Assembly: GCF_002155965.1 (NCBI RefSeq)
Contig: NZ_MUMH01000136.1
Location: forward strand, 1-58,791
Reading direction: 5' to 3'
DNA from: Allokutzneria sp. NRRL B-24872
GTDB lineage: Bacteria > Actinomycetota > Actinomycetes > Mycobacteriales > Pseudonocardiaceae
Length of the DNA: 58,791 bases
This document shows positions 1 through 58,791 of this stretch, in pieces (the stretch's first letter is position 1; each line of letters begins with the position of its first letter). A program made the translations under genes and the position numbers. Under the pieces are notes generated by a model, which saw only the letters and a program-made list of their open reading frames with translations, made no database searches and was not told where the DNA came from.

Positions 1-53
1 GTTTCGTACTCATAGCGGGAGGGAGCACTCTCCGGCCGTTATGAGTACGAAAC
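1..53. repeat. Inverted repeat / stem-loop
   Basis: Bases 1-14 (GTTTCGTACTCATA) are the exact reverse complement of 40-53. The match extends to 18 bp if the G15/T39 pair is allowed, which is a G-U wobble in RNA. An inner GGAG (22-25) / CTCC (30-33) pairing lies inside the loop. There is no T-tract, so this may be an operator or an attenuated terminator of a gene left of the window. Function is unknown. Confidence 0.6.
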
Positions 54-78
54 GGGAAAGGGTGACGGCGGTGGGAAG

Positions 79-333
79 TTGACCTTGAGGGGGTGGAGGG
101 TGTTCGGTGAGGGCATGGTGACCATCGCCGCCGCGACCTACGTCTTCTCCGATCGCCTGGTGACCTTCCTGGCGATCCTGCTGACAGTCATGATCGGGTT
201 GCTGATGACGGGGGAGCCGCGCACCGACGGCGTCAGCCGGGGCCGGATCGCGGTCGCCATCGCGGTGCCCCTGCTGGTGGTCGCCGCCGCCGTCCTGCTG
301 CCCAGCGGCGGTGTCGGGCTCCTCTGGTTCTGA
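79..333 (+). CDS. Small two-helix membrane protein, function unknown
   Basis: A short open frame encodes about 72-84 residues with two hydrophobic stretches separated by a short polar loop (GEPRTDGVSRGR). The start is uncertain: TTG at 79, GTG at 100 and ATG at 115 are in frame, and ATG 115 follows a GGTGAGGG that could act as the ribosome site. It ends 19 bp before the convergent ABC permease gene. I do not recognise a family. Confidence 0.45.
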   Translation: MTLRGWRVFGEGMVTIAAATYVFSDRLVTFLAILLTVMIGLLMTGEPRTDGVSRGRIAVAIAVPLLVVAAAVLLPSGGVGLLWF

Positions 334-351
334 GCGCGTTTCTGGCGCAGC

Positions 352-1230
352 TCAGCTGGTGATGTCCTTGCGCGCGAACCGCCGCACGGCCAGCAGCACG
401 AAGAACGTGCCGTAGGCCAGCGAGGAGAACGCGCCCGCCGCCATGTTCGACCAGTCGATGTCGGTGCTCAGCAGGTCCGCCCACGCCGTGGAGTAGTGCG
501 TCGGCAGGAACTCGCGCAGGGAACCGAGATCGGTGATCTGGTTGAGGATCTGCGACACGATGGACACCAGCGCCGCCCCGCCGACCGCGCTCAGCGGCGC
601 GTCCGTGGACACCGACAGCAGCAGCGCGAGCCCGGCCACCCAGAACAGGTGCACGGCCAGGTAGCACAGGGCCAACGCCAGAGCGGTGAGGCCGTCGGCG
701 AGCGGAACGGACTCGCCGGTGGGCGTCACCATGTCGCCCGCGCCGTACCAGATCAGCCCCACGGCCAACGACATCGCGGGCAGCACGAGCAGGCCGAGCA
801 CCGACAACATGCCGGAGACCAACGCCTTCTGCCGCAACAGCCGCCCGCGCGGGACCGGGATCGCCAGCAGGTACTTCAGGCTGGACCACGAGGCCTCACT
901 GGCCACGGTGTCGCCGAAGAACAGCGCCACCACCACGACCAGCAGGAAGTTCGCCGACGCGAACAGCGCGAAGGTGACGAAGTTCTGCCCGCTCGCCGTC
1001 GCCAGGTCGACGAGCCCGCCCTGGCGGCGCGCCGTGCTGTTGGAGCCCAGCTCGAAGGCCAGCAGCAACACCACCGGCAGCACCGCGAGCAGGCCGAGCG
1101 TGACCTGAGTGCGCCGCCTGCCGAACTGCCTGGCCAGCTCCACGCGCAGCGGCAGCGTCCGGCCCTCGCGGTAGCCCGCGATCGCGCCGTCCGCCCGCGT
1201 CTCAGTCGATGAAACCGAACCCTCGCTCAC
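352..1230 (-). CDS. ABC-2 type transporter permease
   Basis: This 292-residue membrane protein has a cytoplasmic N-terminus of about 45 residues followed by about six hydrophobic segments, the layout of ABC-2 permeases. The GTG start overlaps the stop of the upstream ATPase-fusion gene by 4 bp (GTGA at 1227-1230), so the two are translationally coupled. It should form the membrane half of an exporter with that ATPase. The substrate cannot be read from the sequence. Confidence 0.88.
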   Translation of the reverse strand: MSEGSVSSTETRADGAIAGYREGRTLPLRVELARQFGRRRTQVTLGLLAVLPVVLLLAFELGSNSTARRQGGLVDLATASGQNFVTFALFASANFLLVVVVALFFGDTVASEASWSSLKYLLAIPVPRGRLLRQKALVSGMLSVLGLLVLPAMSLAVGLIWYGAGDMVTPTGESVPLADGLTALALALCYLAVHLFWVAGLALLLSVSTDAPLSAVGGAALVSIVSQILNQITDLGSLREFLPTHYSTAWADLLSTDIDWSNMAAGAFSSLAYGTFFVLLAVRRFARKDITS

Positions 1231-4094
1231 TGCACCGACTCCTCACCGACGAGCTGCAGGAAGGCGTCTTCGAGCCGCCGCCGCGGCCCCGCCTGCTCCA
1301 CCGCGATCCCCGCCTGCACCAGCGCGGCGACCGCGGTCGCCCTGGGCAGCACGCCCAGCTCCGCGGAGACGAACTCGCCCTCCGCGCTCACCTCGCTGAC
1401 GCCCTCCAGCGTGCGCAGCGTGTTCACCGCCGTGCTCGGCCGGTCCACCCGGAACGAGGCCGCGCCACCGCCCGCGACGATCTCGGCGACCTCACCGGAG
1501 GCGACGAGGCGGCCCCGGTGCATCACCACGACGTGGCTGCACGTCTGCTCGACCTCGGCGAGCAGGTGGCTGGAGACCACCACCGTCCGCCCGGTCGCCG
1601 CGTAGCGCCGCAGCACGTCGCGCATCTGGTGGATCTGCGGCGGGTCGAGGCCGTTGGCCGGTTCGTCGAGCACCAGCAGGTCCGGCAGGCCCAGCATCGC
1701 CTGGGCGATGGCCAGCCGCTGCCGCATGCCCTGGCTGTAGGTGCCGACGCGCCGCCGCACCGCCTTGCCGAGCCCCGCGATCTCCAGCGCCTCGTCGAAG
1801 CCCGCCTCCTCGGCGGGCCTGCCGGTCGCCGCCCAGTACAGCCGCAGGTTCGCCGTGCCGGAGAGGTGCGGCAGGAAACCCGAACCCTCCACGAAGGAGC
1901 CGATCCGCGAGAGCACCGGGGCTCCGCTGTGCACGCGGTGGCCGAAGACCCGGATCTCGCCGTCGGTCGGCTGGACCAGGCCCATCAGCATCCGCAGCGT
2001 CGTGGTCTTGCCCGCGCCGTTGGGCCCGAGCAGGCCGAGCACCTGGCCGCGCTCGACGGTGAAGGACAACCCGTCCACCGCGGTGAGCCCGCCCTTGTAC
2101 TCCTTGCGCAGACCGCTGATCACCAACGGAGTGTCCACAAAGGACTCGTCGATGTCGTCCGCGCGCCGCCTGCGGAACCTGGCGATCAGCGCGGCGATCG
2201 CGGCGATCGCGAGCACGGCGCCGATGCCGACGAGCGCCCCGACCGGAGCGGGGGAGGCGCTGCGCGTGCCGGGAACGACCGGGACCGACAGCGCGGGATC
2301 GGCCAGCTCGACGAGGTGCGTGGCCGGTTCGGCGGCACCGGCGAAGGACTGGTCCGTCGTGGCGAGCACGACCTGCATCCGGTGTCCGGTCTCGATCGGC
2401 CGAACCACGCCGGGCAGCGCGACGGTCACCTCGACGGGAGAGCCGTCAGCGGGGAGCCCGGTGACGCGCACCGGCGCGACCGCTCCACCAGCGAGCGTTC
2501 GCCGCCCGTCCTGGCTGACGTCGTAGAGCTTGCCGAAGAGCACGGCCTCGCCCGTCGTGGGCTGACCGGGGATGGACCGCACCCTGACGCGGACGCTTGC
2601 CGACCCCGCAACAAGCACCTGTTCGGTCAGCGGCTGCGTCGTGAAGCTCGCGGACTGGCCGGGGATGTCGATGGCCAGCCCGCTGCTCACCGCCGACGAC
2701 GAGCCGCCGATCCTGTCGGAGAGCCCGGGGAAGCCGCTGATGGCCGCCGGGTTGCCACCCGCCGGGTTGATCACCGGCTGGGCCTTGCCGGTCAGCTCGA
2801 AACGCTCGCGTGCGACGGCCTGCTGCCCGTGCAGCCCCGGGTAGCCCGCCGCGACGACCTCGCGCACGGACACGCCACCGCCGGTGCGGAAAGCGCCCTG
2901 CACCGCGTAGGAGAACCCGGTACCGGGATCGGCGCCCTGACCGGAGAGGTGGAAGGAGAACCAGTCGCCGATCTGCCCGCGCAGCAACGGTCCCGGCCCG
3001 CCGCCGTCGTGGCCGCCCGCGTACCAGATCGTCTTGACCTTGCCGCCCGCCCCGGCGATCTGCCTGGCGTTGGCGTCGGACTGGTCGAGACCGAAGAGCG
3101 TGTCCCGCTCGCCCTGCACGATCAGCGACGGCACCGTGATCTTGTCGGCGACGCTGACCGGCGAGGAGCGCCGCAGCAGGTCGATGGTCTGCTGGCTGGC
3201 CCTCCCGGTGGTGGCCACCTCCGTGTAGGCCGCGCAGACCTCGGGCCGGAACCGCCCGCAGGTCGCCGGTCCCTGCCCAGGACCGCCGGGGGTCGGTGCC
3301 GTGCGCTCTTGGGGCTGAGCGGCCGGAGCGGGCGCGTTCGTCCCGCTGGAGGGCACTCCGGGCTCGGGAGCCTCAGGTCCTGCCGCGCCGCCGCCGGTGC
3401 TCGCCGGGCCGAGCCCCGAGGAGAAGAACATGCCAGCCCACGCGCGCTTGAACACGCCGCCGTCCGCGCCTCCGCCGCCCGCCGGAGTGCCGGGAGCCGC
3501 AGGGTCGCGCGTCGCCGCGTTCGGGATGAGCGCTTGGGCGAGGTCGTTCCAGGTGATCACCGGCGCGATCGCGTCGACGCGCCGGTCCACCCCGGCCAGC
3601 ATCAGCGACAGCGCGCCGCCGTAGGAACCGCCGGTCACGCCCACCCGGGGATCGCCGGGCCCGTCGAGCGCCACCTCCGGCTGCCGGGACAGCCAGCTCA
3701 CCAGCTGCTCGGCGTCGGCGATCTCGTAGTCACGCGCGTTCAACGCGATCTGGCCGGTCGAGCGGCCGAAACCGCGCGCGGAGTAGGCGAGCACCACGAA
3801 ACCCCGGTTGGCCAGCTCCGCGGCGTCCGTGGCGACCGAGTCCTTGTTGCCGCCGAAGCCGTGGGCGACGATCACCGCGGGGGCCGGTGTCCGCTCCGGC
3901 AGGTAGAGCGTGGCGTCGATCTGCACCCGCTCGTTCCGCTGCGGGCCGTCGACGACGTCGAGCAGCACGGGACGGGTGGTGACGGGGGCGGGGGCGGCCG
4001 GGGTGTTCGACCACAGCACGACCCCGCCGGAGATCAGCAGGGCGACGAGGGCGAGCAGGGGCAACGCCCGGTTTCGGGAGCGCGGGACGGGCAC
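1227..4094 (-). CDS. Secreted-type CocE/NonD hydrolase fused to ABC ATPase
   Basis: The 955-residue protein has two halves. After an N-terminal membrane anchor (about residues 10-28) comes an alpha/beta hydrolase with nucleophile elbow GGSYGG, an acidic residue in ERDTLFG and a His in GGHDGGG, then a C-terminal beta-sandwich like the X-prolyl dipeptidase (PepX_C) fold. A second hydrophobic helix (about 620-645) ends in RFRRRR. It is followed by a complete ABC ATPase: Walker A GPNGAGKTT, signature YSQGMRQR, Walker B LLVLDEPANGLDP and H-loop SSHLL. With two helices the hydrolase would lie outside and the ATPase inside the membrane. A Pro/Gly/Ala-rich insert of about 90 residues interrupts the hydrolase. 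The partner permease overlaps by 4 bp. Confidence 0.88.
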   Translation of the reverse strand: MPVPRSRNRALPLLALVALLISGGVVLWSNTPAAPAPVTTRPVLLDVVDGPQRNERVQIDATLYLPERTPAPAVIVAHGFGGNKDSVATDAAELANRGFVVLAYSARGFGRSTGQIALNARDYEIADAEQLVSWLSRQPEVALDGPGDPRVGVTGGSYGGALSLMLAGVDRRVDAIAPVITWNDLAQALIPNAATRDPAAPGTPAGGGGADGGVFKRAWAGMFFSSGLGPASTGGGAAGPEAPEPGVPSSGTNAPAPAAQPQERTAPTPGGPGQGPATCGRFRPEVCAAYTEVATTGRASQQTIDLLRRSSPVSVADKITVPSLIVQGERDTLFGLDQSDANARQIAGAGGKVKTIWYAGGHDGGGPGPLLRGQIGDWFSFHLSGQGADPGTGFSYAVQGAFRTGGGVSVREVVAAGYPGLHGQQAVARERFELTGKAQPVINPAGGNPAAISGFPGLSDRIGGSSSAVSSGLAIDIPGQSASFTTQPLTEQVLVAGSASVRVRVRSIPGQPTTGEAVLFGKLYDVSQDGRRTLAGGAVAPVRVTGLPADGSPVEVTVALPGVVRPIETGHRMQVVLATTDQSFAGAAEPATHLVELADPALSVPVVPGTRSASPAPVGALVGIGAVLAIAAIAALIARFRRRRADDIDESFVDTPLVISGLRKEYKGGLTAVDGLSFTVERGQVLGLLGPNGAGKTTTLRMLMGLVQPTDGEIRVFGHRVHSGAPVLSRIGSFVEGSGFLPHLSGTANLRLYWAATGRPAEEAGFDEALEIAGLGKAVRRRVGTYSQGMRQRLAIAQAMLGLPDLLVLDEPANGLDPPQIHQMRDVLRRYAATGRTVVVSSHLLAEVEQTCSHVVVMHRGRLVASGEVAEIVAGGGAASFRVDRPSTAVNTLRTLEGVSEVSAEGEFVSAELGVLPRATAVAALVQAGIAVEQAGPRRRLEDAFLQLVGEESVQ

Positions 4095-4232
4095 GGCGCC
4101 GACGGTATGCGAACTCCCGTGAGCAAGGCGTCACAGAACGTGGAATCGATACGTGTCCGGGACCAAGGCCCGAAGTGCGCTGTGTCCGTCGTCACTTCGG
4201 CCGCGGTTCAGTCGACAGTTCAGTCGCGCGGG

Positions 4233-4526
4233 TCAGTCACGCAGGTCGACCACGTGTTCAACGCACGGTGGCTCGGCGAAGTATTCGCAGACTCCCGCTC
4301 GCCACGACAGGAAACCGTCGGAACCGTAGAAACCTTCGATGTGAGATTCGAGTGAAACCCACTCCGAGAACAGCAGAAAACGGTTCGGCTGCTCGATGCC
4401 GCGCACCAGCCGGAGCATCCGGCAGCCGGGCGAGTCGGCGATGTGCCTGCGCGCCTCGCGGTAGGCGGCGATGAACGCGTTCTCGTCACCGGGACGGATG
4501 ATGATCTCGGCGATCGTGACGATCAC
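4233..4526 (-). CDS. ABM-domain monooxygenase-like protein (copy 1)
   Basis: This is a 97-residue protein of the antibiotic biosynthesis monooxygenase (ABM, ferredoxin-like barrel) type. It has an N-terminal IIRPGDENAF strand-turn, a central SPGCRMLRL and a FLLFSEW strand. I chose the GTG at 4526 because the protein then has exactly the length of its tandem neighbour; the longer frame to 4598 adds a non-homologous N-terminus. Members are cofactor-free oxygenases of quinol-like substrates or heme-degrading enzymes. No substrate can be assigned. Confidence 0.8.
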   Translation of the reverse strand: MIVTIAEIIIRPGDENAFIAAYREARRHIADSPGCRMLRLVRGIEQPNRFLLFSEWVSLESHIEGFYGSDGFLSWRAGVCEYFAEPPCVEHVVDLRD

Positions 4527-4594
4527 GTCGCAGATCGTCGCACGGCCGGGGTGCCGAGCCCAGCCGTGACTTTTGTCAGCACCCCTCGGCGCCC

Positions 4595-4888
4595 TCACTC
4601 ACCAGCGGGAACGAAGTGTTCGACCCTCGGGGTGCCGACGAGGAAGCGGCCGATGCCCTCCCTCCAACGGGTGAAGGCGGGGGAGGCCCGGAAGCCGTCG
4701 ACGTGCGCGGCGACGCTGTCCCACTCCACGAGCAGCACGAACCGGCTCGGGTTCTCAACGCCCCTGGTCAGACGGGCGGAGCGGCAACCGGGGCTGCCCA
4801 GGACGTGCTCGACGGCCGCCCGGTAGGCGGCTTCGAACTCCTCTTCCTCGCCCGGCTGGACAAGGATCTCGGCGACTTCGAGGATCAT
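4595..4888 (-). CDS. ABM-domain monooxygenase-like protein (copy 2)
   Basis: This 97-residue protein is clearly paralogous to the downstream copy: both carry PGxExxFxAAYR, a SPGCR motif, an RF(L/V)LxxEW strand and a C-terminal VEH. The ATG at 4888 is preferred to the 5026 extension, which would run into the TerC leader RNA on the opposite strand. The copies are 68 bp apart in the same direction and probably arose by tandem duplication. ABM proteins usually dimerise, so a heterodimer is possible. Confidence 0.82.
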   Translation of the reverse strand: MILEVAEILVQPGEEEEFEAAYRAAVEHVLGSPGCRSARLTRGVENPSRFVLLVEWDSVAAHVDGFRASPAFTRWREGIGRFLVGTPRVEHFVPAGE

Positions 4889-4987
4889 GGCCGCACATCG
4901 TCCCAGCCGCTCCGGGGCGCGTGCAGCGTGTGTCCGCTCACCCCGGCTGGTGCCGGGGCGGTCGGGCGTGAGAATCTTGTTCCGTTG

Positions 4988-5088
4988 TTGGAGGGGAGTA
5001 TTCCTTCGCGGCGGCATCGTCATCACGGAGGTTCTCCTCCCGGTGCCGTCGGTCGACTGGACGACAGTCGGCGGAAGAGACCTCCGGT
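4988..5088 (+). ncRNA. yybP-ykoY (Mn2+) riboswitch candidate
   Basis: The leader of the TerC-family gene shows the hallmark blocks of the yybP-ykoY riboswitch in order: loop 1 GGGGAGTA (4993-5000), a TCGTCATCACGG block (5017-5028), and a closing GAGACCTCC (5077-5085). P1 can form between GGAGG (4990-4994) and CCTCC (5081-5085), and P2 between TTCC (5001-5004) and GGAA (5073-5076). The class senses Mn2+ and is typically found upstream of TerC/YkoY, MntP and P-type ATPase genes, which fits. The call rests on remembered consensus and needs a covariance-model search. Confidence 0.8.
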
Positions 5089-5115
5089 CAATGGCACATG
5101 CCTGTGAACCGGAGG
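5081..5115 (+). promoter_or_regulatory. Anti-Shine-Dalgarno switch of terC leader
   Basis: CCTCCGGT (5081-5088), the 3' strand of riboswitch helix P1, is perfectly complementary to ACCGGAGG (5108-5115), the Shine-Dalgarno sequence of the TerC gene. The two pairings exclude each other. With P1 formed (ligand bound) the ribosome site is free; without it, an 8-bp hairpin with a 19-nt loop hides the site. Confidence 0.75.
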
Positions 5116-5118
5116 TGA

Positions 5119-6108
5119 ATGGTGAACGTTCCCGTCTGGCTGTGGATCGCGACGATCGTCGGCCTGCTCGTTCTGATCGCGATCGATCTGGTGATCGTGG
5201 ACAGAAAGCCGCACGAGGTCACGATCGGTGAGGCGTCCAGATGGGTCGTCTTCTACGTCGCTCTCGCGATTCTGTTCGGACTCGGCATCTGGATGTTTTC
5301 CGGGTGGCAGTTCGCCGGTGAGTTCTTCGCCGGCTACATCACCGAGTACTCGCTGTCGATCGACAATCTCTTCATCTTCGTCATCATCATGTCGACCTTC
5401 TCGGTCCCGGCGATCCACCAGCACAAGGTGCTGCTGATCGGCATCCTGATGGCGCTGGTCATGCGCGGTGCGTTCATCGCGGCCGGCGCCCAGCTCATCG
5501 AGCGCTTCACCTGGGTCTTCTTCCTCTTCGGCGCGTTCCTGATCTACACCGGCTGGAAGCTGGCGTTCACCGGGCACGACGACGAGGAGTTCAAGGAGAA
5601 CGCGCTGCTGCGGATCGTCCGCAAGGTCCTCCCGGTCACCAAGGACTACCACGAGGCCAAGTCCTTCGTGCGCATCGACGGCAAGCGCTGGGTCACCCCG
5701 ATGTTCGTGGTGATGGTGGCCATCGGCTCCACCGACCTGCTCTTCGCGCTGGACTCGATCCCGGCGATCTTCGGCCTCACCAAGGAGACCTACCTGGTCT
5801 TCACCGCCAACGCCTTCGCGCTGATGGGCCTGCGGCAGCTGTACTTCCTCATCGGCGGCCTGCTGAACAAGCTCGTCTACCTCTCCATCGGCCTCTCGGT
5901 GATCCTGGGCTTCATCGGCGTGAAGCTGATCCTGGAAGCGCTGGCCGGCAACCAGCTGTCGTTCATCAACGGCGGTCAGCCGGTGCCCGTGCCGCACATC
6001 GGCATCGAGCTCTCGCTCTCGGTCATCGTCGGCGTCCTGGCGATCACCACGATCGCCAGCCTGATCAAGGTCCGCCGCGACCCGGAGGCGGTCAAGCAGC
6101 TCGACTAG
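5119..6108 (+). CDS. terC: TerC/YkoY-family membrane protein, probable Mn2+ exporter
   Basis: This 329-residue protein has about eight transmembrane segments and the two acidic family signatures SIDNLF (helix 3) and ALDSIPA. TerC/Alx/YkoY proteins export or balance Mn2+ and help metalate secreted proteins. The leader carries a Mn2+ riboswitch candidate, which supports a manganese role over tellurite resistance. GGAGGTGA at 5111-5118 lies very close to ATG 5119; GTG 5122, next in frame, has better spacing and may be the true start. A GC-rich hairpin follows the stop. Confidence 0.93.
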   Translation: MVNVPVWLWIATIVGLLVLIAIDLVIVDRKPHEVTIGEASRWVVFYVALAILFGLGIWMFSGWQFAGEFFAGYITEYSLSIDNLFIFVIIMSTFSVPAIHQHKVLLIGILMALVMRGAFIAAGAQLIERFTWVFFLFGAFLIYTGWKLAFTGHDDEEFKENALLRIVRKVLPVTKDYHEAKSFVRIDGKRWVTPMFVVMVAIGSTDLLFALDSIPAIFGLTKETYLVFTANAFALMGLRQLYFLIGGLLNKLVYLSIGLSVILGFIGVKLILEALAGNQLSFINGGQPVPVPHIGIELSLSVIVGVLAITTIASLIKVRRDPEAVKQLD

Positions 6109-6124
6109 CTGCGGCTCGAACACG

Positions 6125-6157
6125 ACGGGGGCCGGTGCCGCGCGCGCCGGCCCCCGT
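6125..6157. terminator. Bidirectional GC-rich hairpin terminator
   Basis: ACGGGGGCCGG (6125-6135) pairs perfectly with CCGGCCCCCGT (6147-6157) across an 11-nt loop. It lies between the convergent TerC and alcohol dehydrogenase genes and could serve both. Confidence 0.75.
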
Positions 6158-6178
6158 TCGCGTTCTCAGGTGGTGTTC

Positions 6179-7210
6179 TCAAGCGGCGTTGGGTTGGACG
6201 ACGACCTTCAGCTGGGTGCGGTCGGAGAGCGCGGTCTCGATGGCCTGGCCGGTGTGCGCCAGCGAGAACCGCGCGGTGACCAGCCCGGACAGCCGGACGC
6301 GGCCGGTGCCGGACCACCCGATGGCGCTGCGGAAGGCGGCCGGGCCGTAGCGGAAGCAGCCGACCAGGTCGACCTCCCACCGCTGCACGTAGCCCAGCGG
6401 AGCCGCCGGCCAGCGCTGCGGGACGCCGACGAGCGCGATCACCCCGCCGGGCTTGAGCGACTCCACCGCTTCCAGGGCCGTGGCCGCGCCGGAGCACTCC
6501 AGCATCCGGTCGATGCTCGCCCCGGGCAGCTCGTCGGTGTTGAGGTCCACGACGGGACCGGGGTGCAGCCTGCGGGCCAGCTCCAGGCGCTGCGGGTGCA
6601 CGTCGGCGACGGTGACCTCCAGCGCTCCGGCCGCGAGCGCCGCCTTGGCGGTGAGCAGGCCGATGGGGCCGGCGCCCGTGACGAGCACCCGGTGCCCCGT
6701 CGCGACCCTGGCGCGGTGCACGGCCCAGCAGCCGACCGCCAGCGGCTCGATCAGCACGCCCTCTTCCGGGTTGAGCCGCTCCGGCAGGGGGTGGGCGAGC
6801 CGGTGCTCGATCACCACGTGCTCGCGCAGCGCGCCGTTGGTCGGCGGCGAGCCGAGGCAGAAACCGCTGGGGCACAGGTTGGATCGGCCGCTGCGGCAGA
6901 TCAGGCAGACCCCGCAGGAGGTCGCGGGTTCGAGCGCGACCTGCCTGCCGAGCAGCCTCGGCGGCGTGCCCTCGCCGACGCCGACGACGATCCCGGACGC
7001 CTCGTGGCCGAGGACGGTGGGCGCGCTCAGCACCGTGGGGCCGTTGAAACCGTCGACGTAGTAGTTGAGGTCGGTCCCGCAGAGGCCGACCCGCTCGATC
7101 TGGACGAGGACCTGGCCGGGACCTGGTCGCGGCCTGTCCACCTCCTCCAGCCGGACATCGCGCGGCCCGTGCAGCACCGCGGCGAACTCGCGCTCGGTGA
7201 ACTGGGTCAT
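6179..7210 (-). CDS. Zinc-dependent medium-chain alcohol/polyol dehydrogenase
   Basis: This is a 343-residue MDR-family protein. Its GroES-like half has the catalytic-zinc region GLCGTD and GHEASG, and a structural-zinc cysteine cluster (CGVCLICRSGRSNLCPSG). Its Rossmann half carries TGAGPIGLL for NAD(P). The family oxidises polyols, sugar alcohols or threonine-like substrates; the nearest type seems to be sorbitol/2-deoxy-scyllo-inosamine dehydrogenase-like. ATG 7210 is preceded by GGAGGTG, and the upstream extension is not family-like. The gene is divergent from an IclR regulator with a palindromic operator in between, so IclR control by its substrate is likely. Confidence 0.88.
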   Translation of the reverse strand: MTQFTEREFAAVLHGPRDVRLEEVDRPRPGPGQVLVQIERVGLCGTDLNYYVDGFNGPTVLSAPTVLGHEASGIVVGVGEGTPPRLLGRQVALEPATSCGVCLICRSGRSNLCPSGFCLGSPPTNGALREHVVIEHRLAHPLPERLNPEEGVLIEPLAVGCWAVHRARVATGHRVLVTGAGPIGLLTAKAALAAGALEVTVADVHPQRLELARRLHPGPVVDLNTDELPGASIDRMLECSGAATALEAVESLKPGGVIALVGVPQRWPAAPLGYVQRWEVDLVGCFRYGPAAFRSAIGWSGTGRVRLSGLVTARFSLAHTGQAIETALSDRTQLKVVVQPNAA

Positions 7211-7314
7211 CCGGCACCTCCCCGAAGGCACGTGATCCCACTGGAGTGATCGACCGCGCCGAGGGCACTCCTGATCGGCCGACCGGGGGCTCTGCCGGGG
7301 AATATGCCCGAAAT

Positions 7315-7331
7315 GTTCCACGTTGTGGAAC
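7315..7331. promoter_or_regulatory. Palindromic operator, probably for the IclR regulator
   Basis: GTTCCAC-GTT-GTGGAAC is a perfect 7-3-7 inverted repeat in the divergent intergenic region between the dehydrogenase and the IclR gene. Its size and GGAAC/GTTCC half-sites fit IclR-family operators. Confidence 0.65.
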
Positions 7332-7385
7332 GGCGGGGGCGCTGCTTGAATTGTCGGTCGCAGATCAACGCGGCGAGGAGTGCCA

Positions 7386-8159
7386 ATGACAGCCGAGACC
7401 GGGGGCAACGGGCGTTCGTCGTCCTCCGGCAACGCCGTGGAGAAGGCGCTGCGGGTGCTGGAGGCGGTGTCCATGCCGGGCTCCCCGCACCGGCTCGCCG
7501 AGATCGCCGCGACGGCCGGGGTGCCCAAACCCAGCGCCCACCGCATCCTCGGCACCTTCGCCGAGCGCGGGTTCGTGCACAGCCACGGCGGCGGGCGGTA
7601 CGCGCCCGGGCCCCGGCTGCGCGCGATGGCCGCACAGGTCGCGGGGGATGACGACCGAGGGGTGGACCAGGTCCTCGCGGAGCTGCAACGCCAAGTGGGC
7701 CATACGGTGCACCTCGCGCTGCGAGCGGGGGACCGCGCGGTTTACACCCACAAGGTGGAAGCCGATCAACCCTTCCGGACCTCCTCGCGGATCGGCATGT
7801 GGCTGCCGCTGCACAGCACGGCGATCGGCAAGTGCGTGCTGGCGCACCTCGGCGTGACCGAGCGCGATGACGTCCTCGGCGGCGCCGGGTTGGCGCGGCG
7901 GACCCCGGCCACCATCACCGAGCGCGAGCAGTTGGACACCGAACTCGCCGAGGTCCGGCGGCGTGGCTACGCCGTCGACGACGAGGAGAACGAGGCCTCG
8001 ATCCGCTGCGTCGCCGCGCCGTTGCTGGACGCTTCCGGGCGCCCGGTCGGCGCCGTCAGCGTGTCCGGAGTGGCCTTCCTCGTCAGCCGCGAACAGATCG
8101 AGGCCTTCGCGCCCGAGGTACGCCATGCGGCCCAATCGCTGGCGGCCGTGCTGTTCTAG
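7386..8159 (+). CDS. IclR-family transcriptional regulator
   Basis: The 257-residue protein has an N-terminal winged helix-turn-helix (about residues 15-75; KPSAHRILGTFAERGF is the recognition region) and a C-terminal IclR effector domain (about 90-255) with LPLHSTAIGK and the DDEENEASIRCVAAP segment. ATG 7386 follows GAGGAG with 5-nt spacing, better than the in-frame GTG at 7380. IclR proteins act as tetrameric repressors or activators of adjacent catabolic genes, here most likely the divergent dehydrogenase. Confidence 0.9.
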   Translation: MTAETGGNGRSSSSGNAVEKALRVLEAVSMPGSPHRLAEIAATAGVPKPSAHRILGTFAERGFVHSHGGGRYAPGPRLRAMAAQVAGDDDRGVDQVLAELQRQVGHTVHLALRAGDRAVYTHKVEADQPFRTSSRIGMWLPLHSTAIGKCVLAHLGVTERDDVLGGAGLARRTPATITEREQLDTELAEVRRRGYAVDDEENEASIRCVAAPLLDASGRPVGAVSVSGVAFLVSREQIEAFAPEVRHAAQSLAAVLF

Positions 8160-8225
8160 CGAGGTGTACAACGATGGCAACTTTTTTTCGTACGCCTTGC
8201 TAAGTGTCAGGTACGGTCCGGGTTC

Positions 8226-10163
8226 ATGCGACCGGATGACATTGCGCTGCTGCACACTCCCGGAACGTTGTCCCTGCACGGAGATCTGCTCCTGACCGAC
8301 GTGGCGCGGCCGGACCTGACGGCCAACGCCTACCGCTCCGCGCTGTGGCGAATTCCGCTCTCCGGAGCCCAGGAGGCGCCGAAACGGCTGACCTTCGGCA
8401 CGCGCGACTCCGCGCCTCGCATCTCCCCGGACGGCGAGTGGGTGGCGTTCCTGCGCGTCGCGGAGGAGGGCGGCAAGCCGCAGCTGCACGTCATGCCGAC
8501 CACCGGTGGCGACGCCCGCGCGGTCACCGCGTTGCCGCTCGGCGTGGACGTCCCCGTGTGGGCCCCGGATTCCCGTCGCATCGCTTTCGTGGCGCGCATT
8601 CCCGAGGAAGGTCGCTACGGCACCGAAGAGGGCGTGACGGCGGCCAAGGAGGCCCCCAGGCGCTTCACCGGCTACCAGTACCGCCTCGACAACGTCGGCT
8701 TCTTCAGCGACCGGCGGCCACGGTTGTTCGTCGTCGACGCGCTGGACCTCGACGCCGAGCCGGCCCAGCTGACCGACGGCTCCGTTCACGTCGCTTCCCC
8801 GGCGTGGACGACCGACGGAGCGCATCTCTTAGTCACCGCCGCTCGCGACCTCGACGCCTGGGACACCTTGCACGAGGACATCTATTCGGTCCCAACCGAT
8901 GGAAGCGGTGAGCTGACCCTCGCCGTGCGTTCCGCTGGCGGGGTCGAGCACCCCGTGGTGCTGCCGGACGGCGATGTTCTGTACTACGGCATCGAGTTCG
9001 AGGGCATCCACGCGGTCGCGCGCAACAGCGGGCTCTTCCGCGCGCCCCTGCGCATCGGTGGCGAGCCGACCACCGGCACGCGGCTCACCGACACCGAGAC
9101 CGTTGACTGCGAATCCGGTTCTGGTGCACCGGTTCCGGTCTCCGGCGGTGTGCTGGTCGTGGTGCGCGTGCGCGGGGCGAACGAACTGCGCCTGGTGCCG
9201 GACGGTGCGGAAGCCGCTGTGCTGGACGAGCTGAAGCCGGTGCTCGGCGAGCGCGGTGTGGTCAACGCCTTCACCGCGGACGGTGACCGCATCGCCGCCG
9301 TTGTGTCCACAGTGGACAGTCCGGGCGAGGTCGTCACCCTTGAAGCGGAGAACCCCGTGGTGCGCACCGGCTTCGCCGCCGAAGTGCGGGCGACCGGGCT
9401 GCGCGAGACGATCGAGATCACCGGGACCTCGCCGGACGGCTACCCGGTACACGGCTGGCTCGTGCTGCCGGAGGGCGAGGGCCCGCACCCCGTCCTGCTC
9501 AACGTGCACGGTGGGCCTTTCCGTTACTACGGTTGGGGTTTCTTCGACGAGGCCCAGGTGTACGCGAACGCCGGGTACGCCGTGGTGCTGCCGAACCCCC
9601 GTGGCTCGGCGGGGTACGGCGAGAAGCACGGCCGCGCGATCATCGGCGCGATGGGCACCGTCGACGCCGATGACGTGCTCGCGCTGCTGGACGCCGCGGT
9701 GGAGCGCCCCGACTGCGACGCCGAACGCGTTGGTGTGATGGGCGGATCGTACGGCGGCTTCATGGCGAGCTGGCTGGCCGCGCACCACGGAGAACGCTTC
9801 AAGGCGGCGTGGAGCGAGCGCGCGGTCAACGCGTGGGACTCCTTCACCGGCTCCTCCGACATCGGGTGGTACTTCGCGGAGGCTTACTGCGGCGCGGACC
9901 CGGAGGCGCAGCGCCAGCAGAGCCCGCTCTACCACGCGGACAAGGTCACGATTCCGTTCGCCGTGGTGCACTCCGAAGAGGACTGGCGCTGTCCGATCGA
10001 GCAGGCGCAGCGGCAGTTCGTCGCCTTGCGCCGCAACGGAGTCGCCGCAGAGTTCCTGCTCTTCCCAGGTGAGGGCCACGAACTCAGCCGCAGCGGACTG
10101 CCGCGCCACCGCGAGCAGCGCTTCGCCGCCGTGCTCGACTGGTGGAGCAGACACCTGGTGTAG
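8226..10163 (+). CDS. S9-family peptidase (prolyl oligopeptidase-like)
   Basis: This 645-residue protein has an N-terminal beta-propeller of WD40/PD40-like repeats (about residues 30-370; motifs such as PRISPDGEWVAF and PVWAPDSRRIAF) and a C-terminal alpha/beta hydrolase (about 390-645). The catalytic triad is visible as Ser in GGSYGGF (about 507), Asp in HSEEDWRCP (about 583) and His in GEGHELS (about 617). No signal peptide is present, so it should be a cytoplasmic acylaminoacyl- or dipeptidyl-peptidase. The ATG lies only 7 bp after a TACGGT-like element, so its mRNA leader may be very short. Confidence 0.93.
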   Translation: MRPDDIALLHTPGTLSLHGDLLLTDVARPDLTANAYRSALWRIPLSGAQEAPKRLTFGTRDSAPRISPDGEWVAFLRVAEEGGKPQLHVMPTTGGDARAVTALPLGVDVPVWAPDSRRIAFVARIPEEGRYGTEEGVTAAKEAPRRFTGYQYRLDNVGFFSDRRPRLFVVDALDLDAEPAQLTDGSVHVASPAWTTDGAHLLVTAARDLDAWDTLHEDIYSVPTDGSGELTLAVRSAGGVEHPVVLPDGDVLYYGIEFEGIHAVARNSGLFRAPLRIGGEPTTGTRLTDTETVDCESGSGAPVPVSGGVLVVVRVRGANELRLVPDGAEAAVLDELKPVLGERGVVNAFTADGDRIAAVVSTVDSPGEVVTLEAENPVVRTGFAAEVRATGLRETIEITGTSPDGYPVHGWLVLPEGEGPHPVLLNVHGGPFRYYGWGFFDEAQVYANAGYAVVLPNPRGSAGYGEKHGRAIIGAMGTVDADDVLALLDAAVERPDCDAERVGVMGGSYGGFMASWLAAHHGERFKAAWSERAVNAWDSFTGSSDIGWYFAEAYCGADPEAQRQQSPLYHADKVTIPFAVVHSEEDWRCPIEQAQRQFVALRRNGVAAEFLLFPGEGHELSRSGLPRHREQRFAAVLDWWSRHLV

Positions 10164-10233
10164 CTCAAACCGATATCGAGACATTGAAGAAATCGGCTCG
10201 CCGTTTGCGGCCGCTTGGCGCACGCTTCCACGC

Positions 10234-10785
10234 ATGACGTGGACAGTGCGCCGGGCGGCCGCAGCGGATGCGGCGGAGATCGCCCGTATCAACGTGAACT
10301 CGTGGCGGCGGGCGTACAGAGGGATCGTGGCCGACGACTTCCTCGACTCGATGGACCCCGAACAGCGCGTGCCCGGCTGGGAGCGGTGGATCGCTTCTCC
10401 AGCACCGTCGGCGGTGTTCGTCACGGTCGACGAGACCGGCCGGATCGGTTCCTACGCGGGCGTGGGCGCGGCCCGCCCGGAAGAGGACCAGGAGGACTTC
10501 CCGGAGCCGACCGGGGAGCTCTACGCGATCTACGCCGACCCCGACCTGTGGGGGACCGGGGCCGGCGGTGCCGTGCACCGCGTCGCGCTGCGGCACCTCG
10601 CGGAGAGCGGGTTCACCGCGGCCGTGCTGTGGGTGCTCGCCGACAACGCCCTGGCGCGCAACTTCTACCGCTCACAGGGCTGGCAGGACGACGATGTGCA
10701 CAAGGACTTCGAGCTGAACGGGAAGCACTTGCCCGAGCGCAGGTACTCGGTGCGGTTGCGCGTGGATCATCCCAACAGCGTGTAG
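10234..10785 (+). CDS. GNAT-family N-acetyltransferase
   Basis: The 183-residue protein has the GNAT layout: N-terminal VRRAAAADAAEIARI, beta-4 GELYAIYADPDLWGTGAGGAV (the acetyl-CoA loop, with WGTGAGGA in place of the canonical Q/RxxGxG/A), and C-terminal NALARNFYRSQGW. ATG 10234 was chosen because homology begins there. Its 3' end overlaps the convergent RES-domain gene by 19 bp. The substrate is unknown. Confidence 0.88.
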   Translation: MTWTVRRAAAADAAEIARINVNSWRRAYRGIVADDFLDSMDPEQRVPGWERWIASPAPSAVFVTVDETGRIGSYAGVGAARPEEDQEDFPEPTGELYAIYADPDLWGTGAGGAVHRVALRHLAESGFTAAVLWVLADNALARNFYRSQGWQDDDVHKDFELNGKHLPERRYSVRLRVDHPNSV

Positions 10786-11423
10786 TTCAGCTCCTGGCAG
10801 ATCCGGCCCAGCGGCAGGTCGAGGCCGGGGTGGTCCAGGGGCAGCAGGACGTCGGGCGTCGCGGGCATGCCGCTGCCGCCCGGCGGGTCCCACAGGCAGA
10901 TCGCCGGATTGCCGGAGTCCATCGAGGAGCGGTACCAGAGCCCGTCGAGCTCCGGGTAGGCCGCGCGGATCACCCTGGCCCACGCCTGGGTCCGGTTCTT
11001 CGGGCCACTGCTCATCGCCTGCGAGGCACCGGCCCGCGTCGGCCACAACCCGGCCAGGTCGAGCAGCCGCAGCGTCCGCTTGGGGCGCATGACCACCAGG
11101 TGCGGGCTGCGGGTGCGGCGGTCCACCGTGGAGGTCGCCTGGAACACCTCGGCCACGCTCGTGCGCACGGACAGGCCGAAGTAGAGCACGCCGTTCTCGT
11201 GCGTCTCCTGGTAGACGCCGCCCACGGCGGGCGGGTGCGGGTCGAAGCGCGCGTGCGGCAGCGGGCCCGCGTAGCGGAAGGAGTTCCACCGCTGGGGGTG
11301 GGTGCCTCCCGCGGCGAAGATCCTCACCAGGCGGGTGGCCCTGTGCACCGCGACCACGTCCTCGGTGCGGCGGAGCAGGGCCTGCAGGGCAGCTGCGGAC
11401 GGCGGCTGGGGGAGCCGTGCCAT
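10767..11423 (-). CDS. RES-domain toxin, probable NAD+ phosphorylase
   Basis: This 218-residue protein has RES-domain features: an early Arg (HRATR), RWNSFRYAGPLPHARFDPH, the Tyr/Glu-rich YQETHENGVLYFGLS, a SVAEVFQ helix and a late DGLWYRSS. RES toxins degrade NAD+ and are neutralised by a co-encoded antitoxin. The gene lies 49 bp downstream of such a candidate in the same direction. The sequence looks intact. Confidence 0.82.
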   Translation of the reverse strand: MARLPQPPSAAALQALLRRTEDVVAVHRATRLVRIFAAGGTHPQRWNSFRYAGPLPHARFDPHPPAVGGVYQETHENGVLYFGLSVRTSVAEVFQATSTVDRRTRSPHLVVMRPKRTLRLLDLAGLWPTRAGASQAMSSGPKNRTQAWARVIRAAYPELDGLWYRSSMDSGNPAICLWDPPGGSGMPATPDVLLPLDHPGLDLPLGRICQELNYTLLG

Positions 11424-11472
11424 TCGTGTCCTACTCGTCTCGGTCGTTGGCGACTGGCGTGACGAGTTCTCG

Positions 11473-12057
11473 TCAGGCCGGGGTCCCCAGTACCGAGGCG
11501 AGCTGGGCCACCGGCTGCGGGTCGCCCCCGGCGAGCAACCAGTCCCGAGGCGTTGCTGCGCGGTCGCCGAGCATCAGGTCCTCCTGGAGCGTCGTCATGA
11601 AGGCGGCCACCACCAGCGGCGGCTGGTCGGCCGGGATCGAGGCCAGCACGACCTCCAGACCCGGCAGCACCCCGCTGTCGGTGAACTGCCACGCCGGCAG
11701 GCGCCAGCCACCCCGATCCTTCCATCCCGTCAAGCGACCCGCGCTCACGCGGTGCCTGATCCGGCTGGTGTCCACGTCCAGGCAGCGCGCGGCGTCGGCG
11801 ACCGAGAGGGCCGAGTCGCGCAGCACGGCCTGGGCGGCGACGGACTTCGCCCTGGGGTCGGCCTCATCGTCTGCTCGGGGCCGCAGATCGGCTCCGACCT
11901 CGGCCAACGCGGCGCGCTGGTCGGCGGAGAAGTAGGCGGAGGGGTCCGGGTGCGGCGGTGCCAGCTTGCGCGCCGCGTCCTCCACCAGGGAGAGGAACTC
12001 GGTGGCGGTGACGCGGAGTCCCGCTCGGGCCAGGACGTCCTCCAGCGCAACACTCAT
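11473..12057 (-). CDS. RES-partner antitoxin with HTH
   Basis: The 194-residue protein has a central helix-turn-helix-like part (about residues 95-135: LSVADAARCLDV with IRHRVSAGRLTGWKDRGGWRLP), and a C-terminal region ending in PRDWLLAGGDPQPVAQLASVL. That ending resembles the MbcA/ParS-type domain that blocks RES toxins. ATG 12057 is preferred because the longer frame to 12147 adds an unrelated basic N-terminus. Being promoter-proximal to the toxin is the normal order. The antitoxin probably also represses the operon. Confidence 0.75.
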   Translation of the reverse strand: MSVALEDVLARAGLRVTATEFLSLVEDAARKLAPPHPDPSAYFSADQRAALAEVGADLRPRADDEADPRAKSVAAQAVLRDSALSVADAARCLDVDTSRIRHRVSAGRLTGWKDRGGWRLPAWQFTDSGVLPGLEVVLASIPADQPPLVVAAFMTTLQEDLMLGDRAATPRDWLLAGGDPQPVAQLASVLGTPA

Positions 12058-12216
12058 ACGCACAGAGTAGCGCACGCGTGCGGGTTCGTGCTCTCTGGAT
12101 CGCTGAGGAGAACCAGCGGCTGCGCCGAACGGGCGTGAGAACATCACGCACAGTGAAAGAGGCTTGTGGGGAAATCACACAAGAAAGGAGTGTCCCACGG
12201 CGGGGGTGGTCATGCG

Positions 12217-12232
12217 GTCACGAAGGCGTGAC
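12217..12232. terminator. Short hairpin after GT87 gene
   Basis: GTCACG-AAGG-CGTGAC forms a 6-bp stem 6 bp beyond the GT87 stop on the minus strand. It is weak, so it may be a terminator or simply the operator of the toxin-antitoxin promoter to the left. Confidence 0.3.
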
Positions 12233-12237
12233 GGGAA

Positions 12238-13512
12238 TCACAGAACTCGGGGCTCGGTGCGCCGCAGGTACTGCGCCACATAGCCCAGTGCCAGCACGAA
12301 CGCCAGCAGGTACACGTTCCGGCTCAGCGGCTCCAGCCACGCCGGGGCGTCCCAGAGGAACAGCCCGCTGTCCGGTGGCGGCGTGTGCGGCGGGGTCAGC
12401 TGGTGCACCTTCACCAGCCACGCGAAGCCCAGCAGGTACACCGCGACGATGAGCGCCGTCGCGGCCCGCTTCCCGTGCGTCAGCGCCGCGTGCAGCAGGA
12501 AGACCAGCAGCGGCACGAACCAGACCCAGTGGTGGCACCAGGAGAACGGCGAGACCATCGTGCCGGTCAGCCCGCACATGGTCACGCCCAGCAGTTCGTT
12601 GCCGCGCTTGGCCGCCCACGCCGCGACCGCGAGCCCGGCGAGGCCGAGCGCTCCCGCGACCACCAGCCACACGATCGTCGGCGGCTCGTTGGTGCCGAAG
12701 AGGCGGGCGAGCATGCCGCGCACCGACTGGTTGCTCGGCCAGATCGTCGGGCCGACCCGGCCGGAGGTGAAGAAGGTGCCGGTCCAGTACTTCAGCGCAT
12801 CGCTCGGGATGATCAGGAAGCCCAGCCCGATGGTGCCGAGGAAGCTCGCCGTCGCCACGCCGGCCGCGCGGAAGCGCCGGGTCACCAGCAGGTAGACGAT
12901 GAAGATCGCGGGCGTGAGCTTGATGCCCGCCGCGATGCCGACCCCGACGCCCTTCCAGCGGTTGCTCGCCCTGCTGGTGAGGTCCCAGAGCAGGATGACC
13001 AGCAGCATCAGGTTGATCTGGCCGAGCCAGAACGTGGTGCGCACCGCCTCCAGCCAGAACAGCGGGCCGGTCAGCAGCACGGTCAGCAGGACCAGGTCGC
13101 GGTTGGCGCGGTAGCCGAGGCGGCGCAGTGACAGCCAGATCGCCACGACCAGCAGCGCAAGGTTGCCCAGCGTGGACAGGATCTTCAGCGTGTCCGCGTC
13201 GAACAGGGCCAGCGGGGTGAAGATCAGCGCGGCGAAGGGGGTGTAGGTGAACTCCAGCGCGTTGAGCACCGGGCCCTCGTACAGCGGCCGTCCCTGGAGC
13301 ACGATGTCGCCGCCCGCGCTGTAGACGAGCACGTCGATCATGATCTGGTGGCCGGGCCAGACGACGACCGTGGCCGCGTGCGCGGCGAGGGCCGCCACCA
13401 GCAGCACCGGGGCGAAGACCCGCAGCCAGACCGGGAGCGCGAGCGTGCGTTCGGTGACCGCGGGGGTCTGGTCACCATTGGCCTCGGACGATGACGCGGC
13501 CAGGAACGGCAT
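12238..13512 (-). CDS. GT87 polyprenol-phosphate-mannose mannosyltransferase
   Basis: This is a 424-residue polytopic membrane protein with about ten hydrophobic helices. An acidic first extracytoplasmic loop (MIDVLVYSAGGDIVLQGRPLY) and FTYTPFAALIFTP match the DUF2029/GT87 family of mycobacterial PimE-like alpha-1,2-mannosyltransferases, in which an early Asp is catalytic. Family members add mannose from polyprenyl-phosphate-mannose to phosphatidylinositol mannosides or lipoglycans on the outer face of the membrane. It is a single gene with no lipoglycan neighbours here. Confidence 0.85.
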   Translation of the reverse strand: MPFLAASSSEANGDQTPAVTERTLALPVWLRVFAPVLLVAALAAHAATVVVWPGHQIMIDVLVYSAGGDIVLQGRPLYEGPVLNALEFTYTPFAALIFTPLALFDADTLKILSTLGNLALLVVAIWLSLRRLGYRANRDLVLLTVLLTGPLFWLEAVRTTFWLGQINLMLLVILLWDLTSRASNRWKGVGVGIAAGIKLTPAIFIVYLLVTRRFRAAGVATASFLGTIGLGFLIIPSDALKYWTGTFFTSGRVGPTIWPSNQSVRGMLARLFGTNEPPTIVWLVVAGALGLAGLAVAAWAAKRGNELLGVTMCGLTGTMVSPFSWCHHWVWFVPLLVFLLHAALTHGKRAATALIVAVYLLGFAWLVKVHQLTPPHTPPPDSGLFLWDAPAWLEPLSRNVYLLAFVLALGYVAQYLRRTEPRVL

Positions 13513-13615
13513 GGCTCCCCATGGGGCAGGTGGGCGGGACCGGCCCAGCCTAGGCAGTGCCCGAACAGTCCGGCTTCCGGCCCCCGCCGCCCACGCGCTC
13601 CGACCCCTTGAGTGC

Positions 13616-13673
13616 TGAACGAGTCATTGACTCCGTTGAACGTGCTGAATGACTCGTTCAGCACGTTCAACGG
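13616..13673. repeat. Nested intergenic palindromes (family member 1)
   Basis: A perfect 17-bp inverted repeat (13633-13649 with 13657-13673, 7-nt loop) is nested with a 12-bp one (CTGAACGAGTCA 13616-13627 with TGACTCGTTCAG 13650-13661). It lies between the divergent GT87 and DUF885 genes, so it is unlikely to be a terminator. It shares CTGAACGA/TCGTTCAG modules with the element at 24039-24081. Confidence 0.8.
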
Positions 13674-13759
13674 ACCAAACGCGACATTGGCGTGGGGTGG
13701 TGCTGAGAGGGCGCGCGGCTAGGATGCGGGACAGAAAAACAACTCTTTGGGGGTAGTGG

Positions 13760-15418
13760 ATGTCCGTCGTGGACCGGCTCGCCGACGAACTGCTTGACGT
13801 GATCTTCGACCACAACCCGATCTTCGCCACGCTCACCGGGATGCGTGAGCGGGACCACCTGCTCGGCGGCCACTCGGCACAGCTGCAAGCGGAGCTGACG
13901 GCGCGCTACACCGACGTCCTGGAGCGCGCGCGTGCGCTGCCCGCGGACGAGCTGAGCGCGGAGGACGCGGTCACCAGGGCGGTCGTGGTGCAGAGCGCGG
14001 AGTCGGCGCTGGACCAGTTCGAGGTGCGCTTCGCGGACTTCGCGGTCACCGACGACTTCATCGCGCCGTTCGCGGAGCTGCTGGTCGCGATCCCGATGAC
14101 GGTGTGCCAGACGCCGGAGCAGACCCGCGCCTACCTCGCCCGCCTCGCGGAGGTCCCGCGCGTGCTGGAGGAGCTCGGCGCGCTCAACGTCGCGGCGATC
14201 GCGGACGGGCTGCTGCCGGTGGCCCACCTCGTCCAGGGCGCGATCGACTACATCGAGCGCTATCTGGCCGACCCCGAGGCCGATGTGCTGCGCGGGCCGG
14301 TCACCGACGAGGCGTTCGCGCAGGAGCTGGACCGCGTGCTCAGCGAGCAGGTGCACCCGGCCTACGCGAAGTACCGCCAGCTGCTGATCGACGAGGTGCT
14401 GCCGCACGGCCGCCCGGAGGACAAGGCCGGGCTGTGCTGGCTGCCCGACGGCGAGCGCCGCTACGCGAAGCTGGCCAAGCTGCACACCACCACCGATCGC
14501 GCCCCGGAGGAGCTGCACCGCGTCGGCCTCGACCTGATCGCGAAGCTCGCCGACGAGTACAAGGAGATCGGCTCGCGGCTGTGGGGCACCACCGACCTCG
14601 CCGAGATCTTCGAGAAGATGCGCACCGCGCCGGAGCTGCGCTGGACCGACGCCGAGGAGATGCTGGCCGCCGCGCGCGCCGCCGTGGCGAAGGCGGAAGC
14701 CGTTGCGCCGCAGTGGTTCGGACTGCTGCCGAAGGCGAAGTGCGAGGTGCGCGAGGTGCCAGCCGCCGAAGCTCCGGCCAACCCCGCCGCCTACTACATG
14801 CAGCCGTCGCTGGACGGAGCGCGGCCGGGCATCTACTTCCTCAACACCTACCAGGCCGGCGAGCGGTTCCGCTTCGGCTGCGAGGCGCTGGCCTACCACG
14901 AGGCGGTTCCGGGCCACCACTTCCAGATCTCGCTCTCGCAGGAGCTGACGGACCTGCCGATGCTGCGCCGGATCTCGGTGGTGACGGCCTACGCGGAGGG
15001 CTGGGGGCTCTACACCGAGCGGCTGGCCGAGGAGATGGGCCTGTACTCCGACGACGTGGCCAGGCTCGGCATGCTGTCGATGGACTCGATGCGTGCGGCC
15101 AGACTCGTGGTGGACACCGGAATCCACGCGCTGGGGTGGAGCCGCCAGCAGGTGGTGGACTACCTCACCGAGAACACCCCGATGCCCGCGGTGGAGATCT
15201 CCTCGGAGACCGATCGCTACATCTCCTACCCGGGCCAGGCGCTGGCGTACATGGTGGGGCGCCTGGAGATCCTGCGGTTGCGCGCGGAGGCCCAGGCCAA
15301 GCTCGGCGAGCGCTTCGACATCCGCGCCTTCCACGACGTGGTGCTCAGCGGTGGTTCGCTGCCGCTATCGGTGCTCGCCGACGTCGTGGCCGCGTGGGCG
15401 GCGGAGCAGCAGGGATAG
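13760..15418 (+). CDS. DUF885 family protein, putative metallopeptidase
   Basis: The 552-residue protein belongs to the DUF885 family. A zinc-peptidase-like HEAVPGHHFQ motif lies at about residues 381-390, followed by an ITAYAEGWGLYTE-type motif (here VTAYAEGWGLYTERLAEEMG), the family's second conserved block. Full length, no signal peptide. The M32/DUF885 resemblance suggests a cytoplasmic carboxypeptidase-like enzyme; substrates are not established. Confidence 0.88.
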   Translation: MSVVDRLADELLDVIFDHNPIFATLTGMRERDHLLGGHSAQLQAELTARYTDVLERARALPADELSAEDAVTRAVVVQSAESALDQFEVRFADFAVTDDFIAPFAELLVAIPMTVCQTPEQTRAYLARLAEVPRVLEELGALNVAAIADGLLPVAHLVQGAIDYIERYLADPEADVLRGPVTDEAFAQELDRVLSEQVHPAYAKYRQLLIDEVLPHGRPEDKAGLCWLPDGERRYAKLAKLHTTTDRAPEELHRVGLDLIAKLADEYKEIGSRLWGTTDLAEIFEKMRTAPELRWTDAEEMLAAARAAVAKAEAVAPQWFGLLPKAKCEVREVPAAEAPANPAAYYMQPSLDGARPGIYFLNTYQAGERFRFGCEALAYHEAVPGHHFQISLSQELTDLPMLRRISVVTAYAEGWGLYTERLAEEMGLYSDDVARLGMLSMDSMRAARLVVDTGIHALGWSRQQVVDYLTENTPMPAVEISSETDRYISYPGQALAYMVGRLEILRLRAEAQAKLGERFDIRAFHDVVLSGGSLPLSVLADVVAAWAAEQQG

Positions 15419-15473
15419 CAGGCGCCGCAACGGGTATCCGGCGGGGGAGTCATGTCTGGCGAAGGAGGCGTGC

Positions 15474-15953
15474 ATGGACTCCCCACGTTCCCAGGGGCCG
15501 CCGGTGGTGTACGAGGGCCGGTGCCGCGAACCCGCCTTGCTCGTGCTCGACGCGGAGGGAGAGGCCAAGCGCGGCGGCCTCCCTCCGACGTGGCGGCCGT
15601 TGCTCGACCGCGCTCGTGTCGGATGGGTGCGGATGCCGGTCTTCCTTGAGCAGCGCGGAGACGCGTTCGCTTTCGTGCCGCAGGACGCGGAGCGCGTGTA
15701 CGTCCTCGCCAACGGCAGTGCGGCCGAGGCGGCGGTGCGCGTGTCCCAGCTGCACGCCGACGTCGTCCGTTCTGTGCTGCTCGTGGACCCGATGACCGAC
15801 GAGAGCAACCTCGGCGAGCTTCCCGTTCCCGTGCGGGTGGTCGCGGTCAGCGAGGACACGCGCAACGAAGCCGGTGCGCCATTACCGCTGGGGCACCCGT
15901 TCGTTGTCGAGGCGGTCGAGAAGGCGCTTCGGGAGCTAGAACCTGTTGTGTAG
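15474..15953 (+). CDS. Hypothetical protein, alpha/beta-hydrolase-like remnant
   Basis: A 159-residue protein with a good GGAGG ribosome site. I do not recognise the family firmly. The segment VYVLANGSAAEAAVRVSQL followed by VRSVLLVDP looks like the nucleophile-elbow strand-helix of alpha/beta hydrolases, but the elbow is degenerate (NGSAAE) and the upstream core is missing. It may therefore be a reduced or inactive relative. It follows the DUF885 gene by 55 bp and ends before a strong terminator. Confidence 0.6.
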   Translation: MDSPRSQGPPVVYEGRCREPALLVLDAEGEAKRGGLPPTWRPLLDRARVGWVRMPVFLEQRGDAFAFVPQDAERVYVLANGSAAEAAVRVSQLHADVVRSVLLVDPMTDESNLGELPVPVRVVAVSEDTRNEAGAPLPLGHPFVVEAVEKALRELEPVV

Positions 15954-15964
15954 CAAAGAAGTAA

Positions 15965-15990
15965 GCCCCCGCCGATGATGGCGGGGGCTT
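15965..15990. terminator. Strong hairpin terminator
   Basis: GCCCCCGCC (15965-15973) pairs with GGCGGGGGC (15980-15988) around GATGAT and is followed by TTTGCTT. It serves the hypothetical gene on the plus strand, and possibly the DUF3618 gene from the other side. Confidence 0.85.
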
Positions 15991-15994
15991 TGCT

Positions 15995-16312
15995 TCAGCT
16001 GTGCTTCCTACGTTTGAACAAACGGAGCACGAGCACTCCGGCGGCAACTCCGCCCGCTGCGGTGGCTGCTCGTTTGCGGTCCACCGTGCGCGCCCAGTCG
16101 ACCGCGTGGCCCACCGCGTACTGAGCTTTCTCTCGCAGCTGCTCGGCCTTCTCCTTCGCGCGTGCCTTCACGTCCAGCTTGTAGGACAAGGCATCCACGG
16201 TTCCGGCGAGCTTCGCGCGCGTGTGCAGGATGTCCTCGCGCAGCTCTTCGGGGCTCTCGGGTTCCGCGTCACCGATCACGGCGACGCCGTCGTTGCTTCG
16301 CTTCGTCGTCAT
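15995..16312 (-). CDS. DUF3618 membrane-associated protein
   Basis: This 105-residue protein starts with an acidic segment and the DUF3618 signature ESPEELREDILHTRAKLAGTVDALSYKLD. A charged helix (KARAKEKAEQLREK) and a single C-terminal hydrophobic helix ending in RLFKRRKHS follow. The ATG overlaps the stop of the upstream holin-superfamily gene (ATGA). In actinomycetes this family travels with the phage-holin-superfamily III protein, as here; the role is thought to lie at the membrane but is unproven. Confidence 0.85.
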   Translation of the reverse strand: MTTKRSNDGVAVIGDAEPESPEELREDILHTRAKLAGTVDALSYKLDVKARAKEKAEQLREKAQYAVGHAVDWARTVDRKRAATAAGGVAAGVLVLRLFKRRKHS

Positions 16313-16710
16313 CGGCCGGAGCCCTCCTTGAGCGCGGTGATGTCCTTGCGCACGTTGGCGATCGTCTGTTCCGGTACCGGCGGCACCGCCTTCGCGAGCT
16401 GCTTCTTGCCGACCACGGCCAAGATCCCCGCGACCAACAGCAGTGCCGCGCCGACGACGAACGCCGCCAGCCACGGGGCCATGCCCACCGCGAGCAGCAG
16501 CACGATTCCGGCGAACACCGTGGCGAGGCCGTAGAGCGCGATCACCCCGCTCGCCCCGAACGCCCCGGCACCGACGCCAGCGCGTTTGCCCTTCTCCTTG
16601 AGCTCGGCCTGGGCCAAGGCCATCTCGTCCCGCACCAGGCGGGAGACCTGCTCGGACAACTGCGCGACGAGTTCACCGGTCGTCGGTTCCGCGTTCGCTG
16701 TCTTCGACAT
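16309..16710 (-). CDS. Actinobacterial holin superfamily III (DUF1469) protein
   Basis: A 133-residue protein with an N-terminal amphipathic helix (ELVAQLSEQVSRLVRDEMALAQAEL) and two long hydrophobic helices, the layout of DUF1469/YqjE proteins often labelled phage holin family. Nothing else here is phage-like, so a cell-envelope role is more plausible than lysis. It sits in a three-gene minus-strand operon with a 4-bp overlap to the DUF3618 gene. Confidence 0.85.
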   Translation of the reverse strand: MSKTANAEPTTGELVAQLSEQVSRLVRDEMALAQAELKEKGKRAGVGAGAFGASGVIALYGLATVFAGIVLLLAVGMAPWLAAFVVGAALLLVAGILAVVGKKQLAKAVPPVPEQTIANVRKDITALKEGSGR

Positions 16711-16736
16711 CGTCAGCTCCCTTCTGACGCTGTCGG

Positions 16737-17087
16737 TTACCCCGATCGGCGCCGGTCAACCCGGTAGCGCAGGAGCGGGGCGTGCGTCTCGTGCTCGCGG
16801 CCGGAGCAGAACCACCTCGGCATCAGCACTTTCCAGCGCGTGCGCTCCTCGCGCGCCTGCACCCGGTCGGCGCGAGCGGGGCGCAGCACCATGCTGATCG
16901 CCAGGCCGATGGCGGCGACGTGGGTCGCGGCGTTGCCGAAGGCCTCGTGCCCGGTGGCCACGAACAGGAACCCGAGCACGCTCATGAACACGAAGCGGCG
17001 CAGCGAGTAGGCGACGAGGAACTCCTGCACGGACTCGGCACGCTCGGTCTCGGTGCGCTCGGGCTGCTGCGCGGTCCGGGTGTCCAT
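16737..17087 (-). CDS. Small membrane protein, function unknown
   Basis: A 116-residue protein with a polar, charged N-terminus, two hydrophobic segments (FVFMSVLGFLFVA and THVAAIGLAISMVL) and a basic tail. ATG 17087 has an AGGAGGTG ribosome site; the upstream extension is not supported. It is 26 bp upstream of the holin-superfamily gene and probably heads that operon. I recognise no family. Confidence 0.65.
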   Translation of the reverse strand: MDTRTAQQPERTETERAESVQEFLVAYSLRRFVFMSVLGFLFVATGHEAFGNAATHVAAIGLAISMVLRPARADRVQAREERTRWKVLMPRWFCSGREHETHAPLLRYRVDRRRSG

Positions 17088-17139
17088 CGCGCACCTCCTG
17101 GCCTGCTCGGGCACATCGGATACCCGGGCCGAACCCGCG

Positions 17140-17718
17140 CTACCCAGTTGATCTGGAGTGCACCTCGAAGTGGTGGAAACGCGTGGGGAAGCCCCTGCCC
17201 TGCGGAGACGCGCACATCGGCCCGACAAGGACCTCACCGCCCGGAGGGAGGTACGCCAGCCGCAGCATGGTGCTCGGCTCGGCCGCGCCGACGCCGTAAC
17301 GGACGGTCACCGCGTCACCGGTGCGGTCGATGTGCAGGGACACCGCTTCGGTGAGCTCAGCGAGCGCGACCACTGACCAGTCGGAGAAGTCCCTGGTCAC
17401 CACGGCGCTGAGGAAGTGCTCGCCGTCCACGAACTCGATCCCGGTCTTGATCCAGTTCCGCTCGTCGACCCGCAGCAGCGCGCCCGCCTGGTCGTACTGC
17501 TCGGCGTAGTCGCCGGTGAAGCTCATCCGCAGCTCGAAGTCGCCGCGCACCGGCCGCAGCAGCGCGTGCCCGGTGTCCCTGACGAAGTCGTAGTGCGTGG
17601 TGCGCCAGAAGTCGCTGTCGTCCTTCGTCGTCACCGCCAGTCCGTCCACTGTGGACCACTCGGCGGGCGGGTTGAGCCAGCTCCAGCCGGACATCCCGAA
17701 CGCGGTGATGTCGCTCAT
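17140..17718 (-). CDS. DUF1349 (concanavalin-like) protein
   Basis: The 192-residue protein matches DUF1349: WLNPP near the start, DFWRTTHYDFVRDTGH, then DQAGALLRVDERNWIKTGIEF and the final FHHFEVH. The fold is a laminin-G/concanavalin-like beta sandwich, as in YeaK-type proteins; substrate binding is presumed but unproven. Its ATG overlaps the stop of the TetR gene by 4 bp, so it is coupled to it and may be its regulatory target. Confidence 0.85.
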   Translation of the reverse strand: MSDITAFGMSGWSWLNPPAEWSTVDGLAVTTKDDSDFWRTTHYDFVRDTGHALLRPVRGDFELRMSFTGDYAEQYDQAGALLRVDERNWIKTGIEFVDGEHFLSAVVTRDFSDWSVVALAELTEAVSLHIDRTGDAVTVRYGVGAAEPSTMLRLAYLPPGGEVLVGPMCASPQGRGFPTRFHHFEVHSRSTG

Positions 17719-18338
17719 GCGCGCTCCTTCTTGACCGTGTTCCGCAGCTTCGCGCGCACCACGCGCCGCGCGAGGGGGCCCAGTTCGTCGACGACCTCGA
17801 CGAGCTTCGCCAGTTCCGCCAGCGTGGAGCCGGTCGGCGCGACCGGCTCGAACAGTTCGAGGCCGACGAACGTGGCGGCGACCGTCCGCGCCAGCGCGGC
17901 GGGATCGAGCAGCCCGTCCAGCGGCGAGCCGGCGAGCAGGCGGCGCAGCACGTGCTCGATCTCGCTCACCCACAGTCCGACCGCCGCCGCGGTGGCTTCG
18001 GCAACCTTGGGATCGCGCTGCGCCCCGGCCAGCATCTGCGCCAGCACGGTGACGTTGCCCGCCTCGCTCTCCTCCTCGTGCAGCCGCGCGCCGAGCGCGA
18101 GCAGGCCGGAGAACGAGTCCACCTCGGCGAAGCGCTCGCGGAAGCGCTCCACCCGCTCCTCCGTCGACACCAGGCACGCCTGCGCGAGCAGGTTGTCGAC
18201 GCTGTCGAAGTGGTAGAAGACCAGTGCCTGGTTGACACCCGCGGTCGCGGCGATCGTCCTGGCGGAGACGGCTGAGATGCCCTGGGAGCGCACCGTCTCG
18301 ATCGCGCCGTCGAGGAGTCGCCTGCGGGTGTCGCCCAT
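17715..18338 (-). CDS. TetR-family transcriptional regulator
   Basis: This 207-residue regulator has an N-terminal HTH (about residues 10-55: GISAVSARTIAATAGVNQALVFYHFDS) and a helical ligand-binding C-terminus. It lies 21 bp downstream of the methyltransferase gene and overlaps the DUF1349 gene. Which of its neighbours it controls cannot be told. Confidence 0.9.
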   Translation of the reverse strand: MGDTRRRLLDGAIETVRSQGISAVSARTIAATAGVNQALVFYHFDSVDNLLAQACLVSTEERVERFRERFAEVDSFSGLLALGARLHEEESEAGNVTVLAQMLAGAQRDPKVAEATAAAVGLWVSEIEHVLRRLLAGSPLDGLLDPAALARTVAATFVGLELFEPVAPTGSTLAELAKLVEVVDELGPLARRVVRAKLRNTVKKERA

Positions 18339-18359
18339 CAGCTCACCCTAAGCGCTGGT

Positions 18360-20225
18360 TCAGTCCTTGCGGGCCAGCAGCCGGTAGGAGTTGCACAGCC
18401 CGTACTTCTCCGCCACGTCCTTGAGCGCCACGTCGGCCAGGACGCCCGCCGCCATCAGCGGGGTGCCCGCCGCGAAGGTCGCGCCCCTGGCGATGCGGCT
18501 GAGCGTCGACGGCGGCTCCGGGCGCCACGGCACATCGCGCTCCGGTGCCACCGCGCGCAGCGCCGTCCACGTCGCGATGAGCAGGTCAGCGGGCTGGTGC
18601 GCCTCCGCGTGCTGTTCGAGCACCACGGTGTAGCCCAGCTCGCTCAGGCGTTCGCGCAGGTTCTGGACCGGGAAGAAGTGCAGGTGCTGCGGCTGGAGCC
18701 AGATCGACCACCACTTGCCGAGCAGCTTCGCCCAGCGGCACGCGGGGTCCGGCACGTCGATCAGCAGGTAGCCGCCCGGGCGCAGCACCTTCGTCGCCGC
18801 TTCCAGCTCCAGCTGCGGGTCCTTGCTGTGCTCCAGGTAGTGGAACATGCTCACCACGTCGTAGCGGTCGGGCATGCTCGGCGCGAGGTCCACGAACATG
18901 CCCCGGTAGCCGCGCTCGACCCAGCCCCTGCGCTCGGCGATCTCGATGCCGTCGCTCATGTCCAGCCCGTGGAAGTCGGTGTCGGGCCAGATCTCCTTGG
19001 CGGCGTTGCAGAAGTGGCCGTGCCCGGTGCCCACGTCCAGCCACTTCCCCGGCGTGATGTGCGGGCGCACCGTCTCCGCCTGCGGCTGGAAGTACCCGCG
19101 CCGCGTGGCGAAGATGCCCTGCACCATGTCCTCGTTCAGCCCGTCGTAGGCATCGCGGTAGTAGAAGCCGAGTCCTTCCGCGGTCGGCTGTGGGTTGGTG
19201 AAGATGTGGCCGCACGAGCGGCATTCGTCCACTTTGAACTCACCGGGCTTGCCTTGGTTCAGGTCGCTCGTGCGCAGCCGCACCTTCAGCTCGGTGCCAC
19301 GACACCACGGGCAGTCCGCGCGCTCCGGCTCGAAGAACCGGTCCAGCCCGGCCGCGATGTCGGCCTGGTACTCCGCGCGCCTGCGCTGCACCGGGTCCTC
19401 GCCGCCCGCCCGGTGCGCCGCCTCCGCGCGCAGCGCCGCCACCAGCCGCTTCGGCTCACGGACCAGGCGCAACAGGCTGTAGGACCACAGATCCGCCGGC
19501 TTGAGGTGGCGGTTGCCCGCCAGCACCATCAGCGGGTGCGCCGACCACGCGGCCAGCGCGAGGAACGCCCAACCCGGGCTGAACAGTCCGCTCGCGACGA
19601 TCAGCGCGGGGATCGTCAGCACGGTGGCCGCGTCGGGGCCGATCCGGGAACCGTGCCGGACCCGCAGCACTTCGGCGTCCTCGGCCAGCACCGCGGGCGA
19701 GGACCACAGCCTCGGCGCCAGCACGACCTGTGTTCGCGCCGCCGCGTGCGGCTTCAGCTCCTTCTCCGCCTTCGCCAGCTCCACGCCGCTCGGCGCGCCC
19801 CGCTGCGGCAGCCCGACCTTGCGCAGCAACTGCTCTTCGGCCAGCACCGCGTGCCCGCCGCCGTGCCCCTTCGCCTGCCTGTCCTGGCGATACGTGCGCG
19901 GATCGACCTCGTGCAGCAGGTCGAGCACGCGCGCCGTCGGCAGGTCGCGCGGCACCAGGTTCACCACGGAGAGCCCGTCGCGCCCCGCCAGCTCGCGAGC
20001 GGCCACCTCGGTGACCTGGTCGACCACGACTCCCTTGGCGCGCACCATGCGCAGCGCGGAACCCCGTCCGTCCACTTCGGACTTCCCGGTGCGCTGCCTC
20101 GGCACCAGCGGCAGCACCGGGAGCCCCGCCAGCCTGCGCCGCTTGGCCAGCGCGTCGAGCACCGTCACCACCACCGCGGCCACCGGCAGGATGCGCACAG
20201 CCTTGGACCACCCACGCTTCGCCAT
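18360..20225 (-). CDS. Zinc-ribbon class I methyltransferase, paralogue A
   Basis: The 621-residue protein has three parts. An N-terminal region of about 270 residues of unknown function includes LVPRDLPTARVLDLLHEVDP and a hydrophobic pair (IPALIVASGLFSPGWAFLAL). A CPWC...CRSCG zinc ribbon follows at about 315-355. Last comes a SAM-dependent methyltransferase domain with motif I WLDVGTGHGHFCNA, acidic motif FHGLDMSDG and MFHYLEHSKDP. It is co-linear throughout with the methyltransferase of the lipid operon (24098-25960). Zinc-ribbon methyltransferases of this type often modify sugars on carrier or lipid molecules; the target here is unknown. ATG 20225 was chosen because homology to the paralogue starts there. 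Confidence 0.85.
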   Translation of the reverse strand: MAKRGWSKAVRILPVAAVVVTVLDALAKRRRLAGLPVLPLVPRQRTGKSEVDGRGSALRMVRAKGVVVDQVTEVAARELAGRDGLSVVNLVPRDLPTARVLDLLHEVDPRTYRQDRQAKGHGGGHAVLAEEQLLRKVGLPQRGAPSGVELAKAEKELKPHAAARTQVVLAPRLWSSPAVLAEDAEVLRVRHGSRIGPDAATVLTIPALIVASGLFSPGWAFLALAAWSAHPLMVLAGNRHLKPADLWSYSLLRLVREPKRLVAALRAEAAHRAGGEDPVQRRRAEYQADIAAGLDRFFEPERADCPWCRGTELKVRLRTSDLNQGKPGEFKVDECRSCGHIFTNPQPTAEGLGFYYRDAYDGLNEDMVQGIFATRRGYFQPQAETVRPHITPGKWLDVGTGHGHFCNAAKEIWPDTDFHGLDMSDGIEIAERRGWVERGYRGMFVDLAPSMPDRYDVVSMFHYLEHSKDPQLELEAATKVLRPGGYLLIDVPDPACRWAKLLGKWWSIWLQPQHLHFFPVQNLRERLSELGYTVVLEQHAEAHQPADLLIATWTALRAVAPERDVPWRPEPPSTLSRIARGATFAAGTPLMAAGVLADVALKDVAEKYGLCNSYRLLARKD

Positions 20226-20396
20226 ATCGCAGATATCGGCATCTACCAGCGGTAACCCGATTACCCGATCTTGTGGGTGATGCCGTGCGCCAGGTGCTTG
20301 CCTGTCCACCGATGGTGACGAACCCCGGTCCCGGGCACGCCCGGGCGAGTACGCTTCGCCAGGTCGATCTTGTCGCGAACGGCCGGGGGAAAGCCA

Positions 20397-22337
20397 GTGA
20401 GCGAGAACCGCTTTGACGGCAGCGCGGAGAACGTGGTGCAGGCCGGGCAGATCCACGGCGGCGTCCACTTCCACTCGCACGGGCGGAAGACGGCCGAGCC
20501 GCACCAGCTGCCGCCCCGGCTGAAGAAGCTGGTCAACCAGCGCCGCGTGCTCGACCGGCTGGCCGGGGACGGTTCCCTCAAGGTCCTGCTCGGGATGCGC
20601 GGCAGCGGCAAGTCCTCGGTCGGCAACCACTTCCTGCACGGGCGCTCCTCCGACTACCCGGACGGCCAGCTCTACGCGAACCTAGGCGGCTGGACCGAGC
20701 GCCCCCGCTCCGCCAGCGACGTCCTCGGCGACTTCCTGGCGGCGCTCGGGGTGCCTCGTGCGGAGCAGCCGTCCGACCTGGAGACCCGCGCGGCGTTGTA
20801 CCGCTCGTTGTGCTGGGACAAGGCGATCCAGGTGTTCCTCGACGACGCCGTGACGCCCGCGCAGGTCCGCGCGCTGTTGCCGGGCTCGGAGCGCGCGTTC
20901 GTCGTCGTCACCGGGCACGGGTCTTTCGGCAGCCTGAAGCGGGAGGGCGCCGACCTGATCGACGTCGCGCCGCTCGAGGACGAGATGGCACTCGTGCTGC
21001 TGAAGGAGTACGCGGGAGATCGCGTCCTTGCCGAGCCCGAGGCGGGTGAAGCGCTGCTGAAGCTCTGCGGTGGGCTCCCCATCGCGCTGTCCGTGGTCGG
21101 CGCTCTGCTCGCCGACCTGCCGCAGATGCGGATCAGCTCGCTGCTGCACGAGTTCGACCAGGACGTGAACGAGTCCGTCGCGGTGGTCTTCGACGCGGCC
21201 TATCGCAGGCTCAGTGCGGCGGGGCGGACGGTGTACGAGCTGATCGGCCTGCATCCTGGCGATGGGGATGTGTCCGTTGGTGCGCTCACCGCCGCCGTGA
21301 ATCCGGACGTGGTGAGCGAAGGGCTCCGCGAGCTGCTGGTGCGGCGGGTCGTGGAGTCCGTCGAGCCGGAGCGACTCGTGGTGCACGGCCTGGTGAGGGC
21401 GCATGCTCGCGGGTTGGCGAAGGACTCCGGTGAGCGCGCTCGGATGCTTCGGTGGTTCGTCGCCGAGGCGGCCGCGGCGGACGCGTACGTGATGGCGAAC
21501 CGGCCTTGGCGGGCGAAGTTCTTCCCGGATCTGGTCATCGGGGCGTCGCAGGAGGATTCGCGCGACTGGCTGGAGAAGGAGCGCGCCAACCTCACCGCCG
21601 CCGTGCGCGTCGCCGGTGACACGGGCGAGCTATTGGTGGCCGTGCAGCTCTGTCTGCTGTTGTGGTCGTTGCATGAGCCGGGCAAGTACGTCGATGATCT
21701 CCTTGCCACGCACGAGATCGGCATTCCGGCAGCTCGTTCACTCGGACTGTCCGAAGTGGAGAGTGTGCTGTTGACGCAGCGCGCCTTCGCTGAGCGCCAC
21801 AGTGGACGGTTGGACTGCGCCGTGGACACGTTGCGCGAAGCGGCTTCCCTCGGGGCCGGTGATCGCGAGGTTGCCGCGACCGCGCTTGAGGCCCTGGGTC
21901 TGGTGCTGCTCGATCTTGAGCGCGCTGAGGAGGCGTTCGACGCGCTGTCCCGCAACCTCGCTCTCGCGTTGGAGATCGGCGACAAGCGACGGATCGCTTT
22001 GGCGCGCTTGCACTTCGGCAAGGTCGCTCCGTCCGCTGAGCTGTTCGACCTCGCCGCGCGGACCTTCCGCGAGCTGAACGAGCCGTACAACCTCGCGAAG
22101 GTGCTCACGTGGCGCGGCAAGACCCTGCATGACCGCGCCGCGCTGGACCAGGCGCTCGCGGTCATGCGTGAGCAGGATCGGCCGTTCGACGTCGCCCTCG
22201 CCCTTGAGGCTGTGGGAGACCTGTCGACCGGTGATGAGGCCCGTGCTTTCTACGCCGAGGCGCTGGAGCTGTTCGAGCGACTGTGGTTGAGCGGCCGCGC
22301 GGACGCTATCCGGGCTCAACTGTCCACAATGAACTGA
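20397..22337 (+). CDS. STAND/NB-ARC NTPase with RHIM-like N-terminal motif
   Basis: About 646 residues from GTG 20397 (a TTG at 20370 is also in frame). Residues about 3-25 form NRFDGSAENVVQAGQIHGG then VHFHSH, a G-rich motif with a VQAG core like the RHIM-related bacterial amyloid signalling motifs found on actinobacterial NLR-like proteins. An NB-ARC ATPase follows: P-loop LLGMRGSGKSSV, IQVFLDDA as Walker B-like, VVVTGHGSF as sensor and a GLPIAL helix. The C-terminal third is helical TPR-like. Such proteins are thought to act in programmed response or immunity. No partner effector with a matching motif was found in the window. The 3' end overlaps the convergent gene by 32 bp. Confidence 0.85.
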   Translation: MSENRFDGSAENVVQAGQIHGGVHFHSHGRKTAEPHQLPPRLKKLVNQRRVLDRLAGDGSLKVLLGMRGSGKSSVGNHFLHGRSSDYPDGQLYANLGGWTERPRSASDVLGDFLAALGVPRAEQPSDLETRAALYRSLCWDKAIQVFLDDAVTPAQVRALLPGSERAFVVVTGHGSFGSLKREGADLIDVAPLEDEMALVLLKEYAGDRVLAEPEAGEALLKLCGGLPIALSVVGALLADLPQMRISSLLHEFDQDVNESVAVVFDAAYRRLSAAGRTVYELIGLHPGDGDVSVGALTAAVNPDVVSEGLRELLVRRVVESVEPERLVVHGLVRAHARGLAKDSGERARMLRWFVAEAAAADAYVMANRPWRAKFFPDLVIGASQEDSRDWLEKERANLTAAVRVAGDTGELLVAVQLCLLLWSLHEPGKYVDDLLATHEIGIPAARSLGLSEVESVLLTQRAFAERHSGRLDCAVDTLREAASLGAGDREVAATALEALGLVLLDLERAEEAFDALSRNLALALEIGDKRRIALARLHFGKVAPSAELFDLAARTFRELNEPYNLAKVLTWRGKTLHDRAALDQALAVMREQDRPFDVALALEAVGDLSTGDEARAFYAEALELFERLWLSGRADAIRAQLSTMN

Positions 22338-23955
22338 TCGGTCCGGTGTTGACGGTCAGCGGGCTGGGCAGATCCGACCACGGGCGCCCGGTCATCGTCC
22401 ACGCGTAGAGCGCCGATGCGATCGCTCGACCGTCTTCGCCGACGCACCGTGCCCGGTTTCCGTCTCGGTCGCCGATGAGCCAGCCGCTGGTGGTGGGCAT
22501 AGCGGCGATGAGGCAGCCCGGGAGCGCCTTGAGCGTGGTCTCGATCCAGCTCTCCGGTGCACCGACCTGTTCGTGCACAAGGACTTCGGCCAGTTCGAGC
22601 CAGTTGTGCTTCGACTCGTCGGTTCCGCTGAGCAGATGCGTGTCCGGCGGTGCCGCGTTGTCACGCAGGAGTTCCGCTGTCCACCGCGTGATGTCCACTG
22701 TGGAATCGGTGAGGGTCGCCCTGACGAGCTGCGCTTCCTTTCGGGTGGTCACGGTCGGGATGGGTACGGCTCGGTGCTCGGCGGGCGTGGCGGGTTCGCC
22801 GAGGTTCATGATGGCGTAGATGGCTGTGCGCAACAGCTTCGCGGAGTCGCCGGGGATTGAGGTGGTCAGGTCGGTGATCGTCCGGGGGATCGGTGCGACC
22901 TGCTCCAGCAGATCGCGGTCGAGGTCGAGCAGGGGGGCCGCCGCGTTGAGGAGCCCGACCGGTGACGCGGGATCGACCTGGTCGTGCTGCTTCGTGGCCA
23001 GCAGCAACGGGGTTCCCAGTGCGGCGGCGTAGAACGGGACCGATCCGTGGTCGCCGATGACGAGATCCGCTGCGATGGCGGCGGCCCGCCAGCCGTCCTC
23101 CGGCGGCACGAGCGCGACCCCGGAGCGCGCCAGCCACCGCTCGACCTGCCAGCTCTGATGGGCGGTCCAGACGTTGGGGTGCAACGCGATGACGAACTTG
23201 TACTCGTCCTGTGGGAGCCCGTGGGCGAGCAGGCGAGGCAGGTCGGGATTCTGGCCGTAAAGGGAATCCTTGCCCCACGTCGAGGAGATCAGCACCAGTC
23301 GTTGCCCCGGCGCGGCCCCGAACGCCGCGCGGTAGGTCTCACGCAGCGGCAGCCCGGCGAGCATCCGGTCGAAGCACGGATCTCCCGCTACTACAGCGAT
23401 ATCGGCTGCCGTGGGACTTGCCGCACGCAACCGGTCGAGCTGCTCGTGGTGCGAGAGGACGATGAGCGAGGGAATGAGCCTGCCCCAGCGGAACAGCCAC
23501 CGCACCGACAAACCGAAAACCGATTTCCGATTTCCGATTTCCGATTTCCGATTTCCGGGCGAGTATTTATTGTACCCCATTCCGTGCGGGACGACGACGA
23601 GGGGTGCTTTGATGGCGTGCAGTTTTCCGCCGTAGCTCGCCGAGATCGCCGCGTCGAACCGGGTCCTGAGCGCTTGGCGCCACGGGATGACGTCCATCCC
23701 GTGCTCTCGCAACCACTCCTCGGTGCCCGGCGAGAAGGGTGAGGACCCCGTGCACGTCCAGACCACGCGCACCCGGTGGTCGTCAGCCACCAGCGGCAGC
23801 ACGTCGAGCAGCCGCGTGGCAGCGGTGACGTTGTGCACCACCGCCAGTACCGTCTTCTCCGGCGCGACCGTCGTCCACTGTGGAGCGTGTCGCCCGACTA
23901 CCGCTTTCCACCACAGCCTCTTGAGCACGACCGACCATCCTACCCACGCGTTCAC
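22306..23955 (-). CDS. CDP-glycerol glycerophosphotransferase-like protein
   Basis: About 549 residues from GTG 23955 (the open frame extends to 23991, and the start is uncertain). The first 380 residues resemble a GT-B-type CDP-glycerol/polyol-phosphate transferase: VVVPHGMGYNKYS, VLISSTWGKDSL, FVIALHPNVW and DLVIGDHGSVPFYAAALGTP. The remaining 170 residues are a separate, unrecognised domain. The family builds teichoic-acid-like polymers on the cytoplasmic side of the membrane. A five-copy 7-bp repeat interrupts the gene (see 23521-23555). It lies between the two paralogous methyltransferases, which hints at a shared cell-surface glycan or lipid role. Confidence 0.7.
   Translation of the reverse strand: MNAWVGWSVVLKRLWWKAVVGRHAPQWTTVAPEKTVLAVVHNVTAATRLLDVLPLVADDHRVRVVWTCTGSSPFSPGTEEWLREHGMDVIPWRQALRTRFDAAISASYGGKLHAIKAPLVVVPHGMGYNKYSPGNRKSEIGNRKSVFGLSVRWLFRWGRLIPSLIVLSHHEQLDRLRAASPTAADIAVVAGDPCFDRMLAGLPLRETYRAAFGAAPGQRLVLISSTWGKDSLYGQNPDLPRLLAHGLPQDEYKFVIALHPNVWTAHQSWQVERWLARSGVALVPPEDGWRAAAIAADLVIGDHGSVPFYAAALGTPLLLATKQHDQVDPASPVGLLNAAAPLLDLDRDLLEQVAPIPRTITDLTTSIPGDSAKLLRTAIYAIMNLGEPATPAEHRAVPIPTVTTRKEAQLVRATLTDSTVDITRWTAELLRDNAAPPDTHLLSGTDESKHNWLELAEVLVHEQVGAPESWIETTLKALPGCLIAAMPTTSGWLIGDRDGNRARCVGEDGRAIASALYAWTMTGRPWSDLPSPLTVNTGPISSLWTVEPG
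23521..23555. repeat. Heptanucleotide microsatellite (CGATTTC)x5 in CDS
   Basis: Five perfect tandem copies of the 7-mer CGATTTC (GAAATCG on the coding strand) encode NRKSEIGNRKS within the CDP-glycerol-transferase-like gene. The tract is far more AT-rich than its surroundings. Since 7 is not a multiple of 3, gain or loss of one copy would shift the frame. Confidence 0.95.
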
Positions 23956-24038
23956 TGCCCCGACTCGCACTCCGCCCCGCCCCGCGCGCACCCGTGGGCC
24001 ACCCCCGCGAACGCCTCCTTTGGTGCGCTCAAGTACCT

Positions 24039-24081
24039 GAACGACCCGTTCAGTGCCTCCAACGCACTGAACGGGTCGTTC
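24039..24081. terminator. Long palindrome ending the lipid operon (family member 2)
   Basis: An 18-bp perfect inverted repeat (24039-24056 with 24064-24081, 7-nt loop CTCCAAC) lies 17 bp beyond the stop of the last operon gene on the minus strand. It is well placed to end its transcription. It is related in modules, arm length and loop size to the element at 13616-13673. Confidence 0.75.
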
Positions 24082-24097
24082 GGGGCTTCAACGCGGG

Positions 24098-25960
24098 TTA
24101 GGACTTGCGGGCGATGACGCGGTAGGCGTTGGTGAGGCCGAGGCGCGCGGCGAAGGGGCGGAGTGCTCCGTCGGCGAGGCTCGCGGCGAGCAGGACGGGG
24201 GTGCCGACGGCGAGGGTGGCGGCGCGGACGGCCTTGGCGGAGGGCTCGGGCTTGGTGGGGCGCCAGGGCAGGTCCTCACCGCCGGCCGCGAGGTTGCTGA
24301 GCCGCGTCCACGCCGCGGACAGCAGGTCGATGGGCTCGTGGGCCTCGGCGCGCTGTTCGAGGACGACGGTGAAGCCCATGGTCTCCAACTGCCGCCGGAG
24401 GTTGCCGATGGACACGAAGTTCAGGTGCTGCGGCTGGAGCCACGGCAGCCACCACTTGCCGAGCAGCTTGGCCCAGCGCGCCTCGGGGTCGGGGACCTCG
24501 ATGACCAGGTGCCCGCCGGAGCGCAGCGCGGTGCGCGCGGCCTCCAGCTCCAGCTTGGGGTCGAGGCTGTGCTCCATGTAGTGGAACATGCTGACCACGT
24601 CGTAGTTCTCGGCCATGGACGGCGCGAGGTCCACGAAGCTGCCCCGGTAGCCGCGGTCGATCCAGCCGCGGTGCTCGGCGAGCTTGATGCCGTCGGTGAT
24701 GTCGAGGCCGTCGAAGGTGGTCTGCGGCCACACCTCGCGCGCGGCGTTGCAGAAGTGGCCGTGGCCGGTGCCGACGTCGAGCCAGGACTCGGGCTGGGCG
24801 AAGCTCTTCATCGACTCCGCGCGCGGCCGGTACATCACACCGCGCGCCTTGAACAGCGAGTCGAGCTTCTTCTCGCCGAGGCCGTCGTAGAAGTCGCGGT
24901 AGTAGAAGTCCAGGCCCGCCGGGGTGAGCTGCGGGTTCTGGAAGATGTGCGCGCAGTCCTGGCACTGGTCGAGCACGAACGTGCCTGGCTTGCGCTGCAA
25001 CAGGTCCCGCGTGCGCAGCCGGACCTCCAAGCGGGTCGAGGAGCACCACGGGCAGTCCTCGCGGCGCTCGCCGAAGAAGCGCTCGGTGCCCTTGGCCAGC
25101 TCGGCCTGGTAGGCGGGGCGGCGTTCCTGCACCGGGTCCACGTGCTCGACGGTGCGGGACTGCGCGGCGGCCAGCGCGGCGAGCAGGCGCTTGGGCTCCT
25201 TCACCGCGCGGGTGGCGCTGTAGGAGAGCAGGTCGGCGGGGCGCATGTTCTTGCTGCCGTAGAACACGATCAGCGGCTGAGCGGACCACGCGCCGATCGC
25301 GGCGAGCGCCCACGCGGGGTTCACCAGCGTGCTCGCGGCGAGCGTGGACAGCCACGCCAGCTGGGGCAGCAGGGCGCCCACGGTGTTCTCGCCGTGCATC
25401 GACGCGAGCACTTCGGCGTCCTTGGCGGCGACGTCGGGCGCGCTGGTCAGCCGGGGCGCGACGATGAGGTCGGTGCTGCCGGGCGCGTGCAGCTTCAGCT
25501 GGGCGATGGCCTCGGCCAGCTCCGGAGCGCTCGGGTGCCCGTTGTCGGTGGGAATCCCGGCCGCGCGCAGCACCCCGTCGTCGGCGAGCGTCGCGTGCAG
25601 CGCGCCGCGTCCCGGTGCCTGGCGGTCGGTGCGGTAGGTCGTCGGGTCCACCGCGCGCAACAGGTCCAGCGCCTGCGCCACCGGGAGGTCACGCGGCACG
25701 AGGTCCAAAGTGGACAGTCCTTCGGCCTGGGCGTGCGCGCGGGCGGCGGCCAGGGTCGCGCGGTCGACGCGGACGTCCTCGGCCTCCAGCACGCGGAAGC
25801 GGTCCTGGCCGGGCTCCGGCCGGTCGGGCAGCGTGCGCAGCCCGGCGAGCCTGCGGCGCAGCTGCGCGGTGTCCAGCACGAGCCCGGCGATGAGCCCGGC
25901 CTGGATGGTGCGCCGCACCCACTTCCCGGAACGGCGACGAGAAGACTTTCCTGCGGTCAC
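24098..25960 (-). CDS. Zinc-ribbon class I methyltransferase, paralogue B (lipid operon)
   Basis: A 620-residue protein, co-linear with the one at 18360-20225. It shares the N-terminal domain (LVPRDLPVAQALDLLRAVDP), a hydrophobic pair, the zinc ribbon CPWC...CQDC and the SAM-binding WLDVGTGHGHFCNA, with FDGLDITDG and MFHYMEHSLDP. The GTG start overlaps the glycosyltransferase stop by 4 bp (GTGA) with GGAGGGA upstream, so it is the last gene of the operon. A likely role is O- or C-methylation of the sugar or polar head of the operon's glycolipid. This role is inferred from position. Confidence 0.85.
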   Translation of the reverse strand: MTAGKSSRRRSGKWVRRTIQAGLIAGLVLDTAQLRRRLAGLRTLPDRPEPGQDRFRVLEAEDVRVDRATLAAARAHAQAEGLSTLDLVPRDLPVAQALDLLRAVDPTTYRTDRQAPGRGALHATLADDGVLRAAGIPTDNGHPSAPELAEAIAQLKLHAPGSTDLIVAPRLTSAPDVAAKDAEVLASMHGENTVGALLPQLAWLSTLAASTLVNPAWALAAIGAWSAQPLIVFYGSKNMRPADLLSYSATRAVKEPKRLLAALAAAQSRTVEHVDPVQERRPAYQAELAKGTERFFGERREDCPWCSSTRLEVRLRTRDLLQRKPGTFVLDQCQDCAHIFQNPQLTPAGLDFYYRDFYDGLGEKKLDSLFKARGVMYRPRAESMKSFAQPESWLDVGTGHGHFCNAAREVWPQTTFDGLDITDGIKLAEHRGWIDRGYRGSFVDLAPSMAENYDVVSMFHYMEHSLDPKLELEAARTALRSGGHLVIEVPDPEARWAKLLGKWWLPWLQPQHLNFVSIGNLRRQLETMGFTVVLEQRAEAHEPIDLLSAAWTRLSNLAAGGEDLPWRPTKPEPSAKAVRAATLAVGTPVLLAASLADGALRPFAARLGLTNAYRVIARKS

Positions 25961-27162
25961 GCTGTGGTCCCTCCTGTGCCCGCGAGTGCGGTGGCGGTGG
26001 CGTCGTGCGCCAGGAGCTCGAGGTGCTTCGCCGCGCCCGCCGCCCCACCGGCCGCACGGAAGGAGTCCCGCACCCGTTCTGCCGCGGCCCGGACGTCCCC
26101 ATTGGAGAGCGCGGTGTCGACGGCCTTGCCGATCTGCTCGGCGGTGGCCCGGTTGAAGCGCACCCGGACTCCCGCTCCGCTGTCGACCACCTGCTGCGCG
26201 ACGATCGGCTGGTCGTCGCGGATGGGCGCGACCACGAGCGGCAGCCCGTGCCAGAGCGTTTCGCACACGGTGTTGTGCCCGGCGTGGCAGATCACCGCGT
26301 CGAGTCGGTCCAGCAGTCGCAGCACGGGCACCCTGGGCGCGACGATCGCGCCGCCGCCGGGGTGCTCGGTCAGCACACCGGCCGGGTCGGCGATGATCGC
26401 CTGCACCCGGTCGGCACGGTCGATGAGCGCGGTGACGGCCTCGCGCAGGAAGCGCTCCCCGGCGTCGGCGTTCGCGGTGCCCAGGGTCAGCAACACCTTG
26501 GCGCGCGAGTCGTCCAGCTCGGAGTCGGGGAAGTCGTCGCCGTCCTGGCGCTCGGTGATGGACGGCCCGACGAAGCGCACGTTCTCGTGGGCGGTCTCAC
26601 CGATCAGCGCGCGGGTGGTGAAGGCCAGAGTCAGGTGTGGGGAAAAACGGAGATCCACGTCGAGACGGGGGTCACCGAACTCGGTTTGCAGGCCCTGCAA
26701 CAACTCCCGGAGCCACTCCTCGACCTTCGGCATGGTGGCCAACGGGTCGGTGAACTCCGCCGAGGTCGTCGCGGAGGTGGCCCAGGGCAGGCCGAGTGAG
26801 TTGGCCACGATCGCGCCCGCGATGGCCTGCTGGTCGACGACGAGGACGTCCGGGCGGAACTCGGCGCAGGCCGCGCGCACTCCGGGGACCATGCCCCTGG
26901 CCAGTGGCGCGAGGAAGTTCTCCCACAGGAACTTCAGCGCGGCGGGACCGCGCATCTCCGGCGGGCGCTTCGCCCCTTCGGGCCCGAGCACGGGGCCGTC
27001 GCAGTGCAGCACTGCGGCTCGCGGGCCGACCAGGTGGCGGAGGAACTCCTCGTGCCCCGCCCACGCCACCTCGTGGCCGCGTTCGACGAGCTGCGCGGCC
27101 ACACCGATCGTGGGATTGGTGTGGCCGACCAGTGGCGGCACGACGAACAGGAAACGGCTCAT
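25957..27162 (-). CDS. MGT-type (GT1) glycosyltransferase
   Basis: This is a 401-residue GT-B enzyme of the macrolide/UGT glycosyltransferase group. It has N-terminal PPLVGHTNPTIGVA, a VLLTLGTANAD strand, and the C-terminal donor-binding region with AVICHAGHNTVCETLWHGLPLVVAPIRDDQP (HAGHNTVCE in place of HGGxxT). Such enzymes transfer a nucleotide-activated sugar to a small lipophilic acceptor; here the acceptor is presumably the fatty or polyketide chain made by the operon. It follows the hydrolase by 42 bp. Confidence 0.9.
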   Translation of the reverse strand: MSRFLFVVPPLVGHTNPTIGVAAQLVERGHEVAWAGHEEFLRHLVGPRAAVLHCDGPVLGPEGAKRPPEMRGPAALKFLWENFLAPLARGMVPGVRAACAEFRPDVLVVDQQAIAGAIVANSLGLPWATSATTSAEFTDPLATMPKVEEWLRELLQGLQTEFGDPRLDVDLRFSPHLTLAFTTRALIGETAHENVRFVGPSITERQDGDDFPDSELDDSRAKVLLTLGTANADAGERFLREAVTALIDRADRVQAIIADPAGVLTEHPGGGAIVAPRVPVLRLLDRLDAVICHAGHNTVCETLWHGLPLVVAPIRDDQPIVAQQVVDSGAGVRVRFNRATAEQIGKAVDTALSNGDVRAAAERVRDSFRAAGGAAGAAKHLELLAHDATATALAGTGGTTA

Positions 27163-27204
27163 CTCACAACACCTTCGAGGACGACGCTGTCCGGCACTGC
27201 GCTA

Positions 27205-28029
27205 TCACGCGGGAGTGCCCTCCAGCACGCGAAGGCCCTCGTGCTCGGCGACCCACGGCAGCAGCAGGTCGCGCACGGTCTTGGGCGCCTCGACCAGGAC
27301 GGAGTGCTCGTGCCCGCCGACGATCACCGAACGGCAGCGCTCCAGCCGGGTCTCCATCACCTGCGCCTGCACGGCGAGGTCGGACTCGCTGCCGAAGATC
27401 GCCAGGACCGGGCAGGTGACCGACTCGATCTCCTCGGCGGTGTGCACGTGGCTGGCCGGGATGTCGGTGGCCATGCTGGTGTTGCACAGCGCGTTGCTGG
27501 CCGCCTTCGCCAGCCGCGAGGTGTGCGCGCCCTGGTTCTCGGTGATCCAGGCGAAGGCCTCCTCGTAGCGCAGCTGCTCCGCCGCGCGGCCGAGCAGACC
27601 GCCGAGCTTGGCCGACCACGCCGGGGTGGCGGGCTCGGACTCGATCATCACGATGCTGGCCACGCGCTCCGGGTGCGCCACGGCGTAGCTGAAGGCCACC
27701 GTGCCGCCGAAGCTGTTGCCCACCAGGTGGACCGGGCCCTGGACGTCCATCTGCTCCAGCATCGCGTGCAGGTCGCCGACGAAGTCGCCGATCTGGTAGC
27801 CGCGCTCCGGGCGCCCGCTGCGGCCGTGTCCGCGCAGGTCGAAGGCCAGCACCTCCATGCCGGCGGCGGAAACCGGGGCGGCGAGGGTGAAGTAGAAGCT
27901 CGCCAGGCTGTCCGTGCCGAGCCCGTGGATGAACACCACGGTCGGGGTGCCGTCGGGGTGGACGTTCTTGGCGGCCATGCGCTGCACGTGCAGCCGGATG
28001 CCGTTCGCCTCGATCATCGCCACGGTCAT
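27205..28029 (-). CDS. Alpha/beta hydrolase, probable chain-release enzyme
   Basis: The 274-residue protein has the alpha/beta hydrolase core: FIHGLGTDS (oxyanion), FDLRGHGRSG, nucleophile elbow GNSFGG, an Asp in IFGSESDLA and a C-terminal GGHEHSVL. The ATG overlaps the ACP stop (ATGA). Neither synthase subunit ends in a thioesterase, so this enzyme is a good candidate for hydrolytic or transfer release of the chain from the carrier protein. That is inference. Confidence 0.85.
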   Translation of the reverse strand: MTVAMIEANGIRLHVQRMAAKNVHPDGTPTVVFIHGLGTDSLASFYFTLAAPVSAAGMEVLAFDLRGHGRSGRPERGYQIGDFVGDLHAMLEQMDVQGPVHLVGNSFGGTVAFSYAVAHPERVASIVMIESEPATPAWSAKLGGLLGRAAEQLRYEEAFAWITENQGAHTSRLAKAASNALCNTSMATDIPASHVHTAEEIESVTCPVLAIFGSESDLAVQAQVMETRLERCRSVIVGGHEHSVLVEAPKTVRDLLLPWVAEHEGLRVLEGTPA

Positions 28030-28337
28030 TCCCCCTTGTCCGAGGCGAGGCAGGACACCACGAAGTCGACGAGCCGCCCGACGGTCAGCTCGATGATCTC
28101 GTCCAGCTCCAGGTCCGCGATGAACTCCGCGAAGTTGACCCGGCCGTCGTAGTGCTGCTCCAGCTGACCGGACAGCGCGACGAGGTCGATGCTCTCCAGC
28201 TCAAGGTCCTGGTGGAACTTGGTGTCCATCTCGATCACCGCGTCGTCGAGGCCGTACTCGCCGAGCACCTCGCGGACCATCTCGCTGATGTCCGCGAGCA
28301 CCACCTCGGGTGCCGACAGATCAGGGGTCGTCGTCAC
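28026..28337 (-). CDS. Stand-alone acyl carrier protein
   Basis: A 103-residue ACP, GTG start. The 4'-phosphopantetheine site is the Ser in DLELESIDLVALS, in the usual position at the start of helix II, preceded by TKFHQDL. Both ends overlap their neighbours by 4 bp (GTGA with the second synthase, ATGA with the hydrolase), so it is tightly coupled to them. The PPTase domain of the adjacent synthase probably activates it. It may carry a starter or hold the product for release. Confidence 0.88.
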   Translation of the reverse strand: MTTTPDLSAPEVVLADISEMVREVLGEYGLDDAVIEMDTKFHQDLELESIDLVALSGQLEQHYDGRVNFAEFIADLELDEIIELTVGRLVDFVVSCLASDKGE

Positions 28338-31300
28338 AGGGTTTCCTCCTCGTGCGCGGGGCCCGTCGTCCAGGCCACCACGTAATGCCGTGCCGGTAGT
28401 CCTTCGGCGTTGCCCGCCTCGGTGCTGTGCACCAGGTAGCGCCGTTCTCCGACGCTGACGACGAGCTGGACGCCTGTGGCCTGCTCGACGACGAAGTTCT
28501 TCGGTGCTCCTTGCAATCCGGTTCCCTCGGCCTTGGAGACGGCCTCCTTGGCAGTGAAGAACCGGGTGAACCACAGCGCCCTGGACTCGCCCGTGCTCGC
28601 GACGAGCGCGTCGAGCGTCTCCAGTTCCACTGTGGACAGTGCGAACTCGACGGTGGTGTCGTCGCGCTCGACGACCTCCTCCACGTCGATGCCGATCCCC
28701 GGGATGCCGGGGACCTCCCGCTCCGAGACCGGGCGGGTGATCGCGACCCCGACTTCGCGGCAGTGCGCGATCGAGACGTCGGTGTCGGTGAACTCGGTGC
28801 CGTGCCTGCCGGTCACGACCGGCCTGCCGGTGGGCTCGTTGGCCACGCGGACCTCGCCGGGGAACAGCGGGGGACCGGCCGCGGCCCACAGTGCTTGGCG
28901 CACAGCGTCCTTGGCGACGATCCGGCCGAGCAGCCACTGCCGCCGCGTCCTCGGCGAGCGCTTCTCGTAGTCCTCGCGCTCCACGGCGGAGAGGTGGTTG
29001 CGCATGATCAGGTCGCGGGAGGCGAGGTCCGGCCACAGCTCGTGCAGCAGGAACCAGCCGCCGTCCTGGCGCGCGGAGATCGTGTTGCGCTCCGGGAAGC
29101 GCTCGACGGGCTCGGTCTTGGGGTTGCTGTCGAAGCGCCGGTCCACCCAGCTGTCGATGTGCGCCCACAGAGTGCCGTCGGGCAGCAGCAGCTGCATGTC
29201 CGCTTCCAGCAACGTGTCGGTGACCCCGCGCAGCGCGATCACGCACTCCAGCGGGACCCCGGCGGCCGGGTGCGGGCCGAAGAACTGGATGGAGCGCATG
29301 CCGACCGGGAAGACGACCTTCTTGTCGGTGAAGCGCGACATGATCCAGTAGCCGAGGATCTGGCCGACGTTGTCCAGCAGCGCGCCCGGAGCGGCGGGCG
29401 TGGTGATGGTGCCGCGCACGTGGTTCTCGCTGACCCCGGACAGCGCGGTCACGCCCTGGAACTGCGGGCCGTGGAACATCCAGCGCTGGGTGTAGAGCCC
29501 CTCGCCGGGCAGTTCTGGAGTCTGCTCGCCCGCGAACGGCGGCCACAGCGCGGGCGCCTTGGCCGGGTAGCCCGGGGCCAGTTCGACCGTCGCCTGGCAG
29601 TAGCCCGTGATGGACACCTCGACCCGGTGCGGCGCAACAGGAACAACGTTGACGTCGACCTCGATGCCGGGGGCGGAGACCATCCAGCGGTTGAACTTGA
29701 CGTCGTGCAGCGTGACCGCGCGCTGGCCGGGAGCGCTGCGCTCGGCCGCGTCCATCATGTGCTGCACCAACGTGGTCGCGGGCACGATCGGCCAGCGGTC
29801 GGTCTCGTCCGGCCAGTCCGCGCGCTGGCGGAAGAAGCAGTGGTCCAACAGGTACGGCATCGCCGTGGTGTTGACCGCCATCTTCTCGTGCAGTTCCCGA
29901 GGCGCCGCAACGGTTCTGACCGGAGCCGGAGCAGGTGCGCTTCCGGCGGCGCCGATCACGGCGGCGGCGGTGTCAGCGGTCTCGCGCAGCAGGTCTTCGA
30001 GCTGCGCGGCGAGCGGGAACTGGTTGCCCAGTTTGCCCAGCGCGCCAGCGTCGGCGGCGACCGGCCTGCTCACGCTCAGCGGCGGAACGGAACCGTTGAG
30101 GGACACCAGAGCGCCGTTGAGGTCCAGGCGCATCGGCGGCCGGTTGGCCTTCTTCACGGGCGCGGGCGCCGGAGCGGGCTCCCCGAAGAGGTCCTGTGAC
30201 GGCGTGCCGCCCTCCACCCACAGCGCGGTGGCGACGCGGCGCAGCTGCTCCATGCCGGAGCGGTTGCCCGCGTTGCCCACCACGGCGAGGTGTTCCTGGC
30301 CGCGCAGCGTGTCGCTGATCAGCGAGGCGAGCTGGCCGGTGCCGGTCTGCACGAAGACGCGGTAGCCGTCGGCGTACATCGCCTCGATCAGCTGGCGGAA
30401 CCTGACCGGCTCCAGCAGGTGTCGGACGAACAGCTCGCGGACACCGGACTCCGTTGTGGGGTAAGGAGAAGCCGTGGTGGCCGACCAGATCGGCAGCGTG
30501 GCCGGGTGGATCGTCAGCTCGTTCACGGCGGTGTGGATCGGCTCCATGAACGGCTCCAGCATCGGCGTGTGGAAGCCGGACTGGAACGGCAGGAGCTGGC
30601 CGAGCACGTTCTTCCCGCGCATCTCGCGGACCAGGTCCTCGACCACCTCGACCGGGCCGCACACCATGCACTGGTTGGGCGCGTTGTCGTGGGAGAGCAC
30701 GAGTTCCGGGCGCGCGAGCAGCGCTTCGGCGATCCGGTCGACACCGCAGCCCAACGCGGCGAAGGCCACGCCGGGCACCTTCAGCGCGTCAGGGTCGTAG
30801 TTCTGCAGGAAGCCGTCGATCTCGGAGTCGGAGTAGATCCCGGCGGCCACCATCGCGGTCCACTCGCCGACGCTGTGCCCGGCGAAGCCGTTCGGCGTGA
30901 TCCCGCTGCGCCGCAACACGGTGTCGAGCATGCGGCCCATGCTGAAAACCGCTTCTCCGTGCGCGCCAACGGTGTCACCGGACAGCTCGCGCTTCGGCAG
31001 ACCGAAGTGCGCCGCCACGTCGTCCATCTTCGGCTCGAAGTCGGCTTCCAGACCCGGGAAGACGAAGGCGATCTTCGCGTTCGGCGCGCCCAGCAGCGGC
31101 GAGGGGCTGAACCAGACGTCGTTGCGGCCGCGCCAGGACACCGCCTTCGCTGCGACCTTGCGGGCCAGGGTGAGCTTGCGCGCGGTCGGCCCGACGATGC
31201 CCAGCCTGGTGTCCAAAGCGGACCCATCGGAGATGGACATCGCGCGCAGTTCGGCGTCGTCGGCTTCGAGCAGCTTCGCCATCTCGGCGGGCGAGGAAGC

Positions 31301-32752
31301 GCTGAGCCGCAGCACCAGCTCGGGCTCGGAGACCGAGACAGGAGTGTCCACAGTGGACGCCTGCTCGATGACCACGTGAGCGTTGATCCCGCCGAAACCG
31401 AAGGCGTTGACGGCGGCGCGGCGCGGAGTGCCCTCAGCGGTCTCCCACGGGCGTGCGGTGGAGATCGGCCGGAACCGGGTCTCGGCGAGCGCGGGGTGCG
31501 GCTCCTCGCAGTGCAGCGTCGGCAGCAGCACCCCCCGGTGCACCGCGAGCGCGGCCTTGACCAGCCCGGCGATCCCGGCGGCGGGCATGGTGTGCCCAAT
31601 CATCGACTTGACCGAGCCGATCACCGGGAAGTCCTCGGAATCCCCAGCGGCGCCGAAGATCCGGCGAAGAGTGTCGAGTTCGGCGGCGTCACCGGCGGGG
31701 GTCGCGGTGCCGTGCGCCTCCAACAGGCCGATGGCGTCCGGCGCGGTCGGGTCGAGCCCGGCGGCGCCCCACGCCCGCTGGAGCGCGAGCACCTGGCCGT
31801 CCGGCTCCGGGTTGAACAGGCTGGCCGCCTTGCCGTCGCTGGCGACCCCCGTCCCGCGAATGACCGCGTACACCCGGTCGCCGTCGCGCTGGGCGTCCTC
31901 AAGGCGCTTGAGCACCACGACGCCGGTGCCCTCGCCGATCAGGATGCCGTCGGCGTCCTTGCTGAACGGGCGGATGCTCTGGTTGGCCGACAGCGCGCGC
32001 AGCTGCGAGAAAACGCTCCAGAACGTGACGTCGTGGCAGTGGTGCACACCGCCCGCCAGCATCACGTCGCAGCGCCCGGCGGCCAGCTCGTTGACGGCCT
32101 GGTCCACCGCGATCAGTGAGGAGGCGCAAGCAGCGTCCACCGTGTAGGCCGGGCCGCGCAGGTCGAGCCGGTTGGCGATCCGCGAAGCGGCGAGGTTGGG
32201 CACCAGGCCGATCGCGGACTCCGGCTGGTGCGGGCCGAGCTGCTCGGTGAACGCCGCACGCACCGACTCCAGCTTCTCGGCGGGAAGATCCGGCATCAGC
32301 TCGGCCAGCGTGCGCACGAGCTGGTGCGCCGTCCGCACCCGCTGCTCCAGCCGCACCAGGCCGGGCGTGAGGTAGCCGCCCCGGCCGAGCACGACGCCGA
32401 TCCGGTCCCTGGCGGGCAGTTTCGCGTCACCACCGGCGTCGGCGATGGCGGCGGCCGCCACGCGCAGCGCGATCAGCTGGTCCGGCTCGGTGCCCGCCAC
32501 GGAGTTGGGCATGATGCCGAACCGCGTCGGGTCCACCTCGGCGTAGGCGTCGACGAAACCACCGCGACGGCAGTAGATCTCATCCGCCTCGGCCTTCCCG
32601 GTCGCCGAGGACGGCTTGTAGAACTCCGCGTCCCAACGCCCTTCGGGCACCTCGGTGATCGCGTCAACCCCGTCGACGAGGTTGCGCCAATAGCTCTCCA
32701 GGTCAGGAGCGCCCGGGAGAAGCACGGACATTCCTGTGATCGCGATCTGCAT
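28334..32752 (-). CDS. Type I synthase subunit: KS-AT-DH-PPTase
   Basis: This 1472-residue iterative synthase subunit has KS at about 1-460, with Cys209 (DAACASS) and the two His (EAHGTAT, IGHTMPA) intact. AT is at about 575-860 with Ser627 in GHSVGEW, though the usual PGQGSQ is PGLEAD. DH (hot-dog) is at about 950-1300, with MPYLLDHCFF and FHGPQFQGV. A C-terminal Sfp/AcpS-like PPTase at about 1345-1470 carries GIGIDVEEV and WFTRFFTAKEAVSK. There is no carrier domain, so it must work in trans on the ACPs of the upstream subunit or the free ACP. The arrangement recalls PfaC/PfaB/PfaE functions merged into one chain, as in secondary lipid synthases. It starts 12 bp after the first subunit. Confidence 0.92.
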   Translation of the reverse strand: MQIAITGMSVLLPGAPDLESYWRNLVDGVDAITEVPEGRWDAEFYKPSSATGKAEADEIYCRRGGFVDAYAEVDPTRFGIMPNSVAGTEPDQLIALRVAAAAIADAGGDAKLPARDRIGVVLGRGGYLTPGLVRLEQRVRTAHQLVRTLAELMPDLPAEKLESVRAAFTEQLGPHQPESAIGLVPNLAASRIANRLDLRGPAYTVDAACASSLIAVDQAVNELAAGRCDVMLAGGVHHCHDVTFWSVFSQLRALSANQSIRPFSKDADGILIGEGTGVVVLKRLEDAQRDGDRVYAVIRGTGVASDGKAASLFNPEPDGQVLALQRAWGAAGLDPTAPDAIGLLEAHGTATPAGDAAELDTLRRIFGAAGDSEDFPVIGSVKSMIGHTMPAAGIAGLVKAALAVHRGVLLPTLHCEEPHPALAETRFRPISTARPWETAEGTPRRAAVNAFGFGGINAHVVIEQASTVDTPVSVSEPELVLRLSASSPAEMAKLLEADDAELRAMSISDGSALDTRLGIVGPTARKLTLARKVAAKAVSWRGRNDVWFSPSPLLGAPNAKIAFVFPGLEADFEPKMDDVAAHFGLPKRELSGDTVGAHGEAVFSMGRMLDTVLRRSGITPNGFAGHSVGEWTAMVAAGIYSDSEIDGFLQNYDPDALKVPGVAFAALGCGVDRIAEALLARPELVLSHDNAPNQCMVCGPVEVVEDLVREMRGKNVLGQLLPFQSGFHTPMLEPFMEPIHTAVNELTIHPATLPIWSATTASPYPTTESGVRELFVRHLLEPVRFRQLIEAMYADGYRVFVQTGTGQLASLISDTLRGQEHLAVVGNAGNRSGMEQLRRVATALWVEGGTPSQDLFGEPAPAPAPVKKANRPPMRLDLNGALVSLNGSVPPLSVSRPVAADAGALGKLGNQFPLAAQLEDLLRETADTAAAVIGAAGSAPAPAPVRTVAAPRELHEKMAVNTTAMPYLLDHCFFRQRADWPDETDRWPIVPATTLVQHMMDAAERSAPGQRAVTLHDVKFNRWMVSAPGIEVDVNVVPVAPHRVEVSITGYCQATVELAPGYPAKAPALWPPFAGEQTPELPGEGLYTQRWMFHGPQFQGVTALSGVSENHVRGTITTPAAPGALLDNVGQILGYWIMSRFTDKKVVFPVGMRSIQFFGPHPAAGVPLECVIALRGVTDTLLEADMQLLLPDGTLWAHIDSWVDRRFDSNPKTEPVERFPERNTISARQDGGWFLLHELWPDLASRDLIMRNHLSAVEREDYEKRSPRTRRQWLLGRIVAKDAVRQALWAAAGPPLFPGEVRVANEPTGRPVVTGRHGTEFTDTDVSIAHCREVGVAITRPVSEREVPGIPGIGIDVEEVVERDDTTVEFALSTVELETLDALVASTGESRALWFTRFFTAKEAVSKAEGTGLQGAPKNFVVEQATGVQLVVSVGERRYLVHSTEAGNAEGLPARHYVVAWTTGPAHEEETL

Positions 32753-32764
32753 GCTTTTAGCCCA

Positions 32765-35700
32765 TCACCAGCCGGAGGCGGTGTAGACGACGGCTCGCAA
32801 GTCGGGTGCTCCGAAGGCCAGTTCGCGCAGGAGCGACATCGTGCCCTCCTCCGGGTCGATCAGCGAGATCCCCCGGCGCGCGTACTCCTGTTGCAGCTCA
32901 ACGGTCACCATGCCGCCGTGCTGCGCGCTCGGCGCCCACGGTCCCCAGTGGACGGTCACCGCGCGGTTGCCGGTGCGGCTCGCCCAGCCCGCGCCGATCG
33001 CCTCCAGCGCGTCGTTGGCCGAGGAGTAGTCGGACTGGCCCCGGTTGCCCAGCACGGCGGCGATGCTGCCGAACAGGGTCACGAAGCCCGGCCCGGTCGG
33101 CAGTTCCTCCAGCGCGCCCAGCAGCGCGCGGGCGCCGCCGACCTTGGTGGTGAACACCCGGTGGAAGGACTCGACGTCCTTCTCCGCCAACAGCTTGTCC
33201 TCGATCACGCCCGCCGCGTAGACCACGCCGTCGATCCGGCCGTGCTCGGTGTGGATCTCCTTGACCAACTGGCGCAGCGCGTCGTGGTCGCGGACGTCCA
33301 GGCTGTGGTAGCGGACCTGGCTGCCGAGCCCGCGCAGCTGCTCCACGGTCGCGGAGACCTCGCGCTGGGCCAGGATCTTCTTGCTCAGCTTCTCGATCTC
33401 GGCGGGGGAGCGGTGCCCCAGCTCGATGAGCGCCTTGCGCAGCGCGGTCTTGTCGGTGGCCGCCGCGGTCTTGGGGTCCTCGTCCTCGGTCGCGGCGGCG
33501 GTGCGCCCGACCAGTTCGATCCGGCAGCCGCTGGCCGAAGCCACGGTCGCGGCGAACTGCGCGGTGATCCCACGAGCGCCACCGATCAGCAGCACCACGG
33601 AGTCGCGGTCAAGGCCGATCGCCTGCGCCTCGGCCGCACCGTCACCGGCGGGACCGGCACCCGTGCTGCCCAGCGTCAGCGGCAGCTCGGTCATCACCAG
33701 GCCGTGCCGGGAGTCCGGGGTGGCCAGCACGACCGGAGCGTCCTCAGTGGACAGAAGCTCGGCCAGCACCAGCTTGGCGACGACGGCCGCCTCAGCGGTG
33801 TGGTCGACCTCGATGAGTCGGGCGACGGTGTCCGGGTACTCGCGCTGCACGGTGCGGAAGAAGCCCCGCAGACCGGCCGCGCGCCCGTGGGTCAGCTCGG
33901 GAACGGAGGTGCCGCCCCCGGTCGGGCTGACCGAGACCAGCCAGCTCAGCCCGGAGGTCAGCGCCGACTTGAACGAGGGGAAGGTTTCCGGCAGCACTGG
34001 CTCGTCGGCCTCGTCCCAGCCGTCGAGGTGCAGGACGCCGTCCACGTCGCCGTCGGTGTTGGCCAGCGGACGCGGAGTGTCCGAAGTGGACACCGTGGCG
34101 CCGAGTCCGCTGAGCAGCGCCGCGACCTCGGCGCCCACCGCGCCGGTGCCGAAGAGCAGGAACTTCTTGCCGCCCAACGCCTTCCCGGCGCCGTCGAGGG
34201 AGATCGCGGTCAGCGCGGTGGGCGCCATGACCAGTCGCTTCGGCGCGATGCCCGGGTTCATCGGCTCTTCGACCTTGGCCGCAGCCGCAGCCGTCGCCGG
34301 AGCGGCGGAACCCGTGTGCCCGCCGAGCCAGTCAGCGATCGCCTGGGCGGTGCGGGCCTTGGCCAGCTCTTCCAGCTGCTCGTCGGCCAGCTGCGTGTCT
34401 GCGGCGCCGATCCTGGAAGCGAGTTCCCCGGCGATCTCAGTCCGCTTGATGGAGTCGATCGACAGATCGGCCTCAAGGTCGAGGTCGGGCTCGATCATGT
34501 CCAGGGGGTAGCCGGTGCGCTCGCTGATGATTTCCAGCACCGTGCCGAGGATGTCCACAGTGGACTGAACGGGCGCAGCTGCCACGACGGGCGCGGGAGC
34601 GGTCGTGCCCACCTTGCTGCTCAGCCAGTCGGAGATCGCCTGCGCGGTGCGCGCCTTGGCCAGCTCCTCAAGCTGCTCGTCGGCCAGCTGCGTGTCTGCG
34701 GCGCCGATCCTGGAAGCGAGTTCCCCGGCGATCTCAGTCCGCTTGATGGAGTCGATCGAGAGGTCAGCCTCAAGGTCGAGGTCGGGCTCGATCATGTCCA
34801 GGGGGTAGCCGGTGCGCTCGCTGATGATCTCCAGCACCGTGCCCAGGACGTCCACAGTGGACGGAGCGGGAACCGGCGCGGCCTCAACGACAGCCGGAGC
34901 GGGCGCGGGCGCCGCGTAGTGCTGCTGGACGGGCGCGAGCGGGGCGGCGACCGCCGGGATCGAGTACTGCACCTCCGGCGCCGAGCCGAGGTAGGTCAGC
35001 AGCACGTCGCGCTGCGCCTGCACCATCTCGCGGCTGGCCTGGAGGAACTGGTTGACCATGGCGTCGCGGTTGGTGCCGGGCTGCGGGGAACCGCCTGGGG
35101 TCGTCATGGTGGTGATCTCCACACGTCGGGCGGGCGCGAGGCCGTTGGGCAGGAAGTCGCCGGTGGCGGTCCGCACGACGTGGCCGTCGATGGTCCAGCC
35201 CGCGCGCTTGGGCGGCTTGGCGTTGGTCAGGTCCTTGGCGTCGCGCCCGGCGAACAGCCAGCCGGTGCGCACGCCGACCCCGGACACCGCGAGCGTGGCG
35301 GCGGCGGTGAGCAGCCCGGCCAGCCCGTGCCCGGGACGGCCCTCGCAGCCCACGGTCAGGTGCGGCCGGTCGCCCAGGATCGCCTTCACCAGGTTGCTGA
35401 GCACCTTGCCCGGCCCGGCCTCCACGAAGATCCGCGCGCCGTCGGCGTACATCGCCTCGATCTGCTCGACGAAGCGCACCGGGGCGCCGACCTGCGCGGC
35501 CAGCTCGGCACGAACGTCCTCCGTGTAGACCGCCGCCGTGCGGTTGGCGTAGACCGGCAGCTCGGGGGCGCGCACGTCGGCGTCGGCCAGCACCGCGCCG
35601 AAGGTCTCGGTGGCGCCGCTGACCAGCGGGCTGTGGAAGGCGCACGCCACGTTCAGCTTCTTCGGGCCGAGCTTGGCGGCCTTGAGCGCCACCACGGCCG

Positions 35701-38700
35701 CCTCGATCGCCGCGGTCGGCCCGGAGATCACCAGCTGCTCGGGTGAGTTGTGGTTGGCCGCGACGACCTCGTCGGCCAGCCCGGCCTCGCGCAGAACCTC
35801 GGTGACGCGCTCGATCCCGCCCTTCACCGCGGCCATCGCGCCGGGGTCGTCCCCGGTGGCGCCGAGGATCGAGTCCGCGCGCGCCTCGCTCAGCCGCAGC
35901 AGCGTCGCGGAGTCCAGGGAACCCGCAGCCGCCAACGCGATCAGCTCGCCGTAGCTGTGCCCGGCGACCATGTCGGGGCGCACGTCCAAGCGGCTCAGCA
36001 GCTCGTGCACGGCCAGCCCGGCGATGCCCAGCGCGGGCTGGGCGACGCGGGTGTCGCGCAGCCGCGCGTCCTGGTCCTTGGCGCTCTGCTCGTCGAAGGC
36101 GGTGGGCGGGAAGATCGTCGAGGCCCACTTGCGGCCCTCGTGCAGCAGGTGGTGCACCTCGGGGAAGGCCACGAACAGGTCGGCCAGCATGCCCGGCTTC
36201 TGGCTGCCCTGACCGGGGAAGAGGAACGCGACCTTGCCGCCGACCTCGGGGGAGACCGAAGCCAGGTGCACGCCGCGCGGCGTCTCACCAGCGAGCGCGG
36301 AGCGCAGCAGCTGCGCCAGCTCGTCCAGATCCGTTGCCACGACCGCGATCTGCACGGCCTCGGAACGCGCGTCGGAGCGGCGCGCCACGGTGCGGGCGAT
36401 GTCCCGCAGCCGCCACGGCCGACCGCTGGAGTCGTTGCTGCGCAACAGTTCCAGAGTCTGCTCGACGTGCTTGCCCGCGGTCTTGAGGTCCGCGCCGCGG
36501 AAGGTGAACAGCTCGGCGGGCCACTCGTCGCCGACGTGGCGCGGGGCCGGACCGCCGTCGTAGCCGCGCAGCACCACGTGGAAGTTGGTGCCGCCGAAGC
36601 CGAAGGCGCTCACACCGGCGACGCGCTCGGCGGGCTCCTCGGCCCACGGCAGCGCGGCCGAGGTGAAGGTGAACGGGCTGCTGTCCGGCTGCCACGCGGC
36701 GTTCGGCTCCGACACGTGCAGCGTCGGCGGCTTGATGCCGGTGTGCAGTGCGAGCGCGGCCTTGATCAGACCGGCCAGGCCCGCCGCGCACTTGGTGTGC
36801 CCGATCTGCGACTTCACCGAGCCGACCGTGCAGCTGCCGGGCTGGGCGCCGTGCTCGGCGAACATCTTGGTCAGCGTGCCCAGCTCGGTGCGGTCGCCGA
36901 CGACGGTGCCGGTGCCGTGCGCCTCGACCAGGCCGACCTCGGCGGGAGAGATCCGCGCGTTGGCGTAGGCCCGCTCCAAGGCGTTGCGCTGGCCCTCCGG
37001 GCGCGGGGCGGTGAGGCCGAGCGACTTGCCGTCACTGGCCGCGCCGACGCCCTTGATCACGCCGTAGACCCGGTCGCCGTCGCGCTCGGCGTCCTCAAGG
37101 CGCTTCAGCGCGACGCACGCGACGCCCTCGCCGAGCGCGATGCCGTCCGCGCTGCCGTCGAAGGTGCGGCACTGCCCGGTGGGCGAGAGCGCGTGCACCG
37201 AGGAGAACAGCAGGTAGTCGTTGATGCCGTTGTGCAGGTCCGCGCCGCCGCAGAGCATCATGTCGGCCGCGCCGCTGACCAGCTCCTTGCACGCCACGTC
37301 CAGCGCCGCCAGCGAGGACGCGCACGCCGCGTCGACGGTGTAGTTGGCGCCGCCCAGGTCGAGGCGGTTGGCGATGCGGCCGGAGATGACGTTGGCCAGC
37401 ATGCCGGGGAAGGAGTCCTCGGTCAGCTTCGGCAGCTGCTCGTCCAGCGCCGCCGGGAGCTCGCCGATGTAGCCCGGCAGCACCGCGCGCAGCGAGGACG
37501 CGTTCGACAGGTCGGAGCCCGCCTCAGCGCCGAACACCACGCCGACGCGCGAGCGGTCGAAGGCCCGGCCCGTGGCGTAGCCCGCGTCGACCAGCGAGCG
37601 CTGCGCGGCCTCGAGGGCGAGCAGCTGCACGGGCTCGATCGCGGCCAGCGATGCCGGGGGGATGCCGTAGCTCAGCGGGTCGAAGGGGATCTCCGGCAGG
37701 AAGCCGCCCCACTTCGACGGGGTCTTCTCGCCCGCGCTGCGACCGGTCGCCTCGGGCGAGTAGTAGGTCTCGTGGTCCCAGCGGCTGCCCGGCACCTCGG
37801 TCACCGCGTCCCGGCCGCCGACCACGTTGGCCCAGTAGGTCGGCAGGTCGGCCGCGCCGGGGAACATGCACGCCATGCCGACGATCGCCACGTCCACCGG
37901 CGGCGGCGCGGGCACCTCGGCCTTCTCCCGCCCGCTGAGCGCGGCCAGCTCGTCCAGGCGCGCGGTCAGGTGCTCGGCGGCGCCGGTGCTGACCGAGGCG
38001 TGCAGGTCGGCGACGGTGGTGACGGAGGAGCGCAGCACCGCGACCTGACCGGCCATGAACATGCCGTCCGCGAGCTGCCCCGCCTCGGCGACATCGACGA
38101 GCTTGTCGCCGTCGCGGGTCACGCCCTTGCTGGCGATGCGCAGACGGCCGACGTTGAGCTGCTCCAGCTTCTCCCACGCCTCACGGTCCGGAACGCCGCT
38201 GGTGCGCAGCTCCTCCTTGATCGCCAGGAACTCCTCGGCGAACGGCGAGGTGACGCAGCGGGTCGCGTGGCCGGGCGCGGTCTCCAGCAGCTCGGTGCGC
38301 TCGGCGGCGATCACCTGGCGCTGGAACGCGGGTTGAACGGCGCCTGCGGCCACGGCCTCCTCGGTGAAGAGGTAGGCGGTGCCCATCAGCACGCCGACGG
38401 CCACGCCGCGCTCGGTCAGCGGGGCGGCCATGGCGGTGACCATCGCGGCGGAGCGCGCGTCGTGCACACCGCCAGCAAAGAGGACCTGGATGCCCTGACC
38501 ATCCTTAGTGGACAGATACTCCAGCAGCACGGAGATCTGGGCTTCCCACAACGGGAAACTGGAGCGCGGGCCGACATGGCCGCCGCACTCGGAGCCCTCG
38601 AAGATGAACCGGCGCGCGCCCGCGTCCAGGAACTGCTTGAGCAGCCCGGGCGAGGGCACGTGCAGCAGCGCGGCGATCCCGTTGTCCTCCAACGCGTTCG

Positions 38701-39886
38701 CCTGCGCGGGGCGACCGCCCGCGATGATCGCGCACGCGGGCTTGATCTCCTGGATGACCTCCAGCTGCCCGGCGCGCACGTCCTCCGGCGCGAACCCGAG
38801 CACGCCGACGCCCCACGGGCGCTCGCCCAGCAGGTCGCGGGTCTGCTCCAGCAGTGCGCGGGTCTGGCTCTTGCCCGCCAGCGCCAGCGCGAGGAACGGC
38901 ATCGCGCCACCCTCGGCGACGGCCTTGGCGAAGGCGGCCTGGTCGCTGACCCGGGTCATCGGGCCCTGCGCGATCGGCAGCTCCACGCCGAGCGAGGCGG
39001 CCAGCGGCGCGCCGGGGCGCAGCGCGTCGGCACCGGAGTGCGAGCGCAGCGACTCCAGCAGCTCCTCGCGCAGCCCGCGCACGCACGCCGCGGCCGAGCC
39101 GAAGCGGTCGGCGAACTGCTTGGCGAGGAAACCGTCCTGGCCGATCGGCAGCAGCTGCTCGCGCAGGTCCTTCGCGCCGAGCCGGGCCAGCACGTCGACC
39201 TCGGTCAGATCAGTGGTGGACGGGGCGCCGGGGCCGCGCCGCAGGAGCACGCGGTGCCCGCCGACGAGCACGGTCTCCGAGCCGTCCATGGTGCTCAGCG
39301 CGGCGGTGACCTCCTCGGCGAGGTCGGACTCGGCGAGCAGGGCCAGCTGGCTGTCCAGGACCACACCGGCGGCGCCGCCGACGACAGCCGCCGTCGCGGT
39401 GCGCGGGCCGATGCCGCCGTTGACCCACACCGGCACGTCGAACTCGGCGACGAGCTTCTGGAGCAGGACGAAGGAGCTCAGCTCACCGACCCGCCCACCG
39501 GCCTCGTGGCCGCGGGCGATCAGTCCGTGCGCGCCCGCCGCGACGGCCGCGCGGGCCTGCTCCGGCGAGGTGACCTCGACCAGGACGCGGGGACCGGCCT
39601 CGGCGACGCTCCAGGTGGAGCCCTCGGCGAGGACCACGGTGTCGACGCGGTCGGCGGGGAGGTCCTGCGGGCGCAGGGCGCAGCCGGGGGCCACGCGGAC
39701 GCCGAAGGTGCCTTGCGCCCAGCGGGCCGTCAGGTCGAGCGCGTGCCTCGCGTGCCTGTCACCGCGCCCGAGGTCCAGGACCCCGAGCGCACCCGCGCGG
39801 CAGAGCGCGGCGACAAGGCGGGCGTTCGGCTCACCGAAGGGGGTCACCCCGATGATCAGCTCGCGCCTCACCGTTTCCGCGGCCAT
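32765..39886 (-). CDS. PfaA/PfaD-like synthase: NMO-NMO/ER-KS-AT-ACP-ACP-KR
   Basis: This 2373-residue iterative synthase starts at ATG 39886 with GGAGG ahead of it. Two nitronate-monooxygenase/PfaD-like flavin domains occupy about 5-215 (VPVWVNGGIG) and 250-560 (GPMTRVSD, ECGGHVG), presumably the enoyl reductase. KS is at about 664-1085: Cys855 in DAACASS, EAHGTGT and GHTKCAAG. AT is at about 1215-1530: PGQGSQ and Ser1310 in GHSYGE. Two almost identical ACPs have Ser about 1713 and 1812 in LSIDSIKRTEI. The KR is at about 1900-2373 with GGARGIT, AAGVIEDK and DYSSAND. There is no DH; this is supplied by the next subunit. Domain order matches PUFA/secondary-lipid synthases with PfaD fused at the front. 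The product cannot be predicted beyond a long, at least partly reduced chain. Confidence 0.93.
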   Translation of the reverse strand: MAAETVRRELIIGVTPFGEPNARLVAALCRAGALGVLDLGRGDRHARHALDLTARWAQGTFGVRVAPGCALRPQDLPADRVDTVVLAEGSTWSVAEAGPRVLVEVTSPEQARAAVAAGAHGLIARGHEAGGRVGELSSFVLLQKLVAEFDVPVWVNGGIGPRTATAAVVGGAAGVVLDSQLALLAESDLAEEVTAALSTMDGSETVLVGGHRVLLRRGPGAPSTTDLTEVDVLARLGAKDLREQLLPIGQDGFLAKQFADRFGSAAACVRGLREELLESLRSHSGADALRPGAPLAASLGVELPIAQGPMTRVSDQAAFAKAVAEGGAMPFLALALAGKSQTRALLEQTRDLLGERPWGVGVLGFAPEDVRAGQLEVIQEIKPACAIIAGGRPAQANALEDNGIAALLHVPSPGLLKQFLDAGARRFIFEGSECGGHVGPRSSFPLWEAQISVLLEYLSTKDGQGIQVLFAGGVHDARSAAMVTAMAAPLTERGVAVGVLMGTAYLFTEEAVAAGAVQPAFQRQVIAAERTELLETAPGHATRCVTSPFAEEFLAIKEELRTSGVPDREAWEKLEQLNVGRLRIASKGVTRDGDKLVDVAEAGQLADGMFMAGQVAVLRSSVTTVADLHASVSTGAAEHLTARLDELAALSGREKAEVPAPPPVDVAIVGMACMFPGAADLPTYWANVVGGRDAVTEVPGSRWDHETYYSPEATGRSAGEKTPSKWGGFLPEIPFDPLSYGIPPASLAAIEPVQLLALEAAQRSLVDAGYATGRAFDRSRVGVVFGAEAGSDLSNASSLRAVLPGYIGELPAALDEQLPKLTEDSFPGMLANVISGRIANRLDLGGANYTVDAACASSLAALDVACKELVSGAADMMLCGGADLHNGINDYLLFSSVHALSPTGQCRTFDGSADGIALGEGVACVALKRLEDAERDGDRVYGVIKGVGAASDGKSLGLTAPRPEGQRNALERAYANARISPAEVGLVEAHGTGTVVGDRTELGTLTKMFAEHGAQPGSCTVGSVKSQIGHTKCAAGLAGLIKAALALHTGIKPPTLHVSEPNAAWQPDSSPFTFTSAALPWAEEPAERVAGVSAFGFGGTNFHVVLRGYDGGPAPRHVGDEWPAELFTFRGADLKTAGKHVEQTLELLRSNDSSGRPWRLRDIARTVARRSDARSEAVQIAVVATDLDELAQLLRSALAGETPRGVHLASVSPEVGGKVAFLFPGQGSQKPGMLADLFVAFPEVHHLLHEGRKWASTIFPPTAFDEQSAKDQDARLRDTRVAQPALGIAGLAVHELLSRLDVRPDMVAGHSYGELIALAAAGSLDSATLLRLSEARADSILGATGDDPGAMAAVKGGIERVTEVLREAGLADEVVAANHNSPEQLVISGPTAAIEAAVVALKAAKLGPKKLNVACAFHSPLVSGATETFGAVLADADVRAPELPVYANRTAAVYTEDVRAELAAQVGAPVRFVEQIEAMYADGARIFVEAGPGKVLSNLVKAILGDRPHLTVGCEGRPGHGLAGLLTAAATLAVSGVGVRTGWLFAGRDAKDLTNAKPPKRAGWTIDGHVVRTATGDFLPNGLAPARRVEITTMTTPGGSPQPGTNRDAMVNQFLQASREMVQAQRDVLLTYLGSAPEVQYSIPAVAAPLAPVQQHYAAPAPAPAVVEAAPVPAPSTVDVLGTVLEIISERTGYPLDMIEPDLDLEADLSIDSIKRTEIAGELASRIGAADTQLADEQLEELAKARTAQAISDWLSSKVGTTAPAPVVAAAPVQSTVDILGTVLEIISERTGYPLDMIEPDLDLEADLSIDSIKRTEIAGELASRIGAADTQLADEQLEELAKARTAQAIADWLGGHTGSAAPATAAAAAKVEEPMNPGIAPKRLVMAPTALTAISLDGAGKALGGKKFLLFGTGAVGAEVAALLSGLGATVSTSDTPRPLANTDGDVDGVLHLDGWDEADEPVLPETFPSFKSALTSGLSWLVSVSPTGGGTSVPELTHGRAAGLRGFFRTVQREYPDTVARLIEVDHTAEAAVVAKLVLAELLSTEDAPVVLATPDSRHGLVMTELPLTLGSTGAGPAGDGAAEAQAIGLDRDSVVLLIGGARGITAQFAATVASASGCRIELVGRTAAATEDEDPKTAAATDKTALRKALIELGHRSPAEIEKLSKKILAQREVSATVEQLRGLGSQVRYHSLDVRDHDALRQLVKEIHTEHGRIDGVVYAAGVIEDKLLAEKDVESFHRVFTTKVGGARALLGALEELPTGPGFVTLFGSIAAVLGNRGQSDYSSANDALEAIGAGWASRTGNRAVTVHWGPWAPSAQHGGMVTVELQQEYARRGISLIDPEEGTMSLLRELAFGAPDLRAVVYTASGW
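34325..34870. repeat. Near-identical tandem ACP-coding DNA repeats
   Basis: The two ACP modules are nearly identical at DNA level over about 230 bp each, with the same run of bases around the serine codons (34436-34520 and 34735-34818). Only the alanine/proline linkers differ. This indicates recent duplication or ongoing gene conversion, as in multi-ACP PUFA synthases. Confidence 0.9.
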
Positions 39887-39965
39887 TGAGCCTCCGTCGA
39901 TCAACACAACCTGGCAGAACGGCTGGACATGCGAGGTCCAACCCGAATGGCTGAATCGAAGCGGG

Positions 39966-39995
39966 AAGCTATCTGGGAAAAACGAATTGGTGCAA
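39966..39995 (-). promoter_or_regulatory. Candidate promoter of the lipid-synthase operon
   Basis: On the minus strand a -35-like TTGCAC (39995-39990) and a -10-like TAGCTT (39971-39966) are 18 bp apart. This would place the transcript start about 70 bp upstream of ATG 39886. The periodic box array begins 15 bp upstream of the -35. Confidence 0.5.
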
Positions 39996-40010
39996 CGGGC
40001 AGGACAGCAT

Positions 40011-40060
40011 CTTGAGGTCGTCTCAAGCTTGATTTGAGCGATCCTCAAGCGGGACTCAAG
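40011..40060. promoter_or_regulatory. Five regulator half-sites at 11-bp period
   Basis: CTTGAG (40011), CTCAAG (40022), TTTGAG (40033), CTCAAG (40044) and CTCAAG (40055) begin exactly 11 bp apart. All belong to one hexamer or its reverse complement, with one mismatch in the third. Being one helical turn apart, they face the same side of DNA directly upstream of the operon promoter. This is typical of cooperative activators such as SARP or OmpR-type proteins. Confidence 0.75.
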
Positions 40061-40644
40061 TGGTGCGGTCCCGGCTGGCGGCGGCTGTTGTCCCTAACTT
40101 CGGCCGATCCCGAACCACCCTGATTCCCTCAACCGGGGGTTTTCACACCGGCAAGCGTGGACGAGTCCTCCGGAAGCCGTCCGCGCTCCGCTCGTTGGTC
40201 GCTCCGAGACGCCCGGGGCGTTAGCGGCGGCCCACGAACGAGACGTGACCGTGACCACTCTCAAGCCCTCGCGCTCACGCTAGGTGATCATCAGGGTGTG
40301 GCATCGCCGGATCGCGTTCACTCGGGAGAGGTGCGCTGTTATTTGGCGTAACCGCGAATTCATCGAGGTCACGAGCCGGTTACGCAGCATTTATCGAGTC
40401 GTTCGATCCGCAATTCCCCGAGTTTCCATCAGGTACTCCGCATTGCGCCCAACGCTATTACCACACGACTTTGGGCACCGCATCCGGACACTGTCGGCGA
40501 CGACGGCCGCGCGCCCCAGCGGGAACGCCGGAGCGCGCCTAGCGTGGTGGCAAGCGCTTGGCGGCGCGCTTGCGGGAAGCTGGAAGGTGGAGGCGGGACC
40601 AGGGACAACGCCCAGGGACAAGGCACTGACGAGGAGGCTCGCGG

Positions 40645-42060
40645 ATGGCGGCAGGACCGGCCGGACAGGTCGATGTCGTGGTGATCGGGATGGGTCCCGG
40701 CGGGGAGCACGTGGCGAGCGGGCTGGCCGAGGCCGGGCTGAGCGTCGTCGGTGTCGACCGGCGCCTCGTCGGCGGCGAGTGCCCGTACTACGGCTGCGTG
40801 CCGACGAAGATGATGGTCCGCGCGGCCGGCCTGCTGGCCGAGGCCGGGCGCGTACCCGAACTCGCAGGTGAGAGCACTGTGCGCGGTGACTGGTCGCTCG
40901 TGGCCAAACGCGTGCGCGAGCAGGCGACCGACGACTGGGACGACGAGGTGGCGGTCCGCCGCTTCACCGACACCGGTGGCACCTTCCTGCGCGGGGAGGC
41001 CACCCTGACCGGCGCGGACGCCGAAGACCCGCTTGCGGGGTCGAGCGTAGGCACAGTGCTGGTCACCGGCTCGGACGGCACCGAGCACCGGTTGTCCGCC
41101 CGCAAGGGCATCGTGATCAACACGGGCACCGAGCCCGCCGTCCCGCCGATCCCCGGCCTCGCGGACACGCCGTACTGGACCAACCGCGACGCGGTCCAGC
41201 TCACCGAGCTGCCCCGATCGCTGGCGATCCTCGGCGGCGGCGCCATCGGCGTGGAGTTCGCGCAGGTCTTCGCGCGCTTCGGTGTCGAGGTCACGGTGAT
41301 CGAGGCCCAGCCCAGGCTGCTCGCCCTTGAGGAGCCGGAGGCGGGCGAGCTGCTCGCGAAGGTCCTTGAGGCCGAGGGGCTGACCGTCCGCGTCGGCGCC
41401 AGGGCCACCGGGGTCTCGCACGACGGGACGACCTTCACCGTCGACCTGGGCGGCGGCACCGTGACGGCCGAGAAGCTGCTCGTCGCCACCGGCAGGCGCA
41501 CCGAGCTGGCCAAGCTCGGCGTCGGCGCGATCGGCGTCGACGAGAAGGCGCGGCTGCTGGAGGTCGACGAGCGGTTGCGTGTCACCGAGGGCGTCTGGGC
41601 GGTCGGTGACATCACCGGCAAGGGCGCCTTCACGCACACCTCGATGTACCAGGCGGACATCGTGATCGCCGACGTGCTCGGCCGCGACGGACCGCCGGCC
41701 GACTACCGCGCGATGCCCAGGGTGACCTTCACCGAGCCCGAGGTCGGCGCGGTCGGCCTGACCGAGGCGCAGGCCCGCGAGCGGGGCCTCTCCGTGCGCA
41801 CGGGCAGCACCGACCTGGCCTCCTCGTCACGGGGCTGGATTCACGCCGTGGGCAACGAGGGCCTGATCAAGCTCGTCGAGGACGCCGATCGCGGAGTCCT
41901 CGTCGGCGCCACCGCCGTGGGCCCCGCCGGTGGCGAGATCCTCGGCGCGCTCGCCGTCGCCGTGCACGGCGAGGTCCCGGTCTCCCGGCTGACCTCGATG
42001 ATCTACGCCTACCCGACCTTCCACCGCGCGATCTCCTCCGCGCTCGCCGACCTCTCCTGA
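40645..42060 (+). CDS. FAD-dependent disulfide-reductase-family oxidoreductase
   Basis: The 471-residue flavoprotein is related to mercuric reductase and dihydrolipoamide dehydrogenase. FAD binds at VVIGMGPGGEHVA, the redox pair is C-PYYG-C in GGECPYYGCVPTK, the NAD(P) site is ILGGGAIGVE, and the second FAD motif is GVWAVGDIT. The C-terminal HPTxxE active-site signature of true thiol reductases is replaced by YPTFHRA, so the substrate is probably not lipoamide or glutathione. It is divergent from the lipid operon and convergent to the RiPP-type genes; membership in either is unproven. Confidence 0.88.
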   Translation: MAAGPAGQVDVVVIGMGPGGEHVASGLAEAGLSVVGVDRRLVGGECPYYGCVPTKMMVRAAGLLAEAGRVPELAGESTVRGDWSLVAKRVREQATDDWDDEVAVRRFTDTGGTFLRGEATLTGADAEDPLAGSSVGTVLVTGSDGTEHRLSARKGIVINTGTEPAVPPIPGLADTPYWTNRDAVQLTELPRSLAILGGGAIGVEFAQVFARFGVEVTVIEAQPRLLALEEPEAGELLAKVLEAEGLTVRVGARATGVSHDGTTFTVDLGGGTVTAEKLLVATGRRTELAKLGVGAIGVDEKARLLEVDERLRVTEGVWAVGDITGKGAFTHTSMYQADIVIADVLGRDGPPADYRAMPRVTFTEPEVGAVGLTEAQARERGLSVRTGSTDLASSSRGWIHAVGNEGLIKLVEDADRGVLVGATAVGPAGGEILGALAVAVHGEVPVSRLTSMIYAYPTFHRAISSALADLS

Positions 42061-42079
42061 ACGGGACCAGGACACGGGC

Positions 42080-42111
42080 GCGGGGGCCCGGCGTTGTCGC
42101 CGAGCCCCCGC
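42080..42111. terminator. Bidirectional hairpin terminator
   Basis: GCGGGGGC (42080-42087) pairs with GCCCCCGC (42104-42111), extended inward by GGCG/CGCC around a TTGT loop. It lies between the convergent flavoprotein gene and the small peptide gene. Confidence 0.8.
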
Positions 42112-42187
42112 GCACCCCCCGAGGCCGTCACCGCTTCCGGCTCCCCGTGGGCGAATCCCCTCCGCCCGCCCCCGAGCCGGGTGCTGA

Positions 42188-42418
42188 TCAGGCCTTGGCG
42201 GTCTCGTCGGCCTCCGGGGCCGGCGCGCCGTCGCCGAACTCGGCGACGAACTCCGCGTCGATGTCCTCCGGCTCCGGGTCGCCGATGAACAGCGTTCCGG
42301 AGGTGTAGGGGCGGACGACGCCGGGATCGCCGGGGCCTCCGGGGTCGGTCGTGGTCTCGGGCTCGGGCTCGGTCTCCGGCAGTTCCTGCAGGCGGTCGAT
42401 GTCGGTGTTCGGTTCCAT
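42188..42418 (-). CDS. Cys-free candidate RiPP precursor peptide
   Basis: A 76-residue, very acidic peptide with a good ribosome site (AAGGAG) and ATG 42418, 35 bp after the lanthipeptide-type synthetase gene in the same direction. Residues about 7-13 (IDRLQEL) resemble the LxLQ-type helix that class III synthetases recognise in leaders. A Pro/Glu/Gly-rich middle and a segment PYTSGTLFIGDPEPED follow. It contains no cysteine, so it cannot form lanthionine or labionin; only Ser/Thr phosphorylation or dehydration would be possible (TSGT is the obvious cluster). It might instead be an unrelated acidic protein, but position and leader motif favour a substrate. Confidence 0.65.
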   Translation of the reverse strand: MEPNTDIDRLQELPETEPEPETTTDPGGPGDPGVVRPYTSGTLFIGDPEPEDIDAEFVAEFGDGAPAPEADETAKA

Positions 42419-42453
42419 GGGGTTCTCCTTCCGCGAGGTTCGTGACAGGTGCC

Positions 42454-45144
42454 TCAGACGAGGCTGGCGTGCGCCTCCGCCGTGAGCGGGCGTCCGCCCG
42501 GTGGCAGCCACGGGGCGCTGACCCCGTGGCGCAGGCGCACCAGGAAGCCGAGGCTGCCCGCCGTCCCTGTGCCGTGTGAGAGGTCGTTGCGCCGCCAGCC
42601 CACACCCGGCACGAGCCAGCGGCCGTCCCGCCGGTACGCGTGTCCACCGATGATGCGGCTGAGGCGCTCGGCCCACAATCGATATCGCTGCTCACCGGTC
42701 GCGGTGTGCAGGTCCAGCAGGAACTCGCCGGAGCCCGCGAGCCCGTGCGCGGCTGACGGGTCCGACACCCAGCGGCGCTGCCACACCGACAGGGCCGCCC
42801 GCTCCGCCAGTTCCAGCCAGTCGCGCTCGCCGGTCGCGCGCCACAACCGGACCAGGAACGAGCCGACCCCGGCCGTCCCCGCGCTCCAGCTGTCGCTCGC
42901 CTGGCCGGTCGTCCCGGAGTGATCCGGCCAGCGCACACCGGAGCCGTCCTGCACCGCGGCACCCGCCATGGTGCGCCCGGCGATCCCGGCCAGCTCCAGG
43001 AGGTCACCGCGGCCCAGCGTCGCCGCCGCGGAGAGCAGGAAGGTCGCGATGCCCGCCGTGCCGTGCGCGAGCCCGTAGGCGGCACCGCCCCCGGACCGCG
43101 CGGCGTAGGACTTCGAGGGCTCCCAGGTCAGGCCGCGCTCGTCCAGCCGGGCCTCGTGCGCCAGGTGTTCGGCGATCTGCTCGATCCGGCCGAGCAGCCC
43201 GGGATCGCCCGAGGCCACCGTGAGCGCGCACATCGCGAGCCCCGCCCCGGCGGTTCCGCTGGCGAGGCCGGGGTTCGGCCAGCGCGTGGGCATCCGGTGC
43301 GCCCACCCCAGCGCCTCGTCGGACAGTCCGGAGTCGCCGAGCACCTGACCGGCGTGGTGCAGCACCAGGAGCGTCCCGGCCCGCCCGTGCAGCAGGCCCG
43401 GCGTGGGCACCGCCTCCGCGCGCATCTTGGCGAGCAGCCACGTCGCGCCTGTGCGGAGCGCGTCGTGGTGGCGCGGGTCCCCGGTCGCCGCCGCGGCGGC
43501 GAGCACCGCGGCGAGCCCGCCCGCCGCCCCCGGCCACGCGGAGCACGCGTCCTGGCGCGGGTCGACGACCGGCCAGAGCGTCTTCGCCGTGGGCCGCATC
43601 GCGGCGACGAGGTGGTCGACGCCGTCTGCGATCAAGGTGTCGGTGTTCGGGGCGCCGTCCTCGTGCGGGGCGCTCGGCGTGACGATCCCGCGCACCGACA
43701 CCGCGTCCAGGTACTGCCCGGCCCGCTCCAGCGTCCAGCGCCGGTCCGGGTCCGCGTCCTGGAGCCCGTCGACCAGCGGCCGGAGCCTGCCGAGCACGGA
43801 GTCCTCCGCGCAGACCAGGTCCAGCCACCGCTCGCGCTGGAGCACCCGCTCCGCCATCTGTCCACTGTGGACAATCTCGGCCCCGGTCGCCAGGAACACC
43901 AGCACCGCCCCGAGCGCGTAGCGGTCGGCCGCCGCGGTCCTCGGCGATCCGGCCAGCTGCTCGTAGGGGGCGTAGCCGGGCGTGCCCGACGCGGACAGCG
44001 CCGCGCCCTCCTCGGCGGCCAGCTCCACGTCGATCAGGGTCAGCCCGCCGTCCGGGCGGACCATGACGTTGCCGGGGGTCAGGTCCCCGAGCACCAGCCC
44101 GTCCGCGTGCACCCTGGCCAGCAGCGCCATCAGGTCCCTGGTCACCGCGAGCAGCTTCGGCCAGCCGAGCCCCGGCGTCCCCGTCGCGGCGAGCCAGCGG
44201 CGCAGCGACCGCCCCTCGACGAGCTCCTGGGCCAGGAAGTCGTCGCCGTCCTGGGAGAACTCCGCGACGAAGCGCGGGGTCAGGCCGAGCGGTTCGAACC
44301 GGCGCAGCATCGCGGCCTCGTGGCGCTGGATGTCCCGGACGTCGCCGCCGGCGCCGTCGTCGCCCACGTGCGCCCGCGCCTGCTTGACCACGACGGCCGC
44401 ACCGTTCGTGGTGTCGATCGCGCGGTAGACACCGCCCTTGTTCGCGTGCCGGATCGCCTCGGCGGCGAGGAAGCGGCCACCGAGCAGGACGCCGCCGGAG
44501 TCCGTGCGGCGCGCGCTCTTCCTCGGCTCGGGGAAGGGCCAGCTCGCCCACGCCGGAGCGCTGAACCAGGGGTCGCGCCGGTCCTCGACGGTCCCGCCGT
44601 CCGGGGTCAGCAGCATGTCCCGGTAGTCACCGTCCGGGCTGAGCACCGGGTTCGCCAGGAAGCAGCCGTAGCGGCAGTGCACCAGGCTGCCCGTGCGGTA
44701 CGGCCGGTCGGAGAGGATGCGCGGCCCGTTCAGGCCCGCCGTCGCGCGGTGCAGCCGGTGCGCGAGCACGCGCAGCTGAGCGTCGTCGGCCGGGTAGACG
44801 GTGATGAACTTGCCCGCACCGCCGCGCGTGCAGCGGGGGCCGTTGAGCTCGCGCAGCACGGAGCGGGACGCGGCGAACTTGAAGGCGGTCCGGAATTCCG
44901 CGAGCACGCGCACCGCCCGCTCCAGCACGCGCTCGGCGTGCGCCGTCGTCGCGGAGAGGTGCAGCTTCCAGCCCTGTCTGCGGACGCTCGCCTCGGGAGG
45001 GGTGATGGTGCACCACTGCTCGCCCAGGTGGACGACCCGGTCCTGCTCGCCGAGCTCGGCGAGCACCCGCTCGGTCAGGGTGACGAAGGAGGGGCGCGCG
45101 GCGCCGCGGGTGGGCTGATCGGTGGAATCGATGATCATGGTCAC
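42454..45144 (-). CDS. Class III-type lanthipeptide synthetase (LanKC-like)
   Basis: The 896-residue protein has three domains. A phospho-Ser/Thr lyase spans about 1-210 (GKFITVYPAD, LVHCRYGCF). A Ser/Thr-kinase-like domain spans about 225-490, with Lys in VVVKQARAH, catalytic HADGLVLGDLTPGNVMV and LIDVE replacing DFG. A LanC-like cyclase spans about 510-896, with GLLHGRAGTLL, LAHGTAGIA, SAGTAGVGSF and DLSHGTGTAGSL repeats. The Cys/Cys/His zinc ligands of LanC and class IV LanL are absent (SHG where CHG is expected), which places it with class III. The start may be GTG 45144 or ATG 45138. The promoter shares an 18-bp box with the FAD oxidase downstream of the LAL gene. Confidence 0.88.
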   Translation of the reverse strand: MTMIIDSTDQPTRGAARPSFVTLTERVLAELGEQDRVVHLGEQWCTITPPEASVRRQGWKLHLSATTAHAERVLERAVRVLAEFRTAFKFAASRSVLRELNGPRCTRGGAGKFITVYPADDAQLRVLAHRLHRATAGLNGPRILSDRPYRTGSLVHCRYGCFLANPVLSPDGDYRDMLLTPDGGTVEDRRDPWFSAPAWASWPFPEPRKSARRTDSGGVLLGGRFLAAEAIRHANKGGVYRAIDTTNGAAVVVKQARAHVGDDGAGGDVRDIQRHEAAMLRRFEPLGLTPRFVAEFSQDGDDFLAQELVEGRSLRRWLAATGTPGLGWPKLLAVTRDLMALLARVHADGLVLGDLTPGNVMVRPDGGLTLIDVELAAEEGAALSASGTPGYAPYEQLAGSPRTAAADRYALGAVLVFLATGAEIVHSGQMAERVLQRERWLDLVCAEDSVLGRLRPLVDGLQDADPDRRWTLERAGQYLDAVSVRGIVTPSAPHEDGAPNTDTLIADGVDHLVAAMRPTAKTLWPVVDPRQDACSAWPGAAGGLAAVLAAAAATGDPRHHDALRTGATWLLAKMRAEAVPTPGLLHGRAGTLLVLHHAGQVLGDSGLSDEALGWAHRMPTRWPNPGLASGTAGAGLAMCALTVASGDPGLLGRIEQIAEHLAHEARLDERGLTWEPSKSYAARSGGGAAYGLAHGTAGIATFLLSAAATLGRGDLLELAGIAGRTMAGAAVQDGSGVRWPDHSGTTGQASDSWSAGTAGVGSFLVRLWRATGERDWLELAERAALSVWQRRWVSDPSAAHGLAGSGEFLLDLHTATGEQRYRLWAERLSRIIGGHAYRRDGRWLVPGVGWRRNDLSHGTGTAGSLGFLVRLRHGVSAPWLPPGGRPLTAEAHASLV

Positions 45145-45165
45145 CTGTTCGGCCCCCTTCGAGTG

Positions 45166-45227
45166 ACTGTCCGGCTGCGGAAGGCAATCTGCCGCTCACC
45201 CAGGTGGCGGAGCATCGGGGAAACCCC
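45166..45227 (-). promoter_or_regulatory. Shared regulon promoter, synthetase copy
   Basis: Read toward the synthetase gene (minus strand): GGGGTTTCCCCGATGCTC (45227-45210), 14 nt, GCGGCAG (45195-45189), 16 nt, GGACAGT (45172-45166). The box ends 65 nt from GTG 45144. The same elements in the same order occur before the FAD oxidase. GGGGTTTCCCC is palindromic, a fit for a LuxR-type dimer. Confidence 0.8.
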
Positions 45228-45567
45228 TCCATTCGTTACCCCGGTGCCGATCACGTGCCGCGATCAGGTATTCACCTAAAGCGATAGTCGCTGTTCAATG
45301 CTCCGTTCGTGTGGTCGGTGCCGTCCCTGTGACGTGGGCACGCGCGCTCCCGGTTCCCGGCGCGGCGGCATGCGCGAGCCCGTTTCCCGACGCGGGTGGC
45401 CTGGGCGTACTTTGGGGCGGCCGCGACCCACTCCGATCCGGCTCCGGCTCCCGCGCCACGAGTAAGGTCGTCCGGCGGAACGGCCGGTTGTCCGGGTTGG
45501 TGAGGAGTGGCCCTGGTCGGCATCATTGCTGAGACGCAGGCGGGCTTCGGGTCTGCGCTCGCCGAGC

Positions 45568-45581
45568 GTGCCCCGGGGCAC
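45568..45581. promoter_or_regulatory. Perfect 14-bp palindrome before LAL start
   Basis: GTGCCCCGGGGCAC ends 8 bp upstream of the GTG start of the LAL regulator. It could be an autoregulatory operator or, in RNA, a hairpin limiting ribosome access. Confidence 0.6.
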
Positions 45582-45589
45582 CCCGAGGG

Positions 45590-48514
45590 GTGGATGCCGT
45601 AATGCAGAAGAGGGTCGGCGGCGCGGTGCGCCCGCTGGTCGGACGCGAGGCCGAGCAGGACGCGCTCACCCGCGCGATCAGCCGCCTCACCGAAGGCCAG
45701 GGCGGGGGCCTGTTCCTCTCCGGTGACCCCGGCATCGGCAAGAGCAGGCTGCTGACCGACCTCACCTGGCGCGCGTCGATGCGCGGCCTGACCGTGTTCA
45801 GCGGCCGGTCCGCCGAGTTCGAGCGGGACCTGCCCTTCGGTGTCTTCGTGGACGCCCTCGACGATTACCTCGCCGATCTCCAGCCGGGCGAGCTGGAGGC
45901 GCTGGGCCGGGCGCACGTGGCGCAGCTCGCCGCGGTGTTCCCCTCGCTCGCCGATCACGCCACCGACCTGAGCCAGGAGTCCTCATCGCCGTCGGTGAGG
46001 TTCCGGATCTACCGGGCGATGCGCGAGCTCTTCGACATCCTGGCCAAGGACGGCAGCGTCGTCCTCGCCCTCGACGACCTGCACTGGGCCGACCGCGCGT
46101 CCATCGAGCTGATGGACCACCTGCTGCGGCACCCGCCGAGGGGCCGCGTGCTGGTCGCTGCCGCCTACCGGCCCCGCCAGCTCGCCCCGCAGCTGTCGAA
46201 CGCGCTGCTGCTGGCCAACACGCAGTGGTACTTCGAGGTCGTCGACGTCGCTCCGCTCACCCTCACCGAGACCGCCGAGCTGCTGGAGATCGGCGCCGAC
46301 GACCCGCGCCTGACGGAGCTGTTCGAGGCGAGCCGGGGCAACCCGTTCTACGCCGAGGCGCTGTCGGAGGTCGCCACCGAGGCGCGCTACCTGCCCGGGG
46401 TGTTCACCGAGGGCAGCGCGCCGCCCGCCGTGCTCGCCGCGCTGCGCTCCGAGCTCTACCGGCTGCCGGACATCGTCCGCAGGGCCGCGGGCGCCGCTTC
46501 GGTCCTCGGCGACCCGTTCACCCCCGACCTGGTCGCCGAGGTGGCCGAGCTGGACGTGCCGACGGCCGTCGCGGCGCTGGACGAACTGGTGCGCCAGGAC
46601 GTCGTGCGGGTCGCCGGCGGCGGCGCCCAGTTCGGGTTCCGGCACCCGCTCGTGCGCAGCGTCGCCTACCAGGACACCGAGTCGGTCTGGCGGTTCGCGG
46701 CGCACCGCAGGGCGGCCGACGCGCTGCGGGCCCGGCGCTCTCCCGTGCTGCTCTACGCGCACCACCTGGAGCGCTCCGCGCAGCCGGGCGACCACGAGGC
46801 GGCGGAGGTGCTCGCCGCCGCGGCGGCTGGCGTGCTCTCCACCGCGCCGGACACCTCGGCCAGCTGGTTGCAGACGGCACTGCGGCTGCTGCCGATCGGC
46901 GAGTCCCACATCGCGCAGCGCATCCAGTTGCTCAGCAGCCTGGCCACCGCCTACTCCGCCATCGGGCAGAGCAGCCGCAGCCGAGACCTCATGCACGAGG
47001 TGCTCGACCTGCTGCCGAAGGACAGCGACCAGCGGCTGGACATCGTCCTCCGCCTGTCCAAGGTGGAGCGCGGGCTGGGCAGCGCGAGCGAGGCGCGGGC
47101 GCTGGTGCTGCGGGAGCTGGAGAACTCCGAGGAGAGCACCAACCGTTCCGGGCGCGCGGGAGCGCTGCTGGAGATCGCGATCATCAACCTGGCCGAGGGC
47201 GACGTGCCGGAGGCGTGCCAGTGGGCGGAGGACGCGCTCGCGCTCTCCAACGGCCCGCGCCTGGTCGACCGGCTCACCGCGGCGGTGGCGGCGGCGATGA
47301 TCATGGCGACGGCGCCGGGCAGCGACGACTCGCCCCGGCTCATCGAGCGGGTGCTCGACGCGATCCCGGCCGTGGACGCGGCCTCCGACGACGAGGTCAC
47401 CCGGCACTTCGGCCTGGTCGTCACGGCGATCACCACGGTGATGTGGGTGGAGCGGATCGACGACTCGGTCCGGCAGTTCACCAGGGCGACGAACCTGGCG
47501 CGGCAGAGCACCCACCGCGACTCGATCATGGCCATCATGATCGCCTCCGGCGAGGCCTACATGTGGCAGGGATCGCTGGAGGAGTGCGAGGCCGCCGCCG
47601 AGGACATGCTCGAGGCCGCCATGCTCACCGACAACCAGGAGCAGCGGCTGATCGCGTGGAGCCACCTCTGCTCCATCGCGATGTGGCGCGGCGACGTCGA
47701 GGAGGCGCTGCGCTTCGGCAGGCTGGCGCTCGGCGGCGACGACCCGGCCACGAGCGGCCGCAGCCGCTCCGCCGGCTACTACACCGCGGCCGCGCTGCTG
47801 CTCAAGGGCGAACCGGCGGCGGCGCGGCGGCGGATGATGGCCGCGATCGGCGACGAGGGCATGGCCTCGGTGGCGGTGCTGATGCGCCCGCCGGTGCTGG
47901 AGATCCTGGTGCGCATCGAGCTCGCGCTCGGCGACGTCGCCGCGGCCGAGGAGTGGGCGCGGCGGATCGACCCGCAGGTCGGCGAGATCCTGCCCGGCCG
48001 GTGGGGGATGCGGCACCTCGCCCACGCCCAGGTACTGCTCGCGCGGGACCGCTTCGACGAGGCCGCCGAGCTGGCGCGGGAGGGCGCGCTGCTGTGCGAC
48101 AGCGTCGGCATGCGGCTCTACGAGGGGCGGTGCCGGCTGGTGGCCGGGATCGCGCTCGGCGAGCTGGGCAGGCACGACGAGGCGCGGGTGGAGTTCGGCG
48201 CGGCCAAGGACCTCTTCGCGGCGCGCGGGGCGAAGCGGCTGCACGAGGACGTGATCAGCGCGCAGCGGCAGCTCGGCGCGAAGATGCCGAGGCGGCGCGG
48301 CGGGGGCGAGGGGTTGCTGGCGCTGACGGCGCGGGAGCGCGAGGTCGCCGAGCTGATCAGCCAGGGCAGGACGAACAAGCAGGTCGCCGAGCACCTGTTC
48401 GTCAGCCCGAAGACGGTCGAGGCGCACCTGTCGCGCATCTTCAACAAGCTCAACGTGAGCAGCCGCTCCGGGCTGACCGCGCTGGTCTACGCCGCCCGCG
48501 AGAACAAGGGCTGA
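45590..48514 (+). CDS. LAL-type LuxR-family regulator
   Basis: A 974-residue large ATP-binding LuxR regulator. The N-terminal AAA/STAND ATPase has Walker A SGDPGIGKSRLL (about 44-55) and Walker B VLALDDLHWADR (about 158-169). A long helical TPR-like sensor middle follows, then a C-terminal LuxR HTH (about 905-965: LTAREREVAELISQGRTNKQ, then VAEHLFVSPKTVEAHLSRIF). Such proteins are pathway-specific activators in actinomycete gene clusters. It lies between two genes whose promoters share an 18-bp palindromic box, so it is the obvious candidate to bind there. GTG 45590 is used; ATG 45602 is an in-frame alternative. Confidence 0.93.
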   Translation: MDAVMQKRVGGAVRPLVGREAEQDALTRAISRLTEGQGGGLFLSGDPGIGKSRLLTDLTWRASMRGLTVFSGRSAEFERDLPFGVFVDALDDYLADLQPGELEALGRAHVAQLAAVFPSLADHATDLSQESSSPSVRFRIYRAMRELFDILAKDGSVVLALDDLHWADRASIELMDHLLRHPPRGRVLVAAAYRPRQLAPQLSNALLLANTQWYFEVVDVAPLTLTETAELLEIGADDPRLTELFEASRGNPFYAEALSEVATEARYLPGVFTEGSAPPAVLAALRSELYRLPDIVRRAAGAASVLGDPFTPDLVAEVAELDVPTAVAALDELVRQDVVRVAGGGAQFGFRHPLVRSVAYQDTESVWRFAAHRRAADALRARRSPVLLYAHHLERSAQPGDHEAAEVLAAAAAGVLSTAPDTSASWLQTALRLLPIGESHIAQRIQLLSSLATAYSAIGQSSRSRDLMHEVLDLLPKDSDQRLDIVLRLSKVERGLGSASEARALVLRELENSEESTNRSGRAGALLEIAIINLAEGDVPEACQWAEDALALSNGPRLVDRLTAAVAAAMIMATAPGSDDSPRLIERVLDAIPAVDAASDDEVTRHFGLVVTAITTVMWVERIDDSVRQFTRATNLARQSTHRDSIMAIMIASGEAYMWQGSLEECEAAAEDMLEAAMLTDNQEQRLIAWSHLCSIAMWRGDVEEALRFGRLALGGDDPATSGRSRSAGYYTAAALLLKGEPAAARRRMMAAIGDEGMASVAVLMRPPVLEILVRIELALGDVAAAEEWARRIDPQVGEILPGRWGMRHLAHAQVLLARDRFDEAAELAREGALLCDSVGMRLYEGRCRLVAGIALGELGRHDEARVEFGAAKDLFAARGAKRLHEDVISAQRQLGAKMPRRRGGGEGLLALTAREREVAELISQGRTNKQVAEHLFVSPKTVEAHLSRIFNKLNVSSRSGLTALVYAARENKG

Positions 48515-48539
48515 GAGCCCACCCCCTACAACGAGTGTG

Positions 48540-48599
48540 GGGGTTTCCCCGATGCTCGCCGACCGCCCCCGGCGGCAGTCTTGCTCCTGTGCGGACAGT
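48540..48599 (+). promoter_or_regulatory. Shared regulon promoter, FAD-oxidase copy
   Basis: GGGGTTTCCCCGATGCTC (48540-48557), 14 nt, GCGGCAG (48572-48578), 14 nt, GGACAGT (48593-48599). The box ends 64 nt before ATG 48622, matching the synthetase promoter (65 nt). It begins only 26 bp after the LAL stop, so the oxidase has its own promoter. Confidence 0.8.
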
Positions 48600-48621
48600 G
48601 CCTGGATGCGGGAGGTCGAGG

Positions 48622-49995
48622 ATGCGGATCGAACTCGGCCTGCTGCGGATGTGCTTGACGGGGACGGTGCTGACGCCCGGTGAGCCCGGGTACGAGGCGG
48701 AGTGCAGGTCCTGGAACCTCGCGATGCACCAGCGGCCCGCCTTCGCGGTGACCGCGCTGACCGAGCAGGACGTGGCGGCGGCCGTGCGCTTCGCCTACGT
48801 GCGGGATCTTCCGGTGGGGGTGATGTGCACGGGTCACGGTCTGCCGCGCCCGTGCGATGACGGGGTGCTCGTCAACACCGGGGGGATGAGGGGGGTGCGG
48901 GTCGATCCCGTCACGGAGACCGCGTGGGTGCAGGCGGGGGCGCGGTGGCAGGACGTGATCGACGAGGCGCAGCGGTACGGCCTTGCGCCGTTGTCCGGCT
49001 TCGCCACGCACGACGGTGCCGTCGGCAGCACGCTCAGCGGGGGGATGGGCTGGCTGACGCGGCGGTACGGGGTGAGTGCCGCGAGCGTCGTGGGAGCGCG
49101 CGTGGTCCTCGCCGACGGGGAGCTCGTGGAGACCGGTGAGTCGCGGCATCCCGAGCTGGTGTGGGCGCTGCGCGGGGGCGGCGGGAACTTCGGTGTCGTG
49201 ACGGAGCTGCGGTTGCGGCTCTACCCGGTGACCGAGGTCTTCGGCGGCGGCGTCTACTACCCCATCGAGGCCGCCGGGCAGGTGATGGAGGTCTACCGCG
49301 AGTGGGTGCGCGAGCTGCCTCCTGAGATCAGCTCGTCGGTCTGCCTGACGCGCCGCGGTTCCGAACCGGGGGGTCCGGAACCGCTGCGCGGACGGTGGGT
49401 CATCGGGTTGCGGGCGTGTCACAGCGGGGACCAGCACGAAGCGGAACGGCTGCTCAAGCCGCTGCGCTCGCTGGAGGGGGTCCTGCTGGACACGTTCGCC
49501 CCGATGCCCTACGAGCGGATCTCCGAGATCGCCATGCCACGCACCGATCCGAATCCGCACGTCAGCTTCGGCATGCTGCTGCCCGAGCTGACCGAGGCGG
49601 CGTGCGCGGCCCTGCTGATGGTGGCCGGGCCGGGGCGCCGGGCGCCCTACGACCACCTGGAGCTGCGGCACGTCGGCGGGGGGAACCGGCCGGAGGAGGC
49701 GGACGCGGGGCCCGGCCTGTGGGGGGCGGAGTTCGTGCTGCACTCCTCGACGCGCACCCCGGTCGCCGACGAGGTCGCCGCGGCGCAGCGCTTCTACAGC
49801 AGGCTCGCCAGGGGGCTGGCGCCCTTCGCCAGCGAGCGGACGGCTCTGAACTTCCTCGGTCCGGCCAACACCGAGCCGGACCGGGTGCGGCGGTCCTACC
49901 GCGACGACCACTACCAGCGGTTGCAACGGATAAAGGGTGTCTACGACCCGCACAACGTGTTCCGGTTCAACCACAACATTCCGCCCGCCGCCTAG
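48622..49995 (+). CDS. Berberine-bridge-type FAD-linked oxidase
   Basis: The 457-residue protein belongs to the FAD_binding_4/BBE family. The FAD-binding half has a GHG histidine (VMCTGHGLP) in the position of the covalent 8-alpha-histidyl link, TLSGGMGWLTRRYG, and ALRGGGGNFGVVTELRLRLYP. The C-terminal BBE element ends YDPHNVFRFNHNIPP. Such enzymes oxidise alcohols, amines or C-C positions of small natural products using O2. It has no signal peptide. The promoter match with the lanthipeptide-type synthetase makes a tailoring role on that product likely. ATG 48622 has GGAGG 6 nt upstream. Confidence 0.9.
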   Translation: MRIELGLLRMCLTGTVLTPGEPGYEAECRSWNLAMHQRPAFAVTALTEQDVAAAVRFAYVRDLPVGVMCTGHGLPRPCDDGVLVNTGGMRGVRVDPVTETAWVQAGARWQDVIDEAQRYGLAPLSGFATHDGAVGSTLSGGMGWLTRRYGVSAASVVGARVVLADGELVETGESRHPELVWALRGGGGNFGVVTELRLRLYPVTEVFGGGVYYPIEAAGQVMEVYREWVRELPPEISSSVCLTRRGSEPGGPEPLRGRWVIGLRACHSGDQHEAERLLKPLRSLEGVLLDTFAPMPYERISEIAMPRTDPNPHVSFGMLLPELTEAACAALLMVAGPGRRAPYDHLELRHVGGGNRPEEADAGPGLWGAEFVLHSSTRTPVADEVAAAQRFYSRLARGLAPFASERTALNFLGPANTEPDRVRRSYRDDHYQRLQRIKGVYDPHNVFRFNHNIPPAA

Positions 49996-50029
49996 GACCT
50001 GCGAGGTCCCAAGGGGGGACGGCGGGAGG

Positions 50030-50064
50030 ACGGCCCCGGTGGGCAGCGAGTCCGCCGGGGCCGT
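50030..50064. terminator. Hairpin terminator after FAD oxidase
   Basis: ACGGCCCCGG (50030-50039) pairs with CCGGGGCCGT (50055-50064). A smaller hairpin, GGACCT-GCG-AGGTCC, directly follows the stop codon at 49996-50010. Confidence 0.75.
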
Positions 50065-50224
50065 TGTGCGTCCGGCGGCCTTGCCCCGGCCCCGTGGTCC
50101 AGGCCACTCTCGGGCATACGCATGTGACCCACGTCGTTCTGGACGGGTGAGGACACCCTGGCTACGTTGAGTTCTTGCCAATCACCGTACGGAGTCGAAC
50201 CGGCCTGATGTGAGGAGCCGCACC

Positions 50225-50758
50225 ATGGTCCGCAGGATCGTCGAGCTGGTCGACGCGCGGGGGACGACGCTGGGCGAGTGCCCGGTCGACGAGGCCCACC
50301 TGCCACCCGGCAGGCTGCACCGAGCGTTCTCGGTCATGCTCTTCGACGCCGCCGACCGGGTGCTGCTGCAGCGCAGGGCGCTGTCGAAGTCCCGCTTCCC
50401 CGGCCTGTGGGCCAACACCTGCTGCAGCCACCCCGCCGCGGGCGAGGACGTCGCCGAGTCCGCGCGCGAGCGGCTGGACGAGGAGATGGGCCTGCACGTC
50501 GGCGCGCTGCGCGAACTCGGCACCTTCGTGTACCAGGCGCTGGACGGTCAGGGCGCGGCCGAGCACGAGTTCGACCACGTGCTCGTCGGCGAGCTGGACG
50601 CCTCGGTCCGGGTGCTCCCCGACCGCGAGGAGATCGAGGAGCTGGCCTGGGTGCCCTACGTCGAACTGGTCGACGACGTGGCCGCGCGGCCCGAGCGCTA
50701 CGCCCCGTGGGTCCCCGGCGTGATCGAGCTGATCGACCGGGCCCGCGCGACCGCCTGA
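50225..50758 (+). CDS. idi: Isopentenyl-diphosphate delta-isomerase (type I)
   Basis: This 177-residue Nudix-fold protein has the type I IDI active-site residues: Cys in WANTCCSHP, Glu in EHEFDHVL, and a Nudix-like box AAGEDVAESARERLDEEMGL. It interconverts IPP and DMAPP in the cytoplasm for terpenoid and quinone synthesis. It is a single gene with a terminator before it and no terpene genes nearby. Length and motifs are complete. Confidence 0.95.
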   Translation: MVRRIVELVDARGTTLGECPVDEAHLPPGRLHRAFSVMLFDAADRVLLQRRALSKSRFPGLWANTCCSHPAAGEDVAESARERLDEEMGLHVGALRELGTFVYQALDGQGAAEHEFDHVLVGELDASVRVLPDREEIEELAWVPYVELVDDVAARPERYAPWVPGVIELIDRARATA

Positions 50759-51115
50759 GCGACCGCCACCCGCACGTCGTCGCCGGGGAAGCCTTGGCGC
50801 GGAGCCGGAATTCGTGTGTCCACTGTGGACCGGATGCTTCGAGTTGATCGAGGTGTCCGGTCTTTTCCTTGTGTCGGTTCACGTTTCTGAACCTCGGTGG
50901 TCGTCCTCGGCATTGTCACCGAACGTTCTGCTTCGATTCCGAAGTGTTGACGGTGCGCGTCCGGGCGTGGCAGTCTCGATTAACGGTTAGGTAAGTTTCC
51001 TAACTAATGGTTTCCTAACTAGAGCTGTCCTGACTAGCAGATCCCCCTTCTCGCCGATGCCGGTTCGTCCGCCGCCCGTCCCGGTCTTCGTCGATTGGCT
51101 CGCCGAGGAGAGACT
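50759..51115. other. 357-bp intergenic region
   Basis: Spacer between idi and the secreted phosphoesterase. It contains one copy of the GTCCAC-T-GTGGAC palindrome (50818-50830) and, closer to the phosphoesterase, an inverted repeat and three 15-bp direct repeats. No additional gene is seen. Confidence 0.7.
50986..51036. promoter_or_regulatory. Operator: GTTAGG/CCTAAC palindrome with 15-bp direct repeats
   Basis: GTTAGG-TAAGTTT-CCTAAC (50986-51004) overlaps the first of three direct repeats spaced 15 bp apart: GTTTCCTAACTA (50995), GTTTCCTAACTA (51010) and the diverged CTGTCCTGACTA (51025). The array ends 79 bp before the phosphoesterase start. It is probably a binding array for the regulator of this secreted enzyme. 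Confidence 0.7.
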
Positions 51116-52705
51116 GTGAACGCACGATCCCGATGGGGCAGGCGCGTCCTCGCGCCGCTGGCCGCCGTCGCCCTGCTCGCACAACCGCTCGTGGCTTCCG
51201 GGAACGAGGCCCTGCTGGCCGAGAACCTGTTGTCGCACAACAAACCCGTCACCGTGTCCTCGGTGGAGGACGAGACCACCGGTGGCGCGCTCGCCGTGGA
51301 CGGTGACATCGCCACCCGCTGGGCCAGCGCCGAGGGCCTCGATCCGCAGTGGATCGCCGTCGACCTCGGCGGGCCGGCCACGGTCAGCCGGGTGAAGCTG
51401 GTGTGGGAGGCCGCCCACGCCAGTGACTACCAGATCCAGGTGTCCCCGGACGGAAAGGCTTGGCAGGACGCGAAGAAGGTCACCGGGGGAGACGGTGGCA
51501 CCGACGAGATCACCGGGCTGGCCGCCTCAGCCCGGTACGTCCGGGTCCTGGGCACCAAGCGCGCCACCGTCTACGGCTACTCGCTGTTCGAGCTGGAGGT
51601 CCACGGCACGCGCACGGGCGGCGGGGACGTGGAGCCGCCGTCGGCCCCGGCCGGGGTGCGCTCCCCGTCGTCCACTTCGGACAGCATCGACCTCGCGTGG
51701 GACCCCGCGCGGGACAACGTCGGCGTGACCGGTTACGAGATCCTGCGCAACGGCAACGTGATCGGCACCTCCGCGACGACGTCCTTCACCGACACGGGAC
51801 TGGTCTCGGCGACCGCGTTCACCTACACGGTCCGCGCGCGCGACGCGGCGGGCAACGTCTCCGCGCAGAGCACGGCGGTCCAGGCGGGCACCAAGCCGGG
51901 CGGCTCGCCGAACGGAACGGTGATCGTCGTCTCCGGCGACATCGCGAGCCCCGACCTGCCGGACAACCACCGCAACACCGCGAAACTGGTGGAGGGCATC
52001 AAGCCCCAGCACGTGTTGACGGTCGGTGACAACCAGTACCACGACGGCACGATCGCGGAGTACCGCGCGCACTACGACAAGTCCTGGGGCAAGTTCAAGG
52101 CGATCACCAAGCCGACCCCGGGCAACCACGAGTGGAGGGACAACCTCAACGGTTACAAGCAGTACTTCGGATCGATCGCGACACCCCAGGGAAAGCCCTA
52201 CTACAGCTATGACATCGGTGACTTCCACTTCGTAGCACTGGACACCGACCCGATCGTCGACGGCGCCAGCTCCAAGGCCGAGCAGCTGGCCTGGCTGAAG
52301 CGGGACCTCGCCGCGAACACCAAGTCCTGCGTGGTCGGCTACTGGCACCACCCGCGCTTCAACTCGGGCAAGTACGGCGACGACAAGCTCATGGCGCCGG
52401 TGTGGGACGAGTTCGTCAAGGCCCGCGCCGACCTCGTGTTCAGCGGCCACGACCACCACTACGAGCGGCTGAAGCCGTTGAACTCGCAGGGAAAGGTCGA
52501 TGAGGCCAACGGCGTGCGCTCGGCGGTCGTCGGCATCGGCGGGGACAACCTCTACACCCAGATCAAGAAGCGGGAGGGCGTCGAGGCGGCCTTCGCCAAG
52601 CACGGCGTGATGAAGCTGGTGCTCTCGGGCAAGACCTACTCCTGGGAGATCGTCGGCGTCGGCGGGACCCTGCTGGACAAGGCCGGCCCCTACACCTGCC
52701 GCTAG
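51116..52705 (+). CDS. Secreted metallophosphoesterase with F5/8C and Fn3 domains
   Basis: The 529-residue protein has a signal peptide (about 1-30, RRVLAPLAAVALLAQPLVA). A discoidin/F5-8 type C carbohydrate-binding domain (about 40-165) and a fibronectin III domain (about 175-265) follow. Last is a purple-acid-phosphatase-like metallophosphoesterase (about 270-529) with VSGDI, TVGDNQY, PGNHEW, YWHHPRF and SGHDHHYER as metal ligands. It should release phosphate from extracellular substrates while bound to polysaccharide. The GTG start gives a complete signal peptide. Confidence 0.92.
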   Translation: MNARSRWGRRVLAPLAAVALLAQPLVASGNEALLAENLLSHNKPVTVSSVEDETTGGALAVDGDIATRWASAEGLDPQWIAVDLGGPATVSRVKLVWEAAHASDYQIQVSPDGKAWQDAKKVTGGDGGTDEITGLAASARYVRVLGTKRATVYGYSLFELEVHGTRTGGGDVEPPSAPAGVRSPSSTSDSIDLAWDPARDNVGVTGYEILRNGNVIGTSATTSFTDTGLVSATAFTYTVRARDAAGNVSAQSTAVQAGTKPGGSPNGTVIVVSGDIASPDLPDNHRNTAKLVEGIKPQHVLTVGDNQYHDGTIAEYRAHYDKSWGKFKAITKPTPGNHEWRDNLNGYKQYFGSIATPQGKPYYSYDIGDFHFVALDTDPIVDGASSKAEQLAWLKRDLAANTKSCVVGYWHHPRFNSGKYGDDKLMAPVWDEFVKARADLVFSGHDHHYERLKPLNSQGKVDEANGVRSAVVGIGGDNLYTQIKKREGVEAAFAKHGVMKLVLSGKTYSWEIVGVGGTLLDKAGPYTCR

Positions 52706-52740
52706 ACCGTGCTGACCGCGCTCATCCGGGAGGGAGTCCG

Positions 52741-53967
52741 ATGTACATCGCATCAGCGCGCTCCGGTCTGTCCGACATGGACGGTCGAAGGCACGGCCGG
52801 GTCGCAGGGAACGTCCTCGCGTTGGGCGCGGTCAGCCTGGTCACCGACATCTCCTCGGAGATGGTGACAGCGGTCCTGCCGCTGTACCTGGTGCTGGGCT
52901 TGGGTTTCTCGCCGTTGCAGTTCGGCGTGCTCGACGGGCTGTACTCCGGGGTGACCGCGATCGTGCGGGTCTTCGGCGGTACGGTCGCCGACCGCTGGCA
53001 ACGGCGCAAGCTCGTCGCCGGCGTCGGCTACGGCGTCTCGGCGGTGGCCAAGCTCGGGCTGATCGCGGCGGCTGGTTCGGCCACCGCGCTCGGGCTCGTG
53101 CTGGCCGCCGATCGCACCGGGAAGGGGTTGCGGACCGCTCCTCGGGACGCGCTGATCTCGTTGAGCAGCGACCCCGACACGCTCGGCCGGGCCTTCGGCG
53201 TGCACCGGGCGATGGACACCGTCGGAGCGTTCCTCGGCCCGCTCGCGGCCTTCCTGCTGCTGTGGACCGTGGCGGGCGGCTACGACACCGTGTTCTTCGT
53301 CAGCTTCTGCTTCGCGGTGCTCGGCGTGGTGCTGCTCGGCCTGTTCGTGACCGACCGGCGCGATCCGATTCCGTCCACCCGTTCGGCTTCCCTGCGCGCG
53401 GCCTTCGGGCTGTTGCGGGACAAGGATTTTCGGCGGATCTGTTGGTGGGCGGTCGTTCTCGGGCTCGTCACGGTCGGCGACGCCTTCGTGTACCTGTTGC
53501 TGCAGAAGCGGTTGGACATCGCGCCGGAGTACTTCGCGATCCTCCCGCTCGGTACCGCCGGGGTCTACCTGCTGCTCGCGGTGCCGATGGGGCGCCTCGC
53601 GGACCGCTTCGGGCGGTGGCGGGTGTTCCTGGCCGGGCACGTGTCACTGCTCGTCGCCTATGTGCTCTTGGTCGGGGCGGCGGACGGCGTGCTGCTGCTC
53701 GTGACGAGCCTTGCGGCGCACGGGATCTTCTACGCCTGCACGGACGGTGTGCTGATGGCGGCGGCCGGTCCGCTGCTCCCCGCTGAGCTGAAGACGAGCG
53801 GGATGGCGCTGCTGCAAACCGGTCAGGCGCTGGCGAAGCTGTTCTCGTCCGTCCTCTTCGGCGCGGCGTGGACGTTGTGGGGCATGGGAACCGCGGTCAC
53901 CCTCGCCCTGGTCGCGCTCGCGGCGGCCACCCTCGCCGCCGGGTTGTTCGGAAGCATCTCCCAGTGA
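52741..53967 (+). CDS. MFS transporter
   Basis: A 408-residue membrane protein with about 12 helices and the MFS loop 2-3 signature GTVADRWQRRKLV, repeated in the second half as PMGRLADRFGRWRVF. The family exports drugs or small metabolites by proton antiport. It is 35 bp after the phosphoesterase with GGGAGGGAG as ribosome site, and 10 bp before the TolB-like gene, so the three may be co-transcribed. Confidence 0.9.
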   Translation: MYIASARSGLSDMDGRRHGRVAGNVLALGAVSLVTDISSEMVTAVLPLYLVLGLGFSPLQFGVLDGLYSGVTAIVRVFGGTVADRWQRRKLVAGVGYGVSAVAKLGLIAAAGSATALGLVLAADRTGKGLRTAPRDALISLSSDPDTLGRAFGVHRAMDTVGAFLGPLAAFLLLWTVAGGYDTVFFVSFCFAVLGVVLLGLFVTDRRDPIPSTRSASLRAAFGLLRDKDFRRICWWAVVLGLVTVGDAFVYLLLQKRLDIAPEYFAILPLGTAGVYLLLAVPMGRLADRFGRWRVFLAGHVSLLVAYVLLVGAADGVLLLVTSLAAHGIFYACTDGVLMAAAGPLLPAELKTSGMALLQTGQALAKLFSSVLFGAAWTLWGMGTAVTLALVALAAATLAAGLFGSISQ

Positions 53968-53977
53968 GGACGTCACC

Positions 53978-54988
53978 GTGACGAAGAGGATTCTGCTGGC
54001 GCTGCTCACGACCCTCGTGCTGGCTGGCGCGGCGATCACCTACACCGTGCACGCCATGGGGGAGCGGCCCGATCGCCAGCAGGCGGACGCGTCCGTGCTC
54101 GTCGACCGCTCCGGTGCGGTGCGGCTGGACGAGCCGGGGCGCCTGGTCTTCCGCAACACCGCGCCCGGCCCGGACCACGGCAAGGTCGCGTCGGTCTCGC
54201 TGGCCGACCCGACCGGCCCGCGCCGGATCAGCGCGCTGAGCTGCGACCGCTTCTACGTCAGCGCCGGGGCGGGTCTCTGCCTCGCGAGTGCGCCCGGTCC
54301 GTTGCCGAGCGCCGTGGCGGTGTTCGTGGACAAGGAACTCCGCGAGGTGCGCCGCGTGGAGCTGGCGGGGATGCCCAACCGTGCCAAGCTCTCCCCGGAC
54401 GGACTGATGGCGTCGTGGACGACCTTCGTCACCGGTGACACCTACACGACGCCGGGCACGTTCTCCACGCGGACCGGGATCATGGACCGCGCGCAGGACC
54501 AGCTCTACTCCAACATCGAGGGCATCCCGCTGCTGCTGGCGGGGGAGCGCCACCACGCCGAGGACATCAACTACTGGGGTGTGACCTTCGCCCGCGGCAA
54601 CAAGCACTTCTACGCCACCGTGGCCACGGGCGGGCGCACGCACCTCGTCGCGGGCGACTACGACGCCTGGGAGGCGCGGACGCTGCGCGAGAACGCGGAG
54701 TGCCCGTCGCTGTCACCGGACGGCACACGGCTGGCGTTCAAGAAGCGTGTCTCCACCGATGGCGCCCGGCCGTGGCGGGAGCACGTTCTCGACCTCGCGA
54801 CGATGACGGAGACCCCGCTCGCGGAGACGCGCAGCGTGGACGACCAGGCGGCGTGGTTGGACGCGAGGACGGTGGCGTACTCACTGCCGAACGAGCGCGG
54901 TGGCAGCGACGTGTGGGCCGTGCCCGCGGACGGTTCCGGGGCGCCCCGGCTGCTCGTCCCCTCGGGCGCGTCCCCCTCGTCCACCTGA
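53978..54988 (+). CDS. Membrane-anchored TolB/PD40-like beta-propeller protein
   Basis: A 336-residue protein with an N-terminal signal or anchor (ILLALLTTLVLAGAAITYTV) and beta-propeller repeats with PD40 signatures (KLSPDGLMASWTTF, SLSPDGTRLAFKKR, VWAVPADGSGAPRLL). It probably acts outside the membrane as a binding or scaffold protein. No catalytic motif is evident. It starts at GTG 53978, 10 bp after the MFS gene. The exact family is not recognised. Confidence 0.75.
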   Translation: MTKRILLALLTTLVLAGAAITYTVHAMGERPDRQQADASVLVDRSGAVRLDEPGRLVFRNTAPGPDHGKVASVSLADPTGPRRISALSCDRFYVSAGAGLCLASAPGPLPSAVAVFVDKELREVRRVELAGMPNRAKLSPDGLMASWTTFVTGDTYTTPGTFSTRTGIMDRAQDQLYSNIEGIPLLLAGERHHAEDINYWGVTFARGNKHFYATVATGGRTHLVAGDYDAWEARTLRENAECPSLSPDGTRLAFKKRVSTDGARPWREHVLDLATMTETPLAETRSVDDQAAWLDARTVAYSLPNERGGSDVWAVPADGSGAPRLLVPSGASPSST

Positions 54989-55301
54989 GTGAGCGCTGAA
55001 CGGTTGAATTCTGGGCGGATTTTTGCCATTTGTTGTCTGTGTATCAGCGTTGTTGATGACGAATCTCTTTTTTAGGCCATCGACGGTTTTCTCACTGGTC
55101 GCGTTTCCGCAGGTAAACCACTGCCCAGTGGGCTGATCGGGGTAACTTTCCTGCTCCGTTCGGCCCGCTTCGGAGGTCGCGCTGGCCACCGACCTAAGTC
55201 GGGTGAAACGGGTATTCGGTCTCATTACTGTCGCTATTGCCCCCTGCGAAATCCTTTGGGGTTCGCGGGGTCCCTGCATTCCTGCGTCAGGAGGTCCCTC
55301 C
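54989..55301. other. 313-bp intergenic region before subtilase
   Basis: This spacer is AT-rich for the window. Short inverted pieces occur (for example AGGTCG...CGACCT around 55172-55195), but there is no confident riboswitch, terminator or gene. It should contain the subtilase promoter. Confidence 0.5.
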
Positions 55302-57362
55302 ATGCGGCGTTCCCGTCGCGCACTGCTGGTCGCGGCGACCGCGACCTCGGTGCTGCTCTCGGTCGGCGTGGTCAACGCCAGTGGCCAGACCACGGGCGAA
55401 CAGGTCCGGCTCACCGGTGACGGCTCTTTCTCGGTCAGCTTCGACGGCGGCAAGAACTGGAGCCGCCAGCTCCCGACCGCCAAGAAGATCCACCTGGTCA
55501 ACCGCTCGTTCGACCCGAAGTCGGCCGACGCGCAGCGCAACGCCCCCGCCGGGGAGCTGCGTGCCGAGGAGACCGGCGTCTACCTCGTCCAGTTCACCGC
55601 CGCTCCGCTGGACTCGCAGCGCAAGGAGCTGCGCGGGCTCGGCGCCCGGGTCGGCGCGTTCATCCCCGACTACGCCTACGTGGTGCGGATGGACAAGGCC
55701 ACCAGCGAGCGCGTCGCGAAGCTGGACCACGTCCGCTGGGTCGGCGCCTACCAGGCGGGCGACAAGCTCTCGCCCGGGTTGGCCGAGGCGGTCCGCGCGA
55801 AGCAGCGCCTGCCGCAGCACCGCTACCTGCTGACCCTGGTCGAGGCCGACGCCGCTGACCAGAGCGCGCTCGTCGCGGAGATCGGCAAGCTCGGCGGCAA
55901 GGTGGAGAGCGCCTCCGCCAGCCGCCAGCACGTCGAGGCGACCCTGACGCACGACCAGCTGCTGTCCGTCGCCAAGCGCGCCGAGGTGCTCGCCGCGGAG
56001 AAGAACACCGGCGAGGTCGGCACCGACATGGACCTCGCGCGCCAGGACGTCGGCGCGACCACCATCGAGACCGCCGGTGGTTACAAGGGCGAGGGCGTGC
56101 GCGGCGAGGTGATGGACTCCGGGCTGCGCGTCACCCACCAGGAGTTCCAGAAGAACGCGCCGGTCATGCACGGCGGCAACGGCAGCAGCCCGAGCCACGG
56201 CACCTCGACCTACGGCGAGATCTTCGCTTCGGGTGTCTCGGCCAAGCAGCGCGGTCTGCTGTCGGAGGGCCAGGGCATCTTCGCCGCCTACCAGCAGCCC
56301 GACCGCTACAAGCACACCCAGGAGCTGGTGGACCCGGCGGGCAAGTACCGCGCCGTGTTCCAGACCAACAGCTGGGGCAGCCCGCTGACGACCGCGTACA
56401 CCGCGATCTCGTCGGCCTTCGACAAGACGATCTTCGACACCGACCTGTTCATCTGCAACTCGCAGAGCAACGCCGGTTCGCAGCAGTCGCGTCCTGAGGC
56501 GTGGGCGAAGAACGTGCTCTCCGTTGGCGCGCAGTACCACAAGAACACCCTCGACCGCGCTGACGACCAGTGGAACCGCGGCGCCAGCATCGGCCCGGCC
56601 GCTGATGGCCGGATCAAGCCCGATGTGTCGCACTACTACGACAACATCGACACCACTTCCTCCAACGGCGACGCCACGTACACCACGTCCTTCGGTGGCA
56701 CCAGCGGCGCGACGCCGATCACTTGCGGCACCGCGGGTCTGGCGTTCCAGATGTGGGCTGACGGTGTCTTCGACGGCGGTCCCGGCAAGAAGCGCGATGT
56801 CTTCGACAGCCGCCCGCATGCCGCGACCATGAAGGCGCTGCTGATCAACACCGCGAACCAGTACGCGTTCTCCGGTGAGACCCACGACCTGACCCGCGTG
56901 CACCAGGGTTGGGGCACCGCCAGCGTCGGCAACATGTACGAGCTGGCCAAGGCGAACGGGTGGAAGCTGCCCGTGCTGGTGAACGAGTCCGAGGTGCTCA
57001 AGGTCGGCCAGACCAGCACCCACGAGGTCACCACTGACGGCAGCAAGCCGCTGAAGGCCACTCTCGCCTACAGCGACCCCGAGGCGGCTCCGTCCGCGGC
57101 CAAGACCCTCGTCAACGACCTGACGCTCAAGGTCACCGCGCCCGACGGCACCGTCTACTGGGGCAACAACGGCCTGCGCGCAGGCAACTTCTCCACTCCC
57201 GGTGGTTCCGCCGACACCATCGACAACGTCGAGAACGTGATCATCGAGAAGCCCGCCGCGGGCACCTGGAAGATCGAGGTCTCCGCGGACGCGATCAACG
57301 TCGACGCCCACCGGGAGACCCCGGACACCGACGCCGACTTCGCGCTCGTCGTGACCAAGTAG
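55302..57362 (+). CDS. Secreted S8-family (subtilisin-like) serine peptidase
   Basis: The 686-residue protein has a signal peptide (RRSRRALLVAATATSVLLSVGVVNASG). An N-terminal prodomain-like part of about 230 residues includes TGVYLVQFTAAPLDSQRKEL and a repeat of it. The S8 catalytic domain has Asp about 271 (GEVMDSG), His about 299 (SHGTST) and Ser about 468 (GGTSGATP), with the oxyanion Asn likely in QSNAG. A C-terminal beta-sandwich (P/proprotein-like, ATLAYSDPEAAP, TWKIEVSA) completes it. ATG 55302 is preceded by AGGAGG. It is a secreted protease with an intact triad. Confidence 0.93.
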   Translation: MRRSRRALLVAATATSVLLSVGVVNASGQTTGEQVRLTGDGSFSVSFDGGKNWSRQLPTAKKIHLVNRSFDPKSADAQRNAPAGELRAEETGVYLVQFTAAPLDSQRKELRGLGARVGAFIPDYAYVVRMDKATSERVAKLDHVRWVGAYQAGDKLSPGLAEAVRAKQRLPQHRYLLTLVEADAADQSALVAEIGKLGGKVESASASRQHVEATLTHDQLLSVAKRAEVLAAEKNTGEVGTDMDLARQDVGATTIETAGGYKGEGVRGEVMDSGLRVTHQEFQKNAPVMHGGNGSSPSHGTSTYGEIFASGVSAKQRGLLSEGQGIFAAYQQPDRYKHTQELVDPAGKYRAVFQTNSWGSPLTTAYTAISSAFDKTIFDTDLFICNSQSNAGSQQSRPEAWAKNVLSVGAQYHKNTLDRADDQWNRGASIGPAADGRIKPDVSHYYDNIDTTSSNGDATYTTSFGGTSGATPITCGTAGLAFQMWADGVFDGGPGKKRDVFDSRPHAATMKALLINTANQYAFSGETHDLTRVHQGWGTASVGNMYELAKANGWKLPVLVNESEVLKVGQTSTHEVTTDGSKPLKATLAYSDPEAAPSAAKTLVNDLTLKVTAPDGTVYWGNNGLRAGNFSTPGGSADTIDNVENVIIEKPAAGTWKIEVSADAINVDAHRETPDTDADFALVVTK

Positions 57363-57373
57363 TTCCCTGTCGG

Positions 57374-57407
57374 AACGGGGTGCCACCTCCGGGTGGTGCC
57401 CCGTTTT
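57374..57407. terminator. Strong hairpin terminator
   Basis: AACGGGGTGCCACC (57374-57387) pairs with GGTGGTGCCCCGTT (57392-57405) with two G-U pairs and a TCCG loop, and a short T run follows. It serves the subtilase gene, and perhaps the convergent HNH gene. Confidence 0.85.
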
Positions 57408-57412
57408 CGCGT

Positions 57413-58624
57413 TCAGCCAAGCTTTTCGTCGACCCTGATGTTGCGCGTCGGTTTCTGGTCGGGGTCGATCCACCTCGGCGGGATGAACGTCGGGAGCCCG
57501 TTGTCGAAGATGATCTCCCAGCCTTCGTCGTGCATCACGTGATGATGATGTGAGCACAGCAGGACGAGGTTGTCGATCTTCGTCTCCCCGCCGTGAAGCC
57601 AATGCACGACGTGATGAGCTTCCGTCCACGCCGGAGGCCGATCACACCCCGGGAAGGCGCATCCTTTGTCCCGCACCGCCAACCCCTTGCGCATGGCCGG
57701 TGTCGCGGTGCGGTTGCTTCGTCCTACGTCGAGCAACCGTCCCTCGCTGCCCAACAGGACGGGCAGGATGTTGGCGTCGCAAGCGATCTGTCGGGCGAGT
57801 CCGGCGCTGATGGGGTCGCCCCAGGCGGTGAAGCCGGTGCCGAGGCTGGCCATCAAGTCCGCGTAGGAGATCGTCACGATCACCTGCGGTCGTTCACCGC
57901 CGTGGGTGGGCAGGGCTTTCGCGGTCAATGCCAGGTCGATGACTTCGGCGAAGGCATCGGCGTAGCGCTGCTCGGTGGTCCGGTCATCACCGGTGCGGTT
58001 CTTCGCCAGGGCGTGCAGCAGGGCTTGGATCTTCTGCCCGGTGAGGGCGTCGAAGCTGCCGATGAGGTGCAGGTGGCCGTGTTCGTCGGTGCCCATCTTC
58101 ACCGACCGCTGCGCGATCCCCTCTTTCTCATCCCGATACGTGCCCTCCGGATCGATCGTCGCCCGCGCGACCTTCGCCGCGTACATCAACTGCCGAGGAT
58201 TCAACCGGGGTGCGTGGCGGCAGAGAACCTTCTCGACCTTCTTCGCCTTGTCGGCGGGGACTTTGTCGACGGTGTTGGCGATGATCTGCGCGTGCCGCAC
58301 GCTGATCTTCCCCGCGTGCAGCTTCTTCCGGGTCCTGTCCAACCCGGGCAACCGTTGCACCAACTGACTACGCCGAGCCGCATCCTCCGGCGCGATCTTC
58401 AAAGTGGTGCGCAACAGGACTGTCAGGTCCTTGCAACCCTGCCGCGCGGGCACACCCTGAGCTTCCGCCTCAGCGGCTACCTCGATCGCCGAAGCGGTCA
58501 CGATGTTGATGAGCTTCTCGTGCTCCCGCAGACAGTCCAGCAGCGCGTCACCGGTCAACTTGTAGGCATCCCGCTCACGAAGATGAGCCTGCAACGAAGC
58601 AATCAAACCCTTGGTATCAAACAA
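57413..58624 (-). CDS. DUF222/HNH endonuclease-domain protein (13E12-type)
   Basis: About 403 residues from TTG 58624, which has AGGGGGAG just upstream; an open frame extends to 58780 without a plausible start. DUF222 occupies about 20-260. A C-terminal HNH domain follows: CAFPGCDRPPAWTEAHHVVHW with LLCSHHHHVMHDEGW, including zinc cysteines and the catalytic His pair. This family is multicopy in actinomycetes (13E12 in Mycobacterium) with unknown biological role. The gene has more AT-rich codon use than its neighbours, suggesting recent mobility. Confidence 0.88.
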   Translation of the reverse strand: MFDTKGLIASLQAHLRERDAYKLTGDALLDCLREHEKLINIVTASAIEVAAEAEAQGVPARQGCKDLTVLLRTTLKIAPEDAARRSQLVQRLPGLDRTRKKLHAGKISVRHAQIIANTVDKVPADKAKKVEKVLCRHAPRLNPRQLMYAAKVARATIDPEGTYRDEKEGIAQRSVKMGTDEHGHLHLIGSFDALTGQKIQALLHALAKNRTGDDRTTEQRYADAFAEVIDLALTAKALPTHGGERPQVIVTISYADLMASLGTGFTAWGDPISAGLARQIACDANILPVLLGSEGRLLDVGRSNRTATPAMRKGLAVRDKGCAFPGCDRPPAWTEAHHVVHWLHGGETKIDNLVLLCSHHHHVMHDEGWEIIFDNGLPTFIPPRWIDPDQKPTRNIRVDEKLG

Positions 58625-58791
58625 CTTTCTCCCCCTCTTCTCCCTCCTTCCATTGTCCCAAATGCGAAGATCGACATCCTCTCGCCATAGGGTGAACACG
58701 TTGTGTGACAAGGGGTTCGTCGACTCCGTCGACCTCACACGCCCAGGCGTCCGCCACGCCGAAACGCAATCCCCTCCCAACAGAACACGCG

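Follow-up and report, generated by a model that had tools for sequence, protein, structure and literature searches.

An 18-bp box at two promoters flanking a LAL gene in Allokutzneria, a candidate LuxR-type operator

In the 58,791-nt stretch of DNA of Allokutzneria sp. NRRL B-24872 analysed here, referred to as the window, one 18-bp sequence, GGGGTTTCCCCGATGCTC, is present upstream of two genes located on either side of a gene encoding a LAL regulator. This arrangement raises the question of whether the box is an operator and, if so, which protein binds it and with what effect.

Location, uniqueness and conservation of the box

An earlier note on this DNA had described an identical box in two intergenic regions separated by the LAL gene, 64-65 nt from the start codons. 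Both exact copies are confirmed on their respective strands (Table 1), the LAL gene does lie between them, and both are directed away from it, with measured distances of 65 nt to the LanL start (GTG, 45144) and 64 nt to the oxidase start (ATG, 48622).

Table 1. Features of the LAL region, in window coordinates
Feature	Position	Strand	Basis
Putative precursor peptide, 76 aa, Cys-free, leader MEPNTDIDRLQELPETEPEP, downstream of lanL	42188..42418	-	frame open in relatives
lanL; RamC_N lyase, kinase and LanC-like domains	42454..45144	-	Pfam, NCBIfam NF038150
Putative -10 hexamer CAGATT, lanL side, 18 nt after the 18-mer	45186..45191	-	predicted; unchanged in both relatives
18-bp box upstream of lanL; palindrome GGGGTTTCCCC plus GATGCTC	45210..45227	-	exact match
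LAL regulator gene; AAA_16 ATPase, TPR-like region, GerE/LuxR HTH; proposed activator	45602..48514	+	Pfam
18-bp box upstream of the FAD oxidase	48540..48557	+	exact match, window and genome
Putative -10 hexamer CAGTCT, oxidase side, 18 nt after the 18-mer	48576..48581	+	predicted; unchanged in both relatives
BBE-type FAD-dependent oxidase	48622..49995	+	Pfam FAD_binding_4 and BBE

The box is not a common dispersed repeat, the finding that the note had named as fatal to its claim. A scan of the 8.19-Mb genome found exactly 2 copies, no site with 1 mismatch, one with 2 and ten with 3, and the reversed pattern, used as a control for this count, gave 1 site. Within the window there are 3 sites with ≤3 mismatches, against 0.11 expected from 100 shuffles; the third, at 39840, has 3 mismatches and is inside a PKS gene (32765-40048). 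Inspection of the 2-mismatch site and five 3-mismatch loci revealed no convincing further member of a regulon in the genome; the 2-mismatch site is confined to this genome, being missing from the two Allokutzneria relatives, and four of the five 3-mismatch loci fall within a predicted gene. The 18-mer is present in only four records of the GTDB contigs scanned, and a literature search with its exact letters gave nothing related among the matches listed.

Both copies are exact in all three Allokutzneria genomes (the source and two relatives), so that the box is kept at the orthologous loci of both relatives, as the note had proposed to check. The coding DNA of the three species is ~88-89% identical. 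At the oxidase promoter of the relatives, the box and the -10 block are kept and the intervening 13-14 nt diverge; the lanL leader region is strongly conserved as a whole. Evidence of true orthologous conservation comes from these three genomes, because a search of 249 genomes of the family with the LAL (E 1e-120) found none with >41% identity outside the genus among the top candidates. LanL was found at 28 places in 27 of the 249 genomes, with 25 of these places outside the genus cluster. At the 20 of these 25 that were examined, an oxidase scoring >70 bits was found at none and LAL-like pieces at one.

Anatomy of the two promoters

GCGGCAG follows the box after 14 nt at both promoters (45195-45189 and 48572-48578), as the note had observed. 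GGACAGT, also listed there, is present in the window a further 15 nt (45173-45167) and 14 nt (48593-48599) downstream; in both relatives, the corresponding letters are GGACATC before LanL and GGACTGT before the oxidase. GGACAGT was therefore rejected as a shared element. What stands of the proposed regulon is a two-promoter unit around the LAL gene, with a box unique to both sites, conserved in the genus and placed at the same distance from a -10-like hexamer.

The GCGGCAG block is kept in the relatives with this hexamer (CAGATT or CAGTCT) within it, and we prefer to see in the block a -10 hexamer, CAG(A/T)(T/C)T. On the oxidase side, box and hexamer are 17 nt apart in the relatives, as compared with 18 nt in the window. 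A promoter composed of GCGGCA as -35 and GACAGT as -10 was dropped, because GGACAGT is not conserved and a hexamer 18-20 nt after the box recurs in other promoters. A scan of the region for the sigma-70 consensus found no promoter, which counts against the reading preferred below, and no -35 hexamer resembling the usual TTGACA. With the hexamer 18 nt past the box, the GGGG-N3-CCCC palindrome would lie near -42/-43, over the -35 region.

The regulator and its putative targets

The regulator (~970 aa) has an N-terminal AAA ATPase (AAA_16, 9.7e-27) and a C-terminal LuxR HTH (GerE, 3.8e-19), the architecture and size (about 900-1000 aa) of a LAL. Its ORF is open from a GTG at 45590, the protein is 89-90% identical in the Allokutzneria relatives, and a PAS domain was absent from the Pfam scan.

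The domain order of LanL (lyase, kinase, LanC-like) and a score of 858.4 bits against NF038150 (cut-off 650) place it with the class IV enzymes of the venezuelin type; its score with the class III model, 457.4, is below the cut-off of 575. Unlike in those enzymes, the cyclase domain has other residues in place of both cysteines of its Cys, Cys-His zinc site. Alignment shows this in all three Allokutzneria proteins, whereas 23 of 25 other aligned LanLs retain both. Two further LanLs (L034 and L035) also lack the zinc cysteines, and the flanks of their genes revealed no precursor with the leader motif. As in class IV precursors, the leader of the putative precursor carries an LQxLPE motif that is found downstream of other LanL genes, and the frame is open in all three genomes of the genus, with gaps in multiples of three; its score against NF038157 (ALQxL family), 16.8 bits, is below the cut-off of 19. 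As the zinc-ligand cysteines are replaced and the precursor is Cys-free, this peptide cannot form internal thioether rings. The oxidase scores 348.5 bits with the BagK/FevA1 model, far below its cut-off of 800.

Related boxes and the protein likely to bind them

A generalised form of the box, GGGRNWTYCCSGATGYT, is enriched next to LAL genes of other genera. This pattern was written after seeing three loci (L062, L064, L082), all of which were dropped from the test. In the flanks of the remaining 32 LAL loci there are 6 sites with ≤2 mismatches, where shuffles gave a mean of 1.2 and reached 6 in 0 of 200 cases; L086 shares its genome with L064, and L067 belongs to the same genus, which means that the loci are not fully independent. 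Only 5 of the 32 loci have such a box, which weighs against the preferred reading, and in two of these five the boxes are weak and the LALs have another type of recognition helix. With ≤3 mismatches, the 26 sites (shuffle mean 13.9, maximum 26 in 60 shuffles) are not clearly above chance. The association of box with helix type has P 0.010 with the seed loci and 0.34 without them, when three loci in which no HTH was found (L137, L139, L143) are grouped with those lacking the helix motif. One locus from another family (L142), unused in writing the pattern, has one outward box on each side of its LAL.

Across the 249 family genomes, the generalised box has 33 exact places against 1 for the reversed pattern. 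Of 26 boxes, 23 have a hexamer [TC]ANNNT, a form picked after looking at the data, at 18-20 nt past the generalised 17-mer, or 12 of 15 promoters when each distinct one is counted once; among the six LAL-adjacent boxes outside the genus (L131, L132, and two each at L133 and L183), only three have it. The 23-of-26 count leaves out nine boxes in a predicted CDS or on a predicted start codon (L127, L129, L130, L164, L165, L166, L170, L171, L172), a G153-type view that duplicates places already counted, and the boxes of L067, L070, L083 and L086, which are not exact; it includes two copies at cydA, the box of L174 and both boxes of L183, despite a simple gene caller placing them inside open frames. 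Around several boxes (those at a cydA-like gene in five genomes, at one gene in four genomes of another genus, and at L174 and L175), the fetched region has no LuxR-type HTH. Operators of this kind may thus also be used by further LuxR-type regulators. An HTH-only search of 246 genomes of the class at a strict cut-off returned the query alone.

Of the known operators compared, that of the PAS-LuxR regulators PimM, FscRI and PteF, CTVGGGAWWTCCCBAG, has a similar palindromic GGG...CCC core. The window sequence GGGGTTTCCC departs from the strict core GGGAWWTCCC at one base (A to G), whereas boxes of some other genera fit it, for example GGGAATTCCC. The ends differ (TGG or GTG before the core and CGA after it in the window, in place of CTV and BAG), as do the one-sided GATGCTC end and the neighbouring regulator, here a LAL. 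The PAS-LuxR operator is reported in the -35 region (PMC9774167, available text); the same position for the window box is derived only from the predicted -10 hexamers. MalT and SCO6993, like this LAL, have an N-terminal ATPase and a C-terminal LuxR HTH; their sites, as given in the available text of PMC9628970, have other sequences, the MalT box being GGA[TG]GA and the SCO6993 sites being ones for which the authors could not predict a consensus. The BldM/WhiI site, TCACcCgnncGgGTGA, is also a LuxR-superfamily HTH operator of similar length, and as given in the excerpted PMC4125116 has no resemblance to the box. The available part of the MilR paper yielded no DNA site for comparison.

Judged from these sequence comparisons, the box probably serves as operator for a LuxR-type activator, and the LAL whose gene separates the two promoters is the most likely candidate. 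A dimer of the LAL C-terminal HTH would bind the palindrome, whose centre would be ~42-43 bp before the transcript start; the GATGCT end of the box would cover the -35 position, and the LAL would recruit RNA polymerase to the -10 (class II activation). In this way it would divergently switch on lanL with the precursor gene, as one operon, and the FAD oxidase gene, all in what would be one RiPP pathway. It is rather unlikely that the main binder is instead another protein, a PAS-LuxR or NarL-type regulator encoded elsewhere, with the LAL acting at other sites or higher in a cascade. Such cascades from LAL to PAS-LuxR are described for polyenes (PMC9774167, available text), the box core differs from that of PAS-LuxR by a single base, several similar boxes have no LuxR-type gene in the fetched region, and a first look with the LAL query gave 129-136 LuxR-type candidates in this genome. 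Both genomic sites nevertheless flank this LAL and no other place, and other LALs, too, have boxes at their flanks that point outward.

LALs situated in gene clusters are mostly activators, and the missing TTGACA-kind -35 hexamer favours an activator-dependent promoter; both points make it improbable that the LAL or another LuxR-type protein represses the two promoters by blocking the -35. Overlap of the box with the predicted -35 position would suit such repression, and a repressing LAL, SCO6993, is known (PMC9628970, available text). We give very little credence to a role in translation or leader RNA, with GGAGGGG as a ribosome site and the box ATG as the start of a small leader peptide. Before LanL, GGAGGGG is indeed 8 nt upstream of that ATG, the frame closes in a GTGA that overlaps the lanL start, and the whole leader is strongly conserved; however, 1-nt gaps put the oxidase-side frame out of register from one species to another, yet box and -10 block are retained, amino-acid changes in the LanL-side frame are not silent, and the region 42000-51200 has no Rfam match. 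Least credible is that the boxes lack a regulatory role and owe their identity to chance or a recent duplication, an idea to which the shortness of the match lends itself, since the copies are unchanged in three species despite the divergence of their coding DNA, the flanks of the two boxes are unrelated except for the -10 block, and the control counts in window and genome are low.

Beyond the preferred reading of an operator for the LAL, we tentatively raise the possibility that GGG-N4/5-CCC with a one-sided GATGYT, at a fixed distance from the -10, serves LuxR-type regulators of several actinobacterial genera, some LALs included, as a general activator operator. Here it would control a LanL-derived pathway without thioether rings, in which a zinc-less enzyme, a Cys-free precursor and a co-regulated FAD oxidase might yield a ring-free peptide that is dehydrated or oxidised. 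Natural-product clusters are commonly switched by LAL regulators, whose DNA sites are poorly defined, and for one LAL that was footprinted the authors were unable to predict a consensus (PMC9628970, available text). Given an operator that can be tested and a defined promoter geometry, targets could be predicted from sequence, and in Allokutzneria the candidate operator would link an unusual zinc-less LanL, a Cys-free precursor and an oxidase in one co-regulated pathway.

The box pair in Allokutzneria

The identical 18-bp box that the earlier note placed upstream of both the LanL synthetase and FAD oxidase genes is present in the two promoters, on the strands and at the 65- and 64-nt distances from the start codons described there, and GCGGCAG lies 14 nt beyond each copy. 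GGACAGT also follows both boxes in the window, but it is not kept in the two Allokutzneria relatives. The box is not a dispersed repeat, as a scan of the source genome (8.19 Mb in 475 contigs, 95% complete) returned only these two exact sites, none at one mismatch, one at two and ten at three; the reversed pattern, used as a control, gave one site. In the GTDB genome contigs, a collection that may omit records from the source genome or very near ones, the exact 18-mer occurs in four records. Only one, a contig of Allokutzneria sp. A3M-2-11 16, has two copies; the single copies are in a Bradyrhizobium, an Acidobacteria MAG and an Arthrobacter.

The cluster is present in both relatives (three genomes compared, source included), with the LAL regulator and LanL each 89-90% identical and both boxes exact at the orthologous promoters. 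The oxidase promoter alignment reads like a footprint, with the box unchanged, the next 13-14 nt varying in sequence and length, and then GGCGGCAGTCTTG unchanged. The LanL promoter alignment is non-discriminating because hardly any base differs between the box and the start codon. No LAL with >41% identity was found outside the genus in 249 family genomes (E 1e-120; top candidates per genome scored), and orthologous conservation is therefore testable in three genomes only. The box pair is real, and the idea of a two-promoter regulon is well supported. Among the open-access papers listed for LAL operators, for Allokutzneria with lanthipeptides and for class IV features, none describes the box or cluster in its title or the start of its abstract; this is weak evidence that no such description exists.

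The stretch that separates the LAL gene from the LanL box contains a conserved block, CACCTAAAGCGAT-N-GTCGCTGTTC (45255-45315), that is possibly a promoter or a second operator. A strongly conserved stretch immediately before the LAL gene, 45507-45602 (+), could encode ~30 amino acids, ending in a TAATG that overlaps the LAL start; the GTG start of this frame is not conserved in either relative.

Proposed promoter geometry

A generalised 17-mer box, GGGRNWTYCCSGATGYT, was written from the window and three LAL loci of other genomes (the seed loci L062, L064 and L082). A [TC]ANNNT hexamer begins 18, 19 or 20 nt past this 17-mer in 23 of 26 boxes taken to be intergenic (9, 12 and 2 cases, respectively), with zero or one case at every other offset from 0 to 56. 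Counting one copy per distinct promoter, the hexamer is present in 12 of 15, against a background of 0.6% per offset; the nominal P of 6.5e-19 is only a guide, as the hexamer form and site list were picked after looking. The spacing holds in both window promoters and in promoters far from LuxR genes, and in only 3/6 LAL-adjacent boxes outside the genus. A scan of 246 class genomes for the composite of box and hexamer gave four further places outside the source genome, of which three belong to a single genus; the reversed composite gave none. In five genomes of one genus, GGGACATCCCCGATGTT, followed 18 nt later by a TANNNT hexamer, stands directly before a cydA-like gene whose product resembles cytochrome bd subunit I.

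With the putative -10 hexamers listed below, the palindrome would be centred at about -43, shifting to -42 in the oxidase promoter of the relatives, the GATGCT end of the box would lie over the -35 region, and transcripts would start close to 45179 and 48588. A parallel is the lux box, which is positioned at -42.5. A plain sigma-70 consensus scan detected no promoter in 45100-48700, as expected if the box promoters depend on an activator.

Features of the window, and boxes preceding the cydA-like gene in other genomes
Feature	Position	Strand	Remark
Putative precursor frame	42188-42418	-	downstream of lanL (42454-45144, -), same strand
Putative -10 hexamer CAGATT	45191-45186	-	LanL promoter
Putative -10 hexamer CAGTCT	48576-48581	+	oxidase promoter
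Type 1 isopentenyl-diphosphate isomerase	50210-50758	+	downstream of oxidase, kept in both relatives
Two large PKS proteins	28334-40048	-	KS, AT, ACP, KR, DH, phosphopantetheinyl transferase and nitronate-monooxygenase-like domains
GGGACATCCCCGATGTT box before cydA-like gene	L167:6907, L168:6937, L169:7133, L181:7168, L182:7108		

The candidate binder

The LAL encoded between the two promoters, with an AAA_16 ATPase and a GerE HTH, is the nearest candidate and the likely binder; the sole two good box sites in the genome flank its gene, one on each side. The core of the box and the core of the PAS-LuxR operator, given as CTVGGGAWWTCCCBAG (PMC9774167, PMC5143413), differ at a single base; the review PMC9774167 locates that operator in the -35 region.

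Several LAL loci in other genera also have a box-like sequence adjoining the gene. In 35 LAL loci, scanned for 1.5 kb per side, GGGRNWTYCCSGATGYT occurs 12 times at ≤2 mismatches (mean 1.28, maximum 5 in 60 dinucleotide shuffles); at ≤3 mismatches the count, 26, is not decisive (mean 13.9, maximum 26). Without the seed loci, the remaining 32 have three sites at ≤1 and six at ≤2 mismatches, versus 0.075 and 1.2 when shuffled, and 0/200 shuffles reached either count. Controls gave one and three (357 kb of LanL neighbourhoods) and zero and one (98 kb of LAL coding sequence). The seedless sites fall in five loci, L067, L070, L083, L086 and L142. The last, from a different family and with no part in writing the pattern, has a LAL flanked by one box per side, and this pair faces outward like the one in the window. 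Boxes (≤1 mismatch) are present in 4/9 LAL loci with the helix KTVE[AV]H[LV]SR versus 1/26 others (P 0.010), and with seeds excluded in 1/6 versus 1/26 (P 0.34).

A LuxR-type HTH lies 153 bp, 271 bp, 751 bp and 3.7 kb from the boxes in L173, L179, L171 and L128, respectively, with 76/887 control positions (8.6%) having one within 1.5 kb. The regions fetched around the five cydA-like gene boxes, L174 and L175, and around boxes that precede one gene of another genus (four genomes), have no such HTH, which counts against exclusive LAL binding. In the 3-kb loci around the four further composite-pattern places, no LuxR-type HTH was found. Exact matches to the generalised box number 33, in 26 of 249 family genomes (one for the reversed pattern), six making up the Allokutzneria pairs and four belonging to the seed loci; nine others inspected, which may be chance matches, coincide with a predicted start codon or fall within predicted coding sequence.

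Downstream of a LAL, L082:4699-4990 has two outward-facing boxes that differ from the 18-mer at 2 and 4 positions. The right-hand one precedes a short frame, MTIEIRRVEDIKVTSIHVIDTCGA, which may encode a small RiPP precursor.

Predicted targets

The NCBIfam class IV model identifies the left target as a LanL, with 858.4 bits against a cut-off of 650. LanL enzymes retain the zinc site according to PMC2843593. Both zinc-ligand cysteines are replaced in all three aligned Allokutzneria LanLs and kept in 23 of the 25 others; the kinase lysine and aspartates are retained. The putative precursor frame (73-76 aa, beginning MEPNTDIDRLQELPETEPEP) is conserved open, with alignment gaps in multiples of three, and has no cysteine. 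By leader-motif scan, 6/20 other LanL neighbourhoods (L043, L044, L046, L047, L055 and L061) have a small cysteine-bearing frame with a similar leader just downstream of the enzyme. Zinc-site loss and a cysteine-free precursor fit together, and the pathway probably dehydrates the peptide without forming thioether rings in it; this combination is possibly a ring-free LanL pathway.

The right target is a BBE-type FAD oxidase, and the shared box is the sole basis on which we infer its participation in the LanL pathway. The isomerase gene downstream has no box before it. The PKS pair resembles a polyunsaturated fatty acid type synthase.

We read the box as a new form of a known type of site, the LuxR-type operator, rather than as part of a new kind of system, and the most unusual aspect is the genes under its predicted control.
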